Notes under the pieces: model-generated
Seen by the model: the letters and a program-made list of their open reading frames with translations, nothing else
Told to the model about the DNA's origin: nothing
Database searches by the model: none
Made by a program: the position numbers and the translations under genes
From: Saccharopolyspora galaxeae
GTDB lineage: Bacteria; Actinomycetota; Actinomycetes; Mycobacteriales; Pseudonocardiaceae
NCBI RefSeq assembly: GCF_016526145.1
Contig: NZ_JADDUE010000015.1
Location: forward strand, 1-64,000
Direction of reading: 5' to 3'
DNA: 64,000 nt
Part shown: one piece after another, positions 1 through 64,000 of the stretch
How the letters are laid out: each line of letters begins with the position of its first letter
Numbering within the stretch: position 1 is the first letter of the stretch

Positions 1-246
1 GCCGAAACCGACCATCACGAACCAGTGGGCCACGCCGACGTGCCCCCACTTGAGCATCTTCGTGTGGCCCACGATCTCTTTGAGCATGTTCCCGAACCGG
101 GCCCCGAACGGGCCGCGCCTGCTCAGGTCCGGTTGTCCGAGACGGATCGACGACAGCATCCGCCGCACTGTCCGCACGACCATCACCACCGCGACGGCCG
201 TCACGGCCAGGCAGATCAGGCCCAGGACCAGCTGCAGAGCACTCAT
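1..246 (-). CDS. HdrD/GlpC-like (Fe-S)-binding reductase, N-terminal part (runs off window)
   Basis: Only the first 82 codons are in the window, read leftwards from the ATG at 246. The N-terminus (MSALQLVLGLICLAVTA...) is a hydrophobic membrane segment over about residues 3-27. It is followed by a basic cytoplasmic stretch (RRMLSSIRLGQPDLSRRG) and the pattern KEIVGHTKMLKWGHVGVAHW, which I recognise from the membrane part of actinobacterial iron-sulfur-binding reductases related to heterodisulfide reductase HdrD (Rv0338c type). In that family a NarI-like membrane domain precedes two Fe-S cysteine clusters; neither cluster is visible here. Such proteins often sit beside fatty-acid oxidation genes and are thought to pass electrons from acyl-CoA dehydrogenases to the respiratory chain. 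It is co-directional with the hydratase gene that stops at 296, about 50 bp upstream. Family fairly sure, function inferred. Confidence 0.72.
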   Translation of the reverse strand, partial: MSALQLVLGLICLAVTAVAVVMVVRTVRRMLSSIRLGQPDLSRRGPFGARFGNMLKEIVGHTKMLKWGHVGVAHWFVMVGFG

Positions 247-295
247 GCTCGCGGCCTCCCCCTCTCCGGCGACGCTGCCGGTTCGTTCACGGCGG

Positions 296-1072
296 TCAGC
301 GGTGCGAGAACGACGGCTGCCGCTTGTCCACGAAGGCCGCCATGCCTTCCTTCTGGTCCTCGGTCGCGAAAGTCGCGTGGAACGTGCGCCGTTCGAAGCG
401 GACTCCTTCGGCCAAGGTGGTCTCGAAAGCCCGGTTCACGCTTTCCTTGACCATCATCGTCACCGGGGCCGACATGCCCGCCACGGTTTCAGCGGTCTCC
501 ATCGCGTCGCCGAGCAACGCCTCATCGGCCACTACCCGGGCGACAAGTCCGCTGCGCTCGGCCTCCGCCGCACCCATCATCCGCCCGGTCAAGCACATCT
601 CCATCGCCTTAGCCTTGCCTATAGCGCGGGTAAGCCGCTGCGAGCCGCCGATGCCCGGGATCACGCCCAACTTGATCTCCGGCTGCCCGAACTTCGCGCT
701 CTCGGCAGCGATGATCACGTCGCACAGCATGGCCAGCTCACAACCGCCGCCGAGTGCATAGCCGGACACAGCCGCCACCAGCGGCTTGCGCACCGCAGCG
801 AGCCGGTCCCACCCGGCGAACCAGTCACTGAGGTAGACGTCCATGTAGGACTGCGATTGCATCTCCTTGATGTCGGCACCGGCCGCGAACGCCTTGGACG
901 AGCCGGTCAGCAGGATGCAGCCGACCTGATCGTCCCGGTCGAGTTCAGCCGCTTGCTCGGTGACCTCCTGCATCAGCTGGAGGTTCAACGCGTTCAGCGC
1001 GCCCGGCCGGTTCAGCCGGATCGTGGCGACCCTGCCGATGCGCTCGACCTCGATGGTCTGGTACTCGCTCAT
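296..1072 (-). CDS. Enoyl-CoA hydratase, EchA8 type
   Basis: A 258-residue crotonase that hydrates trans-2-enoyl-CoA to 3-hydroxyacyl-CoA in beta-oxidation. Both catalytic glutamates are present: E112 in [10 protein letters not shown] and E132 in [10 protein letters not shown], matching Glu144/Glu164 of rat mitochondrial hydratase. The oxyanion-hole region is [11 protein letters not shown] (about 61-71). The sequence closely follows mycobacterial EchA8. The ATG at 1072 is chosen because AGGAGG lies 4 nt upstream; a TTG three bases earlier is too close to it. It is transcribed away from the ring-opening hydrolase gene at 1511 and towards the HdrD-like gene. Confidence 0.93.
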
Positions 1073-1510
1073 CAATCCTCCTCGGGCGTGGCTTCTGGCG
1101 GGGCGTGCGGGCGGAACGCTCCCTCACACACGGGTGGGCATGACAGCACGACGGAATTTACTTGGTCGTCCTATTAACTCGATTGACATGCTCGACGAGG
1201 AACCGGGCGACTTCAAGCCCGAACGCGGTGTGTCCTGCACCACCTGCGCAAAAATCCCGTGTGCGCACACCGTCGCCTTGCTCCGCGCACACCTCGCTAC
1301 CGTTCGCCGAGACACCACCCGACCTACCGCAACCACCCCGGAGGGAGTAGCCGCTTCTCCCCTTGTGGGTAAATCGGGTCCGAGCGCATGCCGAACCAGC
1401 ACTACTGTCTTGATAACGCACGTTATCGCGACCTACCTTCGAACGACCGCAGCGCTTTGCCAACGGGCGCTCACTCACCACTTCCCCGAGCGTGAAAGGT
1501 CGTCGCGACC
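1073..1510. other. Divergent intergenic region with candidate operators
   Basis: This 438-bp gap separates the hydratase (minus) from the BadI-like gene (plus) and holds no convincing coding sequence. Two things stand out. One is a perfect 7-2-7 inverted repeat at 1412-1427, listed separately. The other is an AT-rich patch around 1155-1180 containing TTGGTCGTCCTATTA, a one-base-shorter relative of the GGTCNGACC-type sites found before other operons in this window. Confidence 0.5.
1412..1427. promoter_or_regulatory. Inverted repeat GATAACG-CA-CGTTATC, candidate TetR operator
   Basis: The two 7-bp arms (1412-1418 and 1421-1427) are perfectly complementary around a 2-bp centre, about 85 bp before the start of the BadI-like gene. 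A near copy (TGATAACGTACGTT) lies at 16739-16752, in front of the TetR gene at 16779. This makes both sites candidates for binding by that TetR protein. Confidence 0.55.
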
Positions 1511-2305
1511 ATGCACGATTTCGCCGACATCGATTACAAGGTCGACAACGGGCTGGCCTGGATCACCATCGACCGCCCGAGCCGGTTCAACTCCTTCCGC
1601 GCGCAGACCGTCGATGAGCTGGTCAAGGCGTTCAAGCTGGCGTGGGCGAGCAAGGACGTAGGCGTCATCTGCCTGACGGGTGCAGGAGAGAAGGCGTTCT
1701 GCGCCGGAGGTGACCAGAAGCAACGCGCCGAGACCGGGGACTACGGCCCATCCGACTCCGGTCTGTTCGAGGTCGATGCCCTGCACCGGGTCATCCGCGA
1801 CGTACCGAAGCCGGTGATCGCCGCGGTCAACGGCTTCGCCATCGGCGGCGGGCACGTCCTGCACGTGCTGTGCGACCTGACGATCGCCGCCGACACCGCG
1901 GTCTTCGGGCAGAACGGCCCGCGCGTCGGTTCCTTCGACGCCGGCTTCGGCAGCGCGTACCTGGCGCGCGTGCTCGGCGAGAAGCGCGCACGGGAGGTGT
2001 GGTTCCTGTGCCGCCGCTACAGCGCCGAGAAGGCGGAGCGGTGGGGGCTGGTGAACGAGGTGGTTCCGCTCGCCGACCTGCACTCCGAGGTGCGTTCCTG
2101 GGCCGACGAGATCCTCGCGCTGTCGCCGACCGCGCTCAAGGTGCTCAAGCAGTCGTTCAACACCGACACCGAGCACTTCGCCAGCGTCGGCTCGCTGGCG
2201 TACTCCTACCTCAAGACCTTCGGCGAGTCCGCCGAGGCGCTGGAAGGCATCAACGCCTTCAACGAGAAGCGCAGCCCCGACTTCTCCGCCTACCGCGGCG
2301 CCTGA
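1511..2305 (+). CDS. BadI-like 2-ketocyclohexane-carboxyl-CoA hydrolase (MenB/BadI crotonase subfamily)
   Basis: A 264-residue crotonase. Along its length it resembles BadI of Rhodopseudomonas palustris, which opens the ring of 2-ketocyclohexanecarboxyl-CoA to pimelyl-CoA, and to a lesser degree MenB naphthoate synthase. Visible signatures are AFCAGGDQ (about 62-69), RDVPKPVIAAVNGFAIGGGH (about 97-116) and FGQNGPRVGSFDAGFG, where the VGSFD aspartate is the MenB/BadI hallmark replacing the hydratase glutamate, and the C-terminal NEKRSPDFSAYR. It is followed after 22 bp by an acyl-CoA dehydrogenase, which suits a ring-opening then beta-oxidation role. The start ATG follows a weak GAAAGG about 10 nt upstream. 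BadI versus MenB specificity is inferred, but no other men gene is nearby. Confidence 0.82.
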   Translation: MHDFADIDYKVDNGLAWITIDRPSRFNSFRAQTVDELVKAFKLAWASKDVGVICLTGAGEKAFCAGGDQKQRAETGDYGPSDSGLFEVDALHRVIRDVPKPVIAAVNGFAIGGGHVLHVLCDLTIAADTAVFGQNGPRVGSFDAGFGSAYLARVLGEKRAREVWFLCRRYSAEKAERWGLVNEVVPLADLHSEVRSWADEILALSPTALKVLKQSFNTDTEHFASVGSLAYSYLKTFGESAEALEGINAFNEKRSPDFSAYRGA

Positions 2306-2327
2306 CCGGCAACGCCGGTCACTGCCG

Positions 2328-3464
2328 ATGCGATTCACCGACGAGCAGCAGCGGTTCGCCGCGGCGATCCGCGATTTCTGCACCGACGAGTGCAACACGC
2401 TCCAACAGCGGGATGTGCTCACGGACGGGGGCACGCTGGCCAACAGCCCCCAGATCCTGGCCAAGTTGGCCGACCTCGGTTGGCTCGGTGTGTCCATCCC
2501 GGAGCAGTACGGCGGTGCGGGCGCCGGCATGGTCGAGGAATGCCTCTTCCTTGAGGCGACCTCGCGCGGGCTGGCGCCCATCACCGCCTACTCCACCGGT
2601 CTCACAGCGGCGCAGACCTACCTGCGACACGGCACCGAGCAGCAGAAGCAGGAAATCTTGGGCGGCCTGTGCCGCGGCCGCCTGGAAGCGATCGCGCTGT
2701 CCGAGCCCGGTGCGGGTTCCGACCTGGGCTCGGCACGGCTGAAGGCCGTTCGCGACGGCGACGGCTACGTGCTCAACGGCCAGAAAACCTGGACCTCGGC
2801 CGCGCACGTGGCCGATCACCTGCTGGTGTTGACCCGCACGTCGGTCGAGGACGACAAGCACGACGGATTGACGCTGCTGGTCGTGCCGACCGACGCAACC
2901 GGGCTGGAGATCCGGGCCATCGAAACGATGGAAGCGCACACGGTCAACGATCTGTTCTTCACCGACGTGCACGTGCCCGCAGCGGACGTCGTCGGGCAGG
3001 TCGGCCGGGCCTGGAACCACCTCATGCGCGGGCTCAGCGTGGAGCGGCTGATCATCGCCGCGATGTCGGTGGGCGCGGCGCAGCGCTCGCTCGACGACGT
3101 GCTCGAGTACGTGCGGCAGCGCGAGCAGTTCGGGCGCCCGATCAGCAGCTTCCAGGCCGTCCGCCACAAGCTCGCCGATCTCGCCACGGACATCGCCTGC
3201 TCCCGGTCGTTTGTGTACGAGGTCGCCGAGCGCATCGACGCCGGCGAGGAGGAGCAGCTGGCGCGCGAGGGCTCGATGGCGAAGCTCAAGTGCACGGAGG
3301 TCGCAAAGCAGACGGCGTTGGAAGCCATGCAGCTGATGGGCGGCTACGGCTACGCCCGCGAATACGGCATGGAGGGGCAGGTGCGGAAAGCACTCGCGCC
3401 GCCTATTTACGGCGGCACCAACGAGATCCAGCGCGAGATCATCGGAAAGGGCCTGCACCTCTGA
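2328..3464 (+). CDS. Acyl-CoA dehydrogenase (IVD-type catalytic Glu)
   Basis: A 378-residue FadE-type flavoprotein that introduces a 2,3-double bond into an acyl-CoA and passes electrons to ETF. The N-terminal helical domain is followed by the FAD/acyl motif ALSEPGAGSDLGS (about 124-136) and WTSAAHVADH in the beta domain. The C-terminal helical domain contains REQFGRPISSFQAVRH and GGYGYAREY. The usual MCAD base position reads IYGGT, so that Glu is Gly. A Glu is present in GLSVERL (about 231-237), the position used by isovaleryl-CoA and long-chain dehydrogenases. It lies in an operon with the BadI-like gene and may act on the dicarboxylyl-CoA released by ring opening (inference). Confidence 0.9.
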   Translation: MRFTDEQQRFAAAIRDFCTDECNTLQQRDVLTDGGTLANSPQILAKLADLGWLGVSIPEQYGGAGAGMVEECLFLEATSRGLAPITAYSTGLTAAQTYLRHGTEQQKQEILGGLCRGRLEAIALSEPGAGSDLGSARLKAVRDGDGYVLNGQKTWTSAAHVADHLLVLTRTSVEDDKHDGLTLLVVPTDATGLEIRAIETMEAHTVNDLFFTDVHVPAADVVGQVGRAWNHLMRGLSVERLIIAAMSVGAAQRSLDDVLEYVRQREQFGRPISSFQAVRHKLADLATDIACSRSFVYEVAERIDAGEEEQLAREGSMAKLKCTEVAKQTALEAMQLMGGYGYAREYGMEGQVRKALAPPIYGGTNEIQREIIGKGLHL

Positions 3465-3483
3465 TCACTTGGTGCCGTATGAG

Positions 3484-3530
3484 CGAGGGCGCTTTCAGCT
3501 CCGGACCCTGCGGAGGTGAAAGCGCCCTCG
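3484..3530. terminator. Strong bidirectional hairpin terminator
   Basis: Perfect 14-bp arms (3484-3497 CGAGGGCGCTTTCA and 3517-3530) enclose a 19-nt loop. It lies between the convergent acyl-CoA dehydrogenase and FAD-oxidoreductase genes, where a shared terminator is expected. Confidence 0.8.
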
Positions 3531-3551
3531 TCGTTGTGCAGCGGCGGTGCG

Positions 3552-4985
3552 TCACGCGGTTTCCGCTCTCGAAGAGCGATCCTCCTCGTCGCGCACCTTC
3601 GGCGGTTCGCCCATCGACCAACCGGACCGCTCGGACGGAGCCCACCCGCTGTAGCGGAATCCTCCGAACCAAGTCTCCGACCTGATGCCGAGCTCGATCG
3701 GGATTTCCCGCGCCGCCTCGGACAGGATCGCCTTCCGATCCGCTCCGCGCGCGAGCAACGCCCGGGCCAAGCCCCGGACCAACCGGGAGGGGCCGATGAT
3801 CTTCTCGATCTTGCGGATGCGATTGAAGGTATCGCTCACGTCAGGCCGGTCATCGCCCTCGAAGGTGCGGAACACTTCCCGGATGAGCGGTGACGGCGCC
3901 TCCGGACGGGATTCCCGGTTCGCCCAGTGGTAGGTGCTGCGCGTATCCCGATCCCGGTGCTGCTCCCATCGCCGCACGGCGGAGTCGAGCTCCACCGGAT
4001 CATCCAAGGTCCCGCGAACGGTTTCGCCGAGTAGGCGCCCGTGGTGGAGTGCGTCGCGCTGCCCTTGGCCGGCCACCGGGTCCTTGAAATGGCCTGCATC
4101 GCCGGCCAGCGCCCACCCGGGGCCGCTGGAGCGCCGGTAGTAGGACACCAGCTTCGTCGTCGACCGCAACGGACTCAGGTTGGTGGCGCCTGCTACCCGC
4201 TCCGCGAGATTCGGGTCCTCGGCTATGGCGTCCCACCAGAACTGATCTCCGCCCTTCCGGAAGCGCGGAACGTCATCCACCGGCGCCATGAAGACGACCA
4301 GCAGCTGTCCCCGCGGGCTCGATGGCAGCGCGAGAACGGTCGGCTTTCCTTGCCGATAGAGCCCGTAGGTCTCGTGCTCGATCGTGCCGACCTTCGGATC
4401 GTCCATGTACCGGAATGCGAAGCCACGTCCGTTCTGCGATCCGCGGTACGGCTGCCATTCGCCCACCGCCGCGGCCACCTTCGAATGTCGGCCGTCCGCG
4501 CCGATCACGAGCGGAGCGCGAATCACGTGGTCTTCACCGTCGTGCCGGTAACGCACCCCGGTCACCCGACCATCGCGCCGGATGACGTCCTCGAACATGC
4601 ACCGCTCCCGAACGTCGACACCCGCTTCCCGGGCCGTCTCCACCAGGCACACGTCCTGCTCCAGCCGCGGAACGCACAGTCCGTAGTCGATGCCGTCCAC
4701 CGGAGCGAAGCGCTCCCGCAGCCGGACGTCCCCGACATGCACTCCCAGATACCGGCTCTGGGCCGGACCGAGTTGCAGGATGCGCGGCAACGCGCCCATG
4801 CGCTGCAGCTCAGCTACCCCGTTGGGTACCAGCACATGCGTGGACAGTTGATCCGAGGGGAATCTCGACTTGTCGAGGACGACCACGTTGTGCCCGGCGT
4901 GGGCCAACGGCACGGCCGCAGCGGCACCCGCAAGGCGACCGCCCACGATCACAACGTCACATTCTTCAACGGTGGTTGTAGCCAC
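3552..4985 (-). CDS. FAD-dependent oxidoreductase (PHBH/geranylgeranyl-reductase-like fold)
   Basis: A 477-residue protein beginning at the GTG at 4985, which has GGGA 8 nt upstream. The N-terminal Rossmann motif VVIVGGRLAGAAAAVPLAHAG (about 11-31) and the acidic residue ending strand 2 (VVVLDKSRFP) bind FAD. The second FAD motif is ALAGDAGHFKDPVAGQG (about 309-325), the GD motif of aromatic-ring hydroxylases, halogenases and geranylgeranyl reductases. No membrane segment is evident. The family covers monooxygenases, dehalogenases and prenyl reductases, so the substrate cannot be assigned. It is followed upstream by a DUF2834-like membrane protein on the same strand. Confidence 0.8.
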   Translation of the reverse strand: MATTTVEECDVVIVGGRLAGAAAAVPLAHAGHNVVVLDKSRFPSDQLSTHVLVPNGVAELQRMGALPRILQLGPAQSRYLGVHVGDVRLRERFAPVDGIDYGLCVPRLEQDVCLVETAREAGVDVRERCMFEDVIRRDGRVTGVRYRHDGEDHVIRAPLVIGADGRHSKVAAAVGEWQPYRGSQNGRGFAFRYMDDPKVGTIEHETYGLYRQGKPTVLALPSSPRGQLLVVFMAPVDDVPRFRKGGDQFWWDAIAEDPNLAERVAGATNLSPLRSTTKLVSYYRRSSGPGWALAGDAGHFKDPVAGQGQRDALHHGRLLGETVRGTLDDPVELDSAVRRWEQHRDRDTRSTYHWANRESRPEAPSPLIREVFRTFEGDDRPDVSDTFNRIRKIEKIIGPSRLVRGLARALLARGADRKAILSEAAREIPIELGIRSETWFGGFRYSGWAPSERSGWSMGEPPKVRDEEDRSSRAETA

Positions 4986-5139
4986 GCGATCGTCCCTTTT
5001 CACGTTGAATCCGGATGTCGAGACTTCGGATTCCAGCCAAGCCGGAACACGGTTGATTCGATTGGAACACCGGCCATTCTGCCGCGCCCCGCGTTCAGGT
5101 ACCGCTGCGATCAGGAGCAGCGCCGTTGGCGCGAGTCCG

Positions 5140-5538
5140 TCAGCGAGATGCCCTCGGAGCCCCCGCCCTCTCGGACACCGTCTTGTCGCGCCCATCGAGG
5201 TACCGCTCCCGGGTCACGAGGTACACCGGAAACGCCATCGAGACGCCGATGTAGGACAGCACGATGAAGAACGCTCCCCACTTGTACCCGAGCCCGATCC
5301 GCTTGGCGTCGAATACGACCCACACCATGAAAACCAGCCAGGCTATGGCCATGTCGATGCTGAGGAACGCTGCGGTGCCACCCGGAGCCATCGCATCGCC
5401 GAAGAACTGGACCGGATCCAGGATGTTCCCGCCGGCGGCCATCCAGCCGAAGGCGTGCGGCCATGTCAGCAGGAGAGCCACCACTCCGGCCAACAGGAAG
5501 AAGAGGTGCCTTACGGCTGCTGACCAAGACGTTGTCAT
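5140..5538 (-). CDS. DUF2834-like small membrane protein
   Basis: A 132-residue hydrophobic protein with about four predicted membrane segments: residues 8-28, 45-60 (weak), 61-78 and 87-108. The conserved look is TWPHAFGWMAAGGN near the N-terminus and DAKRIGLGYKWG before the last helix, which match the DUF2834 family. The ATG at 5538 is chosen for the GAGGGG 6 nt upstream. DUF2834 proteins have no established function. They often sit beside FAD oxidoreductases and fatty-acid genes, as here. Confidence 0.75.
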   Translation of the reverse strand: MTTSWSAAVRHLFFLLAGVVALLLTWPHAFGWMAAGGNILDPVQFFGDAMAPGGTAAFLSIDMAIAWLVFMVWVVFDAKRIGLGYKWGAFFIVLSYIGVSMAFPVYLVTRERYLDGRDKTVSERAGAPRASR

Positions 5539-6023
5539 TGAAACCCCTCTGTTGGAAAAACTGAGACGGCGCGAATGACACATGCCATAGCCCTGTATTC
5601 GCCGTCGCGACTTCCCCTCGGCGTCATACGGGAACCGCTGCCCGACGAATCGAAGGGTTTCGTCAGCCGCACCTAGATCATCCAACTCGTACGGATGCAT
5701 CCGCATCCCCACCAAGAGAGATTTCGCTACTCCGTAGGAGGCGGCATAGGGGTGCACTGCCCCGGACCGTTCCATACCGGCGGTGAGACACGTCTGCCGA
5801 GGCCGCCGGAAGCGGCCTCGGGCAGCACTTCGGAAGAATTCGCAACGCTCTACTGTCACCGATCACAAGGTGCCGACATCCGGCCGTGCCGGGTTGCCGG
5901 GCTCGAACCGGTGTCAGCGCGCCCTTGTCCCCGCAGACGGGGAAGAATCCGCGATCACGCGCGACCAGTCGATCCGCCCCGAGAGCGTGCAGCTCGGGCC
6001 ACGATCACCGGGGTTTGGCGTTC
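5539..6023. other. Non-coding gap with a palindrome and a terminator
   Basis: This 485-bp stretch lies between the DUF2834-like gene and the CrtC/AttH-like gene, both on the minus strand. It contains the 12-bp perfect palindrome CGGATGCATCCG at 5692-5703, in the upstream region of the DUF2834-like gene, and the hairpin at 5797-5821. I see no supported coding sequence in it. Confidence 0.5.
5797..5821 (-). terminator. Hairpin, probable terminator of the 8756-6024 operon
   Basis: Perfect 10-bp GC-rich arms CCGAGGCCGC / GCGGCCTCGG around a 5-nt loop, about 200 bp downstream of the stop of the CrtC/AttH-like gene. There is no T-run, as is usual for high-GC actinomycetes. Confidence 0.6.
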
Positions 6024-7049
6024 TCAAGGACGCTCCGACACGTTGGCCTCGATGTGGGAGGAGCTGAGGCGGATGTCCTCGTGCAGGAAGTCGCCCGTGA
6101 CCGTGTCGAGCGGGAACGCCTCCATCGAGGTGCCGACGCCCGTCAACCCGGTCGATGTGGTCCACCGGACCATCGTGTGCCCGGTTGGTGTGCAGCCGTA
6201 AGGAACCCAGTTGTTGAACGCGGCCGGTACCCCGGTCAACTCGTGATGTTCGCCTGTCCTGTCGAGGACCGTCATCTCCAGACGTTCCGGGAACAGGCCC
6301 CGATGCCGCAATGACAGCGAGCCGCCGACCGCTCCCCGCAGTTCGCCGTCCTGTACCACGTAACCGTGTTTGAACGCGTGCTGCTGGCCGTCTGGCTGCG
6401 ACGGGTCGAATTCCCAGATGGCCTGGACCACGTAGTCGTCGTCGAAGTGCGCATTGACGTAGCCCATCGGGCGCATACCGCGTTCCGCCCGCGGCCCCCA
6501 GCTGTGGTCCTGGGTGGCGAGGCAGTTCACCTCGTACGCGGTGCCACGGACCTGAATCATTCCTATGACCCGAGTGGTCAGGTCGAAATGCCCTGCGTAC
6601 GCCGTGCCGAAGCCACTGTGCTCGACTGCTTGGTTCCGATCGTCGCGCGCCATCGGGTCTATAGCGGGATCGTGGATGTCGTAAGGTTCGTGAATACCCT
6701 CCAGCTCGAGGTGCAGTTCAGTTCCGCCGACGCCGCTGTAGTCGATCCGGTACTTCCGCGGGGACAGCGATTCGAAGGACATGCCGTTGGGCAGGGTGAA
6801 CTTCCGGAGATCATCCGGAATGGGAAGGTGATTCTGGATGTCCACGTACCGCGCGTCGAACATGTCGCGCGAGCACCTGTCGATGAACTCGACGTCGCAC
6901 ATGACCGCGCCTGTTCCGGGGCGGAACACCATGTAGACCCAGCCGTAGAGGTTGGCTTCCGGCACGTACATCCCGAGCCAGTAGGTTTCGCCCCACTGGT
7001 GGTCGACAACGTCAGGTGTTTGGAACTGCAGGTTCGTCTCGGTGATCAC
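6024..7049 (-). CDS. CrtC/AttH-like lipocalin-fold protein (DUF7064-like)
   Basis: A 341-residue protein without signal peptide or membrane segment. The pattern of repeated beta-strand segments with WGETYWLGMYV near the N-terminus and CLATQDHSWGPRAERG in the middle resembles the double-lipocalin fold of carotenoid hydratase CrtC and AttH. In those families a buried acidic/aromatic pocket hydrates or binds a lipid. Its GTG start (7049) overlaps the stop of the preceding gene by 4 bp (GTGA), so it is translationally coupled to the helical partner of the APH-fold kinase. Function unknown; the coupling argues it acts on the same hydrophobic CoA-derived substrate as the kinase. Confidence 0.65.
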   Translation of the reverse strand: MITETNLQFQTPDVVDHQWGETYWLGMYVPEANLYGWVYMVFRPGTGAVMCDVEFIDRCSRDMFDARYVDIQNHLPIPDDLRKFTLPNGMSFESLSPRKYRIDYSGVGGTELHLELEGIHEPYDIHDPAIDPMARDDRNQAVEHSGFGTAYAGHFDLTTRVIGMIQVRGTAYEVNCLATQDHSWGPRAERGMRPMGYVNAHFDDDYVVQAIWEFDPSQPDGQQHAFKHGYVVQDGELRGAVGGSLSLRHRGLFPERLEMTVLDRTGEHHELTGVPAAFNNWVPYGCTPTGHTMVRWTTSTGLTGVGTSMEAFPLDTVTGDFLHEDIRLSSSHIEANVSERP

Positions 7050-7600
7050 GCCGATGCCCCGTCTCGTGTCGGATACTTGTTCCGGAAGCCATCCATCATC
7101 TGGTCGATGGGCTCTACGTCGACCGAGCCGTCCTCGTAGCCGAACGGTTTGAAGAACGACCTGTCGCGCAAAGACTGGGCGTGCTCAGCACGCACGATGC
7201 TGCGCGTTGAGCGTGCCACGGATTCGTCAGTGCCGTCTTCGCCCTCGGCTGCGACGAAGTCCGCCACCGCAGTGGCGAGCGCGGCGTGCGCCGCACGGAG
7301 GTCCGAGAGACCGACCGGTTCGGGGCTGTCCAGCAACTCGCCCAGGCGACCGGCGGCTTCGGACGTCCGCGGTCCACCTTCGGTACCGAGGACCACGTCG
7401 GCGGCCAGATGCCGCAGGTAACGGTGTTCGAGCCGCTCGTACTCCGCGGAGTGCTCGCGTTGTGCCTGCAGCGCTTGGAGATGCCCTGCTACGAGCTGGG
7501 CCTGTTCGGTTGCGAATGCGTTGGTTTCGACGGCCGGCGCGATAACGTTCGACAGCGCGCTGATCATGCTTGCGAGCCGAATATCCACTGAAACGATCAC
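7046..7600 (-). CDS. Helical partner of APH-fold kinase (LvaB/DUF6285-like in context)
   Basis: A 184-residue, almost wholly alpha-helical soluble protein. The start is taken as the GTG at 7600, 4 nt after the kinase stop and 9 nt after GAGGGG. The N-terminal half (SMISALSNVIAPAVETN, then FATEQAQL and EHSAEYERLEHRYLRHL) aligns by eye with the protein at 40671-41183, which likewise follows an APH-fold kinase directly. From what I know of Pseudomonas putida levulinate catabolism, the kinase LvaA needs a small helical partner, LvaB. The gene order here suggests the same role, but sequence homology to LvaB is not demonstrated and this protein is longer. Confidence 0.6.
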   Translation of the reverse strand: MIVSVDIRLASMISALSNVIAPAVETNAFATEQAQLVAGHLQALQAQREHSAEYERLEHRYLRHLAADVVLGTEGGPRTSEAAGRLGELLDSPEPVGLSDLRAAHAALATAVADFVAAEGEDGTDESVARSTRSIVRAEHAQSLRDRSFFKPFGYEDGSVDVEPIDQMMDGFRNKYPTRDGASA

Positions 7601-7604
7601 CGGG

Positions 7605-8756
7605 TCACCCCTCTTCCTCGAGCATCGCGCAGAGCTCGGTGGCGAACCGATACCCGGCCGGGCCCAGCCACGACAGCAGCGCATCTTGGTGGTTGGCACC
7701 GTCGCGGGCCGCTTTGACGGAGGTGGCCAGTGTGATGGCCATGGACTTGTAGGCGTTATAGATCTCGTACCACCGCAGCGTGGCCCGATCGACCTTACGA
7801 CCGGAGTCTCGTTCGTACGCCTCGATGAGTTCGTCTCGCTCAAGCAGACCGCAGACCAGGTCCGTGCCACCCTGGTGTGTCATGTAGAGGCGCTGCGTCA
7901 TCCAGCCGAGATCTTCGTGGTGATCACCGAGGTGCGCCCACTCCCAATCGAGGATTGCGGTGATCCGGCCGGTGGACTCGTCGAAGAGGAAGTTCCCGGT
8001 CCGGTAGTCCCCGTGGACCATGACCGGAGATTCACACACGGGAAGATGACGGCGTAACCACCGGTCCACCACCGCGACTACCGGACTATCCTGCACATGA
8101 TCGTCCCGCCATACTCGCGACATCCAGTTGACTTGCCACAATGCCGCCTGCGTCGTCCCCGGGGCCGGGGCGTGGAAGCTCGGGAGATCGAGCTCTCGCC
8201 AATCGACACGGTGCAGGTCCGCGAGGGTGTGCACGAACTGCGGGGCCAATTTCGCTCGCAGATCCTGCGGGAAAGAGGTGCCCAGTCCCGTGACGTTCGG
8301 CCCCGTAGCCGGAGCCGTTGGCTTGGTGACACCAGCCACGAAGTTCATGATCATGGCCGGCTGCCCCAGACGGGATCCGGACTCGTCGAGCCAGATCGCC
8401 CGCGGCGCCGGCACCCAAGTACTGTAGGTATTCAGGACCTCGAACTCGCGGCGGCGGTCGGTTTCGGCCGCTGTCTCGATCGGGTCGAGCCGCAGCACGT
8501 ACGGCGCGTCGTCGAGCGAGAACAGGAACTGCTCCTTCGACGCCCCACCGCCCATCCGCTGCACATCGCGCACAGTGCTCCTGGGTGACTCATCTGCGAA
8601 GAAGTCCCGCAGAAGATTCTCGACATCCGCAGTATCGATCGGCGAGTACGTGGCGTGGGCAGCGACCTTCTCCGCCTTGCGTCGAAGAAGAGCTCGCACG
8701 CCCGGATCCATCTCGTCGCGATCGAGGACGTGTTCCGCTCCGGCTGTTGGAGCCAT
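7605..8756 (-). CDS. APH-fold phosphotransferase, LvaA/ACAD11-kinase-like
   Basis: A 383-residue kinase of the aminoglycoside-phosphotransferase fold. Brenner's catalytic motif is VHGDYRTGNFLF (about 246-257) and the metal-binding motif is ILDWEWAHLGD (about 268-278). The N-lobe shows GGGASKEQFLF followed by a VLRLD lysine/arginine strand. Proteins of this clade in fatty-acid clusters (mycobacterial FadE36, the kinase domain of human ACAD10/11, LvaA) phosphorylate 4-hydroxyacyl-CoA rather than aminoglycosides. The ATG at 8756 follows GGGG 12 nt upstream. It heads an operon with the helical partner and the CrtC/AttH-like gene. A GGCCAGACC site lies 123 bp upstream. Confidence 0.82.
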   Translation of the reverse strand: MAPTAGAEHVLDRDEMDPGVRALLRRKAEKVAAHATYSPIDTADVENLLRDFFADESPRSTVRDVQRMGGGASKEQFLFSLDDAPYVLRLDPIETAAETDRRREFEVLNTYSTWVPAPRAIWLDESGSRLGQPAMIMNFVAGVTKPTAPATGPNVTGLGTSFPQDLRAKLAPQFVHTLADLHRVDWRELDLPSFHAPAPGTTQAALWQVNWMSRVWRDDHVQDSPVVAVVDRWLRRHLPVCESPVMVHGDYRTGNFLFDESTGRITAILDWEWAHLGDHHEDLGWMTQRLYMTHQGGTDLVCGLLERDELIEAYERDSGRKVDRATLRWYEIYNAYKSMAITLATSVKAARDGANHQDALLSWLGPAGYRFATELCAMLEEEG

Positions 8757-8877
8757 TTCATCAGCCCCTTTGCTGATATTCCGCGACGTAGTGGCGACAT
8801 GGCCGACGATGGACGTTCGGACACTCGGTCCCACGACCGCGCTAGCGCCGACCTGTCACCATCCCGGTCGAACAGTT

Positions 8878-8888
8878 TGGCCAGACCA
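8878..8888. promoter_or_regulatory. FadR-like site TGGCCAGACCA
   Basis: One mismatch from the TGGTCNGACCA core bound by GntR-family FadR proteins. It lies in an AT-rich patch (8875-8912) in front of the kinase operon starting at 8756. It is one of five related sites in the window. Confidence 0.5.
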
Positions 8889-9017
8889 TAAAAATGGTAA
8901 ATGGTTATACCGCAATGTCAACCGCGGGAACAGGAGACCCAACGCCGCCTGCCCTCCCCGGGTTCCAAGAGCAACGCCATGGCGCCAACAGGATGGGCGC
9001 AAAGAAGGAAGCCGGAC

Positions 9018-10238
9018 TCACTGCACGGCGGCGCTCGTCAGCTCGTCCCTGTGCTCGGGCGCCGCGATCGCCGTCAACCGGCGCGCCCGCTGCGGCAGGT
9101 CGCAGCCACGGAGGTCCGCCGTACCGTGTTCGGTGACGACGAAGTCCACATCGGACCGCCCGGTGGTGACAGGTCCGCCGGGCGACGCGACGATCGTGGA
9201 GTCCCCATTTGAAGTCGCCCGGAGCGTGATGATCGACCGCGCGCCCGTGAGCGCCGCGGCGCGCGAGAAGTCGACCTGCCCGCCGACCGCGCCGATGTAG
9301 TCCCCGCGCCGCCGCTCGGCGCACACTTGGCCGGTGAGGTCGACCTCGATGGCGGAGTTGATCGACACCAGCGACCGCAGCCGGGATAGCGTGGTCGGCG
9401 AGTGCGTGTAGCTGGCCGGGCGGAACTCGACGGGCAGGTCCCCGAGGCCGTCGTAGAGCTCGGAACTGCCCAGCGCTGCGCCGGTGACGATGAGGCCGGG
9501 GTCGATCTCCTTGCGCGCACCGGTGAGCACGCCCTTCTCCACCAGCCGCAGCACCCCGTCGGAGATCATCCCGGTGTGGAAGCCGAGGTCCTGGTGCCCG
9601 GACAGCAGGTCGAGCACGGCCCCGGGCAGCGAGCCCACACCCATTTGCAGGGTGTCGCCGTCCTCGATCAGCTCGGCCACGTTCCGCGCGATCGCCTGCT
9701 CGACGTTGTCGGGCGCTCGAGCGGGCGCTTCGCCGATCGGGCGGTCGGTCTCGACCACGGCGGCGAAGCATTCCAGCGGAATGCGCGGAGCGCCCGTGGT
9801 GGCAGGCATCTTCTCGTTGACCTCGGCGATCAGCACTGGGGTGTGGGCGATCGCGTCGGCGATGTAGTCGACCCCGATCCCGAGCGAGCAGGTGCCGTCG
9901 GCAGCAGGTGGGGACACCTGAACGAATCCGACGTCCGATGGCAGCGCTCGCTCCGCAAACAGCCGCGGCAGCGCAGAGTAGTGGCAAGGCACCACGTCGA
10001 GTCGTCCACTCCGGCTGAGGCTGCGCAGCTGGCCGAGGGCACCATAGGAGGACAAGGACACGCTGCGGGGCAGCTCCTGCACCAGCCGCTGGTCCCAGCT
10101 CAATCCACAGAATGCCCACACAGGACCGATTTCGTCGGCTTGGTCCAGCAGCGCGTGCACGAGCGGGGTGGGCTCGGCACCGGCCTGACTCCACCAAACG
10201 CCGGCGCCAGGACCGATGTGGTGTGACAAGTCGATCAC
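9018..10238 (-). CDS. Acetyl-CoA hydrolase/CoA-transferase (4-hydroxybutyrate CoA-transferase-like)
   Basis: A 406-residue family I-type CoA-transferase of the Cat1/Cat2/4-hydroxybutyrate group. It moves CoA from acetyl-CoA or another donor to a short carboxylic acid through a glutamyl-CoA intermediate. The likely catalytic glutamate is in VSINSAIEVDLTGQVCAE in the second half. The C-terminal VTEHGTADLRGC and LTAIAAPEHRDEL motifs are typical. The GTG at 10238 has AGG 9 nt upstream. It follows the acyl-CoA dehydrogenase at 10345-11403 on the same strand after 106 bp and probably shares its promoter. Substrate unknown. Confidence 0.86.
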   Translation of the reverse strand: MIDLSHHIGPGAGVWWSQAGAEPTPLVHALLDQADEIGPVWAFCGLSWDQRLVQELPRSVSLSSYGALGQLRSLSRSGRLDVVPCHYSALPRLFAERALPSDVGFVQVSPPAADGTCSLGIGVDYIADAIAHTPVLIAEVNEKMPATTGAPRIPLECFAAVVETDRPIGEAPARAPDNVEQAIARNVAELIEDGDTLQMGVGSLPGAVLDLLSGHQDLGFHTGMISDGVLRLVEKGVLTGARKEIDPGLIVTGAALGSSELYDGLGDLPVEFRPASYTHSPTTLSRLRSLVSINSAIEVDLTGQVCAERRRGDYIGAVGGQVDFSRAAALTGARSIITLRATSNGDSTIVASPGGPVTTGRSDVDFVVTEHGTADLRGCDLPQRARRLTAIAAPEHRDELTSAAVQ

Positions 10239-10344
10239 GTGCTCACCTGCCTCGTGCGGTTCCGGCCCGAGTGCGCCGCGTGTCCGGTCAGTTTCGAGCA
10301 CAAAGCGAATCTCCCGCCATCAACGCCAAAATGAGCAGAGCGCA

Positions 10345-11403
10345 CTACGCCGCCGGCACCAGCGGCAAGGCCCCTGCCAAGCGCTCGTTCCACGCTTTCG
10401 GTGAACCGAACAGCCGCAGGTCGAGCTTGGCGCGCTTGTAGAACAGGTGGAGGTCGTGCTCCCAGGTGTAGCCGATCGCCCCGTGCATGGTCAGCGCGCT
10501 GTCGGCGGCGCGCTCGGCGCCCGCGCACGCTTGGGCTTTGGCCGCTGCAGCGTGCAGCGCGGCGTCGTCGTGGCCTTGATCGACGGAAGCGGCGGCGTAG
10601 TAGATGAGCGAGCGCGCCGATTCGACGGACACGAGCATGGTGGCGGCGGCGTGCTTGACGGCCTGGAACGAGCCGATCGGAACGCCGAATTGGTGCCGCT
10701 GCTTGCTGTAGTCCACCGCCAGCGTCAGCATCCGCTCCGCAGCACCGAGGCTGTCCGCGGCTACCAGGACGGCCGCTCGCAGAGCGGCGTCAGTGAGGCG
10801 CTGGTCGGCGAGCTCGATCCCGTCGTACCGCGCCAGGTCCGGCACGACGACGTCCGCGACGGACCGGCTGCGGTCGAGCAGCCTGCGGTGCACCAGCTCC
10901 GCCTCCGTCGCGTCGACGACGGTCAGCGACAGCCTCCCGTCGTCGCGCACGGGCACGAGGAACCACCTCGCCCGGTCCGCGCCGAGCACGTTCGGCACGG
11001 TCCCTCCGGCGCGCGATAACGTGCCACCTGCGTCCAAGGGCCGGTCAGAATTCACCGCGAGCGCGGCGAATTCGCCCGAACCGAGGGACCGGGCGGCAAG
11101 GTCGGGAGCCCCGCCGAGCAGGGGCGCGGCCACCACCGCGGCAGCCCATGCGGCCGCGGGAGCCGCGCTGCCGCCCAGCTGTTCAGCCGCGAGTGCCAGC
11201 TCGACCAGTCCACCGGCCTGGCCGCCGCATTCCTCCGGTGAGCCGATGGCGAACCAACCCTCATCGACGAACCGCCGCTCGAAGTTGGACGGATCGCCGG
11301 ATTCCAGCCAGCCGCGCACCGCATCGGTCGAGGCGAACCGTTCGAGCCAGCCCCGGAAGGAGTCCCTGAACAGCTCCTGGTCTTCGGTCAATGTCCACCG
11401 CAT
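10345..11403 (-). CDS. Acyl-CoA dehydrogenase, short FadE (heterodimer-type subunit)
   Basis: A 352-residue acyl-CoA dehydrogenase-fold protein. The C-terminal domain (KQRHQFGVPIGSFQAVKH about 230-247, TMHGAIGYTWEHDLHLFYKR about 303-322) is clear. The middle beta domain is short and lacks the usual EP.AGSD motif, and the C-terminal E-G-T base motif is replaced by LRLFGSP. In Mycobacterium and Rhodococcus such subunits pair with a second FadE to form alpha2beta2 enzymes (FadE28-29, FadE26-27 type), with one active site per dimer. A partner could be the dehydrogenase at 13466-14641 (inference). ATG at 11403 with GGAGG upstream; a GGTCAGACC site lies 74 bp upstream. Confidence 0.85.
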   Translation of the reverse strand: MRWTLTEDQELFRDSFRGWLERFASTDAVRGWLESGDPSNFERRFVDEGWFAIGSPEECGGQAGGLVELALAAEQLGGSAAPAAAWAAAVVAAPLLGGAPDLAARSLGSGEFAALAVNSDRPLDAGGTLSRAGGTVPNVLGADRARWFLVPVRDDGRLSLTVVDATEAELVHRRLLDRSRSVADVVVPDLARYDGIELADQRLTDAALRAAVLVAADSLGAAERMLTLAVDYSKQRHQFGVPIGSFQAVKHAAATMLVSVESARSLIYYAAASVDQGHDDAALHAAAAKAQACAGAERAADSALTMHGAIGYTWEHDLHLFYKRAKLDLRLFGSPKAWNERLAGALPLVPAA

Positions 11404-11476
11404 TCCCGCTCCTCCCGGAGTTCCACGGAGTTCCCGCGGCTGCGCTACGACCGGTTGCGAATCAAATAATACTTTA

Positions 11477-11485
11477 GGTCAGACC
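11477..11485. promoter_or_regulatory. FadR-like site GGTCAGACC
   Basis: Perfect GGTC-A-GACC inverted repeat upstream of the acyl-CoA dehydrogenase starting at 11403. Read on the minus strand, the site is followed 5 nt later by TATTAT, a plausible -10 box, so a bound repressor would block the promoter. Confidence 0.55.
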
Positions 11486-11547
11486 CTTGAACCATAGCTG
11501 CGGGTATGTGACATGCCCCGCAACGCCGCCTCGGAGAGCAGGGTTCG

Positions 11548-13464
11548 TCAGCCGTCGGTTGCTTTCCGGATCTCGTCGATCGCCTCGACGTTCTCGGCGC
11601 CGGAGAGGTCACCGGGGTCCTGATCCAGCGCCACAGCGCGAATCGCGCGGCGGAGGATCTTCGCCGAGCGCGTCTTGGGCAACTGGCCGACCCGGTGCAC
11701 CGCGTTGGGGGCGAACGGCTTCCCCAGCTCTTGGGCGACCATCTCCCGCAACTGGTCCGAGACGTCCCCGCCGGCTCCGGCGGCAGGCACCCAGAACGCC
11801 CACACCGACTCGCCCTTCTTCGGATCGGGCACGCCGACCGCGGCCGCCTCCGACACCGACGGGTGCGCGGTCAACACAGCCTCCACCTCCGCCGGAGCCA
11901 GTCGCTTTCCGGCGATGTTCATGACGTCGTCGGAGCGCCCGCGGATGTACCACTGACCGTCCTCGACCAGCGCGAAGTCGCCGTGCCGCCACATACCCGG
12001 GAACGTCGACCAGTACTCCTCCAGGTAGCGCGCGTCGTCCTTCCACACGCCGCGCGTCATCGCCGGCCACGGCTGGCAGCAGACCAATTCACCTACCTGC
12101 CCGCGCACCGATCGTCCGGCGTCGTCGACCACGTCGACGTCCATCCCCAGCGACGGGCCGCCGAGCGAGCAGCTGCGGATCGGCTCGACCGGGTAGGGCG
12201 ACAGGAACGAGCCGCCGACCTCGGTCCCGCCGGAGAAGTTGATGATCGGCACCTTGCCGTCGAAGACGGTTCCAGCCAGCCACTCGTAGGAATCCGGGTC
12301 CCACGGCTCGCCGGTGGAACCCAGCGCGTGCACCGAGGACAGGTCGTACCGCTCGTGTGCCGGCTCCTGTCCCGTGCGCAGGGAACGGATCAGAGTCGGC
12401 GACACGCCCAGCATGGTCACCCGGTGGCGTTCGGTCAGCTGCCACAGCCGGTCATTGCCCGGCACGTCCGGGGAACCCTCGTAAAGCAGCAGCGTCGCAC
12501 CGTTGGCATGCGTGCCGAAGATGGACAGCGGCCCCATGATCCAGCCCATGTCGGTCACCCAGCAGAACACTCCGCCCGGGCCGACATCGAAGGCGTAGGC
12601 GACCTCGCTGGCCGTCTTGACCAGGAAGCCCGCGTGGGTGTGCACCGCGCCCTTCGGTCGTCCGGTGGTCCCGGAGGTGTAGGCCAGCAGCAGCGTCTCG
12701 GTGGTGCTCATCGCTTCTGCCGGACCGGTTCGCCCACCGGGCAGCTCCGACCAGCGCACGTCCCGCCCGGTGGACGTTTCCGGTGCTGCGCCGAGGTTTC
12801 CGACGAGAACGACGTGCTGCACCGTCGGGCAGGTTTCCACCGCCTCGTCGAGCAGCGATTTCATCGCCACCTCGCGGCGGCGCCGGACCGTACCGTCGGC
12901 GACGATGACGACCTTCGCGTCGGCGTCCTGCAACCGGGCTGCGATCGCGGCCGGTGCGAAACCGGAGAACAGCGGCACCAGCACCGCACCCAGCCGAGCC
13001 ACCGCATAGCAGGCGATGACCGCCTCCGGATTCATCGGCAGGTAAAGGCCGACGGCGTCACCGCGCCCGACGCCGAGCCCGTGCAGCCCGGCGGCCACCC
13101 GTTCGACCTGCTCCTCCAGCTCGCGGAAGGTCAGCGTGCGGGTCGTGCCGTCCTCGGCTTCGTGCACCACGGCCGCTCGCTCCGGCGCCTCGCTCACCCA
13201 CCGGCCGAGGCAGGCATCGGCGATGTTCAGCGCCCCGCCCGGGAACCAGTCAGGGTGCTCGATGCCGGCGGTGGTGTCCACGACGTCCGAGTACGGTCGG
13301 CGGAACGGCAGCCCCAGGTCCTGCACCACGGCGTCCCAGTACCAGCCGATGTCGGCCACCGACCGCGCACGCAACTCATCGATGGACCCGATCCCGTGCG
13401 CTCGCGCCAACCGCGTGACGTTGGCGTTGTCCACGTAGTCGTCGGTGGGCTTCCAGGTGTACAC
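11548..13464 (-). CDS. AMP-forming acyl-CoA synthetase (acetyl-CoA-synthetase-like)
   Basis: A 638-residue ANL-superfamily ligase. It activates a carboxylic acid to its acyl-adenylate and then to the CoA thioester. The P-loop motif is YTSGTTGRPKG (about 263-273). The N-terminal block with HPDWFPGGALNIADACL is of the acetyl/propionyl/acetoacetyl-CoA synthetase type. Later motifs are INFSGGTEVGG, WRHGDFALVEDGQWYIRGRSDD and the C-terminal catalytic lysine region LPKTRSAKILRR. Its GTG start (13464) lies one base after the stop of the upstream acyl-CoA dehydrogenase, with GAGGAG 6 nt upstream, so the two are coupled. The aryl, alicyclic or short-chain substrate cannot be read from sequence. Confidence 0.9.
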   Translation of the reverse strand: MYTWKPTDDYVDNANVTRLARAHGIGSIDELRARSVADIGWYWDAVVQDLGLPFRRPYSDVVDTTAGIEHPDWFPGGALNIADACLGRWVSEAPERAAVVHEAEDGTTRTLTFRELEEQVERVAAGLHGLGVGRGDAVGLYLPMNPEAVIACYAVARLGAVLVPLFSGFAPAAIAARLQDADAKVVIVADGTVRRRREVAMKSLLDEAVETCPTVQHVVLVGNLGAAPETSTGRDVRWSELPGGRTGPAEAMSTTETLLLAYTSGTTGRPKGAVHTHAGFLVKTASEVAYAFDVGPGGVFCWVTDMGWIMGPLSIFGTHANGATLLLYEGSPDVPGNDRLWQLTERHRVTMLGVSPTLIRSLRTGQEPAHERYDLSSVHALGSTGEPWDPDSYEWLAGTVFDGKVPIINFSGGTEVGGSFLSPYPVEPIRSCSLGGPSLGMDVDVVDDAGRSVRGQVGELVCCQPWPAMTRGVWKDDARYLEEYWSTFPGMWRHGDFALVEDGQWYIRGRSDDVMNIAGKRLAPAEVEAVLTAHPSVSEAAAVGVPDPKKGESVWAFWVPAAGAGGDVSDQLREMVAQELGKPFAPNAVHRVGQLPKTRSAKILRRAIRAVALDQDPGDLSGAENVEAIDEIRKATDG

Positions 13465-13465
13465 G

Positions 13466-14641
13466 TCAGCTCCTCGGCATGCCGAGCATCCGCTCGGCGA
13501 CGATGTTGCGCTGGATGAAGGTCGATCCGCCTGCGATCGCGGTGCCGCGCGCTTGGTTCGTCAACCGCAGCCACCGGGAGTCGCCGACCTGCTCGTCGTC
13601 GAGGTCGAACTGACCACCGAGCGAGTCCAGGGACAGCCGGAAGTCCGCCAGGTCCTCCACGAGCGGGCAGAAGTACAACTTGCCGATCGACGCGGCCGGT
13701 CCGGGCGGCCCGCCCTCGGCGGCTTGCGTGATCACCCGCTGGCCGATCAGGTAGTGCGTCAACGCACGGCCGTAGAGGTCGGCCACCTGTTCGCGCAGCT
13801 GCGGATCAGTCCCCAGTGGACGTCCGTCCTCCCCCGTGCGCGCGGCGATGTCTCCGATGATGTCGTCCACTGCGCGCTTGGTGTTGACTCGGCCGGTCGC
13901 GATCGCGACCCGCTCGTAGGACAGCGTGCCCATCGCCACGCGCCAGCCGCCGTCGACCTCGCCGACGACGAGTTCGTCCGGGACGAAGACGTCGTCGAGG
14001 AACACCTCGTTGAACTCGGCTTCGCCGAGCATGTGCGCCAGCGGGCGCACCGTGATGCCGTCGCTGTCCATTGGCAGCAGGAAGTACGTGATCCCCTTGT
14101 GTCGCGGGCCGCCGCCGGTGCGTGCCAGCAAGATCGCGTGCGCGGCGAGTTGGGCCCGGCTGGTCCAGATCTTCTGGCCCTGGATCCGCCAACCGCCGTC
14201 GACCTTGGTCGCGGTGGTGCGCAGCGACGCCAGGTCCGATCCCGATTCCGGCTCGGAGAACAGCTGACACCAGATCTCTTCGCCGGTGAGGATCGGGTGC
14301 AGGAAGCGCTGCTTCTGCGCATCGGTGCCGAAGTCGATGATGGTGGGGCCGGCGAAGTCCTCCCCGATGATGTTGAGGCGTTCCGGCGCTCCGGCCCGGT
14401 CGGTCTCCTCGTTGAAGATCGCCCGCAGCTTCTCGTCGACGCCACCTCCGCCGCACTCCTCCGGCCAGTACAGCCCCGCGTACCCGGCGTCGAAGAGCAT
14501 CTGCTGCCACTGCCGCCAGAACGGCGCCTTGCCTTCCAGATCCGGCGGTTCCGGCCAGGGCAGCTGCGGCAGCGCGGCGGCCAACCACTTCCTGACCTCG
14601 CCCCGGAACCGGGCCTCCGCGGGAGAGTCTGCGAGCTCCAT
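13466..14641 (-). CDS. Acyl-CoA dehydrogenase (FadE17-like, IVD-type Glu)
   Basis: A 391-residue FadE. The FAD/substrate motifs are QLFSEPESGSDLASLRT (about 121-137) and WTSRAQLAAHAILLART. A Glu is present in GTLSYERVAI, the isovaleryl-CoA-dehydrogenase base position, while the C-terminal segment reads AGGSTFIQRNIVAERMLGMPR. The ATG at 14641 is chosen for GAAGGG 7 nt upstream; an ATG at 14656 has no ribosome-binding site. The TATAAT box at 14676-14681 (minus) would start transcription just before it. It is in an operon with the acyl-CoA synthetase and divergent from a MaoC pair. Confidence 0.9.
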   Translation of the reverse strand: MELADSPAEARFRGEVRKWLAAALPQLPWPEPPDLEGKAPFWRQWQQMLFDAGYAGLYWPEECGGGGVDEKLRAIFNEETDRAGAPERLNIIGEDFAGPTIIDFGTDAQKQRFLHPILTGEEIWCQLFSEPESGSDLASLRTTATKVDGGWRIQGQKIWTSRAQLAAHAILLARTGGGPRHKGITYFLLPMDSDGITVRPLAHMLGEAEFNEVFLDDVFVPDELVVGEVDGGWRVAMGTLSYERVAIATGRVNTKRAVDDIIGDIAARTGEDGRPLGTDPQLREQVADLYGRALTHYLIGQRVITQAAEGGPPGPAASIGKLYFCPLVEDLADFRLSLDSLGGQFDLDDEQVGDSRWLRLTNQARGTAIAGGSTFIQRNIVAERMLGMPRS

Positions 14642-14675
14642 GAACGAACCCTTCATCCGTGAACGGTCGAATGGT

Positions 14676-14690
14676 ATTATAGGACAGACC
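14676..14690. promoter_or_regulatory. Promoter -10 TATAAT with overlapping GGACAGACC site
   Basis: On the minus strand the order is TTTTGGTCTGTCC followed directly by TATAAT (14681-14676). On the plus strand TATTAT (14675-14680) precedes the same site, which suits the divergent MaoC genes. The same arrangement recurs nearly base for base at 34005-34021 before the badH-like operon. Confidence 0.62.
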
Positions 14691-14728
14691 AAAATGGGAG
14701 GGTGTCGCGAGCAGGAGGGCTTTCGACG

Positions 14729-15154
14729 ATGACGGCAGAGCCGCTGGACGAGGTCGCCTTCGACGTCGAACGGGGCAAGATCCGCGAGTTCGCCCGGGCG
14801 ACCGGCGCCGCGGACCCGGTCCACACCGACCTCGGTGCCGCGCGCGCAGCCGGTTTCGCCGATGCCCCGGCCACGGCTACGCACGTCGTGGTCGCCGGCC
14901 ATTACCGGGACCAGGCCGCCTTCGTCGCGAAGCTCGGCTTGGCCTTCGAGCGGGTCGTGGTGGGCTCGGTGAAGTGGACCTACCACCGGCCGCCGCTGGC
15001 CGGCGACACTCTCCGCGGTGCCCGCCGGGTCGCCGACGATGCCCGCAAGAAGGGGATGCGGTTCGTGACTCTGGAGACCGAATACCTCGACGCCGACGAC
15101 CATCCGGTAGTCGTGCTCCGGGAAACGTTGATCGAGCGAGGAGATCAGCAGTGA
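14729..15154 (+). CDS. MaoC-type dehydratase, N-terminal-domain subunit (HadA-like)
   Basis: A 141-residue hotdog-fold protein of the FAS1-dehydratase/HadA type. It starts FDVERGKIREFARATGAADPVH and contains a YHRPPLAGDTLRG strand pair. It lacks the catalytic Asp-His hydratase motif, which is supplied by the next gene. The ATG at 14729 has AGGAGG 10 nt upstream. Together the two gene products should form a heterodimeric (R)-type enoyl-CoA hydratase, as HadAB or ChsH1-ChsH2 do in mycobacteria. Divergent from the acyl-CoA dehydrogenase/ligase operon, with a shared operator-like site between them. Confidence 0.85.
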   Translation: MTAEPLDEVAFDVERGKIREFARATGAADPVHTDLGAARAAGFADAPATATHVVVAGHYRDQAAFVAKLGLAFERVVVGSVKWTYHRPPLAGDTLRGARRVADDARKKGMRFVTLETEYLDADDHPVVVLRETLIERGDQQ

Positions 15155-15549
15155 GAGCACCCGTCGCGACAGAGCCCGGCGCGGAACTCCCGACGCGGGA
15201 GGTCGGTCCGGTGACGCAGACCGATGTCGTGCGCTTCGCCGGTGCGGGCGGCGATTTCAACCCGCTGCACCACGACCCCGAATTCGCCCGCTCCGCCGGG
15301 TTCTCCGGTGTGCTGGCGATGGGGCAGATGCACGCCGGCATGTTGGCGGCGTGGCTGACCGACTGGGCCGGGGTGGAGCACCTGCGCGAGTACGAGGTGC
15401 GCTTCGCTGCGCCGGTGTTCCTCGGGGACACGCTGTCGTTCTCCGGCCAGGTGCTGTCGGTCGACGACGGAATCGCCGAAGTGCAGCTCGCCGCAGTCCG
15501 CGACGAGGACATCGTGCTGCGGGCCCGCGCCGCGATCAACACCGGTTGA
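15151..15549 (+). CDS. MaoC-type dehydratase, catalytic subunit (HadB-like)
   Basis: A 132-residue hotdog hydratase. The catalytic Asp and His lie in RFAGAGGDFNPLHHDPEFARSAG (about 29-51), the R-hydratase motif, and GVLAMGQMHAGMLAAW forms the central helix. Its GTG start (15151) overlaps the stop of the preceding subunit (GTGA), giving translational coupling typical of obligate heterodimers. It ends 12 bp before the convergent LuxR-type gene stops. The physiological substrate is probably an enoyl-CoA from the adjacent acyl-CoA dehydrogenases (inference). Confidence 0.88.
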   Translation: MRAPVATEPGAELPTREVGPVTQTDVVRFAGAGGDFNPLHHDPEFARSAGFSGVLAMGQMHAGMLAAWLTDWAGVEHLREYEVRFAAPVFLGDTLSFSGQVLSVDDGIAEVQLAAVRDEDIVLRARAAINTG

Positions 15550-15561
15550 ACCGATGCCGGG

Positions 15562-16686
15562 CTACATCGTCCGGCGCAGGTACTGCGAGATCGCCTCCGC
15601 GCGGTTGTCCGCGCCCAGCTTGCGCAGGATGCGCTTGACGTGGGACTTGACCGTGCCGCTGGCGATCACCAGTTCCTCGGCGATGCGGACGTTCGTCGCA
15701 CCCGTGGCCATCAGCGCCAGCACTTCCAGCTCGCGGCCGGTCAGCGAGGACTCTAGCACCGGAGGCTCGGACCGGCGGGCCGCCGTGCCGGCGTCGTGGC
15801 CGCTGAGCTCGACCTCCGCCGAGGCGAGACCGTCGAGCACCTCCTCGACCGCCTGCAACGCCGAGCGCACCTGGTCGCGCTGTTCCCGCAAACGCGCCAG
15901 CAGCACCGCGCGTTCGAAGATCTGCCCGAAACCGACCGCGAAGGACCACAGCACGTCGCGGTCCGCAGCGGTGACCGACCCGCGCATGCAGTCCGCATGC
16001 AGGAAGCCGATCACACGACCGGTCGGCATGATCGGGGCGGCGACGTAGGAGTTCATCGCGGAGGCGTCAAGCATCGGCCGGTACACCCGCGGGTCGTGGG
16101 CGGGATCGGTGATGAGCGCGGGTTCGCGGCGGCGGACCATCTCGGTCTCCAGCGGCATGTCCTCCAGCGGAACCTCCGGGGTGGCCCGCAGCCACTCGGC
16201 GAACGTACGTTCCGCATCCCGGCTACCGATGGCGTAGGACTTGTGCGGGCGCCACAGCGCGCCTTCGACGCGGGAGAGCATCACCCGGTGGAATCCGCAA
16301 CTGCGGGCCACCACCTCGCACACCTGCCCCAGCAACTGATCCGGGTCCTGGAGTTCGCGGAGCCGGCCGAGCCCGGATTCGACTGCGGCGAGCCGCCGGT
16401 TTCGCTCGTGAGCCAGGAAATCGCGCAGTTCGAAACGCAACGCGTGCGCCTCGGCCAAGGCGGCGCCGATGGGGGAGGTCGGCTTCCCGGTGGCCATCTC
16501 TTCGGCGAGCTGCCCGACCACGACCACCAGGATGGTTTCCATCCCTTGCAGATCATGAGGTTCCTCCGGCCGCTGCCCGGAGAGCTGTTCCACTGTCCTG
16601 AGCAACCGCCGTCCCCGGTCGAGCAGCTCAGCCCGCTTGCGGGTGTTCCCGCCACCGGCGTCCCCGTACCGGAATTTCGCGCGCAC
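15562..16686 (-). CDS. GAF-domain LuxR-family transcriptional regulator
   Basis: About 374 residues. A GAF domain (about residues 125-280, including LLGQVCEVVARSCGFHRVMLSRV and YVAAPIMPTGRVIGFLHADC) is followed by a C-terminal LuxR helix-turn-helix: LTGRELEVLALMATGATNVRIAEEL, then SGTVKSHVKRILRKLG. The C-terminus YLRRTM is at the very end of the HTH. The GTG at 16686 is preferred because AAGGG lies 9 nt before it. Further upstream starts would overlap the operator-like repeat at 16739. It probably senses a small molecule through GAF and is divergent from the TetR gene. Confidence 0.82.
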   Translation of the reverse strand: MRAKFRYGDAGGGNTRKRAELLDRGRRLLRTVEQLSGQRPEEPHDLQGMETILVVVVGQLAEEMATGKPTSPIGAALAEAHALRFELRDFLAHERNRRLAAVESGLGRLRELQDPDQLLGQVCEVVARSCGFHRVMLSRVEGALWRPHKSYAIGSRDAERTFAEWLRATPEVPLEDMPLETEMVRRREPALITDPAHDPRVYRPMLDASAMNSYVAAPIMPTGRVIGFLHADCMRGSVTAADRDVLWSFAVGFGQIFERAVLLARLREQRDQVRSALQAVEEVLDGLASAEVELSGHDAGTAARRSEPPVLESSLTGRELEVLALMATGATNVRIAEELVIASGTVKSHVKRILRKLGADNRAEAISQYLRRTM

Positions 16687-16738
16687 GATTCCGCGCCCTT
16701 CGTCGACGCCCGCTCCGCTGCGGTCGGTGTGACCACGA

Positions 16739-16755
16739 TGATAACGTACGTTCAC
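16739..16755. promoter_or_regulatory. Operator-like repeat TGATAACGTACGTTCAC
   Basis: It contains the perfect 10-bp palindrome AACGTACGTT (16743-16752) and matches the GATAACG-NN-CGTTATC repeat at 1412-1427 except for the last half-site. It sits 27 bp before the TetR gene start, as expected for autoregulation, and also within reach of the divergent LuxR-type promoter. Confidence 0.6.
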
Positions 16756-16778
16756 ACAGTTGTGGTAGGTTCCGCAGG

Positions 16779-17330
16779 GTGGACAGGGACCGGAAGATCC
16801 TTGATTCGGCAGCCGCGGTCTTCTTCGAGAAGGGGTTCCACGGCGCCAGCGTTGACGAGTTGGGCACGCGCGCCGGGCTGAGCGGCCCTGCGCTCTACCG
16901 GAGCTTCTCCGGCAAGGACGAGATCCTGGCGACGCTGTTCAACGAAGCTCTCGACGAACTACTGAGCGCGACCGCGCCGGTGCACGAGGACCCCGAGCAA
17001 GACCTGGAGCGGTTGATCCGGCACCACGTGCGTTTCGCCGTCGACCACCGGCACCTGGTCAACGTCTACCAACGGGAGGACCGCTCCCTGGTCGACCCGT
17101 GGAAGCGCCACTTCGCACGCAGGCGGCGCCAGTACGTCGGGCGCTGGGAGACGACCATCGGACGGTGCTTCCCGAGCGCGTCGCAGGCGAAGATCGCCAC
17201 CGGCGCGCACGCTTGCCTGAGCGTGATCTTCTCCATCGCCTACTGGCCGAAGACCACCACGCGGCAGCCGGATCTCGCTGATGCGGTGACCGATTTCGTC
17301 CGCGCGGGGCTGGCCACGCTCGAATCCTGA
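16779..17330 (+). CDS. TetR-family transcriptional regulator
   Basis: A 183-residue regulator. The N-terminal HTH is ILDSAAAVFFEKGFHGASVDELGTRAG, then ALYRSFSGKDEIL (about residues 7-49), the classic TetR DNA-binding domain. The C-terminal ligand-binding helices carry no recognisable signature. The start is the GTG at 16779. It lies divergent from the GAF-LuxR gene. Two copies of an inverted repeat, one here and one before the BadI-like gene at 1511, point to regulation of that operon. The ligand is probably an acyl- or cyclic-acyl-CoA (inference). Confidence 0.85.
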   Translation: MDRDRKILDSAAAVFFEKGFHGASVDELGTRAGLSGPALYRSFSGKDEILATLFNEALDELLSATAPVHEDPEQDLERLIRHHVRFAVDHRHLVNVYQREDRSLVDPWKRHFARRRRQYVGRWETTIGRCFPSASQAKIATGAHACLSVIFSIAYWPKTTTRQPDLADAVTDFVRAGLATLES

Positions 17331-17340
17331 GCGGAAAGCG

Positions 17341-17368
17341 GCGCACCGCAACGGAGTTGGCGGTGCGC
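17341..17368. terminator. Hairpin between convergent TetR and oxidoreductase genes
   Basis: Perfect 9-bp arms GCGCACCGC / GCGGTGCGC around a 10-nt loop in the 70-bp gap between two convergent stops. Confidence 0.6.
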
Positions 17369-17400
17369 TTCGGGCCGCGATCGGGGCACCGAGTCGTCGC

Positions 17401-18417
17401 TCAGTGGCTCCCGAAAGTCTCGATGATGGCGGCGGTGTTCTCCGCGACCCGCTCCGATGAGAGCGTGAAACTCGGCGAGTACAGCGCCGCGTGGTCGTAG
17501 CGCTTCTCCAGCGCCGGCAGGGCCTCGCGCACCTCGTCGGCCGTGCCGCACACTGCCATCTCCGCGAGCATCCGGTCCGAGACTGCGGCGATCATCGCTT
17601 CGTTGTCGTGGTTTCGGAAGGCGTCTTGGATCGCGGCGGCCTCTGCGCCGAAGCCGGCCGCCTCCATCACCGGCCCGTAGGACTTCGGCGCGACGTAGAA
17701 CGCGATCTGGGCCGCGGCCTCGCGCCGTGCCTGCTGCGGGTCGTCGGAGATCGAGCAGATGATCACGCCCTTGAGCGCGACGTCCTGCGGGGAACGACCG
17801 TTCCTGTCCGCGCCGCGGGCGATCGCCGGGCGGACCACGTCGTCCAGGTAGCGATCGGTCAGGGTGGGATGGCAGATCAACCCGTCGGAGACCCGGCCGG
17901 CGACCTCCACCATGCGGGAGTTCACGCCCGCGGTGTAGATCGGGAGGTTCGGCCGCAGCGGGGCGGCGATGTCGGCCGTGGGCGTGATGTCGACGTTGTA
18001 GAAGCGTCCGTCGTGCCGGACCGGTCCTTCATGCAGCCGCCACAGGCGCCGCAGCAGCGGGACGAGTTCTTCCATGCGGGTGGCGGGGCCGTCCGGATCG
18101 GTGACTCCGTGCCACGCCTGCATCATCTTGCGGGTTCCGGTGCCCAGGCCGAGGGTGAACCGGCCACCGCTCATCTCGTCGAGGAACTTCGCGTCGTTGG
18201 CCAGCACCAGCGGCGACCGGCCGACCGCGTAGGCGATCGACGAGCCGACGCCGATGCGCTCGGTTCCCGCGGCCATCGCCGCGACCGAGACGACCGCCGA
18301 GCGGTTCAGGAACTCCCCCGACCAGGCCGCGTCGAAACCGGCCGCTTCCGCGCGCACCGCGACCGCCTGCGTGTCCCGCACTCCTCCCGCGAGCACCGTG
18401 ATCCCTCGCGTCGCCAT
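17401..18417 (-). CDS. Luciferase-like (LLM class) F420-dependent oxidoreductase, TIGR03857-like
   Basis: A 338-residue TIM-barrel flavin/F420 oxidoreductase. Typical LLM features are AEAAGFDAAWSGEFLNRS near residue 30, IGVGSSIAYAVGRSP (about 55-69), ERFTLGLGTG-type strand FTLGLGTGTRKMM (about 87-99) and the HDGRFYNVD segment. It is a clear paralogue of the protein at 30290-31330, sharing RMEELVPLLRRLWRLHEGP and the GVNSRMVEVAG pattern. These enzymes in actinomycete catabolic clusters reduce or oxidise acyl-CoA or ketone intermediates with F420; the exact step is unknown. Confidence 0.85.
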   Translation of the reverse strand: MATRGITVLAGGVRDTQAVAVRAEAAGFDAAWSGEFLNRSAVVSVAAMAAGTERIGVGSSIAYAVGRSPLVLANDAKFLDEMSGGRFTLGLGTGTRKMMQAWHGVTDPDGPATRMEELVPLLRRLWRLHEGPVRHDGRFYNVDITPTADIAAPLRPNLPIYTAGVNSRMVEVAGRVSDGLICHPTLTDRYLDDVVRPAIARGADRNGRSPQDVALKGVIICSISDDPQQARREAAAQIAFYVAPKSYGPVMEAAGFGAEAAAIQDAFRNHDNEAMIAAVSDRMLAEMAVCGTADEVREALPALEKRYDHAALYSPSFTLSSERVAENTAAIIETFGSH

Positions 18418-18520
18418 CTTTCGCCGCCTTCCGTCTGGGAAATCCTGCGATGTTGCGTGTTCGCGACCGGCCGTCCGGGAACGCGACTTGTTCTACTCCT
18501 CGGCTCAGCCGCGGAGCGGC

Positions 18521-19585
18521 TCAGCGCGTCCCCTGTACCTCGCCCGAGGCGGGAACCTGCGGAGGTTCGAGCCCCGCGGTGCGGTGCGCGGCTTCCAGGA
18601 AGGAGCGCACCAGACCCGGGTCCGCGTAGTACTCGTCCCCGGTCCCCTGCACCGCCCGGCGGCGGCCGTACTCGTAAAGCACGGCCAGCTTCCACAGCGC
18701 CAGCGCGGTGTACCAGTCCAAACCGGACAGATCACGACCCGTGCGGGCGGCGTAGCGGTCGGCGAGTTCCTGCCGCGACGGGTAGCCGTCTTCGCACATG
18801 GCGGTGCCGAATTCCGCGGTGGGCGTCATCGGCGTCCCGCGCTCCGGTACGGACGCGAGGAAATAGCCCACGTCGAACAGCGGATCGCCGATGGTGGCCA
18901 GCTCCCAATCCAGCACCGCGGCGACACGGCCAGGCCGCTCCGGGGCCAGCACGACGTTGCCGATGCGGAAGTCGTTGTGCACGACCGTGTGCCCGGACTC
19001 CGGCGGCACGTGCGCGTCGAGCCAGCTGTAGATGGCCTCGAAGTGCGGTGGTGGGCAGCCGTCCTCGTCGGCGATCAGGCGACCCATCCGGCGCAGGTGG
19101 CGCTGGTTGAAACCTTCCGGCTTGCCGAGGTCGGCGAGCCCGACCGCGTGCCAGTCGACCGCGTGCAGGTCGGCGAGCGTGTCGATCAGAGACTCGCCGA
19201 CTTCCCGCCGCGCCTGCCGGGTGTCCAGTGGGCTGGGCGTCTCGGTGGTCACCACGGGCCCCTCCACGAGGCTCATCACATAGAGCGGGACGTCGAGCAC
19301 CTCGTGGGCCTCCGCCGTGGCGAGAACGCCCGGTACTGGCACGTCGGTGGCGTCGAGGGCCCCGATGAGCCGGGCTTCCCGGAGCATGTCGTGCGCGCCC
19401 GGCGGGATCGGTGGTGGTGGCGGGCGGCGGAGAACCAACCGGCGCGTGCCATCGCTGACGAGGTAAGTCAGGTTCGAGTGCCCGTCACCGATGCGCTTGG
19501 TGTCGACAGGGCCATCGCACAAACCGCGCACGCGCAGGAAACCAGTGAGCACATCGAGGGTTTCCGGTGTCCACTCCCATACCAT
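18521..19585 (-). CDS. APH-fold phosphotransferase (FadE36/ACAD10-kinase-like)
   Basis: A 354-residue kinase-fold protein. The catalytic loop reads VVHNDFRIGNVVL (about 205-217), with Asn in place of the usual Gly after His, and the metal-binding motif is VLDWELATIGDPLFDVGY (about 227-244), the signature of the ACAD10/FadE36 clade. The N-lobe has GDGHSNLTYLV and LVLRRPPPPP. It starts at the ATG at 19585, 9 nt after the upstream enoyl-CoA hydratase stop, with GAGG 6 nt before. No small helical partner gene follows it, unlike the two other kinases in the window. A hydroxyacyl-CoA substrate is likely by analogy. Confidence 0.82.
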   Translation of the reverse strand: MVWEWTPETLDVLTGFLRVRGLCDGPVDTKRIGDGHSNLTYLVSDGTRRLVLRRPPPPPIPPGAHDMLREARLIGALDATDVPVPGVLATAEAHEVLDVPLYVMSLVEGPVVTTETPSPLDTRQARREVGESLIDTLADLHAVDWHAVGLADLGKPEGFNQRHLRRMGRLIADEDGCPPPHFEAIYSWLDAHVPPESGHTVVHNDFRIGNVVLAPERPGRVAAVLDWELATIGDPLFDVGYFLASVPERGTPMTPTAEFGTAMCEDGYPSRQELADRYAARTGRDLSGLDWYTALALWKLAVLYEYGRRRAVQGTGDEYYADPGLVRSFLEAAHRTAGLEPPQVPASGEVQGTR

Positions 19586-19593
19586 TCCGGACC

Positions 19594-20409
19594 TCACCTG
19601 CCCGTGAACCGCGGCGCGCGTTTGTCCTTCACGGCCGCCAGCGCCTCGGGCATGTCCTCGGTGCGGGTCAGCAGCGCCTGTCCGCGGTTCTCCAGCTCCA
19701 GCGCCGCCGAGTAGGAGCCGATCTCCTGGTTGCGCTGGATGGCGCGCTTGGACATGCGCACGCCGGCCGCGGAGTTGGACGCGATCATGCGCGCGGTCCG
19801 CACCGCTTCGTCGAACAGTTCGCCACCCGGAACCACCCGGTTGACCAGGCCGATCCGGTCCGCTTCCGCAGCGTCGACGAGCCGTGCGGTGAAACCGATC
19901 TCGGCCGCCTTCGCGGGCCCGACGATGCGGGTGAGGTTGTAGGAAGTGCCCAGCTCCCCGACCGAGAGGCCGACCTTGACGAAGGCGGCGCTGAACTTCG
20001 CGGTCGGCGCCGCGAGCCGGATATCCGCAGCGAGCGCGAGCGCCAGTCCGCCGCCGGTCGCAGGCCCATGCACCGCCGCGATGACCGGGAACGGCAGGTG
20101 CCGGATGGCTTGGATTCCGCCGGTGGCGGTCTCCTGGAACTTCAAGAACTCCCGGACTCCCATAGTGGTGATGACCTCGATCTCGTCGAGGTCGAATCCC
20201 GCGCAGAACGCGCGCTCACCGGCGCCGGTGAGTATGAGGGCGCGCAGACCGCTGTCGCGCAACGCGTGCGCGGCTTTGCCGTACTCGGCGAACATCTGCA
20301 CGGTCTGCGAATTCATGCGGTCGGGACGGTTCATCCGCAGCACCGCGATGTCCTCATCAACGAGCTCGAGGCTGAGCGTTTCGAGCTCCGGAACGTCGAG
20401 AGCAGCCAT
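19594..20409 (-). CDS. Enoyl-CoA hydratase/isomerase (crotonase), tandem copy 2
   Basis: A 271-residue crotonase. The oxyanion-hole segment AFCAGFDLDEIE (about 66-77) and HGPATGGGLALALAADIRLAAPTAKF (about 113-138) are present. The first catalytic Glu position of canonical hydratases is Ala (GGGLALAL) and the second is Val/Lys (FVKVGLS), so it is probably an isomerase, hydrolase or other crotonase rather than a simple hydratase. It is a clear paralogue of the next upstream gene (20442-21251), sharing AALELENRGQALLTR near the C-terminus. Operon with the APH-fold kinase downstream. Confidence 0.85.
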   Translation of the reverse strand: MAALDVPELETLSLELVDEDIAVLRMNRPDRMNSQTVQMFAEYGKAAHALRDSGLRALILTGAGERAFCAGFDLDEIEVITTMGVREFLKFQETATGGIQAIRHLPFPVIAAVHGPATGGGLALALAADIRLAAPTAKFSAAFVKVGLSVGELGTSYNLTRIVGPAKAAEIGFTARLVDAAEADRIGLVNRVVPGGELFDEAVRTARMIASNSAAGVRMSKRAIQRNQEIGSYSAALELENRGQALLTRTEDMPEALAAVKDKRAPRFTGR

Positions 20410-20441
20410 CAGCCGCTCCTCCCCTCAAGAACGTGGTCTGA

Positions 20442-21251
20442 TCACTGGCCGGTGAACACGGGTGCGCGCTTCTCCTTGAATGCCGTCAGCGCCTCGGGCA
20501 TGTCGGCGCCGCGGGTCAGCAACGCCTGTCCGCGGTTCTCCAGCTCCAGCGCGGCGGCGTACGAGGAGACCTCCATGTTCGCCTGCAGCGCGCGCTTGGA
20601 CAGCTGCACGCCGCCCGGCGAGTTGGCCACGATCGACTCGGCGAGCTCCAGCGCATCGTCCAGCGCGCGGTCCTCGCTGAGGCGGTTGATCAGTCCGATC
20701 TCGGCGGCTTCGGCGGCGCGCACGAGTCGACCGGTGAAGCAGATGTCGCCGGCCGCGGCCGGACCGACCAGTCGGGTAAGCAACCAGGAGGTACCGAGAT
20801 CTCCAGCGGACAGCCCGATACGGACGAAGGCCGCGTTGAACTTCGCAGTCGACGAGCCGAGCCGGATGTCCGCCGCGAGGGCGAGCGCAAGTCCACCGCC
20901 CGCGGCGGCGCCCTCAACTGCGGCGATCACCGGGACCCGCAGCGACCGGATGGCCAGCAGGGCGCGCGCGGCGCGTTCCTGCTGGTCGAGCATCTCCATC
21001 GCGCCGAGGCCAGGCAGCTCGTCCGCGTCGGCGAGGTCGTAGCCGACGCAGAAGTTCGCGCCGGTGCCGGTCACGATCACGACTCGGCAGTCGTCCTCGG
21101 CGTCGAGTCCCAGCGCGGCGTGCTCGAGTTCGGCGAACATGGTGTCGGTCATTGCGTTGGACCGATCCGGTCGGTTGAGCGCGACCACGACGACGCCCGG
21201 GGATGGTTCGGTGAGTAGGAGGGTTTCGTAGTCGGTGTCCAAGCACTTCAT
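20442..21251 (-). CDS. Enoyl-CoA hydratase/isomerase (crotonase), tandem copy 1
   Basis: A 269-residue crotonase with NFCVGYDLADADE in the oxyanion region and EGAAAGGGLALALAADIRLGSSTAKF in the core. As in its tandem paralogue, the canonical Glu pair is missing (GGGLALAL and FVRIGLS). The C-terminus ELENRGQALLTRGADMPEAL is almost identical to copy 2, which indicates gene duplication. First gene of a three-gene minus-strand group (crotonase, crotonase, kinase). The ATG at 21251 has GGGAG about 7 nt upstream. Confidence 0.85.
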   Translation of the reverse strand: MKCLDTDYETLLLTEPSPGVVVVALNRPDRSNAMTDTMFAELEHAALGLDAEDDCRVVIVTGTGANFCVGYDLADADELPGLGAMEMLDQQERAARALLAIRSLRVPVIAAVEGAAAGGGLALALAADIRLGSSTAKFNAAFVRIGLSAGDLGTSWLLTRLVGPAAAGDICFTGRLVRAAEAAEIGLINRLSEDRALDDALELAESIVANSPGGVQLSKRALQANMEVSSYAAALELENRGQALLTRGADMPEALTAFKEKRAPVFTGQ

Positions 21252-21363
21252 CGGCTGCTCCCGGGATTTCGGCCACTGTCGTGGTAACGGTGTGCGAAAG
21301 CCGGGCGGAGGCTCGGCGTGCCCATCCCAGCAACGGCGAGGTCTTCAAGCCGCGAAGCCGCGG

Positions 21364-22149
21364 TCACCGCCGGGACCACACCGGCTCGCGCTTCTCGCGG
21401 AAGGCGCGTACGCCCTCGGTCAGATCTTCGGTGGTGAACGCGAGCGCGAGCTGCCCCTGCAGGTGGTCCAAGGCCGCGTCGAGGGAGAGGTCCCGAGTGC
21501 TGTTGATGGCGTCCTTGCCGAGTTTCATCAGCAGCGGCGATTTCACCGCGATCCGACGCGCCCAGTCGCGGACCGCTCCGTCGAACTCCTCGTCCGGAAC
21601 GACCTTGTTGACGATCCCCAGTTCACGGGCCTCCGCCGCGGTGATCTTGTCGCCGAGCATCATCAGCTCGTTGGCCTTCATGCGGTCGACGTTGCGGTAG
21701 ATCAGCGCGGAGATCATGAACGGGAAGGCGCCCACGTTGATCTCCGGGCAGCCGAACCGTGCCGACTCCTTGGTCACCACCAGATCGCATGCCAACGCCA
21801 GCCCGAAGGCCCCGGCCAGCACGTCGCCTCCGGCCGCGCAGAGCACCGGCTTGCCGAGTCCGCCGATGAGCTTGAACAGGCGCGGGAACCGGTACAGCCC
21901 GGCGTACTTGGTCACCGCCGGGCGGTCATCGGCGAACGCCTTGAGGTTGCCGCCGGCGGAGAAGATACGTTCGTGCGAGGACGCCAGCACGACGACGCGA
22001 ACGTCGTCGTCGGCCTTCGCCGCGTGCAGCACGTCCAGGAGCTCATCGAGGAGCTCATCGCTGAGCGCGTTGCGCGTGTCCGGATCGTCGAGGGTCACTA
22101 CGGCCACGCCGTGCTCATCGAGCTCGTACCGGACCAGTTCACCCGCCAT
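21364..22149 (-). CDS. Enoyl-CoA hydratase/isomerase family protein
   Basis: A 261-residue crotonase. Features are RIFSAGGNLKAFADD (about 60-74), GGDVLAGAFGLALACDLVV (about 105-123) and FGCPEINVGAFPFM, where only the second catalytic glutamate (CPEINVG) is kept. This one-Glu pattern is common among isomerases and hydrolases of the family. The ATG at 22149 is chosen for GGAGGG 10 nt upstream; longer reading frames lack a ribosome-binding site and would cover the GGTCCGACC site. It lies downstream of the ACAD10/11-like dehydrogenase on the same strand. Confidence 0.82.
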   Translation of the reverse strand: MAGELVRYELDEHGVAVVTLDDPDTRNALSDELLDELLDVLHAAKADDDVRVVVLASSHERIFSAGGNLKAFADDRPAVTKYAGLYRFPRLFKLIGGLGKPVLCAAGGDVLAGAFGLALACDLVVTKESARFGCPEINVGAFPFMISALIYRNVDRMKANELMMLGDKITAAEARELGIVNKVVPDEEFDGAVRDWARRIAVKSPLLMKLGKDAINSTRDLSLDAALDHLQGQLALAFTTEDLTEGVRAFREKREPVWSRR

Positions 22150-22170
22150 GCAGAACCACCCTCCGTTTAC

Positions 22171-22179
22171 GGTCCGACC
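22171..22179. promoter_or_regulatory. FadR-like site GGTCCGACC
   Basis: Perfect GGTC-C-GACC inverted repeat 22 bp before the start of the crotonase gene at 22149, within an AT-richer patch (TTTACGGTCCGACCTTTAG). The position is suited to repression. Confidence 0.55.
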
Positions 22180-22275
22180 TTTAGACCATACGACTCCGCG
22201 GATGGTCGCACAAGACCCCAATGCGCTCCACTGGCTTTGTAGCAGCGCTGACGAGGTTCGCTCCGCCGTCAGGCG

Positions 22276-23532
22276 TCACCGGGTCGTCGAGCCGCGGCGC
22301 GACTTGAAATCGAACATCTCGGCCGCGATGCGCCGCATCTGCAGCTCGTCCGTGCCCTCGGTCAACCGGTAGCGGCGATGGTGGCGGTAGATGTGCTCGA
22401 AGGGCTTGTGCCGCGTATAGCCGACACCGCCGTGCACCTGCATCGCGCGATCGGCCGCCGAGCATGCCAGCTGGTTGGCCCGGTAATTGACCATCGCGAC
22501 CCGGCCGGAGGCCGAGGTTTTGCCGTGCCGGTCCATCAGCCACGCGGTCTTCTGGACGCTGTTGCGCACCAGCTCGGCCTCGGTCTGCAACTCCACCAGC
22601 TGCCACTGCACGCCCTGGTGTTCGTGCAGGGGTTTGCCGAACACGACGCGTTCCTGCGCGTAGCGGACACTCTCGTCGATGCAGAATTGGGCGGCGCCGA
22701 GCGACGAGGCGGCCTGCCGGAGGCGGTTTTCGTGGACGAATAGCTGCGCGCAATCCAGCCCCTTGCCGACCTCGCCCACCACCGCGGTCTCGGGCACGCG
22801 GACACCGCTGAGACGCACCTCGGCGTGATCGGTGGGCATGTTGAAAGTCCAGTGGTAGTACGGGATGTCGAACCCGGGCGTATCGGTGGGAACCAAGAAC
22901 GCGGTGATACCGTCGGCTTTGCCGTCCTGCCCGGAAGTACGGGCGAAGACGAGATCCGCGGTGGCCACGTCGACCACGCTGTTGAACCGCTTGGCACCGT
23001 CGATCACCCAACTGTCGCCGTCCTTGCGGGCGGTGGTTTCCAGATGTGTGGCATCGCTACCGTGAGCGGGCTCGGTAAGCCCGAAAGCCAGCTCGATCTC
23101 CCCGTCCACCAACGGCCCGAGGTACTCCTGGCGTTGTTCGGCAGTGCCGAACTCGTGCAGCACCAAGGCAAGCGGCAAGTTGGCGACCACCGATGCCTCG
23201 TGCGAGAGCTCGGCGTGCAGGCCGGGGCCGAGCCAGGCCAGATGCTCCCGGATCGCCGCCATCGCGACGTTGCTGCCGTCGCGTCCGCCCAGCGCGGGCG
23301 GGAGCGGGAAGCGGTAGAAGCCCGCCGCGTCCGCGCGCCTGCGGGCCTCGGCCATCAGCTCGCGCCACTGCGCGGTCGGGATGCCGCCGCGCTCGACGTC
23401 GGTGCGCGAGAATTCCCTGCGGTGGTCGAAGAACTCCGGGTTGTGCACTTCGAGCGGCTTGATCTCGGCGGTGATGAATGCGTCGAGCTCGTCGATGAAC
23501 CCCGCGATCTCAACAGGAACGGACCACTCCAT
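22276..23532 (-). CDS. Acyl-CoA dehydrogenase, ACAD10/11-like
   Basis: A 418-residue acyl-CoA dehydrogenase. FAD/substrate motifs are AFGLTEPAHGSDATHLET (about 149-166) and FNSVVDVATADLVFAR. The C-terminal domain has ERVVFGKPLHEHQGVQW, the flavin-binding HGGVGYTRHKPFEHIYRHHR and RLTEGTDELQMR, in which the MCAD-type catalytic Glu (TEGT) is conserved. The longer N-terminus and the KPLHEHQGVQWQLVEL block remind me of ACAD11 and LvaC, which eliminate phosphate from 4-phosphoacyl-CoA. With three APH-fold kinases within 15 kb either side, that role is plausible but unproven. ATG 23532 follows GGAAGGAG. Confidence 0.87.
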   Translation of the reverse strand: MEWSVPVEIAGFIDELDAFITAEIKPLEVHNPEFFDHRREFSRTDVERGGIPTAQWRELMAEARRRADAAGFYRFPLPPALGGRDGSNVAMAAIREHLAWLGPGLHAELSHEASVVANLPLALVLHEFGTAEQRQEYLGPLVDGEIELAFGLTEPAHGSDATHLETTARKDGDSWVIDGAKRFNSVVDVATADLVFARTSGQDGKADGITAFLVPTDTPGFDIPYYHWTFNMPTDHAEVRLSGVRVPETAVVGEVGKGLDCAQLFVHENRLRQAASSLGAAQFCIDESVRYAQERVVFGKPLHEHQGVQWQLVELQTEAELVRNSVQKTAWLMDRHGKTSASGRVAMVNYRANQLACSAADRAMQVHGGVGYTRHKPFEHIYRHHRRYRLTEGTDELQMRRIAAEMFDFKSRRGSTTR

Positions 23533-23705
23533 CGGCTGCACTCCTTCCGTTGCCACCGCGGGCTTTCCACTGGTGGGCGGCGGTCGAGCGTATGGCGGGG
23601 TTCGGGGTTCGCAAGAGCGCAGCGACCAGGTGCGCTGTCGACTTCGACATCGTGGACTGCGCGTCCGGTCGAACCGGGACACCGGTGCGTGCTCTGCTGC
23701 CGGCC

Positions 23706-24158
23706 GTGCTGGATCTGAACGGAATCGCAGAACTACGTTCCCTCGTCGGACGGGAGCTGGGCACGAGCGGGTGGCACGAGATCGATCAGCAACGAATCAC
23801 CGCGTTCGCGCGCGCCACCGACGACTTCGAGGCCATCCACATCGACCACGAGCACGCGGTGCGGGCGGGGCTCGGTTCGACCATCGCGCACGGTCTCTAC
23901 GTGCTGTCCTTGGGGCCGAAGTTCCTCTACGAGATCTATTCCTTGCGGGAAGGTCCGTTCGGCCTGAACTACGGGTATGAACGGGTCCGTTTCGTCGCGC
24001 CGGTGCCGGTCGGTTCGCGGATCCGGATGCGCGCGACCCTGAGCCGCGCCGACGACATCTCGGGCGGGACGAAGTTCACCATCGAGGAGACCTTTGAGAT
24101 AGCGGGGCAGGACAAGCCCGCGTGCGCGGCTACCGCGGTGATCGCCTACTTCCACTGA
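23706..24158 (+). CDS. NodN-like MaoC dehydratase
   Basis: About 150 residues of hotdog fold. The motif ITAFARATDDFEAIHIDHEHAVRAGLGSTIAHG carries the Asp and His of R-specific enoyl-CoA hydratases, and LNGIAELRSLVGRELG at the N-terminus is the NodN/MaoC opening. The start is uncertain: GTG at 23706 gives the family's usual N-terminus but has no clear ribosome-binding site; GTG at 23685 is an alternative. The last 13 bp overlap the 3' end of the convergent kinase gene. Confidence 0.75.
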   Translation: MLDLNGIAELRSLVGRELGTSGWHEIDQQRITAFARATDDFEAIHIDHEHAVRAGLGSTIAHGLYVLSLGPKFLYEIYSLREGPFGLNYGYERVRFVAPVPVGSRIRMRATLSRADDISGGTKFTIEETFEIAGQDKPACAATAVIAYFH

Positions 24159-25180
24159 TCGGCACGCGCCAGCACTTCGCGCCCGCGTTCGATCAGGTCC
24201 GGCAGGGTTCGCGCGGCGACTTCGAGGGACGGGTCGGGATGCGCGGCCTTCCGGTTGCGCTTGACCAGCGCGGCGATCGTCGAGGCCGTCTTGTAGTAGC
24301 TGTGCGCCAGGAACCAGTCCATAGCGGGCAGTTCGACGGGGCGAATCGCGCGGTACTCCGCCAGGAGTTCATGGACTGCGGGCATACCGGCTCCTGCCGC
24401 CGAGTTCGCCGGACCCCTGGATTCCACGAACGCGTGTACCGGATCGGTGTGCATGAGCAGCCACGCCAAGTCGATCCGGGGATCGCCGATCGACCAGATC
24501 TCCCAGTCGATGACCGCCGTCAGTTCCGGTCCGTCGAACAGCATGTTGGCCAGGCGGTAGTCCCCGTGCACCAGCGTCGGATGTGCGCAGCGATCCGGGA
24601 TTTCGGCCACAAGCTTCTCGTGCAACTGAGCGTGTTTCGGGCAGAGCTCGGGGTCCACTGTGCTGAGCAGGCGCTCCCAGCGGTCCAGCTCTGCGGCGAT
24701 GGGCACCACGGGCTCGTCGGCAACGCCGAGAGCAGCGAGTTCCATGGATTGCAGGTCGGCCAACGTGCGCGCAGCCGTTCGCGCCCGCGCATCGACGACC
24801 GCCGGGTACGGAGGGTCGTTCGCCACGTCCAGGCAAGGCTCGTAGGCGTCTCCGCGGACGTGGTGCATGGCGAAGAACGGCGGTGTGCCCGCATCTTCGA
24901 ACAGCACCGGCGGGACGACCGCTCCTGCGGCGCTGAGCGACCGCAAGATCCGCGCCTGGCGCAGCACGTCGCGGTTCCGGACCGGTGCGAGTCCCGGAGG
25001 CGCGACCTTCAGCACGATCTGCTGCCGCGGCGCTCCCGGCAGGTCCAAGTCCGCGGCCAGGGTCAAGCTGGACACACCACCGTGCAGTCGGCGCAGACCG
25101 CCCACCCTGGCGCCGGGCCAGTGCCGCTGAGCTGCCGCGTCGGCCCTGGCGAGCAGGTCCGTCTCATCAAGTTCAGCCAC
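24146..25180 (-). CDS. APH-fold phosphotransferase
   Basis: A 344-residue kinase-fold protein. The catalytic loop is LVHGDYRLANMLFDG (about 204-218) and the metal site VIDWEIWSIGDPRIDLAW (about 223-240), both intact. The N-lobe contains LHGGVSSLTLAADL and IVLKVAP, with the ATP-binding lysine. The start at GTG 25180 (VAELDETDLLARAD) is a choice by family length; the ribosome-binding site is weak. It is monocistronic, divergent from the SDR at 25305, and tail-to-tail with the MaoC gene. It probably phosphorylates a hydroxyacyl-CoA, as in the related LvaA/ACAD11 kinases (inference). Confidence 0.8.
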   Translation of the reverse strand: MAELDETDLLARADAAAQRHWPGARVGGLRRLHGGVSSLTLAADLDLPGAPRQQIVLKVAPPGLAPVRNRDVLRQARILRSLSAAGAVVPPVLFEDAGTPPFFAMHHVRGDAYEPCLDVANDPPYPAVVDARARTAARTLADLQSMELAALGVADEPVVPIAAELDRWERLLSTVDPELCPKHAQLHEKLVAEIPDRCAHPTLVHGDYRLANMLFDGPELTAVIDWEIWSIGDPRIDLAWLLMHTDPVHAFVESRGPANSAAGAGMPAVHELLAEYRAIRPVELPAMDWFLAHSYYKTASTIAALVKRNRKAAHPDPSLEVAARTLPDLIERGREVLARADQWK

Positions 25181-25304
25181 ACGGCCACGATTCGCGCGGT
25201 AAGCCACGCGCACAATCGTTCCGCAGCACCGGCACTGGAGAGCTCCACACCGGCAACGCGGCAACAACTTCGGCCGACCGCTCCCCCAGTGCTACAAGCG
25301 TGGC

Positions 25305-26093
25305 ATGAACGATCGAACCAACACGCCGAACGAGCTGCTGCACCGGTTCCGGCTCGACGGGAAGGTCGCGGTCGTGACCGGTGCATCATCCGGGCTGGGT
25401 GTTGCCTTCGCGCACGGCATGGCGCAGGCAGGTGCCAGCGTGACGCTCGGGGCGCGACGCACCGAGCACCTGGAGCGAACGCGCGCGGCAATCGAGGAAA
25501 CCGGTGCCGCGGCGATCGCGGCTCCCACCGACGTCACCGAACCCGACAGCTGCGACGCGCTCGTGGCCGCGGCGATCGAGCGGTTCGGCCACGTGGACGT
25601 TCTGGTGAACAACGCCGGCTACGGCGGGGAGTACCACCCCGCACAACAGGATCCACCAGAGCACTTCCGGTCGGTCGTGGACATCAATCTCAACGGTGCG
25701 TACTGGATGGCGCAGGCGTGCGGGCGAGTGATGCAGCCGGGCAGCTCGGTGGTCAACATCTCCAGCGTGATGGCGGTGACCACCGCGAAGATGCCCGCGG
25801 CGGGCTACAGCGCGGCCAAATCCGGAGTGCTCGGCCTGACACGGGATCTCGCCGCCCAATGGGGCGAGCAGGGCATCCGCGTGAACGCGCTGTTGCCGGG
25901 CGTTTTCCCGTCCGAGGCCACCGCGCACTACAGCGAGAACTACCAGCGAAAGGTCATCGACGCGCGGATACCGATCGGCAGGATCGGTGACCCAGCGGAT
26001 GTGGCCGCCGCGGCCGTGTTCCTCGCCAGCGACGCCTCGTCCTACATCACCGGCGTGAGCCTGCCTGTCGACGGCGGTGTGCTGCTGCTCTAG
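25305..26093 (+). CDS. Short-chain dehydrogenase/reductase
   Basis: A 262-residue classical SDR. The cofactor motif TGASSGLG (about 25-32), the NNAG motif (about 101-104), catalytic Ser in NISSVMA (about 148-152) and YSAAK (about 164-168) are all present. The acidic/basic residue after strand 2 reads GARRTEHL, suggesting NADP(H) preference. It probably interconverts a 3-hydroxyacyl-CoA and a 3-ketoacyl-CoA in the local pathway, but many substrates are possible. Stands alone on the plus strand between the kinase and the badH-like operon. Confidence 0.87.
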   Translation: MNDRTNTPNELLHRFRLDGKVAVVTGASSGLGVAFAHGMAQAGASVTLGARRTEHLERTRAAIEETGAAAIAAPTDVTEPDSCDALVAAAIERFGHVDVLVNNAGYGGEYHPAQQDPPEHFRSVVDINLNGAYWMAQACGRVMQPGSSVVNISSVMAVTTAKMPAAGYSAAKSGVLGLTRDLAAQWGEQGIRVNALLPGVFPSEATAHYSENYQRKVIDARIPIGRIGDPADVAAAAVFLASDASSYITGVSLPVDGGVLLL

Positions 26094-26135
26094 CGAGCGT
26101 TGAAAGGTGGTTTGCGTCGTGGGTGCAGCGGAACC

Positions 26136-27134
26136 TCAGGCACCCGAGTCATCTCGGATGTCGACGATCACCTTGCCCACCGCCCTCCTCAGATCGATCA
26201 GCGAAAGCGCCTCTGCGGCCTGCTCCATCGGAAGCCGATGGCCGACCAAGGGACGGACCTGGCCTTGTGCGGCCATGTTCTCGAGTTCGGCCGTCAGCGT
26301 CCGGAGCACGTCCGGGTAGCGGCGCGCGTACGGTTCCAACGCGACGCCGACCACGCTGAGGTCCCGCAGCAACAACCGGTTGAGCTTGATCTCGGGAATC
26401 TCGCCAGCGGCGAACCCGACCACCGCCAACCTGCCGCCCACGTCCAACGAACGCAGCGAATCCGTGACGCGGTCTCCGCCGACCGGATCGACCACCACCT
26501 GCGCTCCTCGGCCGCCGGTGAGCTCCTTGGCCTGCTGCGCCCAAGGGCCACTGCTGAGCAGAACGTGTTCCGCCCCCGCCTCCCGCGCCGCTTGCGCCTT
26601 CACCTCGCTGGAGACCACTGCGACCGGCACACCGCCGCGCGCCCGGACCAGCTGCAACGTCGCCGTGCCGACTCCGCCCGAGGCGCCGTGGACCAGTACG
26701 ACATCATGCGCCACGAATCCAGCGCGATACAGGGAAAACCACGCGGTCGCGTAGTTGAGGTACAGTGCCGCACCGGCGCCGAAGTCCACATGGGACGGCA
26801 GCTTGATGGTGTAGTCCGGCAGGGCGAGGGCGTATTCGGCCAACGCACCGAACACCGTCAGCCCGGCGACTCGGTCGCCCGGAACGAACGAGGATCCCGG
26901 CGGAGCCTCCCGAACCACTCCAGCGACCTCTCCGCCCGCGACGTACGGCACGGGCTGCGCATGCTGGTACATCCCGCGGGTTTGCAGCAGGTCCGGGAAC
27001 GAGACTCCGGCCGCGTGCACTTCGATGAGCAGCCGTTGCCCTTCGGTCCACGGATGCGCCCCTTCCGGTGCGGGAATCTCGGTGATCGCGCCGGCTTCGG
27101 GTCCGGAAAGCTCGTTTATGACGAATGCGCGCAT
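26136..27134 (-). CDS. NADPH:quinone oxidoreductase-like MDR (zinc-independent)
   Basis: A 332-residue medium-chain reductase of the quinone-oxidoreductase/enoyl-reductase type. It has no structural zinc cysteines. The nucleotide motif is VLVHGASGGVGTATLQL (about 144-160), followed by QVVVDPVGGDRV. The N-terminal catalytic domain shows VHAAGVSFPDLLQTRGMYQ and PYVAGGEVAGVV. It is the last gene of the operon that starts with the badH-like gene at 33932, and may reduce an enoyl-CoA double bond or a quinone. Confidence 0.85.
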   Translation of the reverse strand: MRAFVINELSGPEAGAITEIPAPEGAHPWTEGQRLLIEVHAAGVSFPDLLQTRGMYQHAQPVPYVAGGEVAGVVREAPPGSSFVPGDRVAGLTVFGALAEYALALPDYTIKLPSHVDFGAGAALYLNYATAWFSLYRAGFVAHDVVLVHGASGGVGTATLQLVRARGGVPVAVVSSEVKAQAAREAGAEHVLLSSGPWAQQAKELTGGRGAQVVVDPVGGDRVTDSLRSLDVGGRLAVVGFAAGEIPEIKLNRLLLRDLSVVGVALEPYARRYPDVLRTLTAELENMAAQGQVRPLVGHRLPMEQAAEALSLIDLRRAVGKVIVDIRDDSGA

Positions 27135-27193
27135 CAGGTCCGCTCCGTTCTGGCGATGTCAGGTCGAACGCGCCACGGCACGTTCACGGCTGG

Positions 27194-28471
27194 TCATGCG
27201 GTCTCCGGACGGCACTCGGCCGCCGCCGGATCGATCACGGAGACGGCTGGATGACCCTGCAGGCGGACGACCAGCAACGCGGTCTGGACGCTGAGCTGAT
27301 CACTGGCGTTGCCGAGCACGTTCAACCCGGTGAGATCGTGCATGCGCTCGAACCGCAGCCGGACCGTGTTCTCGTGGACTCCGAGCCGTGCCGCCGCCGC
27401 GCGCACGCTGCGCCCGGTGTCGAAGTACTTCTGCAAGGTCAGCAGGTGGTTCGTCCCGCGCGGATCGCCGGCCAGCAGGGGACCGAGCACGTCGTCAACG
27501 TAGCCGCGCACCGATTCCGCGTCGCTGTTGGCCAGGAACAGCCTCGCCGGCCCCAGATCATCGACGGCGAGCACGCGGCGTTGCGACGAGGCGGGCACGA
27601 ACCGGTCGACGCAATGCGCGACCTCCCGCGCCTCCCGATAAGCCCGCCGCAGGCGCGACGGTTCGCTCACCGACGAGACGCCCGCGATCCGATTCCCGGG
27701 CAGTCGGGAGGTGACCGCGTTCAGGGCCGTCTTCACGTGCGCGACCGTCGACATCGGGTTGGTTTCGCGCGGCGCTTCGACCAGCAGCACGGTTCCTTCC
27801 GACCCCCGTACGGCCAGCACGTCCAGGCGGAGCTGATGTTCGAGGTCGACAGCCAGCTGCTCGTCGTCGACGTCCTCGCGATCGCGGTCGAGGACGTAGG
27901 CGAGCACGCGCCGCGCGCTGATGTCGACTCCGAGGTATTCCCCGCTGCTGCGCAGATCCTGTTGATCGCAGGTCCCACGCAACAGTTGCCGGGCCAGCGA
28001 CGCGCGCGCGTTCCAGGCGACGCTGGCGATTCGCCGTTGCACCAGGAACTCGCGCCCCAGATGCTCCGCCATGCGCATCGCGAGGAACGCGTCGATCGCG
28101 CGCAACGGGGTCGGATGCTCCAGCACGACCAGCCATCCGACCACCGCGTCGTCGACGAAGATCTCGCCGAGGAGTTGACGTCGGTACAGTTGCGCCACCG
28201 GGTCAGCGGGAACGACAACCGGTTTCCGTGCCTCGGCCGCGGCGGGAACTGCCGCGCGGCTCCGCGCGACCGGTGGGACCGAAGCCCGCTTGAATCCTTC
28301 CGGTCCGGCGCGGGCGATCAGGCGATCGTGCAAGTCGAACAGCGCGGTGACCTTGCCGGTCAACTCGGCGCCCGCGCGCACGATCGCCGACAGCCCTCCC
28401 CTGCCGCCGACGAGCCTGCTCAACCGCAGCTCGGCGGAATGCTGTTCGAGGAGTTCTTCGTAGGACAGCAC
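27194..28471 (-). CDS. PucR/CdaR-family transcriptional regulator
   Basis: A 425-residue regulator. The C-terminal PucR helix-turn-helix is LLTLQKYFDTGRSVRAAAARLG, then VHENTVRLRFERMHDLTG (about residues 350-390), preceded by a GGDEF-like/CdaR regulatory domain (about 180-310). There is no standard N-terminal receiver. The GTG at 28471 (VLSYEELLEQH) is chosen because it lies just after the thiolase stop; the ribosome-binding site is weak. Its position inside the badH-like operon suggests it controls that operon in response to a pathway intermediate. Confidence 0.8.
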   Translation of the reverse strand: MLSYEELLEQHSAELRLSRLVGGRGGLSAIVRAGAELTGKVTALFDLHDRLIARAGPEGFKRASVPPVARSRAAVPAAAEARKPVVVPADPVAQLYRRQLLGEIFVDDAVVGWLVVLEHPTPLRAIDAFLAMRMAEHLGREFLVQRRIASVAWNARASLARQLLRGTCDQQDLRSSGEYLGVDISARRVLAYVLDRDREDVDDEQLAVDLEHQLRLDVLAVRGSEGTVLLVEAPRETNPMSTVAHVKTALNAVTSRLPGNRIAGVSSVSEPSRLRRAYREAREVAHCVDRFVPASSQRRVLAVDDLGPARLFLANSDAESVRGYVDDVLGPLLAGDPRGTNHLLTLQKYFDTGRSVRAAAARLGVHENTVRLRFERMHDLTGLNVLGNASDQLSVQTALLVVRLQGHPAVSVIDPAAAECRPETA

Positions 28472-28494
28472 GATGCACGCCCGCCGCAGCGACG

Positions 28495-29664
28495 TCAGCC
28501 CCGAGCCCGCACGAGCAAGGCATCGCCCTGACCGCCGCCACCGCACAAGGCTGCCGCACCGATTCCGCCACCGCGCCGCCGCAGCTCGTGCGCGATCGAC
28601 AGGACCAGCCGAGCGCCGCTCATGCCGACCGGATGGCCCAGCGCGATGGCACCGCCGTTGACGTTGACCCGCGGCGGATCGAGCTCCAACTCGCGGGTCG
28701 AGGCGAGCGGAACCCCGGCGAATGCCTCGTTGATCTCCACCAAGTCGAGCTCGTCAACAGCTGTCGATCCGTCCCTCCGCAGCGCGTCACGGATCGCGCT
28801 GGCAGGTTGCAGCAGCAGTGATGGGTCCGGGCCGGCGACCGTTCCGTAGGCGCCGAGTTCGGCGAGCCAGTCGACCCCGAGCTCGGATGCCCGTCGCTTG
28901 CTCATCACCACCACTGCGCACGCGCCGTCCGAGAGCGGCGACGACGAGCCGGCCGTGATCGTGCCCTCGGAAGAGAACGCGGGCCGCAACCTGGCGAGTT
29001 TGTCCGCGGTGGTGGCCGGCCGGATTCCCTCGTCGTACTCCACGGTCCCCTTCCGCGCGGGGACCGGGACGATCTCCTCGGCCAGGTGGCCGCTCTCCGT
29101 CGCGCGCGCGGCGCGGGAGTGCGATTCGGCGGCGAAGGTGTCCTGATCGGTGCGGGAGATCTCCAGTCCCGCCTGGTAGCGCTCGGTCGCGGCACCCATC
29201 GGGACTGAGTCGAAGGCGCAGGTCAGCGCATCGTTCTCGAGCGAGTCCGGAATATCGCGGGTGCCGAACTTGCATCCTTCGCGCAGCCGGAGCAGGTGCG
29301 GGGCGTTGGACATCGACTCCATCCCACCGGCCACCACGACTTCGCACTGGCCGACCGCGATGAGCTGGGCCGCCTGCGCCACCGTCGCCAGTCCGGACAG
29401 GCAGAGCTTGTTGACGGTCGTGGCGGGAGCCGACATCGGCACCCCGGCCTCGACGGCCGCGATGCGCGCCGGGTTGGCGCCGTTGCCCGCCTGCACGACG
29501 TTGCCGAGCACCACGGAGTCCACTTCGGACGGTTCTACGCGTGCGCGGGTTAGCGCTTCCCGAACCGCGACGGCACCGAGTTCGGGGGCCGTTAGCTCAG
29601 CCAGCCCGCCGAGGAATCGCCCGATGGGCGTCCGCGCCCCAGCCACCAGCACCGCATCCTGCAT
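28495..29664 (-). CDS. Acetyl-CoA acyltransferase (thiolase, FadA-like)
   Basis: A 389-residue degradative thiolase that cleaves 3-ketoacyl-CoA with CoA. The nucleophilic cysteine is in VNKLCLSGL (about 84-92), the catalytic His in [17 protein letters not shown] (about 338-354), and the second Cys in [14 protein letters not shown] near the C-terminus. It has NEAFA as expected. The ATG at 29664 has GGGAG 7 nt before. It should complete beta-oxidation of the chain produced by ring opening in this operon. Confidence 0.93.
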
Positions 29665-29747
29665 TTCTCGCTCCCTCTCCGATGATTGCGCAGCACCCGA
29701 ACCGATCCTCCGGCCGGAAACGATGAGCGGCTCCACCTCGCGTACCG

Positions 29748-30245
29748 CTACCGACGCACGCCCATGACCCCGCATACCGGCGCTTTCCACGGCAGTGCCT
29801 CGCGTTCGGCGATGAACCGGTCGAATCCGTCCGCGATCTCCGCAGGCATCGGCACAGTCCGGCGGGTGTCGAGGTCGACGTGCACCAGCATCAATTCGAG
29901 GGTGTTCGACAGCCGCCGGTGGGTCCGGTCCAGCAGGTAGACCATCATGTGCACGACCTTGTCGTTGCGGTCGAGCACTACCGGGTGCACTGAGAGCTCC
30001 TCACCCAAGTGAAGCTCGCTGTAGTACCGAATGTGGTGTTCGGCGGTGAACACACCCATGCGCCGCTTGGCCCGGTAGTCGTCGTCGATCCCGACCCGCT
30101 CGCAGACCACCGTCGTGCCGTCCGCGTTCAGCTCCAGGTAGTGACGCACGTTCATGTGCCCGTTGATGTCGATGAAGTCGGGCTGCACGACGGCTTCCAC
30201 GAGCGTCGGCAGCTCCATCACCTGGTCGAACGTCGGCGTTTCCAT
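29748..30245 (-). CDS. Hotdog-fold acyl-CoA thioesterase (4HBT-like)
   Basis: A 165-residue hotdog protein. The helix motif VVQPDFIDINGHMNVRHYLEL (about 18-38) carries the catalytic Asp of the 4-hydroxybenzoyl-CoA thioesterase type, followed by RRMGVFTAEHHIRYYSELHLGEEL. It hydrolyses acyl-CoA to free acid and CoA, perhaps to relieve CoA trapping in the pathway. ATG 30245 follows GAGGCGACGGCC. Internal to the badH-like operon, 44 bp after the oxidoreductase gene. Confidence 0.82.
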   Translation of the reverse strand: METPTFDQVMELPTLVEAVVQPDFIDINGHMNVRHYLELNADGTTVVCERVGIDDDYRAKRRMGVFTAEHHIRYYSELHLGEELSVHPVVLDRNDKVVHMMVYLLDRTHRRLSNTLELMLVHVDLDTRRTVPMPAEIADGFDRFIAEREALPWKAPVCGVMGVRR

Positions 30246-30289
30246 GGCCGTCGCCTCTTTCCCGATGCGCGCTCGTGGTCCGCTCCGGC

Positions 30290-31330
30290 TCACGCCGCTC
30301 GATGCCCGAGGCCCTTGCGCATCCCCTCGATGATCGTCCGGGTCGAGTCCTCGGCCGCCTCCGGGCTCAGCCCCCATGGCGGCACAACGAGGTTGAGGTG
30401 GTCGTAGTGCGCGGCGTGCCGGGCCACCCGTTCGGAGAGCTGGTCCGGCGTGCACGCAACGCCGATCTCGTCGATGGCCTCGTCCGGTACGGCCGCCACC
30501 AGCGCATCGACGTCACCGCGGCGCGCAGCCTCGCGGATCGCCAGTTGTTCCTCGGCCCACCCGTGCATCTCGAAGAGCCGGTCGTAGACGCGGGACGGCG
30601 CGTACTGCCCGATCGCGTAGGCCAGCTGTCGGCGGGCGGCCTGCTCGTCCTCGTCCACCGAGCACATCAGGATGCCCTTCAAGGTGATCTCGCTCGACGA
30701 GCGCGCTGCGCGCGCGGTCCCCTTCTCCAGCGCCGGGCGGACGAGTTCGTCGATGTACCTGCCGGTGAACATCGGGTGCCCGACCAGCCCATCGGCGACC
30801 TTGCCGGCCGCCTGGACCATGCGCGGGTTGACTCCGGCGATCCAGATCGGCAACCGGTCCCGGTATGGCGGCGGTACGTCGCTGGTCGGGCTCACGTGCA
30901 CCGTGTAGAAGCGTCCGTCGTGGTCGACCGGTCCCTCGTGCAGCTTCCAGAGCTTGCGCAGCACCTCGACGAGCTCTTCCATCCGCACCGCCGGGCTTTC
31001 GCCGCTCACGCCGTGCCAGTGCTCCATCATCTTCGGGGTCCCGTTGCCCAGGCCCAGGATGATCCGCCCTCCGGAGAGTTCTTCCAGGTCGCGCGCTTCG
31101 GCAGTCCACATCAGCGGTGACCGGCCGACGCCGTAGGCGATGTTGGAGCCGATCCGGACGTTCTCGGTCGCCGATGCCAGGGTCGCCATCGGCACGGTCG
31201 CTGAGCGGTTGTAGAGCTCTCCGGTCCACACGGTGTCGAATCCGGCCCGTTCGGCGTCCGCGGCGAGTTCGGCCGCCCGCCGGAAACGTTCCGGGCCGTA
31301 ACCGGCGCTGAAAATGGTCGCTCCGTACAT
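30290..31330 (-). CDS. Luciferase-like (LLM class) F420-dependent oxidoreductase
   Basis: A 346-residue LLM-type TIM barrel. Motifs are ERAGFDTVWTGELYNRS, VRIGSNIAYGVGRSP and LGLGNGTPKMMEHWHG. It is a paralogue of the protein at 17401-18417. Start ATG 31330 has GAGG 9 nt upstream. The 136-bp gap to the upstream hydratase is the largest within this operon and could hold a secondary promoter. It probably performs an F420-linked redox step on a cyclic or branched intermediate; the reaction is not deducible. Confidence 0.84.
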   Translation of the reverse strand: MYGATIFSAGYGPERFRRAAELAADAERAGFDTVWTGELYNRSATVPMATLASATENVRIGSNIAYGVGRSPLMWTAEARDLEELSGGRIILGLGNGTPKMMEHWHGVSGESPAVRMEELVEVLRKLWKLHEGPVDHDGRFYTVHVSPTSDVPPPYRDRLPIWIAGVNPRMVQAAGKVADGLVGHPMFTGRYIDELVRPALEKGTARAARSSSEITLKGILMCSVDEDEQAARRQLAYAIGQYAPSRVYDRLFEMHGWAEEQLAIREAARRGDVDALVAAVPDEAIDEIGVACTPDQLSERVARHAAHYDHLNLVVPPWGLSPEAAEDSTRTIIEGMRKGLGHRAA

Positions 31331-31466
31331 GGTGGATACCTCTTCCCGTTCCGCGTCTTCCGCACGAGTACGCGAGCGGATCTCGCCGCGCACACCCGCG
31401 TTGCGGGGTGCGGATCGTGCGCGGCGAGTCCGTTCGGTGCGGTCGGCCGCACCGGTCTGCTGACGG

Positions 31467-32252
31467 TCAGGCGAACTCCGGCGGGCGCTTCTCCAGGAAG
31501 GCCGTGATGCCTTCCTTGGCCTCGCCGTGCTCGAACAACCCCTGGATCTGGGACACCTCGTAGGCCATCCCCTCGCGCAACGGCACGTCGAAGGACGCAT
31601 CGACGGTGCGGACGACCGCCTGTTGCGCCGGCAGCGACGGACCGCGCAGCTGCTCTGCCAGCGCCAATGCGTCCCGCTCAGCCTCGCCTGCCGCTGCGAG
31701 TCGGTCGATCAGCCCGATCGCGTGCGCCTCGTCGGCGGGCACCTGGCGGGCAGTGAGCATGATGTCGAGGGCGCGGCCGCGACCGACCAGGCGCGGCAAC
31801 CGCTGAGTCCCGCCGGCGCCCGGGATGAGCCCGAGTTTGACCTCCGGCAGCCCGAATCGGGCCGCTGCACCGCCCACCCGCATGGTGCACGCCATCGCGA
31901 GTTCCAAACCGCCGCCCAGGGCCACGCCGTCCACCGCGGCGATGCTGATCCGCTCGGGCACGGCGAGTCGGTCCAGTGCCTCACGCAACGCATCCCCATA
32001 CGCGGTGAACGACTCCGCGTCCACTGAGGACATATGCTTGATGTCCGCGCCGGCGGCGAAGAACCCTTGCACCGCCGAGGAAACGACGACGACCTGCACT
32101 GCCTCGTCCGCGTCCGCCTCGTCCAGCGCGCCGTTGATGCCTTCGATGATCGCCGGCCCGAGCGCGTTCGCCGGGGACCGGTTGAGGGTGATATGCAGGA
32201 CGGCGTCGCCTTCCTTGCGCCACACCACGGCGGATCCGCTGGTTTCAGCCAT
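31467..32252 (-). CDS. Enoyl-CoA hydratase (BadK/EchA-like)
   Basis: A 261-residue crotonase with [11 protein letters not shown] (about 64-74), the first catalytic Glu in GVALGGGLELAMAC (about 109-122) and the second in FGLPEVKLGLIPGAGGTQRLPR (about 134-155). Both glutamates are present, so it should be a true hydratase. In the benzoyl-CoA/cyclohexanecarboxylate pathway the equivalent step is BadK, which hydrates cyclohex-1-ene-carboxyl-CoA to the 2-hydroxy compound used by BadH. Its position after badH-like and badI-like genes fits that role (inference). Confidence 0.87.
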   Translation of the reverse strand: MAETSGSAVVWRKEGDAVLHITLNRSPANALGPAIIEGINGALDEADADEAVQVVVVSSAVQGFFAAGADIKHMSSVDAESFTAYGDALREALDRLAVPERISIAAVDGVALGGGLELAMACTMRVGGAAARFGLPEVKLGLIPGAGGTQRLPRLVGRGRALDIMLTARQVPADEAHAIGLIDRLAAAGEAERDALALAEQLRGPSLPAQQAVVRTVDASFDVPLREGMAYEVSQIQGLFEHGEAKEGITAFLEKRPPEFA

Positions 32253-32286
32253 CGCACCAAACCTCTTTCCTGGGTTGCCTACCGGG

Positions 32287-33177
32287 TCAGGCCCGCCGCG
32301 GGAACCGCCCGAACTCCGGAGGACGCTTCTCCTTGAACGCCTCTCGTCCTTCCCGGGCCTCGTCCGTGGCGTAGAACAGCAGGTTCGCGTCGTGGGCGAG
32401 CTGCTGGACACCGGACAACCCGTCTTCGGCGGCGTGGAAGCTGGCCTTCATCAGGCGCAGCGCGAACGGCGAGAGCTCCAACATCCCGCGGCACCACTCG
32501 ATGGTCTCGCGTTCCAGGTCCTCCAACGGCACCACCGTGTTGACCAGCCCCATCTCGCGGGCGGTCGCCGCGTCGTACTGGCGGCACAGGAACCAGATCT
32601 CCTTGGCCTGCTTGAAGCCGACCAGCTGGGCGAGCAAACCGGCGCCGAAACCACCGTCGAACGACCCGACCTTCGGGCCCGTCTGGCCGAAGCGCGCGTT
32701 GTCGGCGGCGATGGTCAGATCGCAGATCAGGTGCAGCACGTTGCCGCCGCCAACCGCGTACCCGGCCACCATCGCCACGACGGGTTTCGGCAGCCGGCGG
32801 ATCTGGACCTGCAGGTCGGTCACGTGGAACCGGCCGACCGCCCGAGCTTCCCCCGGTTCGGCGAGGTATCCGGTGTCGCCGCGGACCCGCTGGTCCCCTC
32901 CGGAGCAGAACGCCTCGGTGCCCTCGCCGGTCAGGATGATGACGCCGACGTCGGGATCTTCCCTGGCGTGCATCAGCGAGTCCGAGATCTCGACGAGCGT
33001 TTGCGGGCGAAAGGCGTTGTGCACCTCCGGGCGGCGAATCGTGATCTTTGCGATCCCGTCCCCGCTGTGCTCGTAGCCGATGTCGTCGTACTGCTGCACC
33101 GGCTGCCACAACACGTCGTCCTGCGCGCCCAATCCTCGTCCCTCCGCTGGCGATTCAGTCCGCTCGGTGCCCGTCAC
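32287..33177 (-). CDS. MenB/BadI-type ring-modifying crotonase
   Basis: A 296-residue protein highly like E. coli-type Men[60 protein letters not shown] and [24 protein letters not shown] are recognisable. MenB closes a ring by Claisen condensation, and its relative BadI opens one by the reverse reaction. No menaquinone genes are nearby, but the next upstream gene is badH-like. I therefore favour ring opening of 2-ketocyclohexanecarboxyl-CoA or a relative. Its GTG start overlaps the badH-like stop (GTGA). Confidence 0.82.
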
Positions 33178-33932
33178 GCCATCGTCAGGCCGCCGCTGAC
33201 CGACAGCGTCTGCCCGGTGACGTACCCGGCCGCGTCCGAGGCGAAGAAGGCCACTGCCGCGGCGATGTCGTCGGGCTCTGCGAGCCGGCGCATCGGCACC
33301 GCCTTGGTCATGCCGCCGATGACCTTCTCGGCGTCCTGCCCGGAGCTGTCCGCGAACTTGCGAAGCGCCGGAGTGTCGGTCGGACCCGGGCACACGGTGT
33401 TCGCAGTGATTCCCTTGGTCGCCACCTCGCGCGCGAGGGTCTTGGTGAAGGAGATGATCCCGCCCTTCGCCCCGGAGTACACCGACTCCAGCGAGGACCC
33501 GACCCGGCCCGCGTCCGAGCCGACGTTGACCACCCGGCCCCACCCGCGGTCGATCATCCCGGGCACCGCCGTCTTGACCACCCGCAGCGCGCCCTTGAAG
33601 TTGACCTCCAGGATGCGGTCCCAGAACTCCTCGGTGGTGTCGACGAACTTCATGAAGTCGTCGAAGCCCGCGTTGTTCACCACGATCTCGACGGGCCCGA
33701 GCTCGTCGGCCGCGGTCTTGAGCGCGGACTCGACCGATCCGGTGTCGGTCACGTCGACCTCGACCGGAACCGCCTTGCCATCACCACTGGTGATGGACCC
33801 GGCCGTCTCCTTCGCGCGTTGCAAGTTGAGGTCGGCCACGGCGACGCGGAAACCCTGGGCACCGAGGGTCTTGGAGATCCCCTCACCGATCCCCTGCGCA
33901 CCACCGGTCACGAAGGCGACTCGATTGCTCAT
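33174..33932 (-). CDS. BadH-like 2-hydroxycyclohexanecarboxyl-CoA dehydrogenase (SDR)
   Basis: A 252-residue classical [11 protein letters not shown] (9-16), NNAGFDDF (about 88-95), catalytic Ser in [12 protein letters not shown] (about 138-149) and YSGAK (about 154-158). NAGFDDF, the [10 protein letters not shown] loop and [10 protein letters not shown] are close to R. palustris BadH, which oxidises 2-hydroxycyclohexanecarboxyl-CoA to the 2-keto compound, the substrate of BadI. The ATG at 33932 has GGGAG 7 nt upstream. First gene of an eight-gene operon, and translationally coupled to the menB/badI-like gene, which strongly supports the ring oxidation-opening pairing. Confidence 0.85.
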
Positions 33933-34480
33933 TGACTTCTCCCGTCCTGATCTGGTGCACGCGTGCGGGCCCACCAGCCCTCATCCCGACCTATCTCGCA
34001 TACGATAATAAAGGACAGACCAAAACGGAAGTTCTCATCTGGCCCGTTGACACGAAGCACAGCGGACCGCGTCTTGCAGCCGCTCCCCCGGGAGGACGCC
34101 CGCCAGCACACCGGCGTCCAGCCACCCTCAGATCAAGCCTATGAACTGGGACAACGACGTTCCGAGGATTGCAGGACACTCCTGTGGGTCGTCCGAAAAG
34201 GGTCGGCGACAACTGGAGACCATCCGTGCGGAAACCTCGCGGGAAGATGCGGTCGAGAACGCTCGTTCACAAGTTCTGAACCAGGCCCGCCAGTTGCCGA
34301 CGCGAGGAAGGTGATCGACTGCGGAACGCTCCACCGCACGACCGCGGCCACGACGCCGATCGATTCGCGAAGGGCACGGGCTTGCGCCGCCAAACACCTG
34401 CCGACGAACTCGCGGAGTACAGGAGCGTCCAGCCGTGTGCAGCGTCGTAGACCCGGCGCGCAGCCGCCACGGCATCGCCG
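33933..34480. other. Upstream region of the badH-like operon
   Basis: The first 90 bp hold the promoter/operator at 34005-34021. The rest, up to the SDR remnant, shows no supported gene, and reading frames in it are composition-driven. Confidence 0.45.
34005..34021 (-). promoter_or_regulatory. Promoter with GGTCTGTCC operator and TATTAT -10 box
   Basis: Read on the minus strand: CCGTTTTGGTCTGTCC, then TT and TATTAT. It matches the arrangement at 14676-14690 in 13 consecutive bases of the operator half (TTTTGGTCTGTCC). It lies about 73 bp before the badH-like start. Confidence 0.62.
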
Positions 34481-35098
34481 ATGCAGCGGCGGGTCCGACC
34501 GTCGGGAACGGGCGCCCAATCGCCCCGGAACGACCTCCCGGACTTCGGCCCGATCGACGCGTACGTCGGAAACGCCGCCCGCGCCACGGGGTTCGGCGCC
34601 GCGCACACCTTCGACCAGGAGTCCTGGCAGCGCGCTCCCGACGTCAACCTCACAGGCACGTTCCGCGTGCTCCAGGAGTGCCTGGCAGGTATGCGACAGC
34701 GCGGTTCCGGCCGCGTCGTGCTCATCTCCAGCACCGCGGGCACGCAGGGCATGCCTGCGCAAGTCTCGTACGCGACGACCAAGGCAGGGCTGATCGGGAT
34801 GGTCAAGACCGTGGCCGCGGAGAACGTTCGGAAGGGCATCACGGCCAATGCTGTCCTGCCCGGGATGACGGCCAGCAGCGGTGTTCTGTCGATGCCATCG
34901 GAAGTCCAGGACGCCTGGCTCGGACGCCTGTCCAACGGGTTCGTCGATCCGGACGACATCGCCGACGGCGTCGCGTTCTTCGCCTCGCCGAGCGCGGGCA
35001 TGGTGCCCGGGCAGCTGCTGACGATCGATGGCGGGATGAGCTCAACACGCGGTCGGTCACGTCGAGCGCCACGAAGGAACCCCGGCGGTGCTAGATGA
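34481..35098 (+). pseudogene. SDR remnant lacking the N-terminal cofactor motif
   Basis: The frame carries the second half of a classical SDR: a Ser in VVLISSTAGTQGM, YATTK as the catalytic Tyr/Lys pair, NAVLPGMTASSG, and the C-terminal GQLLTIDGGMSS. The TGxxxGxG nucleotide-binding motif and first strand are missing. Upstream sequence gives only a faint HGIADAAA resemblance in another frame, and NNAG reads VGNAAR. It is probably a decayed dehydrogenase gene. It ends at the edge of a transposase fragment, so mobile-element activity may have helped break it. Confidence 0.6.
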
Positions 35099-35327
35099 TG
35101 CGCACCGGGGCCAGCGCCAGCGACGGGCCGAGCGAGTCGATCACCCGATGCGCAGCCGCGTGCGAGATCCCGAACAGCGGACCGATCTGGCGCATCGTGA
35201 GGTTCGTGCGCCAGTACACCGCCACCAACAACACCCGATCCTCCAGCCGCAGCCGCCACTGCCGCCCAGGACGCCCATCCGCGATCGCCTCCCCACCACG
35301 GGCGTCCCGGAGAAGGCCAAGATCTTG
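35091..35327 (-). mobile_element. IS5-like transposase N-terminal fragment
   Basis: Read on the minus strand between the stops at 35330-35328 and 35093-35091, the frame gives 78 codons. They include GRQWRLRLEDRVLLVAVYWR, then TNLTMRQIGPLFGISHAAAH, then RVIDSLGPSLALAPVR. This is the N-terminal helix-turn-helix region of IS5-type DDE transposases common in Streptomyces and Frankia. There is no start codon or DDE catalytic domain, and no terminal inverted repeats were found, so it is a remnant. Confidence 0.72.
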
Positions 35328-35660
35328 TCAGAGAAACACGACTGGTATTAGAATCTAGTATCAGATTGCGTTGCACAATCTCAGTGCGGTCGTTGGTCTC
35401 TCGGCCCCTCGGCACTAGCTTTCCACTACCGACGGCACAACGATTCGGCCAGCAGAGACTGGCATGTCAAGCAAGGGGCCTTGCAGTCGGAGTATCGGAC
35501 TCACGAAGCCGGGACGGCACGAGCGGTCACGCGGACGTTCGACACGGTATGCGAGTCAAGCGCGGATCGTCCCCGAACGGGACTCCCGGGCACCGGGGTG
35601 GACAACGGCACGCCGAGCGGCTAAACGGATTGCCGATTTTGGCGGGGAAGGCAGGGCCGG
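35328..35660. other. Intergenic region before the cysteine hydrolase
   Basis: Besides the 35342-35364 inverted repeat, I see no gene or RNA structure. The 35330-35380 stretch is AT-rich for this genome and may contain the promoter of the hydrolase gene at 35661. Confidence 0.4.
35342..35364. promoter_or_regulatory. AT-rich inverted repeat, candidate operator
   Basis: Arms CTGGTATTAGA (35342-35352) and TCTAGTATCAG (35354-35364) are complementary except at two positions, around a single central base. No neighbouring regulator gene is obvious. Confidence 0.45.
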
Positions 35661-36440
35661 ATGGACGTAGTGGACGCGTATCTCGCTGAGTACGGCCGCG
35701 GCGAACAGGAGCTGCTGCAAGGCGATCGCCTGAACGGTGCCGGCATCTTCGATGGCGAACGGGAATTCGTCGAGCTCGCCGACCGGGCCTACGACACCGA
35801 CCAGCACGGCGTGTTCCGGATCCGGGCCGAGGAATCCGCGTTGCTGGTCATCGACATGCAAGAAGACCTCGTGGCGCCGGAAGGTCCGATGTGCGTACCC
35901 GAAGCGTACCGGCAGGTCCCCCGCATCAAGCGCCTGATCCAGCACTGCCGCGGCGCGGACGTGCCCGTGATCTTTACCGAAGTAACGATTCCGGACGACG
36001 CTCCACACCAATACCGGGACTTCTTCCCGCCGATACGCGCGGGGGCCGTGAGCGAGGGGACCCCCGGGATGCGCGTGTACCGCGAGCTGGCGCCGCTGGC
36101 TGGCGAGCGCGTCATCGACACCAAGTTCGGGTTCGACTCGTTCAACGGCACACCGCTGGACTACGTCTTGCGGCAACGCGGCGCCCAAACGGTGATCATC
36201 TGTGGGACGCTGACCAACTTCTGCTGCGAAACCACCGCGCGTAGCGCATACGGTCTCGGGTACCAAGTGGTCTTCGGCTCCGATGTGAACGCCACCGACA
36301 ACGCCGAGGCGCAGCGGGCGACGCTGCGGACGATGCGTCGCGGTTTCGGCCGAGTACTCGACCACTACGCGATCATGTGCGCGCTCGACGGACGTGATGA
36401 AGCCTTCGAGGCCGCAGCTTCCGCGCTCGGTGCGAGTTAA
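35661..36440 (+). CDS. Isochorismatase-family cysteine hydrolase
   Basis: A 259-residue member of the isochorismatase/nicotinamidase/N-carbamoylsarcosine amidase superfamily. The catalytic Asp is in LLVIDMQEDLV (about 61-71), Lys in VIDTKFGFDSFNGT (about 150-163) and nucleophilic Cys in CGTLTNFCCETTARSA (about 175-190). An N-terminal extension of about 55 residues precedes the hydrolase fold. It hydrolyses an amide or enol ether bond; substrates in this family cannot be predicted from sequence alone. It stands alone on the plus strand. Confidence 0.86.
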   Translation: MDVVDAYLAEYGRGEQELLQGDRLNGAGIFDGEREFVELADRAYDTDQHGVFRIRAEESALLVIDMQEDLVAPEGPMCVPEAYRQVPRIKRLIQHCRGADVPVIFTEVTIPDDAPHQYRDFFPPIRAGAVSEGTPGMRVYRELAPLAGERVIDTKFGFDSFNGTPLDYVLRQRGAQTVIICGTLTNFCCETTARSAYGLGYQVVFGSDVNATDNAEAQRATLRTMRRGFGRVLDHYAIMCALDGRDEAFEAAASALGAS

Positions 36441-36704
36441 CGGTCGCCACGGAGCGCGAATCCGACCCGATTCGTCCGCGGATCTCTTCGCCCACTTCTG
36501 AAACGTGTTGATCACTTCTTCTCGCTCCGTCGGTCATCGCAGAGCGCGACTTTCCAGCAGGACCGATCCGGGCAGCTTTCGGATCAGTAGGTGCGGCCAG
36601 GAGCCGACCACGAGGGTCGAACCGCCCGTCGTCCAGCGTGGACATCGCAGCCGGGCGGCGCCGACTCGTCCGCAGTCGCAGTGGTCTCGCCTTGGCCCGC
36701 GCGG

Positions 36705-37346
36705 TCATGGGAGGGACTCGCCGTGCGGGAGCATCGTCGGGAGCAGCACCTTCATCGGGGTCATGACGGTCGCCAGGTTCCGGTCCAGCCGTTCCAGGAA
36801 GGTTTCGCCGGAATCACCACCGTGGGCCCAATTGCGCAGCTCCGCGACGAAAACCCCTTGGCAGGCGCTGGCGATGGCGATGGGTGCGACGTCCTCCAGC
36901 GAACCGCCGGCCCGCCCCGCCAGCCATCGGGCGATGACCTGTTTCCACCGTTCCCAATGCTCGTAGGCGCCCGAGCGCAGGTCAGGGCTGGTGTCGAGAA
37001 GTTCGAAGCGCTCCAGCCAGACACCGCTGCTCAGCACGGCTGAACGCGTCGAGGCGACCACCGCCCGCCGCACCTCGTCCAACTGGTCGGTGTCCTGCGG
37101 GGCCGCACCGAGCCGCGTGCCCAAAGCTTCGATCGTGTCGTCGAAGGCGTACCAGATGACACCGGGCTTGGAACCGAAGTAACGGAAGAAGGTCGTACGA
37201 CCGATCCCCGCCGCTTCGACGATGGCCTGCACGCTTACGTGGTCGTAGCCGTGGCGCTGCATCAGGTCGACCGCGACACGCTCCACCTCACCGCGAGGGG
37301 AGGCCGGTGGTCGTCCGGGGCCTCGACGAGCCGAATCAGAGGACAT
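36705..37346 (-). CDS. TetR-family transcriptional regulator (MftR/acyl-CoA-ligand type)
   Basis: A 213-residue TetR protein. The HTH lies at about residues 20-66 (VERVAVDLMQRHGYDHVSVQ, AIVEAAGIGRTTFFRYFGSK). The C-terminal domain with WERWKQVIARWLAGRAGG and an acidic/Trp pattern resembles the MftR-like acyl-CoA-responsive group. Divergent from the SDR at 37504, with the repeat GGTACTGAGTACC between them, so it probably represses both genes. The ligand may be an acyl-CoA (inference). Confidence 0.83.
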   Translation of the reverse strand: MSSDSARRGPGRPPASPRGEVERVAVDLMQRHGYDHVSVQAIVEAAGIGRTTFFRYFGSKPGVIWYAFDDTIEALGTRLGAAPQDTDQLDEVRRAVVASTRSAVLSSGVWLERFELLDTSPDLRSGAYEHWERWKQVIARWLAGRAGGSLEDVAPIAIASACQGVFVAELRNWAHGGDSGETFLERLDRNLATVMTPMKVLLPTMLPHGESLP

Positions 37347-37400
37347 CGCACGAGTTTAGGAGACGGTCCGCGACCGCCGAGCGATCATCGGTAGATTTCG

Positions 37401-37413
37401 GTACTGAGTACCA
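37401..37413. promoter_or_regulatory. Inverted repeat GGTACT-G-AGTACC, probable TetR operator
   Basis: Perfect 6-bp arms with one central base, midway in the 157-bp divergent gap between the TetR gene and the SDR gene. Confidence 0.6.
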
Positions 37414-37503
37414 CTATTGTGCCGGAAGAGCCGCGACCGTCCGAACAGGGCAGTCCGAACCGGCAAAGTCGATAGCAGAGCGTGATCACGGAAGGTGCGC
37501 ATC

Positions 37504-38250
37504 ATGGGGAAGCTCGATGGCAAGGTCGCCATCATCACCGGCGCCGCTCAGGGAATGGGCGAGACCCACGCACGACGGTTCATCAACGAGGGAGCGAAGG
37601 TCGTCCTCACCGACGTCAACGACGACCGGGGCAAGCAGCTCGTCGCCGACCTGGGTGACAACGCCCTGTTCCTGCACCACGATGTAACCGAACCGGCCGA
37701 CTGGCGCCACGTGCGTCAGGAAGCGGAGCGGGCGTACGGCGCGGTGACCGTGCTGGTGAACAACGCCGGGATCCTGGGACCCATCAGCTCGACGGCAGAG
37801 TTCGACGAGGACGAGTACCTCAAGGTATGCGCAGTCAACCAGCACTCGCAGTTCTACGGCATGAAGACGGTCATTCCCTCCATGCAGAAGGCGGGCGGCG
37901 GCGCGATCGTCAACATCTCATCCACGGCGGGCATGGTCTCGATAGTCGGCGCACCGAACCTCGCCTACGTCGGCAGCAAGTTCGCATCCCGTGGCATGAC
38001 CAAGCACGTCGCGGTCCAGTACGGCCCCGACAACATCCGGGTGAACTCCGTACACCCCGGCTACATCAAGACCCCGATGATGGAGGCCGCGACCGACGAG
38101 GACGGCGGTGGTATCGCCGGGCAGGTGCCGCTGCGCCGCATGTCGGACCCCGAGGAGGTCTCGAACCTCGTCCTCTTCCTGGCCTGCGATGACTCCTCTT
38201 ACATCAGCGGCATGGAACACGTCATCGACGGTGGCCTGACAGCGCAGTGA
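37504..38250 (+). CDS. Short-chain dehydrogenase (FabG3/20beta-hydroxysteroid dehydrogenase-like)
   Basis: A 248-residue classical SDR: TGAAQGMG (about 12-19), LTDVNDD after strand 2 (NAD-type Asp), NNAGILGP (about 86-93), catalytic Ser in NISSTAGM (about 137-144), YVGSK (about 152-156) and the C-terminal SYISGMEHVIDGGLTAQ. The sequence is close in pattern to mycobacterial FabG3 (Rv2002), an NAD-linked 3alpha/20beta-hydroxysteroid dehydrogenase. ATG at 37504 with GGAAGG 8 nt upstream. A hydroxy-alicyclic or steroid-like alcohol is the likely substrate. Confidence 0.85.
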   Translation: MGKLDGKVAIITGAAQGMGETHARRFINEGAKVVLTDVNDDRGKQLVADLGDNALFLHHDVTEPADWRHVRQEAERAYGAVTVLVNNAGILGPISSTAEFDEDEYLKVCAVNQHSQFYGMKTVIPSMQKAGGGAIVNISSTAGMVSIVGAPNLAYVGSKFASRGMTKHVAVQYGPDNIRVNSVHPGYIKTPMMEAATDEDGGGIAGQVPLRRMSDPEEVSNLVLFLACDDSSYISGMEHVIDGGLTAQ

Positions 38251-38434
38251 GCTCCCCGACCGGCGAGGCGGCCGGTTGCTCCAGGAGGCCGGGGAGGGCG
38301 GACAGCGGCAGCCACGTCCGCCCTCCCGGAACAGAGTTGCCTCGGCCGACGCCGCAGCCCGCGTCCGAAGCCCACGGGTACGGTCCGGGCCAGGGAGGAC
38401 GGCTCGCAGCGAGGCGAACGAAGGCGGGTGAACA

Positions 38435-39376
38435 ATGCCATCGGCAGCGGCGGGTGAGCACCTGGGTAGCGTGAGCATGGCGCTCTACCTGCACGACGAT
38501 GAACCAGAGCGAGCCGCGCGCACCCTGCTGGAGCAGGCTCGCACCGCCTTGGACGGCGGGTTCCACGGAATCACCATCAGCGAGCACCACGCCGGATTCC
38601 CCGGCTACGTCCCGGTACCGGCCACGATGGCGGCGACGATCCTCGGCGCCACGCGGCGAGGATGGGTCGCACCGAGCCCGATCCTGCTCCCGCTCCGCCC
38701 GGTTCCGCTGGTCATGGAAGAGATCGCCTGGCTCGCCGCGTCCCACCCCGGTCGGGTGGCCGCCGGCCTGGCGGCCGGTTACTCCCAGCGCGACTTCGAC
38801 GTCTACGAACTCGATCGGAACGCGGCAGCGAAGACCTTCCGCGCCCAGCTCGCCGCGTGGCAAGAACGGACAGCCGACCATTCGGCGCCGCTGCACGACG
38901 ATCCGGCGATCTCCGGTGTGCTGCCGAAGACCCCGGTGCTGGTCTGCACCGGCGGTCCGAAGATGGCGGCACTGGCCGCACGCAACGGATTCGGCCTGTT
39001 CCTGCCGCCGGTCGATGATCACGCGAAGAACCGGCCAGCCATCGATTCGTACCGCGCGGCAGACGGAATCGGCCCATGCCTGGCCGGGCAATGGGTATGG
39101 CTAGGCGAACCGCCACCGGCTGGGCTGGACGCCCTTGCCCAGGCGTACCCGGACGTCGACGACTCCGGGAAGCAAGCCTACGCGCCGGGCGTGCTGCACG
39201 AACACGACCCCAATTCGCTGGCCGATCGACTGCACCAGCTGATGATCGACCTGGGCCTGACCGGGATCAGCCTGCGCGTGCACCTGCCCGGCGTCGACGC
39301 CAAGACGACCAGCACCCAGATCCAGCTGCTCGCCGAAAAACTCGTCCCCCGCCTCGAGGCCCGGCTCTCGGAGTAG
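38435..39376 (+). CDS. Luciferase-like (LLM class) flavin-dependent oxidoreductase
   Basis: A 313-residue LLM-family TIM barrel. Evidence is GGFHGITISEHHAGFPGYVP (about 40-59), PSPILLPLRPVPLVMEEIAWL (about 80-100) and HPGRVAAGLAAGYSQRDFDVY. It is more distant from the two F420-type proteins in this window and lacks the GLGTG pattern. It may be a flavin-dependent monooxygenase instead. It lies 184 bp after the SDR on the same strand and could be co-transcribed. Confidence 0.75.
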   Translation: MPSAAAGEHLGSVSMALYLHDDEPERAARTLLEQARTALDGGFHGITISEHHAGFPGYVPVPATMAATILGATRRGWVAPSPILLPLRPVPLVMEEIAWLAASHPGRVAAGLAAGYSQRDFDVYELDRNAAAKTFRAQLAAWQERTADHSAPLHDDPAISGVLPKTPVLVCTGGPKMAALAARNGFGLFLPPVDDHAKNRPAIDSYRAADGIGPCLAGQWVWLGEPPPAGLDALAQAYPDVDDSGKQAYAPGVLHEHDPNSLADRLHQLMIDLGLTGISLRVHLPGVDAKTTSTQIQLLAEKLVPRLEARLSE

Positions 39377-39504
39377 GCGCTACTCCCCGATCGTCTCCTG
39401 ATCAGCTTGGGAATTGGGGCGCAGGGCACCGACTCGCCGACGCACGAACCGTTTCAGCAAGTCGCGCCCCACCTCCGGGCGCGGACGGCTATCGGACTTT
39501 AGAA

Positions 39505-40638
39505 CTAGCGGACCAGCCGGAAGAACTTCCGCAGCTCTTCGACGAAGATCTTGGGCTGCTCCAGCGAGGCGAAGTGCCCGCCGGCCGGCAGCTCGTTCCA
39601 GTACCGAATGTTGACCAGCCGGGTCTCCGCGCGGGCCCGCGGAACGCGGATCATCTCCTTCGGGAAAATCGAGCAGCCGGTCGGCACGGTGATCTGATCC
39701 CGCGGCAGATCGGCAAGGCTCTCCCAGTAGATCCGAGCCGCCGACGCCCCAGTGTTCGACAGCCAGTACAGCATCACGTTGTCCAGCAAGGCATCCCGGT
39801 CGACCGCGTTCTCCGGGTGGCCGACGCAGTCGGTCCAGCCGTGGAACTTCTCCACGATCCAGGCGAGCTGCCCGACCGGGGAGTCGGCGAGACCGTAGCC
39901 GAGGGTCTGCGGTTTGGTCATCTGCTCGACGAAGTAGCCGGTGCCGCTGGTTCCGTAGTCGGCGCTGATCGCCGCCCCCTGCTTCTCGAAGTCGTTCATC
40001 GACTCCGGCGGGTCGGGTTCGGCGGCGAGGTCGACGTACGGGATCGGCAGGTGCACGCCGACGACCCGGTCCGGGGCGATAGCCGCGAGCCGCGCGGACA
40101 CCACCGATCCCCAGTCCCCGCCGTGCGCACCGAAACGCGGGTAGCCGAGCCTGGTCATCAGCTCCGCCCACGTATCCGCGATGCGCTTCACTCCCCAACC
40201 GGTGGAGCTCGGCCGACCGCTGAAGCCGAAACCGGGCAGCGACGGGACCACGACGTGGAAGGCGTCGGCCGGGTCCGGCGGGTCGGTGAGCGGTTCGACG
40301 AGGTCCAGGAACTCCCGGACCGATCCCGGCCAGCCGTGCGTCAGGATCAGCGGAAGCGCTCCCTCGTGCGGAGACCGCGCGTGCAGGAAGTGGATATCCA
40401 CACCGTCGATCTCGGTACGGAACTGCTGCGCGGCGTTCAGTTTGCGCTCACACCTGCGCCAGTCGTATCCGTCCGCCCAGTAGGCGGCCAGGTCCTGGAT
40501 GTAGGACAGCGGGATGCCCTGCGACCAGTCCTCGACGGGCTGTTCACCGGGCCACCGAACGCGTTCCAGACGAGCGCGGAGATCGTCGAGCTGATCCTGT
40601 GCGACGTCCAGTTCAAACTGCTTGACCTGATTGTTCAC
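39505..40638 (-). CDS. Epoxide hydrolase (EphB/microsomal-type N-terminal domain)
   Basis: A 377-residue alpha/beta hydrolase with the N-terminal lid domain of microsomal-type epoxide hydrolases (VAQDQLDDLRARLERVRWP, about 12-30). The oxyanion motif HGWPGS (about 100-105), the nucleophile in HGGDWGSVV (about 172-180), and a catalytic His in AGGHFASLEQP near the C-terminus are present. It opens epoxides to diols. GTG start at 40638. Last gene of the operon headed by the benzoyl-CoA-reductase-like subunits. This would be unusual in an anaerobic pathway, and suggests the operon handles oxygenated intermediates. Confidence 0.86.
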   Translation of the reverse strand: MNNQVKQFELDVAQDQLDDLRARLERVRWPGEQPVEDWSQGIPLSYIQDLAAYWADGYDWRRCERKLNAAQQFRTEIDGVDIHFLHARSPHEGALPLILTHGWPGSVREFLDLVEPLTDPPDPADAFHVVVPSLPGFGFSGRPSSTGWGVKRIADTWAELMTRLGYPRFGAHGGDWGSVVSARLAAIAPDRVVGVHLPIPYVDLAAEPDPPESMNDFEKQGAAISADYGTSGTGYFVEQMTKPQTLGYGLADSPVGQLAWIVEKFHGWTDCVGHPENAVDRDALLDNVMLYWLSNTGASAARIYWESLADLPRDQITVPTGCSIFPKEMIRVPRARAETRLVNIRYWNELPAGGHFASLEQPKIFVEELRKFFRLVR

Positions 40639-40670
40639 GCTGCTTCCCTTCCCGATGCCGATGTCGGAGG

Positions 40671-41183
40671 TCAGTCGTGGTGGGCGGGGTCGAGGTTCGA
40701 GCCGAGTGCTGCTGCGTCCTGCGGAAATCCGGTCGATCGGTAGAACGCGAGTTCGCGATCCCCTTGCGCGCGGGCGGTTTTCGCGAGCAGCGTCCGCGCG
40801 GCGCTCGCCTCGGGGCCGTCGAGCAGCGCCGAGGCCACGCTCATGGCGTGCTGCTTGAGGCGGCGGTTCTGCCCGGCGAGCTCGGCCAGCGGCACGCTCG
40901 CCTCGTCCGGCGCGGGTCCCGCCTCGGCCAAGCTGGAGTCGATCTCTGGGCGATCGCTGCCGGACAGGGCGCTCAGTGCGGTCAGCAGGCTGCGGTATTC
41001 GTGGTTCTCCACGACCTGGTATCGATACTCGTGCTCATGCGTGTCGAGCAGCCAGTCGAAGGTCGCGAGCATGAGTTTCGCTTGCTCCTGCGCAAACTCC
41101 GCGTCCGCGGGCAGCGCGGGCAGGATGGTGTCGCAGAACCGGCGGCGCATCGACTGCAATTGCTGGGTGACGGTGGGAACCAC
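40671..41183 (-). CDS. Helical partner of APH-fold kinase (second copy)
   Basis: A 170-residue, helix-rich soluble protein of unknown family. It starts at a GTG (41183), two bases after the kinase stop, so the two are translationally linked. Its N-terminal region (SMRRRFCDTILPALPADAE, then FAQEQAKLMLATFDWLLDTHEHEYRY) aligns with that of the protein at 7046-7600, which occupies the same position after another APH-fold kinase. The analogy is with LvaA/LvaB. I see no catalytic signature, which suits an accessory or stabilising subunit. Confidence 0.62.
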   Translation of the reverse strand: MVPTVTQQLQSMRRRFCDTILPALPADAEFAQEQAKLMLATFDWLLDTHEHEYRYQVVENHEYRSLLTALSALSGSDRPEIDSSLAEAGPAPDEASVPLAELAGQNRRLKQHAMSVASALLDGPEASAARTLLAKTARAQGDRELAFYRSTGFPQDAAALGSNLDPAHHD

Positions 41184-41185
41184 GA

Positions 41186-42343
41186 TCAGTCCTTCGCCAG
41201 TATCCGGTTGAGCTCGCCGATGAAGTAGCCGCCCAGCCCGGAGATGTAGTTGTACATGACGTCAAGCTCGGTCATCTGGACGTCGGCGTTGCGCGGCCCC
41301 GTGCCGATCAGTGAGACCACGGCCCAGTACAGGTTGAGCACCAGGTAGTACTCCAGGCGCTCCCGGTCCACCGGCAGGCAGGAGATCCGCTCGTACTCGG
41401 CGATGAACGTGTCGGTACGCACTAGGCCGGAGTTGAGGTAGTGGCCGGCCCCGTCCGGGTGACCCCAGCCGGGCAGCATCGCGTACGCGAGGTCCGAATG
41501 CCGGTCGCCGAGATGTCCCAGCTCCCAGTCCAGGATCGCCGTGATGTCCCCGGAATCCTCATCGAACAGGAAGTTCCCGTTCCGGTAATCCCCGTGCAGC
41601 AAGGAAACGTGGTCGACGACCGGTCGGTTCTCGGACAGCCACTGCCGGGCCAGCACGACGGTCGGGTGGGGTTCGAGCGCGTCCTCGTCCCAGGACCGGT
41701 TCCACATCGCCAACCGCCGATCCACCGCGTCCGTGGTGTCCGGCCGGGGCAGGTCGAAACCGCTCAGGTCGTCGCCCGACCAGTCGTGCGCGTGCAGCCT
41801 GGCCAGGTGCTCGACGAATTGCGGGGCGAGCAGCCGCCGCAGCTCCGGCCCGTACGCGGTGCCGAGTCCGGTCGCGGGCGGGACGTTCCTCGTCGGGGAC
41901 GGTACGCCGGGTGCCCTGCCGCAGATCAATGCCGGCTCGCCGAAATCGTCCGGGTCGGTGCTCACCCAATACGGCTCTGGCACAGGGATCACACCGTACG
42001 TCGCCTGCAACAGCTGGAACTCGCGCTCCACCTCGGTGACGCAGATTCCCGACGGCGCCTTCACTCGCAGCACCAGGTCGTCGCTGCGATCACCGCGTAG
42101 GAGCCGGAAGCGGTACGACTCGTTGGCACCTCCGCCGGATAGCCGGGCGAAGTCCTGGACCGTGAACGGGCTTTCCGCCCTAGCGGCGATGAAACGCTCC
42201 AGCCGCTCGCGCATCTCCTCGATGGGGCGTCGGCCGCGGTGTTCTCCGGCTGCTCTGCGCCGCAACTTCTCGTCGAAACGCTGGGCAAGGTTCCGCTCGA
42301 CGGAACAGCGCGGCGGGTCGTCAGCGCGTGTTCGTACTGTCAT
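41186..42343 (-). CDS. APH-fold phosphotransferase, LvaA-like
   Basis: A 385-residue kinase. The catalytic loop is LLHGDYRNGNFLFDE (about 250-264), the metal motif ILDWELGHLGDRHSDLAY (about 271-288) and the N-lobe SGGGANESYRF and LVLRVKAP. It is the closest relative of the kinase at 7605-8756 in the window; both share a GLGT...LAPQFVEHLA..LH.HDW block and both are followed at once by a helical partner gene. ATG at 42343 has AGGAGG 9 nt upstream. In the reductase operon it may phosphorylate a ring-hydroxylated CoA ester to prepare elimination (inference). Confidence 0.84.
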   Translation of the reverse strand: MTVRTRADDPPRCSVERNLAQRFDEKLRRRAAGEHRGRRPIEEMRERLERFIAARAESPFTVQDFARLSGGGANESYRFRLLRGDRSDDLVLRVKAPSGICVTEVEREFQLLQATYGVIPVPEPYWVSTDPDDFGEPALICGRAPGVPSPTRNVPPATGLGTAYGPELRRLLAPQFVEHLARLHAHDWSGDDLSGFDLPRPDTTDAVDRRLAMWNRSWDEDALEPHPTVVLARQWLSENRPVVDHVSLLHGDYRNGNFLFDEDSGDITAILDWELGHLGDRHSDLAYAMLPGWGHPDGAGHYLNSGLVRTDTFIAEYERISCLPVDRERLEYYLVLNLYWAVVSLIGTGPRNADVQMTELDVMYNYISGLGGYFIGELNRILAKD

Positions 42344-42374
42344 AGTCCGACCTCCTTGTCGGGCTATCGGGCTG

Positions 42375-43187
42375 TCAGGCCACGGAGATTCCGCCGTTCA
42401 CGCTGACGACCTGGCCGGTGATCAATCGGGACAGCGGCGAAGCGAGGAAGAGCACGAGATTGGCCAGGTCCTCAGGTTCGGTGGCGCCGAGGTGGGCCTG
42501 CGAGGTGATGCGGTCGAAGATCTTCTTGCTGAATTCCTGATCCATCGCCCGGTCGTAGGAGCCGGTGCCGACGATCAGCGACGGGGTGATGACGTTGACC
42601 CGGACCCCCTCCCGCTTGGCCTCCAGTGCGAGGGTCCGGGAGAACGTCGTGATCGCCCCCATCGCAGCCCCGATGCAGGTTTCCCCCGGTGTCGGCACCT
42701 TGGTCGCGTCCGAGGCAATGTTGATGATGGAACCGTTCCGCTGCTCCGCCATGAACGGGAGCACGGCGCGGCTCATGAGCAACGGCGCCACCGCCTGCTC
42801 GGTCACGACCTTCGCGACCTGTTCGGTGGGTGTGTTCCGGAGCAGTGTCGGCTGGTACGGAGCTACCGTCGAGTTGACCAGAACGTCCAGCGCCCCCAGC
42901 CGCCGGTGTGCCTCCCGGGCGGCCTCTTCCGCGGATGCAGGGTCATTGGCGTCGGTCGGCAGGAATTCGAGCTCGGCACCCGGAACGTTCTCCTGCACAT
43001 GACCGACTGCCCGCTTGCCGCGCTCCTCGTTGCGCCCCAGAACCACCAGCCTGCGACAGCCCGCTTGGGCGAAGGACACCGCCGTCGCCAAGCCCACGCC
43101 GGAGGTCCCGCCCGCGATTACCACCGCCGTCTCGGAGAAGTCGAACCCATCAGCGGCTCGCAGCGCCTCGTGCGCCCGATCGGTCAT
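42375..43187 (-). CDS. SDR-fold protein lacking the catalytic Tyr/Lys
   Basis: A 270-residue SDR-fold protein. The cofactor motif IAGGTSGVG is present and the C-terminus RLITGQVVSVNGGISVA is typical. The NNAG motif reads VNSTVAP, and where BadH has YSGAK this protein has IGAAM, so both catalytic Tyr and Lys appear to be lost while the region around (NIASDATKVP) keeps the Ser. It may bind a nucleotide or CoA ligand without normal dehydrogenase chemistry. It sits between the activase and the kinase in the reductase operon, with a good AAGG ribosome-binding site. Confidence 0.78.
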   Translation of the reverse strand: MTDRAHEALRAADGFDFSETAVVIAGGTSGVGLATAVSFAQAGCRRLVVLGRNEERGKRAVGHVQENVPGAELEFLPTDANDPASAEEAAREAHRRLGALDVLVNSTVAPYQPTLLRNTPTEQVAKVVTEQAVAPLLMSRAVLPFMAEQRNGSIINIASDATKVPTPGETCIGAAMGAITTFSRTLALEAKREGVRVNVITPSLIVGTGSYDRAMDQEFSKKIFDRITSQAHLGATEPEDLANLVLFLASPLSRLITGQVVSVNGGISVA

Positions 43188-43272
43188 GTCTTGATTCCTT
43201 TCATGTCCACCTAGTACGGCTCGGAGCGCCGCGCCACGGAGTTCGCGCTCCCGTACGCGCGAATACAGGTGC

Positions 43273-44199
43273 TCAGACGGGCCGGATCGGAAGAATGGGG
43301 TGGTCGGCCGATGGCTCGACCGTCTCCGGCACTCCGCAGGTCGAGCAGGACGGTGCCGCCCCGGAAGTGACCAGCGTTGCGCGCTCGTCCGTCTCGGTAT
43401 CCGGACTCTGCGTCCTGGGCTCTCCGCGGTCGCGCGCCAGTAGCGCCGCGCCGTAGGCACCCGTGATCTGCGGCCACCTCGGCACCGTGATCGTCTCGCG
43501 CAGCGCCTCCTCCAGGAACCGCACCACCGCGGTGTTCTTGGCGACCCCGCCGGTCATCACGACGGGGCTCCGCTTGCCGACCTGCGCCACAAGGCCGGCC
43601 ATGCGCGCCGACACCGCCCGGTGCACCGACGCGGCGATGTCCTCCCGCCGCTCCCCCGCTGCCAGCAGCGAGATGAGCTCGGTCTCCGCGAAGGTCGCGC
43701 ACATGCTGCTCACTTCGAGGTCCTTGCCACCGTTCAGCGCGAGCTCGGAGAGTTCGGCGATGTCGCACTCGATCGCGCGGGCCAGCACGTCGAAGAAGCG
43801 TCCGGTACCGCTCGCGCAGCGGTCGTTCATCGCGAAGTTGTCCGCGATTCCCTCGTCGTCCACCTGGATCGCCTTGCTGTCCTGCCCGCCGATGTCGACC
43901 ACGAGCCGGACTCCCGGGCACATCGCGGCGACGCCGCGCGCGTGGCAGGTGATCTCGGTGAAGGTGCGACCGGAACCCGGGACCAGGCGGCGTCCGTAAC
44001 CGGTCGCGATGGTCTGCGCGATATCGGATTCCGCTAGCCCGGCCGAGTGCAGCGCCGCGTCGACCGAACGGCTCAGACCCGCCCGGCTCACCGCCCCCAT
44101 CTGCACGACCTCGGAGGCGACGATCCCGCCGAAGTCATCGACGATCACCGTCTTGGCCGTCGTCGACCCCAGGTCAACACCCATGAAGTGCTCAGGCAT
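43273..44199 (-). CDS. ATP-dependent activase of benzoyl-CoA reductase / 2-hydroxyacyl-CoA dehydratase
   Basis: A 308-residue ASKHA-fold ATPase of the HgdC/BcrD/BadG type. It drives single electrons to the partner enzyme by ATP hydrolysis. Phosphate-1 motif GVDLGSTTAKT (7-17), DIGGQDSKAI (about 102-111), and the two cluster cysteines C128 (NDRCASGTGRF) and C167 (SSMCATFAE), almost exactly where HgdC has C127 and C166. These hold one [4Fe-4S] bridged across the dimer. A C-terminal tail of about 45 residues beyond the usual end includes CSTCG, a possible extra metal site. ATG 44199 with GGAGG 5 nt upstream. Only one activase gene is seen, whereas class I benzoyl-CoA reductases have two. Confidence 0.9.
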   Translation of the reverse strand: MPEHFMGVDLGSTTAKTVIVDDFGGIVASEVVQMGAVSRAGLSRSVDAALHSAGLAESDIAQTIATGYGRRLVPGSGRTFTEITCHARGVAAMCPGVRLVVDIGGQDSKAIQVDDEGIADNFAMNDRCASGTGRFFDVLARAIECDIAELSELALNGGKDLEVSSMCATFAETELISLLAAGERREDIAASVHRAVSARMAGLVAQVGKRSPVVMTGGVAKNTAVVRFLEEALRETITVPRWPQITGAYGAALLARDRGEPRTQSPDTETDERATLVTSGAAPSCSTCGVPETVEPSADHPILPIRPV

Positions 44200-44231
44200 C
44201 GTCGCCTCCAGGAAATCCGCGGATCGGCCGG

Positions 44232-45569
44232 TCAGCCCGTGACGGCGCGACTGCGCCGCACGTCGATGCTCTCCAGCATCGCCACCAGCCGACTCTCCAG
44301 AACCTCGTCCTTGTAGAACGACGCATCTGCGACGTCACCTTCGAAGAAGATGGACGGGATGCCGAGGTCGCGCTGGGCCGCCTTGGCGACCAGCTGCTGC
44401 GGGTTGGTGAAGGCGCGGCAGGTGCGGGTGGAGTGGAACACGATCCCGTCCATCCCGTACTCCTCGCAGTCGCGGAGCACCAGGTCCTGGATCGTCTTGG
44501 TGCCGTGGTTGGTCGGGCACAGCAGGTAGTGTTTGGCCATGCCCGGGATCGGATTCTCCGGGTCGATCATGTGCGGCTCCTGCCAGAACGCGTGGTGGGT
44601 GTAGCGCCCGGCTATGACGGAGACGTCGTGGGCGGCGAACTTCTTGGCGAGCCAGCCCAGTTTGTTCCAGTTCATGATGCCGTCGAAGTAGAGCCGGTAG
44701 CGCTCGTTCTGCACGCCGCTGATCCCCTCCGCGACGCGCCGCTCGACCTCCGCCTTGACCGCCGCGAAGAAGTCCACGAGCTCCTGGCTGGCGGGCAGGA
44801 AGTTGATGTGCGCGATGCTGGAGATCCAGTCCCAGAACGTCGCCGGGGCGGGGGTGAGCTTGCACAGCGCCATCGCCTCACGGCGGAGCTCGGAAGCGCG
44901 CTTGATGTAGGCCATGTTCTGCCGCAGCGCATCCCAGTCGAAGGGCCGCCCGGTCTGGTGCTCGATGAAGTCGATCAGTTTGTAGAGCTGATCCTCCACG
45001 TGCAGCGAGGTCTGCTCCCACTCCTCACCGACGAGGTATCCCGCATCCGGCTTGTTGCCCCACAGGAACGGCAGGGAGACGTTGAACATCGGCAGCTCTT
45101 TGCCGAACACCCGGAATGAGATGTCGTCCCACTGCTGGCCGGTGCTGCACCCGGAGTAGGCGTTGACGAAGAAGTCGGGAGCGGGCAGCTTGCTGGCGAG
45201 TTGCTCCTGCTCGGGCATGCCCACGATCCCGGTCGCTTCGCCCTGGCGGCTCTTCTGGGTGAGCACCGCGCATCCCAGGTGGGTGCGGGAGTACGAGCAG
45301 AGCTCACCGATGTAGCCGTACTCCTCGCCCGCCTGCTGGGCCGGTACCTCCAGGTGCTGCGCCGCCAGCCGTGCCGAGAATGCCTCCCCGTGGCACCACA
45401 CCAGGCCGGCCGCCTGGAAGATCGGGTTCAGCGCCTGGCCGTTGTACCAGACCACCTGGTCGCCGCGCTCACGTGCGTTGAAGACGCCGTCCCAGTAGTC
45501 GGAGATCATCTTGCTGCCGGCCTTGTTGACTTCCAGACGCCTGGTCTTGTCCATGACTGGAGTGCTCAT
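44232..45569 (-). CDS. Benzoyl-CoA reductase BcrB/BadE-like subunit (2-hydroxyacyl-CoA dehydratase family)
   Basis: A 445-residue member of the HgdB/FldB/BcrB family, matching the roughly 440-residue BcrB length. Conserved cysteines are seen at C59 (VWCHGE), C91 (GELCSYSR), C100, C141 (YSGCSTGQQWD) and in HSTRTCRAF near residue 395; several of these would ligate the active-site [4Fe-4S] cluster. No signal peptide. It lies between the BcrC-like gene and the activase, the same order as badDEFG and bcrCBAD. The family either reduces the aromatic ring of benzoyl-CoA or removes water from 2-hydroxyacyl-CoA; sequence alone does not separate the two. Confidence 0.85.
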   Translation of the reverse strand: MSTPVMDKTRRLEVNKAGSKMISDYWDGVFNARERGDQVVWYNGQALNPIFQAAGLVWCHGEAFSARLAAQHLEVPAQQAGEEYGYIGELCSYSRTHLGCAVLTQKSRQGEATGIVGMPEQEQLASKLPAPDFFVNAYSGCSTGQQWDDISFRVFGKELPMFNVSLPFLWGNKPDAGYLVGEEWEQTSLHVEDQLYKLIDFIEHQTGRPFDWDALRQNMAYIKRASELRREAMALCKLTPAPATFWDWISSIAHINFLPASQELVDFFAAVKAEVERRVAEGISGVQNERYRLYFDGIMNWNKLGWLAKKFAAHDVSVIAGRYTHHAFWQEPHMIDPENPIPGMAKHYLLCPTNHGTKTIQDLVLRDCEEYGMDGIVFHSTRTCRAFTNPQQLVAKAAQRDLGIPSIFFEGDVADASFYKDEVLESRLVAMLESIDVRRSRAVTG

Positions 45570-45627
45570 GTGATCACTTCCTGCGATTGGGAGCGGCTGC
45601 GCTTCGGCAGCGGCAGCGGTTCAGGTA

Positions 45628-46791
45628 TCAGGAGCTGACGAGCTGGGTGCGGCGAATGCGTTCCAGGAGCGCTTCCACCCGGGTCCGGACGTTCTCCTCC
45701 GGGACCCCCTCGTGCTCGGTCTCGATGAGCAGGTGCGGGACACCTCGTTCGTCCAATGCCTTGCGCAGCTCGGGGTAATAGAGCATGTGCGGCTCGCAGA
45801 ACTTGACCAGCAGCACGATCACGCCCTGCGCCCCACTCCGGTCGATGGAGTTCAGCAGGTAGTCCTCCCAGTCCGCCTCGTGCTGGACCAGCGTCGAGCA
45901 CGGGAGGTTGGCGTCGCGCTTCAGATACCAGTCGCTGAGTGCGTCCACGGGATCGACGTCCTCGGGCACATCGGTCGAGATGTACCGCATGCCGGTGAAC
46001 AGGTCGTCGTCCACGACGAGCGCACCGCAATCCTCGATCGCCCGCAGGAGTTCCGGTTTCGGGGCGTGGCTGAAATGGCCCGACAGGTACAGCCGGACTC
46101 GGTCGTCGCGGGGTACTTCCGCGGCTTCCGCGATGACCCGTCGGAGCAGTTGGGTGTGCTCGGCCTTGTCCATGACCATGCTGGACTTGACCAGCACTTG
46201 CATGTCCTCGGCGGTGAACTGGGCGTTGCCCGACCTGCGAGCCTCGAAGATCTCCCGCAGCAGCCTGCGGTTCTCATTGAACAGCGCGATGCTGCGGGAC
46301 AACGCCTCCGGCGTCACCGGAGCCCCGGCGAACTCGCCCATCTCGTCCACAAATGACCGCATCATCTTCCGGGTGTCCTCCGGGGTCCACCGATCGCCGA
46401 GCGAGGTCGGCAGGTGGCCGAAGTACATCGGCTTGTCCGGCGACTCGAACCGGACCACGTCCACCGCGCCGAGCAGCTGGATGCAGTGGTCGGCCAGGAA
46501 GAACCCGTCGTAGAGGTCGAGCTTTCCCTTGGCCGCGGAGTCGGCGATGTTGCGGGTGTAGCCGCAGTAGAACTCTGCCAGCAGGTTGCGGCCGTGGGTG
46601 TCTGGCTCGCGGTTCTCCTGGATCACCACCGGCAGCGCCCCGGCGGCGTGCGCGATCTCGGCCGGGAAGTTCATTGGGAAGGCCCCGACCACCTTGCCGC
46701 CGGTTCGCTCCTTCCACCGCGCGACGTAGGCGTCCGGGTCCTCGGCGATCTCGGCGAGCGGGGCCAGCGCGGCCGCGAGTGTCTCCGACAC
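45628..46791 (-). CDS. Benzoyl-CoA reductase BcrC/BadD-like subunit (2-hydroxyacyl-CoA dehydratase family)
   Basis: A 387-residue protein of the same family, matching the roughly 384-residue BcrC. Cysteines at C76 (AEFYCGYTRN), C103 (LADHCIQLL) and in VLLVKFCEPHMLYYPELRKA, the conserved C-terminal block that ends HLLIETEHEGVPEENVRTRVEALLERI. Start taken as the GTG at 46791 with AGGTG 8 nt upstream; longer in-frame extensions would run into the divergent promoter region. With the BcrB-like subunit it should form the heterodimer that receives electrons from the activase. First gene of the seven-gene operon. Confidence 0.85.
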   Translation of the reverse strand: MSETLAAALAPLAEIAEDPDAYVARWKERTGGKVVGAFPMNFPAEIAHAAGALPVVIQENREPDTHGRNLLAEFYCGYTRNIADSAAKGKLDLYDGFFLADHCIQLLGAVDVVRFESPDKPMYFGHLPTSLGDRWTPEDTRKMMRSFVDEMGEFAGAPVTPEALSRSIALFNENRRLLREIFEARRSGNAQFTAEDMQVLVKSSMVMDKAEHTQLLRRVIAEAAEVPRDDRVRLYLSGHFSHAPKPELLRAIEDCGALVVDDDLFTGMRYISTDVPEDVDPVDALSDWYLKRDANLPCSTLVQHEADWEDYLLNSIDRSGAQGVIVLLVKFCEPHMLYYPELRKALDERGVPHLLIETEHEGVPEENVRTRVEALLERIRRTQLVSS

Positions 46792-46892
46792 GTGTTCACC
46801 TGCCTTCTCGAACTTCCCGCCTCGCGGGAGGTGTAGGCGAGCTGCGGGAACCGATCTCCCGTTCGTGCTTGCCCACCATGTGTAACCCCAAC

Positions 46893-46902
46893 AGTGTACA
46901 CT
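46893..46902. promoter_or_regulatory. Palindrome AGTGTACACT
   Basis: Perfect 10-bp palindrome about 100 bp before the BcrC-like start. Possible regulator binding site; no partner site seen elsewhere in the window. Confidence 0.4.
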
Positions 46903-46972
46903 TCGCAACACTCGAAGCCCAAAAATGTATAAGTTTTTGCCCTCGCGGCCGCCCTCGCGCAGACTCAATATC

Positions 46973-47007
46973 ATACATTCATGGACACTAAGGGCCCTTG
47001 AATGTAT
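46973..47007. promoter_or_regulatory. Inverted repeat ATACATTCA ... TGAATGTAT
   Basis: Perfect 9-bp arms (46973-46981 and 46999-47007) with a 17-bp spacer. A third half-site AATGTAT lies at 46924-46930. The arrangement suggests cooperative binding of a regulator between the two divergent promoters. Confidence 0.55.
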
Positions 47008-47141
47008 CTTCCCTGGCGTCCGAGGCCCGCCGCCGGCCACGCATCCGTCCGCATCTCGCACGCGCGGGCGAGTGCCACGGCACGCGAACCGCCCATCGCG
47101 CGGGCCAGTGCGAAGCCTTTCCACCGACCTTCGAGGAGCCG

Positions 47142-48173
47142 ATGACCATGGGCCCGATCGCCAACCGGTACACCCGGCTGTCCGACATCGAGCATCCGAT
47201 CGTGCAGGAAGGACTGGGGCCGTTCCGCACCCCCAAGCTCGCCGCGGCGGTGAGCAACGCGGGCGGTCTCGGGACGGTGAGCATGCCCGGCTTCCCGCGC
47301 GACCTGGCCGAAGGAGCCCGGGAGTTCCGCGCGCACATCGAGGAGTGCGCCGCGCTGACCGACAAGCCGTTCGCGGTCAACGTGCCGGTCGGCGTGGACG
47401 GCGACGGCAAGGTCCTGGAGTTCACCGACACCTACATCAAGACCGCGCTGCGGGCGCGAGAGGAGGACGACCGGATCGCCGAGCGGCTGACCGTGCTGAC
47501 CACCTCCGCCGGATTCCCCGGCGCGTACGTGGCGCCGATCAAAGACGCCAGCATGGTGCACCAGCACAAGGTCGGCTCCACCGCCCAAGCCGTCAAAGCC
47601 CAGCAGGCCGGGGTCGACGCGATCATCGCCGCCGGCTTCGAGATGGGCGGGCACGCCCCGAGCAAGGGGGTGCACACGTACGTGCTCGTGCCCAGCGTGG
47701 CCGCGGCCGTCGACGTGCCCGTCGTGCTCTCCGGCGGAGCCAAGGACGGGCCGACCCTGGCGGCGGCGCTGTGCATGGGAGCCGATGCGGTCGCGATGGG
47801 CACCAGGTTCATCGCCTCGGAGGAGAACTCCGACTGGCACCCGTACTACGCGCAGGCACTGCTGGCGGCCCGGGAGGGCGACGACATCGCCTTCACCGGC
47901 GTGTACGGCCCGTGCCGCGGGCTGCGCAACCGAGCGTCCCTGCGCCTGGCCGAGGAGCACGGCGAGACCACCAACCCCGCCGAGCTCTTGCGGTGGAAGA
48001 TCGAGTCCATGCAGCGTGCGCAGACCGAGGGGGACGTGGAGGACGGGCTCGTCCTCGCCGGGCAGGTCACCGGTGCGATCCAGGACATGATAAAGATCGC
48101 CGAGTTCGTCCCCGCCATGGCCGACGAAGCAGCCGCCGTGCTCGACCGGCTCGCCCCGGGGGCGCACAGCTGA
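47142..48173 (+). CDS. Nitronate monooxygenase-like FMN-dependent flavoprotein
   Basis: A 343-residue TIM-barrel FMN protein of the nitronate monooxygenase / 2-nitropropane dioxygenase superfamily. Features are HPIVQEGLGPFRTPKLAAAVSNAGG near the N-terminus, GFEMGGHAP (about 167-175), VVLSGGAKDGPTLAAALCMGADAVAMGTRFIAS (about 196-228), the phosphate-binding region. Catabolic members such as mycobacterial IpdC act on alicyclic CoA intermediates rather than nitroalkanes. The ATG at 47142 has GAGGAG 3-4 nt before it. Divergent from the reductase operon and followed by two terminator hairpins. It probably serves as an enoyl/dienoyl-CoA reductase or dehydrogenase (inference). Confidence 0.82.
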   Translation: MTMGPIANRYTRLSDIEHPIVQEGLGPFRTPKLAAAVSNAGGLGTVSMPGFPRDLAEGAREFRAHIEECAALTDKPFAVNVPVGVDGDGKVLEFTDTYIKTALRAREEDDRIAERLTVLTTSAGFPGAYVAPIKDASMVHQHKVGSTAQAVKAQQAGVDAIIAAGFEMGGHAPSKGVHTYVLVPSVAAAVDVPVVLSGGAKDGPTLAAALCMGADAVAMGTRFIASEENSDWHPYYAQALLAAREGDDIAFTGVYGPCRGLRNRASLRLAEEHGETTNPAELLRWKIESMQRAQTEGDVEDGLVLAGQVTGAIQDMIKIAEFVPAMADEAAAVLDRLAPGAHS

Positions 48174-48179
48174 ACCACC

Positions 48180-48210
48180 GCCGGGGCGGGCACCACTCGC
48201 CCGCCCCGGC
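48180..48210. terminator. GC-rich hairpin terminator
   Basis: Perfect 12-bp arms GCCGGGGCGGGC / GCCCGCCCCGGC with a 7-nt loop, 7 bp after the flavoprotein stop, in the convergent gap with the ferredoxin gene. Confidence 0.8.
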
Positions 48211-48217
48211 ACCGCCC

Positions 48218-48247
48218 GGGATTTCCGGTGGCGCCACCGGAAATCCC
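48218..48247. terminator. Perfect 30-bp palindrome, second terminator
   Basis: A 15+15 perfect palindrome centred on GGC/GCC, between two convergent genes and directly after the first hairpin. It would form a stem on either strand and so serve both genes. Confidence 0.7.
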
Positions 48248-48308
48248 TGCCGCTCCGCGCCGGATCGGGGTTGTGCGCGGAGCCACCGGGGTTCGTCACC
48301 GCAGCGGT

Positions 48309-48635
48309 TCAGTGGCCGGCTGCCCGCTCGGGCAGCTCGGCGATCGGCTCGACGTCGAGGTCCGTCCTGCCCACCTTCGACCCGCCGCCGGAGACCCCCG
48401 CCTCGACGAAGAAATCCGCATTCGCCTTGGTGTACGCGTCCCACTCCTCCGGGACGTCGTCCTCGTAGTAGATGGCCTCCACCGGGCATACCGGCTCGCA
48501 GGCACCGCAGTCGACGCACTCGTCGGGGTGGATGTAGAGCATCCGTCCGCCCTCGTAGATGCAATCCACCGGGCACTCGTCGATGCACGTCTTGTCGAGC
48601 ACGTCCACGCACGGCTCGGCGATCACGTAGGTCAC
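48309..48635 (-). CDS. 7Fe ferredoxin, FdxA type
   Basis: A 108-residue low-potential ferredoxin. Cysteine pattern C9, C17, C21 followed by Pro (CVDVLDKTCIDECP) for the [3Fe-4S] cluster, and C40-x2-C43-x2-C46-x3-C50-Pro (CVDCGACEPVCP) for the [4Fe-4S] cluster. The C-terminal acidic tail is typical of actinobacterial FdxA. GTG start at 48635 with AAGGA 8 nt upstream. It can carry electrons from KorAB (50.2-53.1 kb) to the activase at 43273, as in benzoyl-CoA clusters (inference). Confidence 0.93.
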   Translation of the reverse strand: MTYVIAEPCVDVLDKTCIDECPVDCIYEGGRMLYIHPDECVDCGACEPVCPVEAIYYEDDVPEEWDAYTKANADFFVEAGVSGGGSKVGRTDLDVEPIAELPERAAGH

Positions 48636-48764
48636 GATTGGATCCTTTCGATTCCCCGGTCGTCTGGGGACGACCGCGTACCACCTCGGATTGGCTCGCT
48701 GGTGGTGGGCGCGGCACTGGCACCGCGCTCACCGGCGTCGTTCGCTGACGAGTCCTTACAAAAT

Positions 48765-48857
48765 GGTTTTTGATCTGTGTCCCGTCAGTGGCGGAGCCGC
48801 TGAGTCTCCGCCACCCGACCCACTACGCAGATCATTCTGAAAGAACTTCTCAGCGGT
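48765..48857. repeat. Conserved 3'-flank element, copy 1
   Basis: Two blocks are shared with 58335-58411: TTGATCKSTGTCCYGTCAG-like (here 48770-48788) and ACGCARATCATTCTGAAAG (here about 48825-48843), followed by ACT...CAGCGGT. The blocks are separated by 36 bp here because of the terminator hairpin, and by about 13 bp in the other copy. Both copies end against the stop codon of an exported-protein gene on the minus strand. Confidence 0.6.
48788..48814 (-). terminator. Hairpin downstream of the transglycosylase gene
   Basis: Perfect 9-bp arms GTGGCGGAG / CTCCGCCAC around a 9-nt loop, about 40 bp after the transglycosylase stop, embedded in a sequence element shared with 58335-58408. Confidence 0.65.
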
Positions 48858-50007
48858 CTCCGCCGAGAAGGCCTTGCACGGGGGGCTGCCCGACGACGTG
48901 CTCGACCGGCCGGACGATGGGCGCGACCGCGTCGTTCACCGGTGGCGGGAGGAGTTGCTTCACCGGTTGCAGGACTCCCTTCCCGGGCGGCGGGTCGGGC
49001 GCGGGCGCCGGGTCGCTGCCCTCCTGCGGTGGCTCTGGTTCCTGAGGCTCGGGTTCCGGCGCGGGGACGGGGTTCTGCGGCTGCTCCGCCGCAGGCGGGG
49101 GCGCAGCGGGCGGGGCCGTCGCGGCCGGGGAGTCGCCGCCGGTGTCGCTGGGCGATTGGAACGCGGCAAGAGTCAGCAGCTCCGACGAGGCGCGCTCGTC
49201 GGGAACGCCGCCGCCTCCGCTCTCGTAGGCGCGCATCCAGCGGAGCACCAGGTTGACGTAGTCCTGCGAGTGGTTATAGCTAAAGATCGCGGCGCGCAGG
49301 TCTTCCGGTGTCGTCAGATCACGACCCCCGCCGCACAGGTAGCGGGAAGCCGCCAGCGAGGCGTCGTAGACGTTCTGCGGGTCCTTCGATCCGTCGTGAT
49401 CGCCGTCCGCGCCCCATCTCGCCCACGAGGACGGGATGAACTGCATCGAGCCGGCGGCGCGCGCCGATTGCCCGCCGTCCTGGATCGAGGCCGTCCCGTT
49501 CGTTCCGTCCAGCGACGGGCCGTAGATCGGGTGGATCAGATCGCCCTCGGGGGTCACGTCGCCGCCGCGGGCGTGTCCGGACTCGACCTTGCCGATGCCG
49601 GCCAACAGCGACCAGGCGATCCCGCAGCCCGGCTCGTCCCGCCGCTGGGCGTCGATCGCACGCTGATAGGAATCGAGCACTGTTGCGGGGATGCCGTACT
49701 TCGGGGCGACCGGGACCGCGCCGGCCTGGAGCGCGCGGGGCCCCTTGGCCGGTCTTTCGGGCACGGCCGCGGGCTGTGCACCCGCGAGCGGCTCCGGCGC
49801 CGCCATGTTCTGCGGCGGCGGAGTGCCGTGCGCGGCGTTCGACCCGCTCGCTTCGACGTCCGCCTCGCTCGCCCAGGGTGTTTGATCCGCCGCCCCGAGC
49901 GCCAGCATTCCGGCCAGCGCGGCCGCCTGGTAGCACCGGATGCGGCGCTGCGCGCCGAATCCGTGCGCCGGTGTGCCGCGTTGTCGCGGTCCACGGTTGC
50001 GAACCAT
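48850..50007 (-). CDS. Lytic transglycosylase (SLT-type), secreted
   Basis: A 385-residue exported murein hydrolase that cleaves peptidoglycan. N-terminal signal region with a basic start (VRNRGPRQRG...) and hydrophobic AAALAGMLALGAA (about 28-40). Catalytic domain about 95-265 with WSLLAGIGKVESGHARGG (catalytic Glu in VESGH), AAGSMQFIPSSWARWGADGD and AAIFSYNHSQDYVNLVL. The C-terminal third is low-complexity Pro/Ala/Glu, probably a wall-spanning linker. ATG 50007 with GGAGG 9 nt upstream. Not obviously linked to the catabolic genes around it. Confidence 0.9.
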   Translation of the reverse strand: MVRNRGPRQRGTPAHGFGAQRRIRCYQAAALAGMLALGAADQTPWASEADVEASGSNAAHGTPPPQNMAAPEPLAGAQPAAVPERPAKGPRALQAGAVPVAPKYGIPATVLDSYQRAIDAQRRDEPGCGIAWSLLAGIGKVESGHARGGDVTPEGDLIHPIYGPSLDGTNGTASIQDGGQSARAAGSMQFIPSSWARWGADGDHDGSKDPQNVYDASLAASRYLCGGGRDLTTPEDLRAAIFSYNHSQDYVNLVLRWMRAYESGGGGVPDERASSELLTLAAFQSPSDTGGDSPAATAPPAAPPPAAEQPQNPVPAPEPEPQEPEPPQEGSDPAPAPDPPPGKGVLQPVKQLLPPPVNDAVAPIVRPVEHVVGQPPVQGLLGGDR

Positions 50008-50190
50008 GATCACAGACCTCCGATTTCCGGATGCGATGTGAGTACAGAGAGACCGCCGCGGCGGTTGCGCGGGCGTGGACGATCGGCCGTCGGGAACGCT
50101 GGCGGACTGCGCGGCGACTCCGGGATGGGTTCGGGCTCTGATCGGCCGCTGGGGGAGTTCACGTGACGGACGAATGCGAGCACCCGGCCG

Positions 50191-51276
50191 TCACGGGGAT
50201 ACCGTCCAGGTGTCGGTTCCGTTCAGCAGAGACTGGAGATCGGCACGTTCGCCACGCCCGGCCGCCGCCCGCACCTGTTCGCGGACGAGGTCGTCGTACG
50301 CGGGGCGGCGCACCTGCCGGAAGATTCCGGTGACGACATAGCCCAGGTCGTGATCGGTCAGGCGGGACAGTCCGAACGCCTGCGTCGGGTCGTCCGCGGC
50401 CGGGTCGTGCCGCAGCACGGCGTCCGCACCCGGCTCGGCGACGCGGCGGACGGCGAGTGCGCCGCTGGCCGAATCGCGTACCACGCCGAATTCCCCCGCC
50501 CCGTCCGGAGATTCGGGACCAAACCGCACCGGTTCACCGTCGCGGAGCGGAATGATGCGGCGCTCGGATTCCGCCTTGTCGGTGAGCACGTCGAACGCGC
50601 CATCGTTGAAGACCGGGCAGTTCTGGTAGACCTCGACCAGCGAGGCGCCGCGGTGGTCGGCGGCGGCCTGCAGCACGTCGGTGAGCATCTTGCGGTCGGA
50701 GTCGATCGCCCGTGCCACGAAGGTGGCTTCGGCGCCCAGCGCCAGCGAGACCGGGTTGAACGGGTGGTCCACCGACCCCGCGGGCGTCGACTTCGTGACC
50801 TTCCCCGGCTCGGAGGTCGGCGAGTACTGGCCCTTCGTCAGACCGTAGATCCGGTTGTTGAACAGCAGGATCGTAAAGTTCACGTTGCGCCGCAGCGCAT
50901 GAATCAGGTGATTGCCGCCGATGGACAGCGCGTCCCCGTCCCCGGTGACCACCCAGGTCGACAGGTCCGGGCGGGACAGCGCCAGCCCCGTGGCGATCGT
51001 CGGCGCGCGGCCGTGGATCGAGTGCATCCCGTAGGTGTTCATGTAGTACGGGAATCGCGACGAGCACCCGATTCCCGAGATGAACACGATGTTCTCGCGC
51101 TTGAGCCCGAGCGTCGGCAGGAACGACTGCACCGCGTTGAGCACGACGTAGTCCCCGCAGCCCGGGCACCACCGGACCTCCTGGCCGGACTTGTAGTCCT
51201 TGGCCTTCTGCGGTTCGGTGCTGCCGGGGACGTCGTGCTGCCCGCCGACGAGCGGCAGGCCCAGGTCCGTCGTCAT
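50191..51276 (-). CDS. korB: 2-oxoglutarate:ferredoxin oxidoreductase, beta subunit (KorB)
   Basis: A 361-residue TPP-binding subunit. Cys motif VRWCPGCGDYVVL (about 35-47) and GIGCSSRFPYY (about 68-78) hold the [4Fe-4S] cluster, and the TPP motif is VVTGDGDALSIGGNHLIHAL ... LLFNNRIYGLTKGQYSPTS (about 109-150). With KorA it converts 2-oxoglutarate to succinyl-CoA and reduces ferredoxin, replacing 2-oxoglutarate dehydrogenase in many actinobacteria. ATGA overlap with korA. In Thauera-type clusters this enzyme feeds benzoyl-CoA reductase with electrons. Confidence 0.94.
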   Translation of the reverse strand: MTTDLGLPLVGGQHDVPGSTEPQKAKDYKSGQEVRWCPGCGDYVVLNAVQSFLPTLGLKRENIVFISGIGCSSRFPYYMNTYGMHSIHGRAPTIATGLALSRPDLSTWVVTGDGDALSIGGNHLIHALRRNVNFTILLFNNRIYGLTKGQYSPTSEPGKVTKSTPAGSVDHPFNPVSLALGAEATFVARAIDSDRKMLTDVLQAAADHRGASLVEVYQNCPVFNDGAFDVLTDKAESERRIIPLRDGEPVRFGPESPDGAGEFGVVRDSASGALAVRRVAEPGADAVLRHDPAADDPTQAFGLSRLTDHDLGYVVTGIFRQVRRPAYDDLVREQVRAAAGRGERADLQSLLNGTDTWTVSP

Positions 51277-53129
51277 GCTCGCACTCCCTCTAAAAATTCG
51301 CGGAGGACACCCTGGAGCTCTTCGGCCTTGAACGGCAGACCGGCGACCTTGGTATAGTCGGCGCAATCGACGAGGTACCTGGCTCGGATCAAGGTGGCCA
51401 GTTGACCGAGGTTCATCTCCGGGACCAGCACGCGCTCGTAGCGGTGCAACACGGAACACAGGTTCGCCGGAAACGGGTTCAGGTGACGCAGGTGGGCGTG
51501 CGCCACGTCGTGGCCTTGGCCGCGGATTCGCCGCACCGCGGCGCTGATCGGGCCGCACGTCGACCCCCAGCCCAGGACCAGCGCCTTGGCCCGGTCGCCG
51601 GGATCGTCCACCACGACGTCCGGCACGTCGATCCAGTCGATCTTGGCCTGGCGGAGCCGGACCATTTTGTCGTGGTTGTCCGGGTCGTAGGAGATGTCGC
51701 CCGTCCCGTCCTCCTTCTCCAGCCCGCCGATCCGGTGCTGCAGGCCAGGCGTGCCCGGCACCGCCCAGGGCCGTGCCAGCGTGTCGGGATCTCGCAGATA
51801 CGGCCAGAACTCCCCTGATCCGTCCGTGGCATTGCCCTCCACCGCGAACGCAACCCGCAGATCGGGCAGCTCGGCCACGTCCGGGATCAGCCACGGCTCG
51901 GAGCCGTTGGCGATGTAGCCGTCCGACAGCAGCACCACCGGAGTCCGGTATTTCAACGCGATTCGCGAGGCTTCCAGCATGCTGGCGAAGCAGTCAGCGG
52001 GCGAGGACGGCGCCAGTACGGCGACCGGCGATTCCCCGTTCCGGCCGTACATGGCCTGCATCAGGTCGGCCTGCTCGGTTTTGGTGGGCAGGCCCGTGGA
52101 CGGGCCGCCGCGCTGGATGCCCAGCACCACCAACGGAAGCTCGGTCATCACCGCGAGGCCGATCATCTCCGACTTCAGCGCCAGGCCCGGCCCGGACGTC
52201 GAGGTGACGCCGAGACCGCCGCCGAAGGCGTGCCCGACTGCGGCCCCGACGCCGGCGATCTCGTCCTCCGCCTGGAAGGTCGTGATGCCGAAGTCCTTGT
52301 GCTTGGCCAGTTCGTGCAGGACGTCCGAAGCCGGGGTGATGGGGTAAGTGCCCAGCAGGACCGGCAGTTCGGAGCACCGCGACGCGGCGACGATCCCGTA
52401 CGCGAGCGCGGTGTTGCCGGTGATCTGCCGGTAGGCACCGGGGGCGAGCTTGGCGGGTGCGACTTCGTAGCTGACCGCGAACGCCTCTGTCGTCTCGCCG
52501 TAGTTCCACCCGGCCCGGAACGCCTGCACGTTGGCCTCGGCGACTTCCGGCTTCTTGGCGAACTTCTCGCGGAGGAACCGCTCGGTCGCCTCACCGGGCC
52601 GGTTGTACATCCAGGAGAGCAGGCCGAGCGCGAACATGTTCTTGGAACGCTCGGCCTCCTTCTTCGACAGACCCGATTCCTCGAGCGCCCCGCGGGTCAA
52701 GGTGCCCATCTGCACCCGGTGCACGGCGAAGGATTCCAGCGACCCGTCACCCAAGGGGTCGGCGTCGTACCCGACCTTGGCGAGGTTCCGCTTGGTGAAC
52801 TCGTCGGTGTTGACGATCAGCGTCCCGCCGGCCGAGAGGTCGGCGATGTTGGACTTCAGCGCGGCCGGGTTCATGGCCACCAGGACGTCCGGCCGGTCGC
52901 CGGGCGTGGCGATGTCGGTGTCGGCGAAGTGCAGCTGGAACGACGACACCCCGGGCAACGTGCCGTGGGGAGCGCGGATCTCCGCCGGGAAGTTGGGCAG
53001 CGTGGCGAAGTCGTTGCCGAACAACGCCGTCTCGGAGGTGAACCGATCGCCGGTGAGCTGCATCCCGTCGCCGGAGTCGCCGGCGAACCGGATCACCACC
53101 CGGTTCACCCGCTCGACCGAAGCGCGCAC
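51273..53129 (-). CDS. korA: 2-oxoglutarate:ferredoxin oxidoreductase, alpha/gamma fused subunit (KorA)
   Basis: A 618-residue subunit, N-terminal gamma domain (IRFAGDSGDGMQLTGDRFTSE, about 11-31) fused to the alpha pyrimidine-binding domain (LLGTYPITPASDVLHELA about 250-267; FQAEDEIAGVGAAVGHAFGG; GPSTGLPTKTEQADLMQAMYGRNGE). Matches mycobacterial KorA (Rv2455c). GTG start at 53129 with AGGAGG 5 nt upstream. korA precedes korB with a 4-bp overlap. The promoter region upstream carries GTGTAGTAG motifs shared with the LuxR gene promoter. Confidence 0.94.
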   Translation of the reverse strand: MRASVERVNRVVIRFAGDSGDGMQLTGDRFTSETALFGNDFATLPNFPAEIRAPHGTLPGVSSFQLHFADTDIATPGDRPDVLVAMNPAALKSNIADLSAGGTLIVNTDEFTKRNLAKVGYDADPLGDGSLESFAVHRVQMGTLTRGALEESGLSKKEAERSKNMFALGLLSWMYNRPGEATERFLREKFAKKPEVAEANVQAFRAGWNYGETTEAFAVSYEVAPAKLAPGAYRQITGNTALAYGIVAASRCSELPVLLGTYPITPASDVLHELAKHKDFGITTFQAEDEIAGVGAAVGHAFGGGLGVTSTSGPGLALKSEMIGLAVMTELPLVVLGIQRGGPSTGLPTKTEQADLMQAMYGRNGESPVAVLAPSSPADCFASMLEASRIALKYRTPVVLLSDGYIANGSEPWLIPDVAELPDLRVAFAVEGNATDGSGEFWPYLRDPDTLARPWAVPGTPGLQHRIGGLEKEDGTGDISYDPDNHDKMVRLRQAKIDWIDVPDVVVDDPGDRAKALVLGWGSTCGPISAAVRRIRGQGHDVAHAHLRHLNPFPANLCSVLHRYERVLVPEMNLGQLATLIRARYLVDCADYTKVAGLPFKAEELQGVLREFLEGVRA

Positions 53130-53629
53130 GCCAACCTCCTTGTGAGCCGGAACAACCCGGGCGCAGTGCGCTGGGGCGCACCCTGCCGACGCCGAACGAT
53201 CGACCCGGCGCCGGCAGGCTCCCCGCGCATCCGCGCCAACACCCATGCCCACCGGCTCGGACTCCGTCCGAGCCGGTGACCACCAATCGACAATATACTA
53301 CATCGATGCGTACTCACAATCCGCGTGTGTAGTAGTTTCTTTTGGATTCGGAGCTACCCCGGCAGACGTTGACATGCAGTGGAACGTCCCGCACGACACT
53401 CACCGAGCGAACTCAGCTTGTTGCACATCGGGATTTGTTCGAGCCGCGGGCACGTGTCAGGAGAGCCAAAAGTCCACTTAGGACGCGACGCGCGGCAGCT
53501 CCGAAGGCGCGGAAAGTACTACACTACCGACGACCTCGTTTCAGATCAGGTCATGTCGTCGGTCGCGGCTGGGCCGGGTCCTGTCCGTCCGCCGTGCTCG
53601 GTCCGGACGCGGAGCGGCACGGCGCCGAG
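53130..53629. other. korA promoter region
   Basis: About 500 bp between korA and the LuxR-type stop. It holds an inverted pair TACTACA (53296-53302) / TGTAGTA (53328-53334) in an AT-rich patch and a further TACTACAC at 53517-53524. No coding sequence supported. Confidence 0.5.
53296..53335. promoter_or_regulatory. Inverted TACTACA ... TGTAGTAG motif upstream of korA
   Basis: Half-sites at 53296-53302 and 53327-53335 (GTGTAGTAG). The same 9-mer occurs at 55979-55987 before the adjacent STAND/LuxR gene and an 8-base relative at 53517-53524. Candidate binding motif for that regulator. Confidence 0.55.
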
Positions 53630-55933
53630 CTAACCGATGTCCCGGCTGGTGAACCAGATGGCAACCTGGGTGCGCGACTTGACGCCCATCTTGCCGAGCA
53701 CGTTCTCGACGTGACCTTCGACCGTGCGCTGGGAGATCACCAGCCGGTCGGCCATCTCCCGGTTCGTGAGGCCCTTCGCGAGCAACCGCGCGACCTCGCG
53801 CTCGCGGCGGGTCAGGTTCGGGATGCTGGAGCCCACCTTCTCGCGGTGGCCGATCCTGGCCAGCTCGACGGCATCGGTGATCTTCAGCTGCTCGCCGCGC
53901 CGCGCGCCCTCCTCGAATGCGCCGTCGCCGAGCTCGCCGCGGACCCGTGCCTCGTAGCGGTCGTGAGTGTCCACCAACGTCTGCGAGCCGAACAACGGAT
54001 CACCGACCGTGGCCCACCCCGTCCGACTGACACCGAACAGCTGCGCCGCCCGCCCCGCGTCGCCCTCCTCGACGGCGACCCATGCCAGCAGCTCGAAGGC
54101 CGCCGAGATGCCCAGCCGATCGTTCAGCGCGCTCTTCACGTCCAGCGATCCCCGCAGCGCCTCTGCCGCCATCGCGTACTCACCGCTGGTCCACCTAGCG
54201 AGGCCCAATACCCATAGCCCCCAGGAGAGCGCCCACCGCTCCCCGTGCGCTTCGCTGGTGGCCCGGCACTCCTCGCAGAGCTCGATGGCGCGATCGGTGG
54301 TCCCGAGCAAGCAGGACACGAAGGCGAGCTGGGCCACGCCGAGCACGGTCAGCGAGTCGACGACCCCGGCGCTCCGGTGGAAGTCGACCGCCTCTACCAG
54401 CAACGGCTCCGCGCGTTCGAGATTGCCGGTGAACTGCTCCGAGGAGCCCCGGAACTGGCAGGTCAGCGCGCGCGCACGTTCGTCCCCGAGCGTCTCGGCG
54501 AGCTCCAGGCACTCGTCGAAGCAGATCCTGGCCGCCACGTGGTCGCCTTGGGTCATCGCGGCGTAACCGGTGACCCACAGGGCCTTCGTCCGGGCGGCAC
54601 CGGCACCCGGGGCGGCCGCCATCGCCCGCTCCAGCCAGTAACGGCCGTCCTGCAGGTGGCCGCAGGCGTTCCAGTAGAAGCACAGGGCGCCAACCATGTG
54701 TATTCCCGCGGCTTCTTCCCCCGGGGTGGTCAGACAGAAGTCCAGTGCCGCCCACAAGTTGGCCTGCTCGCTCTGCAACCTGTCCCACCAGTAGAACTGG
54801 TCGGGGCCGAACCAGTTCTCGTCGAGGCGCTCGGCGAGACGCAGGTAGTAGTCGCGATGCTGCGTCCGGAAGATGCGCTCGAGTCCCGCGGCGGCCAGCT
54901 TTTCCCTGCCGTACGAACGAATCGTCTCCAGCAACCGGTAGCGGACGTTCGATCCTGCTTCCTCCCGGAGCACGACCGACTTGTCCACCAGATCCGACAG
55001 CAGTTCGAGAACGTCGTCAGCGGTCGTGGTCTCGTCGGTGCACACGGCTTCGGCCGCTTCGAGATCGAAGCTGCCCGCGAAGATCGCCAGCCTGGCCCAC
55101 AGCGCCCGCTCCTGCTCGGTGCACAGGTCGAAGCTCCAGTCGACGGCGGCGCGCAGCGTCTGGTGCCGCCCCGGGCCGCCCCGGTTGCCGGAGCTCAGCA
55201 ACCGGTACCGGTCACGGAGCCGCTCGAAGATCTGCTCCACCGACATCGACCGCAGCCGCACAGCCGCCAGCTCGATCGCCAGCGGTAACCCGTCCAATCC
55301 CTGGCACAGCTTGGAAGCCGCCTGCTTGGAGGTGGAATCGAGGCGGAAGTCGGGCAACACCGTCCGCGCGCGTTCCTCGAACAGGTCGAGCGCCTCGTGC
55401 CCGTACACGTATCCGCCACGCGTCGGTGCCAGGTTCGCCAGATCCGGGATGGACATCGGTGGTACCGGCCAGCTGCACTCACCCAGCAGTCCGAGCACCT
55501 CCCGGCTGGTGGCGAGCACGACGACTCGGTTGTCCTCGCGCACCAGCTTCGCGATCAGCGTCGCGCAGGCGCCGAGGAGATGCTCGCAGTTGTCCATGAT
55601 GAGCAACAGCCGCCGCTCGCCGAGGAATTCGAGCAGTGCCGCCTCGCGAGACCGCGTCGACTGGTCCGGGACACCGAGCGCCTCCGCGACGACGTGCGGG
55701 ACCAGCGCCGGCTCGCTGACCTTCGCGAGTTCGACCAGCCAGACACCATCGGGAAATTCCTGCCGCAATCGGTCGGCCACGCGCACCGCCAAGCGGGTTT
55801 TGCCGACACCACCGACACCGGTGAGCGTGACCAGCCGAGATTCACCGAGCAACCGCGTTATCTCGGCCAGCTCCCGCTTGCGACCGACGAAACTGGTCAA
55901 ACCTTCGCCGAGCTCCCTGACCTGAGCACACAC
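53630..55933 (-). CDS. STAND-ATPase LuxR-family transcriptional regulator
   Basis: A 767-residue regulator. N-terminal P-loop GVGGVGKT (39-46), Walker B-like LLLIMDNCEHLL (about 108-119), then NB-ARC-like and winged-helix region (LPLAIELAAVRLRSMS), a long TPR-rich middle (about 380-680) and a C-terminal LuxR HTH (LTRREREVARLLAKGLTNREMADRL, about 705-730, ending TRDIG). This is the AfsR/MalT-like architecture: ligand or partner binding to the TPR region with ATP-dependent activation. GTG 55933 with GGGGA 8 nt upstream. It lies immediately next to korAB and may control them. Confidence 0.86.
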   Translation of the reverse strand: MCAQVRELGEGLTSFVGRKRELAEITRLLGESRLVTLTGVGGVGKTRLAVRVADRLRQEFPDGVWLVELAKVSEPALVPHVVAEALGVPDQSTRSREAALLEFLGERRLLLIMDNCEHLLGACATLIAKLVREDNRVVVLATSREVLGLLGECSWPVPPMSIPDLANLAPTRGGYVYGHEALDLFEERARTVLPDFRLDSTSKQAASKLCQGLDGLPLAIELAAVRLRSMSVEQIFERLRDRYRLLSSGNRGGPGRHQTLRAAVDWSFDLCTEQERALWARLAIFAGSFDLEAAEAVCTDETTTADDVLELLSDLVDKSVVLREEAGSNVRYRLLETIRSYGREKLAAAGLERIFRTQHRDYYLRLAERLDENWFGPDQFYWWDRLQSEQANLWAALDFCLTTPGEEAAGIHMVGALCFYWNACGHLQDGRYWLERAMAAAPGAGAARTKALWVTGYAAMTQGDHVAARICFDECLELAETLGDERARALTCQFRGSSEQFTGNLERAEPLLVEAVDFHRSAGVVDSLTVLGVAQLAFVSCLLGTTDRAIELCEECRATSEAHGERWALSWGLWVLGLARWTSGEYAMAAEALRGSLDVKSALNDRLGISAAFELLAWVAVEEGDAGRAAQLFGVSRTGWATVGDPLFGSQTLVDTHDRYEARVRGELGDGAFEEGARRGEQLKITDAVELARIGHREKVGSSIPNLTRREREVARLLAKGLTNREMADRLVISQRTVEGHVENVLGKMGVKSRTQVAIWFTSRDIG

Positions 55934-55978
55934 CCGTGATGTCCCCTTCCCGGCGCGCCGCTGCGCAGAGCAGCGTCA

Positions 55979-55987
55979 GTGTAGTAG
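55979..55987. promoter_or_regulatory. GTGTAGTAG motif in the LuxR promoter
   Basis: Exact 9-base copy of the element upstream of korA (53327-53335), 46 bp before the start of the STAND/LuxR gene, consistent with autoregulation. Confidence 0.5.
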
Positions 55988-56038
55988 AAGAGGCTAGGCC
56001 AGTCGGAGCTCTTTTCGTGGCCACTCACCACGCCGTTG

Positions 56039-57244
56039 TCACGCGCTTTGCGGCCATCTGTCCGAGACCATGGCCGACGTTCGGACTCGCCCGGCGCGAC
56101 TCTCCTGGTCAGCCGCGGAAATCCCGCGGGCAGGCAGCGGACACGGCTTCAGCACGGCCTTGAGGCATTTGCCGGCTTCAAGATCCTCGACGGCCTGGTT
56201 GATGTCCATCAGGGAGTAAGTGTCGATCAGCCGATCCACCGGGAACCGGCCCTGACCGTGGAGTTCGAGCAGCTGCGGGATCAATCCATCGGGCCGGCTA
56301 TCGCCCCAAGTCACTCCTGTCACGGTCCGCCCGGGCAGCAGCAGGTTGGTCATGTCGATGGACAGCTCGGCACCCGCGGGACCGAGACCGAGGATGGCGC
56401 AGGTGCCGAGTGGCGCAAGGCTGTAGACCGCTTGCCGCGCGACCTCCGGTACCGCGGTGGTCTCCACGGTGTAGGCGACACCGCCATCGGTCATCGTCTG
56501 AATGGCGCTGATCGGGTTGACCCGGCCTGCGTCGATAAGGTGCGTCGCGCCGAGTTCCCGGGCGAGGTCGAGACGGTCCGGCTGCACGTCGACCGCGATG
56601 ATCTTGGAGCAACCGACCAGCCGCGCGGCCATCACGGAGGCCATGCCGACCGCTCCCACACCGAACACCGCGATGGCCGAGCCGGCCTCCGGACGCAACC
56701 GGTTGATCACGGCTCCGGCGCCCGTCTGGATTCCGCAGCCGATCGGCCCGGCCTTCTCCAGGTCGGTGTCGTCGGCGACCCGCACGATGCTGCGCTCGCT
56801 GGCGATGGCGTGCGTGGCGAACGACGACTGGCTGATGAAGAACCCGTGCATCTCATCGCGCTCCTCGTCGCAATGCAGGGCATTGGTCCCGTCCGGCCTG
56901 CTGCCGCTGACGTTGCGCTCCAGCAGCTCGATGCAATAGGCGGGGTGGCCGCTCTCGCAGTAACGACAGCGACCACAGGACCCGAAGGTCATGACAACCT
57001 TGTCGCCGGGGCGCACCTTGGTGACGTCCGCGCCGACCCGCGCCACCACACCGGCGCCTTCGTGCCCGAGCACCGCCGGCAGCGGAATCCGCATCCACTG
57101 GTCCCGGAGCGAGATGTCGGTCCGGCAGAGCCCTACGACGTGCACCTCGACGAGAACCTCGTCCGGCCGCGGTTGATCCAGCTCAAGTTCTTCGAGCATG
57201 AACGGCTGCCCCTCGTCCCTGGCGACAGCAGCGGTAACGCGCAT
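56039..57244 (-). CDS. Zinc-dependent alcohol dehydrogenase (aryl-alcohol/class III-like MDR)
   Basis: A 401-residue MDR enzyme. Catalytic zinc ligands are Cys in VGLCRTD (about 37-43), His-Glu in GHEGAG, and Cys in PIGCGIQTGAGAV. Structural zinc Cys are in FGSCGRCRYCESGHPAYC (about 88-105). NAD site VFGVGAVGMASVMAA (about 194-208). It oxidises an alcohol to aldehyde or ketone; benzyl-alcohol dehydrogenases look alike, as does 6-hydroxycyclohexene-carboxyl-CoA dehydrogenase of the benzoyl-CoA pathway. The C-terminus runs about 28 residues past the usual LKP end. ATG 57244 with AGGAGG 5 nt upstream. Confidence 0.86.
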   Translation of the reverse strand: MRVTAAVARDEGQPFMLEELELDQPRPDEVLVEVHVVGLCRTDISLRDQWMRIPLPAVLGHEGAGVVARVGADVTKVRPGDKVVMTFGSCGRCRYCESGHPAYCIELLERNVSGSRPDGTNALHCDEERDEMHGFFISQSSFATHAIASERSIVRVADDTDLEKAGPIGCGIQTGAGAVINRLRPEAGSAIAVFGVGAVGMASVMAARLVGCSKIIAVDVQPDRLDLARELGATHLIDAGRVNPISAIQTMTDGGVAYTVETTAVPEVARQAVYSLAPLGTCAILGLGPAGAELSIDMTNLLLPGRTVTGVTWGDSRPDGLIPQLLELHGQGRFPVDRLIDTYSLMDINQAVEDLEAGKCLKAVLKPCPLPARGISAADQESRAGRVRTSAMVSDRWPQSA

Positions 57245-57766
57245 CCCGGCCTCCTTGGAGATTCTCGCCCGGGCGGTCGGGCGGCCGCCCGGGCGGATTC
57301 GAGTGCTGCTAACCGACCAGGGCGTTCGGGCCGAACACGTGCGTTGGCCGCGCAGGACGCCGAACCGTCTTCGGAGATCGGTGCCGACTCGCCCCGGACG
57401 AAGCCCCGGAACCTGTGTCGGCGGCACGGCTCATCGACGGATGATGAGCGGTGTTCCAGCCTCATGACCGGCCCCTTTGCCTTGGTCTCGCGCTCTGGAA
57501 ACACCACGTTAATCATTCCGGTATGGTGCCGGTCACGGGTAGAACTACGTGGTTTTGCCGACCGGCGGAGGCGACCGGACGATCTACGAGGCATAGGCGG
57601 GTGTTCTCGTCAATCCGCCGTCAGTGGCACGACATTCCGGGGCGCGACATTTCCGCCTCGCTTCGGCGGGACCGCGTAGCGGAAGACGGCCGCTGGACAC
57701 GGCCGTCTTCCGCGAATGCTTGTGCCGCAAGGGCATCCCGGAACCAGGGACAGCTCCGGGCGGGGT
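57245..57766. other. Non-coding gap with a strong hairpin
   Basis: It contains the upstream region of the alcohol dehydrogenase (57245-57600), where no clear repeat is seen, and the hairpin at 57679-57713 near the stop of the membrane-protein gene. Confidence 0.45.
57679..57713 (-). terminator. Strong hairpin terminator of the membrane-protein gene
   Basis: Perfect 14-bp arms GCGGAAGACGGCCG / CGGCCGTCTTCCGC around a 7-nt loop, 53 bp downstream of the gene at 57767. Confidence 0.8.
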
Positions 57767-58282
57767 TCAACGCTGTTCGGATAGCAGTGCACCCGCTCCG
57801 ATCTCGACGCAGACGGAACAGGCCGTGAACTCCTCTTCCCGCGCCTCGACCAGCGTCAGCCACTGCACCTGCTTTCCCCGCACCAGGCGGCATTCGCCGG
57901 AGTGGAACCGCTTGCGGCCGGGCACCACGCCGACCATCGCGTCGTCGTCCAGCCGCTGCCCGGTCGATAGCGCCACGAAGATCTCGCGGGACGGCTCGGC
58001 CGCCGAATCCGGTCCGGCCGCTGCCCCGGACCGCGCTGCGGCGGCATCGCCGGACGCCTCCACATCCTCCGCGGAATCAGGGAGTTCGCCATTATCCGCG
58101 GATTCGCCATCGCCAGCGGCTTCCTGCCCCCTGAGCTGCCTGCGCCGCCATACCGAGGCCACCACCAGCACCAGACCGGCGGCCGACAACGCTAGCGCTA
58201 CGTACACCAGCACGATCTGCTCCAACAGCCACCCGGCGGCGAGGCAACCACCCGATACCACGGCCAGCACGAGAGCCAGCAT
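57767..58282 (-). CDS. Small membrane protein with C-terminal His/Cys domain
   Basis: A 171-residue protein. Two N-terminal membrane segments (about 3-20 and 24-43) precede a basic patch (WRRRQLRG), an acidic low-complexity linker (about 52-95), and a C-terminal soluble domain with KRFHSGECRLV and FTACSVCVE. The H-x4-C ... C-x2-C arrangement suggests a zinc-binding fold, similar to small conserved actinobacterial membrane proteins of unknown function. ATG 58282 with AGGAGG 6 nt upstream. It lies downstream of the SurA-like gene. Confidence 0.72.
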   Translation of the reverse strand: MLALVLAVVSGGCLAAGWLLEQIVLVYVALALSAAGLVLVVASVWRRRQLRGQEAAGDGESADNGELPDSAEDVEASGDAAAARSGAAAGPDSAAEPSREIFVALSTGQRLDDDAMVGVVPGRKRFHSGECRLVRGKQVQWLTLVEAREEEFTACSVCVEIGAGALLSEQR

Positions 58283-58334
58283 GTCGTTCCTCCTTCTACA
58301 GTGACGTGACGTCTTGCGGTCGGAAGTCCGGTCA

Positions 58335-58411
58335 GAACGATTTCTTGATCGCTGTCCTGTCAGCCACGAAAGCCGCACGCAAATCATTCTGAAAGGACTG
58401 GCCAGCGGTGG
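58335..58411. repeat. Conserved 3'-flank element, copy 2
   Basis: It shares TTGATCGCTGTCCTGTCAG (58345-58363) and CGCAAATCATTCTGAAAGGACT with copy 1 at 48765-48857, ending in CAGCGGT beside the stop of the SurA-like gene (58412). The inter-block spacer is shorter here and lacks a long hairpin. Confidence 0.6.
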
Positions 58412-59503
58412 TTACTCGCCCTGCGCCGCTCTGGCCGGGGACGCGTCCGGGTCCGCGGGCCGGTATTCGGGTGCGTACGTGACGTCGGCGTCCTTGATCC
58501 GCTGGGTGAGGAAACCGTTCCAGACCTTTAGCTTCGCGTCGTTGTCCAGCTTGCCCTTGATGGCGTCCCGGACCTGCTCGAACGAGACGGGCGTCGAGGG
58601 GTGCACTTCGCCGACCTTGCCGACGTTCCAGCCCTGCTGGGTTTGCACCGGCCCGAACACCGCTCCGGCCGGTGCCGCGAAGGCGGCCTTCGCGTAGCCG
58701 GGATCGAGTTGGTCGGCCTGCACGTCACCGAGCGAGCCGCCCTTGTCCTTGGTGCTGCCGTCGACGGAGAACTGCGCGGCGAGGGCGCCGAAGTCGCTGC
58801 CCCCGTTCGCCTGCTCCGCGATCTGCTGGGCCTGTGCCATATCCGGCACGACGATGTTGGCGACGCCGCGCTGCTCCGGAGTGACCATCTGCGCGCGGTT
58901 CTGGTCGTAGTAGCGCTGCGCGTCGGCGTCGGTGACCGGTTTGACCGGCTCGGTCACCTTGCCGAACAGCCGGGCGCTGGCCTGCTGGCGTTTGATCTCG
59001 TCGAGGACGTTCTGTTCGGAGACGCCCCGGGCCCCGAGCTCCTGGATGAAGGCACGGCGGTCACCACCACTGTTTTCCTTGATCATCTTGTCGAGCTGGT
59101 CGCTCGCGGCCTTGTCCGCGACGACGATGCCGTGCTCGGCGGCGGCTCGGTCCACCACGTCGCTGACCACCAGCGCCTTCGCCACCGCCCGGTTGAACTT
59201 GTCGACTCCCGCGGGGTCCGGCGGCCGCTGCAACCCGTAGAGGAACTCCATCAAGGCGACCCGCTGCTGGAGCTGCTGCTTCGTGACCAGGACGCCGGAT
59301 GAGCGGAAGGCCGCGTCCGCGGGCAGCGCCTCCGCCGCGTGCATGGCGGTCTTCGCACCGGATCCACCGACGACCACCAACAGCATCGCGACGACGACGC
59401 CCGCTCGATAACCGGTAAGGCGGAACACCGAACGCCTGCCCAGTTGCTCGGCGAAGCGGCCGAGGACACCCCGGTTGAGCCAGGTGGGCATACGGGTCTT
59501 CAT
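58412..59503 (-). CDS. SurA/PrsA-like peptidyl-prolyl cis-trans isomerase, membrane-anchored
   Basis: A 363-residue exported foldase. N-terminal basic stretch, then one membrane segment (about 30-50, GYRAGVVVAMLLVVVGGSG), a SurA N-like helical chaperone domain (LVTKQQLQQRVALMEFLYG ... IVVADKAASDQL) and a parvulin domain at about 200-300 (QRGVANIVVPDMAQAQQIAEQ, FGALAAQFSVDGSTKDKGGSLGDV, PVQTQQGWNVGKV). The C-terminus is Pro/Ala-rich. Its ATG overlaps the stop of the MmpL-like transporter (ATGA), so it is probably a folding partner of that transporter or of the Mce proteins nearby. Confidence 0.85.
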   Translation of the reverse strand: MKTRMPTWLNRGVLGRFAEQLGRRSVFRLTGYRAGVVVAMLLVVVGGSGAKTAMHAAEALPADAAFRSSGVLVTKQQLQQRVALMEFLYGLQRPPDPAGVDKFNRAVAKALVVSDVVDRAAAEHGIVVADKAASDQLDKMIKENSGGDRRAFIQELGARGVSEQNVLDEIKRQQASARLFGKVTEPVKPVTDADAQRYYDQNRAQMVTPEQRGVANIVVPDMAQAQQIAEQANGGSDFGALAAQFSVDGSTKDKGGSLGDVQADQLDPGYAKAAFAAPAGAVFGPVQTQQGWNVGKVGEVHPSTPVSFEQVRDAIKGKLDNDAKLKVWNGFLTQRIKDADVTYAPEYRPADPDASPARAAQGE

Positions 59504-61902
59504 GAACGAACCTCCGAGAGTTCCGTATCGGCAACGCGGACTTCGGGAGCCTGCACCTGCTTGCGCGCGGCCGGCGGCGTCAGCCGCACGACGGCGAGAG
59601 CGGCCAGGTACGACAGCAGTACCGTCACCGCCAACGTGAGCCCGAAGTCGCGGAGCAGGGCGATCTTCGAGGGGACGAGGGCCAGGTATCCGACCACCGA
59701 GGTGACACACGCCCACGCGACCACCCGCCGCAACACGGCCGATCGTTTCCGCTGGTCATCGGCAAGCAGCACGGTGAACTCGCACGCGGTCACCGTGGCC
59801 AGCGAGCCGAGCGCGATCGTCAGCGGGCTCAGCGGTTCACCGACCAGCCACAGCCCGGCAACGGTCCACCCGGTCGCCATCGCGGCGGCTGCCATCGCGC
59901 GCAGCGCGTCCCGCCGGTGGCCGCGCAGCCCGACGAGCAGGACCGCACCGGCAGCGGCGATCCCGACCAGGTTGTCCAGGTAGCGGTGCTGCGAGATCTG
60001 TTCGTAAGCGCGGGCCGCGGACACCGGCAGCCCTACGACGTCCACCTGCGTTCCGCCGGGCGGCGGCGGTAGCGCCGCGCGCATCTCGTCGAGCAGCTCG
60101 GTCTGATTGCCGAGGTCCTGGAACTTCAGCCCGAACGTCAAGACCGCCTGCTTCCCTTCGGAGCTGAACACCGCGCTGGTCAGGTACGGCGGCAACAACT
60201 GCAGCCCGGCTGAGATCTGCTCCGGGCTCGGCTCGGGACCGAGGAAGCTCAGCAGGTCGGGAGCGGTGAGGATCGGCCGGACCTGGTCCCCGTAGCGGGA
60301 CACGACCACGTCCTGCGCCCGGTACATCCACCCCAGCGCTTCCGGACTCCGCACGTCCATTCCCCGAAGCACGATGCTGACCTCACCGGAGGAACCCAGG
60401 ACCTGCTCGGCGTACCGGGCGTTCTCCAGCTCGGGCAACCCGCGGGCGGCATCCTCCGGATTGGCTTGGACGTCGAGCGTCGCCAGCGAGGCCCAGCCCA
60501 TCACTGCGACCGCCACCAGGCTTCCGAGCGCGGTCCAGCGCAAGCCGGGGCGCCGCAAACCGACCGCCGTCGGACGCTGTGGTGCCTCGGGCTTCGCATC
60601 GGACTGGGCATGCGGGTCAGGCTTGGCATTCGCATCGGACCGGGCCTTGCGGCCGACCAGCAGGGTGACGCCGACCGTGAACACCACGCCGAGCGCCAGG
60701 GCCAGACCGAGTTGCCGGACGAACGGCAACGGCGATGCGGCCAGCGAGGCGAACGCGACAGCGCTCGCGGCCGAGACGACCAGCACACGACGCCGGTTCG
60801 CGGACGCGGCGAGGTACAGCGAGAACGAGCTGCCGATGCCCATCAGCAGCGGCAGCAGCGCGGCCGCCCCGAAGGAGATGGGCACACCGGACAGCCCGAA
60901 CACCGCCAGGGTCAGCGCGCTTCCGATGACCGCGGCCAGCATCGGCCACAACTTGCGGAACAGGCTGGAACCGGGCGAGGCCAGCAGGAAGCGCAGCAGG
61001 ATCACCAACGCGGCCAAGCCCGCCAGCAACGGAATCTCGGCTGTGACCGCGCTGGTCAGCGAGGAGGTGATGGCAGGAACGCCGGTCACGGTCGTCTTGG
61101 TCGTGTCGAGCCCAGCAGCTCCGACCGCGTCCCGCACCCCCGCGACCAGGTTCTTCGTACCGGCCTCGTCGAGATCCTGACGCGGCCGGACCAGCACGGC
61201 GACGCTGTTGTCCTTCGGCACCACGAAATGCCAGCGCGCCCGGGGCTTTCCCTCCTCGTCGAAGATGACGTTCTTGACGAAGTCCGGGTTCTTGGTGGTG
61301 GGCAGACCACCGGGAAGCCCCCTGACCAGCAGCGTTCCGTAGCGGCGGTCGAAGTCGGCGGTGGCGGCGCCACCGGCCTCGCGGACCGACGACTCGGACT
61401 CTCCGCGGGCACGAGCCGCGGCTTCGGCGCGGGCGCGCAATCCGTCGCGGGTGCCGCTGAGGGTCGCGAGCAGGTTCTGCGAAGAGATCGCGAGCTGGTT
61501 CATCACCGTGCCTGGGCCGTAAACGGTGGCCACGTCCGGCAGTCGCGACAGATTCCCTTCGAGCTTCATCAGCTTCTCAAGCTGCTGGTCGCCGAGGAGC
61601 AGGTGCCCGGGTTCCTTCGACTCCAGGACGACGGCCACGGGATTCCCGCCGAACGACCGGGCGTGTTCGTCCAGGCGTTGCACGCTGGGATCTCTACTGG
61701 GCAGGAACGACTCCACAGTGGTCTCGACGCGCAGTTTCAGCAGCCCGGCCACGGTGCTGCCTGCGATGCCGAGAATGACCAGGCACACCACCAGTTTTCG
61801 CGCGGTGATCCGCCGTCCGCCGTTCCCGGACCCCGCGGCGGGCCGCCGGATCACTTCGAGGAGATTCCGGAACCGTGCCCGGGATGCCAGCAACAACCGC
61901 AT
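59500..61902 (-). CDS. MmpL/RND-family transporter
   Basis: An 800-residue RND-superfamily (MMPL) membrane protein, which exports or moves lipids across the membrane using the proton gradient. The N-terminus has a membrane segment (about 36-55, KLVVCLVILGIAGSTVAGL), a large first extracytoplasmic domain (about 60-300), a cluster of about five membrane helices (about 280-450), a second extracytoplasmic domain (about 480-630) and a final cluster (about 640-780, including VVGYLALVPSKIALLRDFGLTLAVTVLLSYLAALAV). ATG 61902 with GGGAG upstream. Coupled to the SurA-like foldase. Confidence 0.88.
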   Translation of the reverse strand: MRLLLASRARFRNLLEVIRRPAAGSGNGGRRITARKLVVCLVILGIAGSTVAGLLKLRVETTVESFLPSRDPSVQRLDEHARSFGGNPVAVVLESKEPGHLLLGDQQLEKLMKLEGNLSRLPDVATVYGPGTVMNQLAISSQNLLATLSGTRDGLRARAEAAARARGESESSVREAGGAATADFDRRYGTLLVRGLPGGLPTTKNPDFVKNVIFDEEGKPRARWHFVVPKDNSVAVLVRPRQDLDEAGTKNLVAGVRDAVGAAGLDTTKTTVTGVPAITSSLTSAVTAEIPLLAGLAALVILLRFLLASPGSSLFRKLWPMLAAVIGSALTLAVFGLSGVPISFGAAALLPLLMGIGSSFSLYLAASANRRRVLVVSAASAVAFASLAASPLPFVRQLGLALALGVVFTVGVTLLVGRKARSDANAKPDPHAQSDAKPEAPQRPTAVGLRRPGLRWTALGSLVAVAVMGWASLATLDVQANPEDAARGLPELENARYAEQVLGSSGEVSIVLRGMDVRSPEALGWMYRAQDVVVSRYGDQVRPILTAPDLLSFLGPEPSPEQISAGLQLLPPYLTSAVFSSEGKQAVLTFGLKFQDLGNQTELLDEMRAALPPPPGGTQVDVVGLPVSAARAYEQISQHRYLDNLVGIAAAGAVLLVGLRGHRRDALRAMAAAAMATGWTVAGLWLVGEPLSPLTIALGSLATVTACEFTVLLADDQRKRSAVLRRVVAWACVTSVVGYLALVPSKIALLRDFGLTLAVTVLLSYLAALAVVRLTPPAARKQVQAPEVRVADTELSEVRS

Positions 61903-62245
61903 CGCTCCCGACCCACCCCTTTCCCGTCGCGTCGATCTCTCGTGACGGGGGACACAGTACCTCGGTGAACCGCCAATGACAACATTGGAAGCAACTCAGT
62001 TTCCATACTTGTGGAGTTTCTCTCCATGCCCGAAAACCGAGAGAGCGGACGGATGGGCAAGCTTTTGAACAGGCATTATGTCTAACCTGCCGCACCAGAA
62101 CTGGGACTGGGAAGATCGCGCCGATGACGCGAACGCACCCGTTGTCAAACGTTCCACTATGGACGGAAGCATGGAAACTCCGGGGTCGGCGGGTCCGACG
62201 ACCCGCACCGCCCCGGAGGTTCCGGAGATCAACCCGTCCCGGCCG
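61903..62245. other. Promoter region of the MmpL-like operon and Mce 3' end
   Basis: 343 bp with the terminator at 62178-62218 at one end. No coding sequence supported. The stretch 61975-62080 is AT-rich and likely contains the promoter of the transporter gene. Confidence 0.45.
62178..62218 (-). terminator. Terminator of the Mce operon
   Basis: Outer arms CTCCGGGG / CCCCGGAG and inner arms GCGGGTC / GACCCGC form a nested stem around a short CGAC loop, about 30 bp after the last Mce gene's stop. Confidence 0.7.
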
Positions 62246-63541
62246 TCAGTTCGGCCACTGGTGCAACTTGGTGAAGTCGCGCCCCTCGGGCGAGACGCTC
62301 TGCCCCGGAGCGGGGTACGGGTTGCTGTTCGTCAGCACATCGGGCAGCGGTGCCGGCACACCCTTGACGATGGCCTCGCTGCCCTCGTCGGGCAGGAGCC
62401 GGAAGAAGTGAATCCCGGCCTCGTCCGTGTACTGGAAGATCGAACCGAAGTTGGCGAAGAACGCACCGAGCTCCGGGCCGTAGGGCTTCAAGTACGACAG
62501 CATCGGGTTGAGGTTGGTCATCGCGGTACGTGCCTGGGGCACGAGGTTGCTCACGTCCTGTGCCGTCGCCGGGACCCGGTCCAATGTGCCCGGTGCCCGG
62601 TGCAGCGTGCCGGTCAGATCGGGCAGTAGCCCGCGCAGATCCTCGGTGGTCTGCGGAAGTTGCTCCAGGGCCGTGTTGAGGGACGGCGCGGCCTCCTTGA
62701 GGTCCGCAGCGACCGGTCCGACGGAGGTGGACAGCTCCTTGAGTTTGCCCGTGGCCTGTTGCGTGCTCGACAGCACCCCGGGCAGCTTGCGCACCGACGA
62801 GGCCAGGTTCTCCTGCTGACCGCTGGTGGCAGAGGTCAGCTGCTGGGCATTGCGCACCAGCGAGGCGATCTGCCCCTTTCCAGTGTCGAGCGCGTCCAGC
62901 ACGTCCGTGGTCTGCTGCGCCAGCACTTTCAGGTCCTGCGACTGCGCCGAGATGGCGTCCACTGCGGTGTAGCCCTCCCGTCCCAGCTGGCCGAGACCGG
63001 TCATGGCGCCGTCCACGTCCTCCTTCGTACCGGTGGTGCCCTCGCCCGCGGTGCGGATCACACCGCTGAGCGCCTCCCGGGTCTTCGGATCGAGGCTGTG
63101 GACGACATCGCGCAGTTGCACGCCCCGTTCAACGGACTCCGGCACGATCCTGCTGCCGCTCGGCATCTCCTTCCCATTGCCATCGACGATGTCGATGTAG
63201 GACTCACCGGCGATGGACTTCGCCCCGATCCGGGCCTTGACCTTGGCACCTTCGTGCAACGGCGCCGCGTCCTGGTCCAGGTGCACCACGACCAACGCCT
63301 TGCCACCCACTTGCTCGACGCTGTCAATACCGCCGACGGTGACGCCGGCGATCTTCACGTCGCCGACGGGAATCGCGTTGTCCACATCGTTCACTTCGAA
63401 GGAGACCGTGTAGGATTTCGAGTTCGCCAGTGGGTTGGTCGCGCCTGCCTTGTCCAGCAGGTATCCCATGTAGATCATCGAGAGGACGAAGAAGACGCCC
63501 AGGACGACGAGTTTGCCCGCAGTGCCTTGGAAGAACTTCAT
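62246..63541 (-). CDS. Mce-family protein (last Mce gene of operon, MceF-like)
   Basis: A 431-residue mammalian-cell-entry protein. One N-terminal membrane segment (about 10-30, GKLVVLGVFFVLSMIYMGYLL), an MlaD/MCE domain (about 45-120, SFEVNDVDNAIPVGDVKIAGVTVGGIDSV), then a long helical region (about 150-340) with repeated coiled-coil heptads and Gln/Ser/Leu-rich segments. The C-terminus is NPYPAPGQSVSPEGRDFTK, typical of the last Mce proteins. Mce complexes shuttle lipids or steroids. ATG 63541 overlaps the previous gene's stop by one base. Confidence 0.88.
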   Translation of the reverse strand: MKFFQGTAGKLVVLGVFFVLSMIYMGYLLDKAGATNPLANSKSYTVSFEVNDVDNAIPVGDVKIAGVTVGGIDSVEQVGGKALVVVHLDQDAAPLHEGAKVKARIGAKSIAGESYIDIVDGNGKEMPSGSRIVPESVERGVQLRDVVHSLDPKTREALSGVIRTAGEGTTGTKEDVDGAMTGLGQLGREGYTAVDAISAQSQDLKVLAQQTTDVLDALDTGKGQIASLVRNAQQLTSATSGQQENLASSVRKLPGVLSSTQQATGKLKELSTSVGPVAADLKEAAPSLNTALEQLPQTTEDLRGLLPDLTGTLHRAPGTLDRVPATAQDVSNLVPQARTAMTNLNPMLSYLKPYGPELGAFFANFGSIFQYTDEAGIHFFRLLPDEGSEAIVKGVPAPLPDVLTNSNPYPAPGQSVSPEGRDFTKLHQWPN

Positions 63542-64000
63542 CAGTCGCCCCCTGTGTTTCCGCCGTGGGTACCAGGCAGCACACCCGCATCCGGTAGCGG
63601 AACCGCCACGTGACCCCGGATGAACCCGCCATTGGCGTCGGAAAGGCTGAACGCCCCGTTGGTGTTGAAGATGAACGCCTGCAGATCGTTGAGGTAGGAC
63701 ACGAGCAATTCGGAGTCCGGTCCCAGATCTCGGGCGACCGGCTGGAGGTCGCCCAAGGCCGTGTGCGCTTGGTCCACCATCGGCCGGAGATCCTGGACGA
63801 CCGGTCGCGCGGCGGACACGACGGGCCGTGCCGCCTGCACCGTGCTTCCCAGGTTGTCGACGGTGCCGTTGACCTTGCGCAGCACCTCCGGCAGCCGGCC
63901 CGACGCGGCGTTGAGGTTGTCCAGCGCCGGGTTCAGCTGACCGGTCAACCCGTTGACGCCGTCCATCGCGCGCTTGAGCTCGCCGGTCGTGTCCGGCAGC
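63541..64000 (-). CDS. Mce-family protein, C-terminal part (gene continues beyond window)
   Basis: The visible 152 codons are the helical C-terminal half of another Mce protein: DTTGELKRAMDGVNGLTGQL, repeated ARPVVSAARPVV, then YLNDLQAFIFNTNGAFSLSDANGG and a C-terminal RGHVAVPLPDAGVLPG. The coiled-coil-like leucine heptads and the NGGFIRGH ending are typical of Mce C-termini. Co-directional and coupled with the following Mce gene. N-terminus, membrane segment and MCE domain lie outside the window. Confidence 0.83.
   Translation of the reverse strand, partial: LPDTTGELKRAMDGVNGLTGQLNPALDNLNAASGRLPEVLRKVNGTVDNLGSTVQAARPVVSAARPVVQDLRPMVDQAHTALGDLQPVARDLGPDSELLVSYLNDLQAFIFNTNGAFSLSDANGGFIRGHVAVPLPDAGVLPGTHGGNTGGD

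Follow-up and report, generated by a model that had tools for sequence, protein, structure and literature searches.

A separate branch of the benzoyl-CoA reductase/2-hydroxyacyl-CoA dehydratase family, predicted from gene sequences in Saccharopolyspora galaxeae and other aerobic bacteria

Introduction

The radical enzymes of the benzoyl-CoA reductase (BCR)/2-hydroxyacyl-CoA dehydratase family are generally known as anaerobic, oxygen-sensitive catalysts. What might an operon encoding two subunits of this family together with an ATP-dependent activase do in Saccharopolyspora galaxeae, which belongs to a genus that lives aerobically? We addressed this question in a 64-kb stretch of DNA from this organism (64,000 nucleotides; hereafter the window). 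At the level of sequence we can assign the family, the clade, the candidate ligand residues, the single activase, the conserved gene kit and the neighbouring genes, ferredoxin and KorAB among them. Our tentative reading of the function, to which we give slightly less than an even chance, is that the two subunits (C and B) and the activase would form a two-component, ATP-dependent [4Fe-4S] radical enzyme resembling 2-hydroxyacyl-CoA dehydratases, with an alicyclic or branched hydroxyacyl-CoA as the presumed substrate. The chief alternative, which we regard as somewhat doubtful, is an enzyme similar to class I BCRs whose activator would be a homodimer and not a heterodimer; it would use ATP to add two electrons to an aryl- or alicyclic dienoyl-CoA, feeding ring cleavage of the AliB/BadK/BadH/BadI type.

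Results

The operon (39505–46791) consists of seven ORFs, all on the minus strand, with intergenic gaps of 2–85 bp. It encodes a BcrC/HadC-like C subunit (45628–46791; 387 aa) followed by a BcrB/HadB-like B subunit (44232–45569; 445 aa), and the lengths and BcrC-BcrB-like order given in a preliminary description of this DNA are thus found at these positions. Both proteins match PF06050 in Pfam, in agreement with their earlier assignment to the family of benzoyl-CoA reductase-like subunits (Pfam HGD-D scores of the two, 234.5 and 167.6 bits), and they are the only PF06050 proteins in the 6.4-Mb genome, which is 99.99% complete. Next come a HadI/HgdC-type ATP-dependent activase (43273–44199; 308 aa; Pfam BcrAD_BadFG, 207.3 bits), an altered SDR that we call SDR* (42375–43187; 270 aa; adh_short_C2), an APH-type kinase (41186–42343; Pfam APH), a small kinase partner of 170 aa (40671–41183), for which neither Pfam nor NCBIfam gives a match at E 0.001, and an EHN-type epoxide hydrolase (39505–40638; Pfam EHN and Abhydrolase). 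The kinase/partner pair and the epoxide hydrolase, with which the operon was earlier described as fused, are separate genes.

Chance is excluded, because C and B are matched in all 41 comparison loci, fetched using B as the query, and the activase in 39 of them. The usual kit is C-B-activase plus SDR* (35/41 loci), often joined by a CoA ligase and a PaaX-like regulator. The kinase, its partner and the epoxide hydrolase recur in 1, 1 and 0 of the 41 loci, which rules them out as the fixed part of the system that they had been taken for and marks them as local additions. Kinases related to the APH kinase (38–39% identity) are found on R. ruber and Sphingopyxis plasmids, and the entire operon is kept in genome G889 at 91–93% DNA identity. 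An alkene-epoxide-diol-hydroxyacid route, attractive in that it would link the epoxide hydrolase to a dehydratase, was set aside, its support being one lineage. Divergent from the operon is a gene for a FabK/nitronate-monooxygenase-like flavoenzyme (46998–48173, plus strand); it is present in 8/41 loci and adjoins C in 7 of those 8, and its true start is probably downstream of the listed TTG.

In trees of C and of B these proteins form a separate clade with 100/100 support, whose members come from actinobacteria, some Proteobacteria and Bacillota. On the sequence side, the phylogeny proposed in the preliminary description thus gives both subunits a place of their own and does not put them firmly inside the sampled 2-hydroxyacyl-CoA dehydratases, as would have spoken, for the aliphatic ones, against the view taken there; the suggestion of a possible new subtype agrees with their forming a clade of their own. 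The wide spread of the core was absent from that description. As to its nearest relatives, the clade leans towards the BCR and Mbd rows and away from the dehydratases, against a dehydratase and in favour of a reductase: in the concatenated tree, grouping it with BCR and Mbd gave p-AU 0.53 and with dehydratase-like rows p-AU 0.083, neither placement being rejected, and the C tree leans weakly (95/71) the same way. Open-access PMC literature offered, among the matches listed, no description of this clade, and no paper there joins "2-hydroxyacyl-CoA dehydratase" with Rhodococcus. Judged by their sequences, C and B represent a separate branch of the BCR/2-hydroxyacyl-CoA dehydratase family, for which we found no description.

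Profile scores speak on both sides. Among NCBIfam equivalogs a BCR subunit scores highest both on C and on the activase, which favours a reductase over a dehydratase, yet both scores lie far under cut-off (TIGR02263 on C, 155.7 bits, cut-off 421.15; TIGR02259, BcrA, on the activase, 164.3 bits). TIGR02260 (85.1 bits, cut-off 486.55), TIGR03190 (144.4, cut-off 453.8) and TIGR03191 (70.8, cut-off 448.6) fall short as well. Membership of the class I BCRs, considered earlier, is therefore not borne out, and a true benzoyl-CoA reductase is set aside by these cut-offs together with the number of activases. The HadB and HadC equivalog cut-offs are also missed (120.8 against 750 bits; 146.9 against 700), which counts against a dehydratase, as is that of NF040772 for the double-cubane cluster protein (134.9 and 46.7 bits, cut-off 350).

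The candidate cluster cysteines are C76, C103 and C332 in C and C91, C141 and C384 in B, with E62 beside the B cluster, a set common to dehydratases and BCRs. In favour of a dehydratase, C298 of C is Cys in 56/56 family rows (an alignment that includes some identical sequences), in 9/9 anaerobe-type actinobacterial rows, in HadC and in BzdN; the position is Cys in 0/9 BcrC rows and is not Cys in MbdN. At the six-Cys [8Fe-9S] site of BzdN, which belongs to the Bzd subtype only, with ligand positions taken from PMC11971306, 4/6 positions are Cys in C; the alignment shows no Cys at those of BzdN C36 and C263, which MbdN lacks too. The position of BzdO His131 is Gly144 in B, in 56/56 rows, which speaks against a reductase, though MbdO is also without this His. 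The invariant C351 of B and its N300 are shared with BcrB in 9/9 rows and not with HadB, and so argue for a reductase and against a dehydratase. An AlphaFold model of B (pLDDT 82.9), on the other hand, has HadB as its top Foldseek match, with MbdO and BzdO slightly behind, as a dehydratase would lead one to expect.

The activase likewise inclines towards the dehydratases, scoring 228.9 bits against HadI, 205.7 against HgdC, 194.1 against MbdQ and 123.2 against MbdP among solved sequences. Its cluster cysteines C128 and C167, kept in 33/33 rows, have Cys counterparts in HadI and, as first described, in HgdC. Also as first described, it is the only ASKHA activase in the operon, which tells against a reductase. 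Just one other PF01869 match exists in the genome, on contig 11, with a lower score (86.8 bits) that is nevertheless above the Pfam cut-off.

Also in the window, and overlooked in the preliminary description, are minus-strand genes for an actinobacterial-type FdxA ferredoxin (48309–48635; NF045480, 180 bits, cut-off 125), a KorB-like beta subunit of 2-oxoacid:ferredoxin oxidoreductase (50191–51294; TIGR02177, 245.4 bits, cut-off 261.9) and KorA, the 2-oxoacid:acceptor (ferredoxin) oxidoreductase alpha subunit (51273–53252), which is the genome's second KorA copy. FdxA and KorAB are plausible as the electron supply of the C/B enzyme. In support of the dehydratase reading, two KorA copies are found in G000, G889 and S. 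endophytica, where the second copy lies some 4.5 kb away from the operon, and one in four congeners without the operon. Against it, the KorA count is one in three other carriers of the host family and in the carriers from Nocardia, Zhongshania and Neobacillus, and zero, at 1e-60, in those from Nocardioides and Novosphingobium. Moreover, a dedicated KorAB would fit an electron-consuming enzyme, so that its position, with FdxA, beside the operon in Saccharopolyspora kin favours a reductase and counts against a dehydratase, which needs priming electrons only. KorAB as a universal partner was ruled out: in a search of 52 loci, mostly covered for about 10 kb on each side, S. endophytica and G889 were the only two that carry it next to the core.

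At 1–35 kb the window carries a BadI/MenB-type catabolic cluster, unmentioned previously, whose orthologous counterpart on a Rhodococcus plasmid includes a CYP108-type P450. It includes a BadI/MenB-like ring hydrolase (1511–2305, plus strand; 324.2–324.7 bits, badI cut-off 467.6) and a second BadI/MenB-like protein (32287–33543, minus strand; above the MenB cut-off and 82% identical to an R. ruber plasmid protein). These two proteins, and the presence of BadI/MenB-like genes near 7 and AliB-like genes near 9 of the 41 loci, favour a reductase. The genome has no 6-oxocyclohexenecarbonyl-CoA hydrolase (Oah) above cut-off (best 118.3 against 464.45 bits), although a Bad-type route uses BadI, not Oah; since the genome does have BadI-like proteins, the missing Oah is weak evidence against a reductase. 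Also against it, aerobes whose gene set includes a P450 would have other routes. Genes for CoA-transferases of the CaiB/BaiF type occur close to the core in loci of R. ruber, Azoarcus, Novosphingobium and Bacillota, in support of a dehydratase, since had/fld operons have such genes too. Most of the cluster is also present, at 95–97% identity and without the 3.7–9.0 kb segment, in G815, a genome of the same species that lacks the operon, which counts against the dehydratase reading and rules out that the catabolic cluster needs the operon.

SDR* keeps the Rossmann glycine motif, and SDA and TPxE motifs are conserved; the catalytic Tyr-x3-Lys is found neither in the window protein nor in any of 33 aligned homologues, which bears out the earlier view of a catalytically altered enzyme. 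To that view we add that SDR*, by its sequences, constitutes a distinct conserved family; it is a usual accessory and probably no longer a Tyr/Lys oxidoreductase. Its frame is open from 43460, and we set the start at ATG 43187 because of a GGA-type ribosome site and the same start called in locus L005. A regular companion with a changed active site, together with twelve B residues unlike both known groups, each in 56/56 rows (G44, P49, H60, S142, G144, Q146, D148, M299, N302, R322, F328 and W329), would suit another reductive reaction, such as one that removes a hydroxyl in allylic or tertiary position, or a step in which SDR* takes part on the same acyl-CoA; we think this unlikely, given an activase and main ligand set that are ordinary for the family and no precedent in the literature searched. 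That the operon is left over from an anaerobic pathway and is decaying or not expressed, as its patchy distribution (5/200 host-family genomes, the window's own counted) might hint, is very improbable, with all seven frames open, cluster cysteines invariant over three phyla and two or three C/B pairs in several genomes.

Discussion

In the dehydratase-like mechanism that we tentatively prefer, KorAB would oxidise a 2-oxoacid and reduce FdxA, which in turn would reduce a [4Fe-4S] cluster held between two protomers of a presumably homodimeric activase. ATP hydrolysis by the activase would push one electron into the C/B clusters. At the B cluster, with three Cys and an open site adjoining E62, the bound 2-hydroxyacyl-CoA thioester would become a ketyl radical; the hydroxyl would be expelled, a proton lost and the electron given back, yielding an enoyl-CoA. 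The substrate may come from BadI/MenB-type, CYP108-associated breakdown of a cyclic terpenoid-like compound.

The system resembles (R)-2-hydroxyisocaproyl-CoA dehydratase, HadBC with HadI, in its two PF06050 subunits with three Cys each, the Glu near the B cluster, the single activase and the best B fold match. It differs in its separate clade and in many B residues (the two B folds align at about 21% identity), and the CxxC tail of the activase (C285, C288) falls outside the part aligned with HadI, which has 276 aa in the solved entry. BcrCBAD, BzdNOPQ and MbdNOPQ share the fold and the C-then-B gene order, but have two activase subunits. Relative to BzdN/BzdO the full [8Fe-9S] ligand set is missing. 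DCCP and its reductase also combine the PF06050 fold with an ASKHA activator, whereas the window system has two different subunits. Monoterpene ring-cleavage (Mrc) genes of Castellaniella and Azoarcus KH32C likewise include a BadI-type hydrolase and a BadH-type SDR, and in Azoarcus KH32C a pair of the family lies about 27 kb from genes that we read as mrcD/E/F-like. For the Castellaniella pathway, the part of the published account considered here mentions no Fe-S dehydratase (PMC4109377).

The host setting, singled out at the start as unusual, extends to a conserved branch with members in Nocardia, Rhodococcus, Amycolatopsis, Saccharopolyspora, Nocardioides, sphingomonads and Zhongshania, all of which live aerobically. 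It is possible, at somewhat less than an even chance, that the branch is a widely shared and undescribed class of ATP-driven [4Fe-4S] radical acyl-CoA enzymes in aerobes, at work in P450-initiated degradation of cyclic terpenoid-like compounds, with a repurposed SDR and, in one lineage, its own ferredoxin and 2-oxoacid:ferredoxin oxidoreductase. This would raise the questions of how the clusters withstand oxygen and which role an SDR that has lost its catalytic residues plays next to a radical enzyme. If true, aerobes would have a use, or a tolerance, for this radical chemistry, and ring acids may undergo ATP-driven dehydration or reduction in bacteria living in air.

The C/B subunits, the activase and the altered SDR recur across loci

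The preliminary description proposed an operon of seven genes at 39505-46791, and all seven were confirmed on the minus strand, separated by intergenic gaps of 2 to 85 bp; they are separate open reading frames, and its term "fused" therefore does not apply. The two PF06050 subunits, C (387 aa) and B (445 aa), match Pfam HGD-D (234.5 and 167.6 bits), and on the same strand the activase (43273-44199) matches BcrAD_BadFG, the short-chain dehydrogenase/reductase (SDR; 42375-43187) adh_short_C2, the kinase APH and the epoxide hydrolase EHN. The 170-aa partner of the kinase has no Pfam or NCBIfam match at E 0.001. In the window's genome, which is 99.99% complete and comprises 6.4 Mb in 34 contigs, no PF06050 protein was found beyond C and B, and PF01869 has one further match besides the activase, scoring lower.

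A scan of genome contigs with B as query gave 41 loci, whose gene content we compared by tblastn (1e-20) over stretches of up to 10 kb on each side, some ended by contig ends. C and B are present at 41/41 loci and the activase at 39; the kinase and its partner were each found at one, and the epoxide hydrolase at none. The altered SDR occurs at 35 of the 41 (33 by clustering, with L006 and L016 added by tblastn) and was not found in the examined stretches of L007, L017, L023, L034, L035 and L037, four of which are short; in the L035 record it lies ~34 kb off. This protein keeps the glycine-rich Rossmann motif, and the Tyr and Lys of YxxxK are both missing from the window protein and from 33/33 aligned homologues. 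In an alignment of 34 rows ranging from actinobacteria to Bacillota, residues S170-D171-A172, T177-P178 and E180 (numbering begins at 43220, an in-frame position chosen arbitrarily) are shared by at least 95% of the sequences, which indicates that the pattern is the mark of a subfamily and not of local decay.

The C/B clade is distinct and patchily distributed

Actinobacterial B loci come from Saccharopolyspora (87% identity), Nocardia, Rhodococcus, Amycolatopsis, Pseudonocardia, Nocardioides, Intrasporangium and others, and non-actinobacterial ones from Zhongshania, a Rhodobacteraceae plasmid and Novosphingobium, with Bacillus, Neobacillus and Desulfallas at 42-43% identity. Further plasmid loci were found in Rhodococcus ruber, Sphingopyxis macrogoltabida (two records) and Azoarcus KH32C (plasmid records). 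Occurrence is patchy: 5 of 200 genomes in the window's taxonomic family, its own included, carry the pair, and among the 34 matches to a B profile in 396 genomes sampled across the phylum, the window's genome alone scores at clade level (833 bits; the rest at most 235). Among loci L046-L100 a wide score gap lies between the clade and other sequences, for B (at least 651 versus at most 237 bits) and for C (at least 505 versus at most 282). The PF06050 family is already known; the C/B clade appears to be undescribed in the open-access literature searched.

Two C-B pairs each are present in Nocardia miyunensis, N. alni and Citricoccus. Novosphingobium colocasiae carries three different pairs of the clade inside ~36 kb (G002:C15:45012-80990), which suggests paralogues for different substrates.

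Proposed dehydratase-type chemistry and its alternative

In the C, B and concatenated trees (clade rows 54/81 for C and 55/79 for B; 36 rows concatenated) the clade is one side of a 100/100 branch. Constraining it with benzoyl-CoA reductases plus Mbd gave a p-AU of 0.53, and with the dehydratase-like group 0.083, long branches limiting both tests. B was modeled with AlphaFold (14 rows; pLDDT 82.9, pTM 0.87), and the predicted fold matches HadB (E 4.3e-21, TM 0.81/0.89), followed by MbdO (2.7e-20) and BzdO (4.9e-20), which is practically a tie.

The [8Fe-9S] ligands described for BzdN are Cys36/73/100/263/293/327, and those for BzdO are Cys95/128/380 plus water, with Glu65 and His131 (PMC11971306). 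In C, residues C76, C103, C298 and C332 align with four of the six BzdN positions, and the remaining two are not Cys. MbdN, from a true reductase, has Cys at only three of these positions and none at 298, so the missing cysteines in C alone are no argument against a reductase. The BzdO residues Cys95/128/380 and Glu65 align with C91, C141, C384 and E62 of B, whereas the His131 position is Gly144 in 56/56 clade rows, some of them identical sequences (Phe in MbdO, Val in HadB). C351 of B is invariant in the clade and is also Cys in 9/9 BcrB rows, whereas HadB and MbdO have Met. Twelve B residues (G44, P49, H60, S142, G144, Q146, D148, M299, N302, R322, F328 and W329) are constant in 56/56 clade rows, unlike in other groups. 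For C/B and the activase we tentatively favor dehydratase-type chemistry; that they form a reductase seems to us less likely.

The activase has C128/C167 in 33/33 rows. Its C-terminal tail bears a CxxC motif, which in several Proteobacteria is CxxxC; all 33 rows have the first Cys, and Desulfallas alone lacks the second. The tail motif was not found in five other activase-like ORFs (two in L050, and L056, L061 and L067), of which that in L056 continues into a PF06050 region and is therefore not comparable in its tail. This single open frame on an Azoarcus KH32C plasmid (L056 1465-3798) matches the activase and C-subunit profiles and may be a naturally fused gene of a different PF06050 branch. 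On a Rhizobium leguminosarum plasmid (L050, 7887-13315), a distantly related PF06050 pair and two activases lie beside genes for a rhodanese, an ABC binding protein and a sulfate permease; this is another branch, with a possible link to sulfur compounds.

ATP-dependent dehydration of a tertiary alcohol via a phosphate ester is known (PMC7411048), and the APH-type kinases may carry out such a reaction. We draw this link ourselves, as the main text of that paper makes no mention of "phosphotransferase".

Putative electron supply

Past a divergent FabK/nitronate monooxygenase-like (NMO-like) gene (46998-48173, plus strand) lie FdxA (NF045480, 180 bits, cut-off 125) and the 2-oxoacid:ferredoxin oxidoreductase genes KorB/KorA. 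Electrons would flow from KorAB via FdxA and the activase to C/B, by analogy with HgdC/HadI systems, in which the order of electron flow is established. The window's KorA (645.7 bits) is a second copy, the other being on contig 28 (655.9 bits). In cross-genome counts, which cover KorA only, the operon-bearing window genome, its congener G889 and S. endophytica have two, and four operon-less Saccharopolyspora genomes (G815, of the same species, G848, G870 and G906) have one each. The order KorA-KorB-FdxA-NMO beside C-B is retained in S. endophytica and G889. Rhodococcus jostii also has two KorA; carriers G875, G939, G962, Nocardia, Zhongshania and Neobacillus have one, and none was found in Nocardioides and Novosphingobium carriers at 1e-60, which argues against a second KorA as a general rule. 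A large LuxR-type STAND regulator adjoining KorAB (53630-55933), conserved in S. endophytica and G889, may control the island.

Catabolic neighborhood

The first 35 kb of the window encode two BadI/MenB-like proteins, acyl-CoA dehydrogenases, enoyl-CoA hydratases, a CoA ligase, a thiolase and APH kinases, and similar neighbors recur at other loci. For eleven of these genes, R. ruber plasmid pmega_1 encodes proteins with 60-82% identity. This plasmid also bears C-B-activase-altered SDR and, ~30 kb from that set, a P450 for which P450tol (688 bits) and P450terp (473 bits) are the closest relatives among solved proteins. The substrate of P450terp is alpha-terpineol. A CYP108-type P450 with 69% identity to the R. 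ruber plasmid protein is encoded elsewhere in the window's genome, on a different contig (G000:C13:9403-10716). G815 matches the window at 95-97% identity from 1 to 35087, apart from a segment at 3.7-9.0 kb (3674-8960, ~5.3 kb) missing at the same place, and shows no match beyond (80 kb compared); the catabolic cluster can thus exist without the operon.

In Azoarcus KH32C the C-B pair lies ~27 kb from BadI/BadH-type genes, which we read as the KH32C proteins named as closest to MrcD and MrcE (PMC4109377). A BadI/BadH/AliAB cluster for cyclohexanecarboxylate has been described in Rhodococcus (PMC5906575), in a paper whose main text mentions neither benzoyl-CoA nor hydroxyglutaryl.

Among the 41 loci, CoA ligases occur at no fewer than 34, a PaaX-like regulator at 19 or more, an AliB-like acyl-CoA dehydrogenase at 9 or more, the NMO-like flavoenzyme at 8 or more (adjoining C in 7) and BadI/MenB-like proteins at 7 or more; these are minimum counts, as genes were called only crudely. 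The Bacillota operons (L038-L045) comprise CoA ligase, thiolase, acyl-CoA dehydrogenase, altered SDR, C, B, activase, hydratases, SDR, CaiB and others. They appear to form a full catabolic unit and may offer the easiest way to find the substrate.
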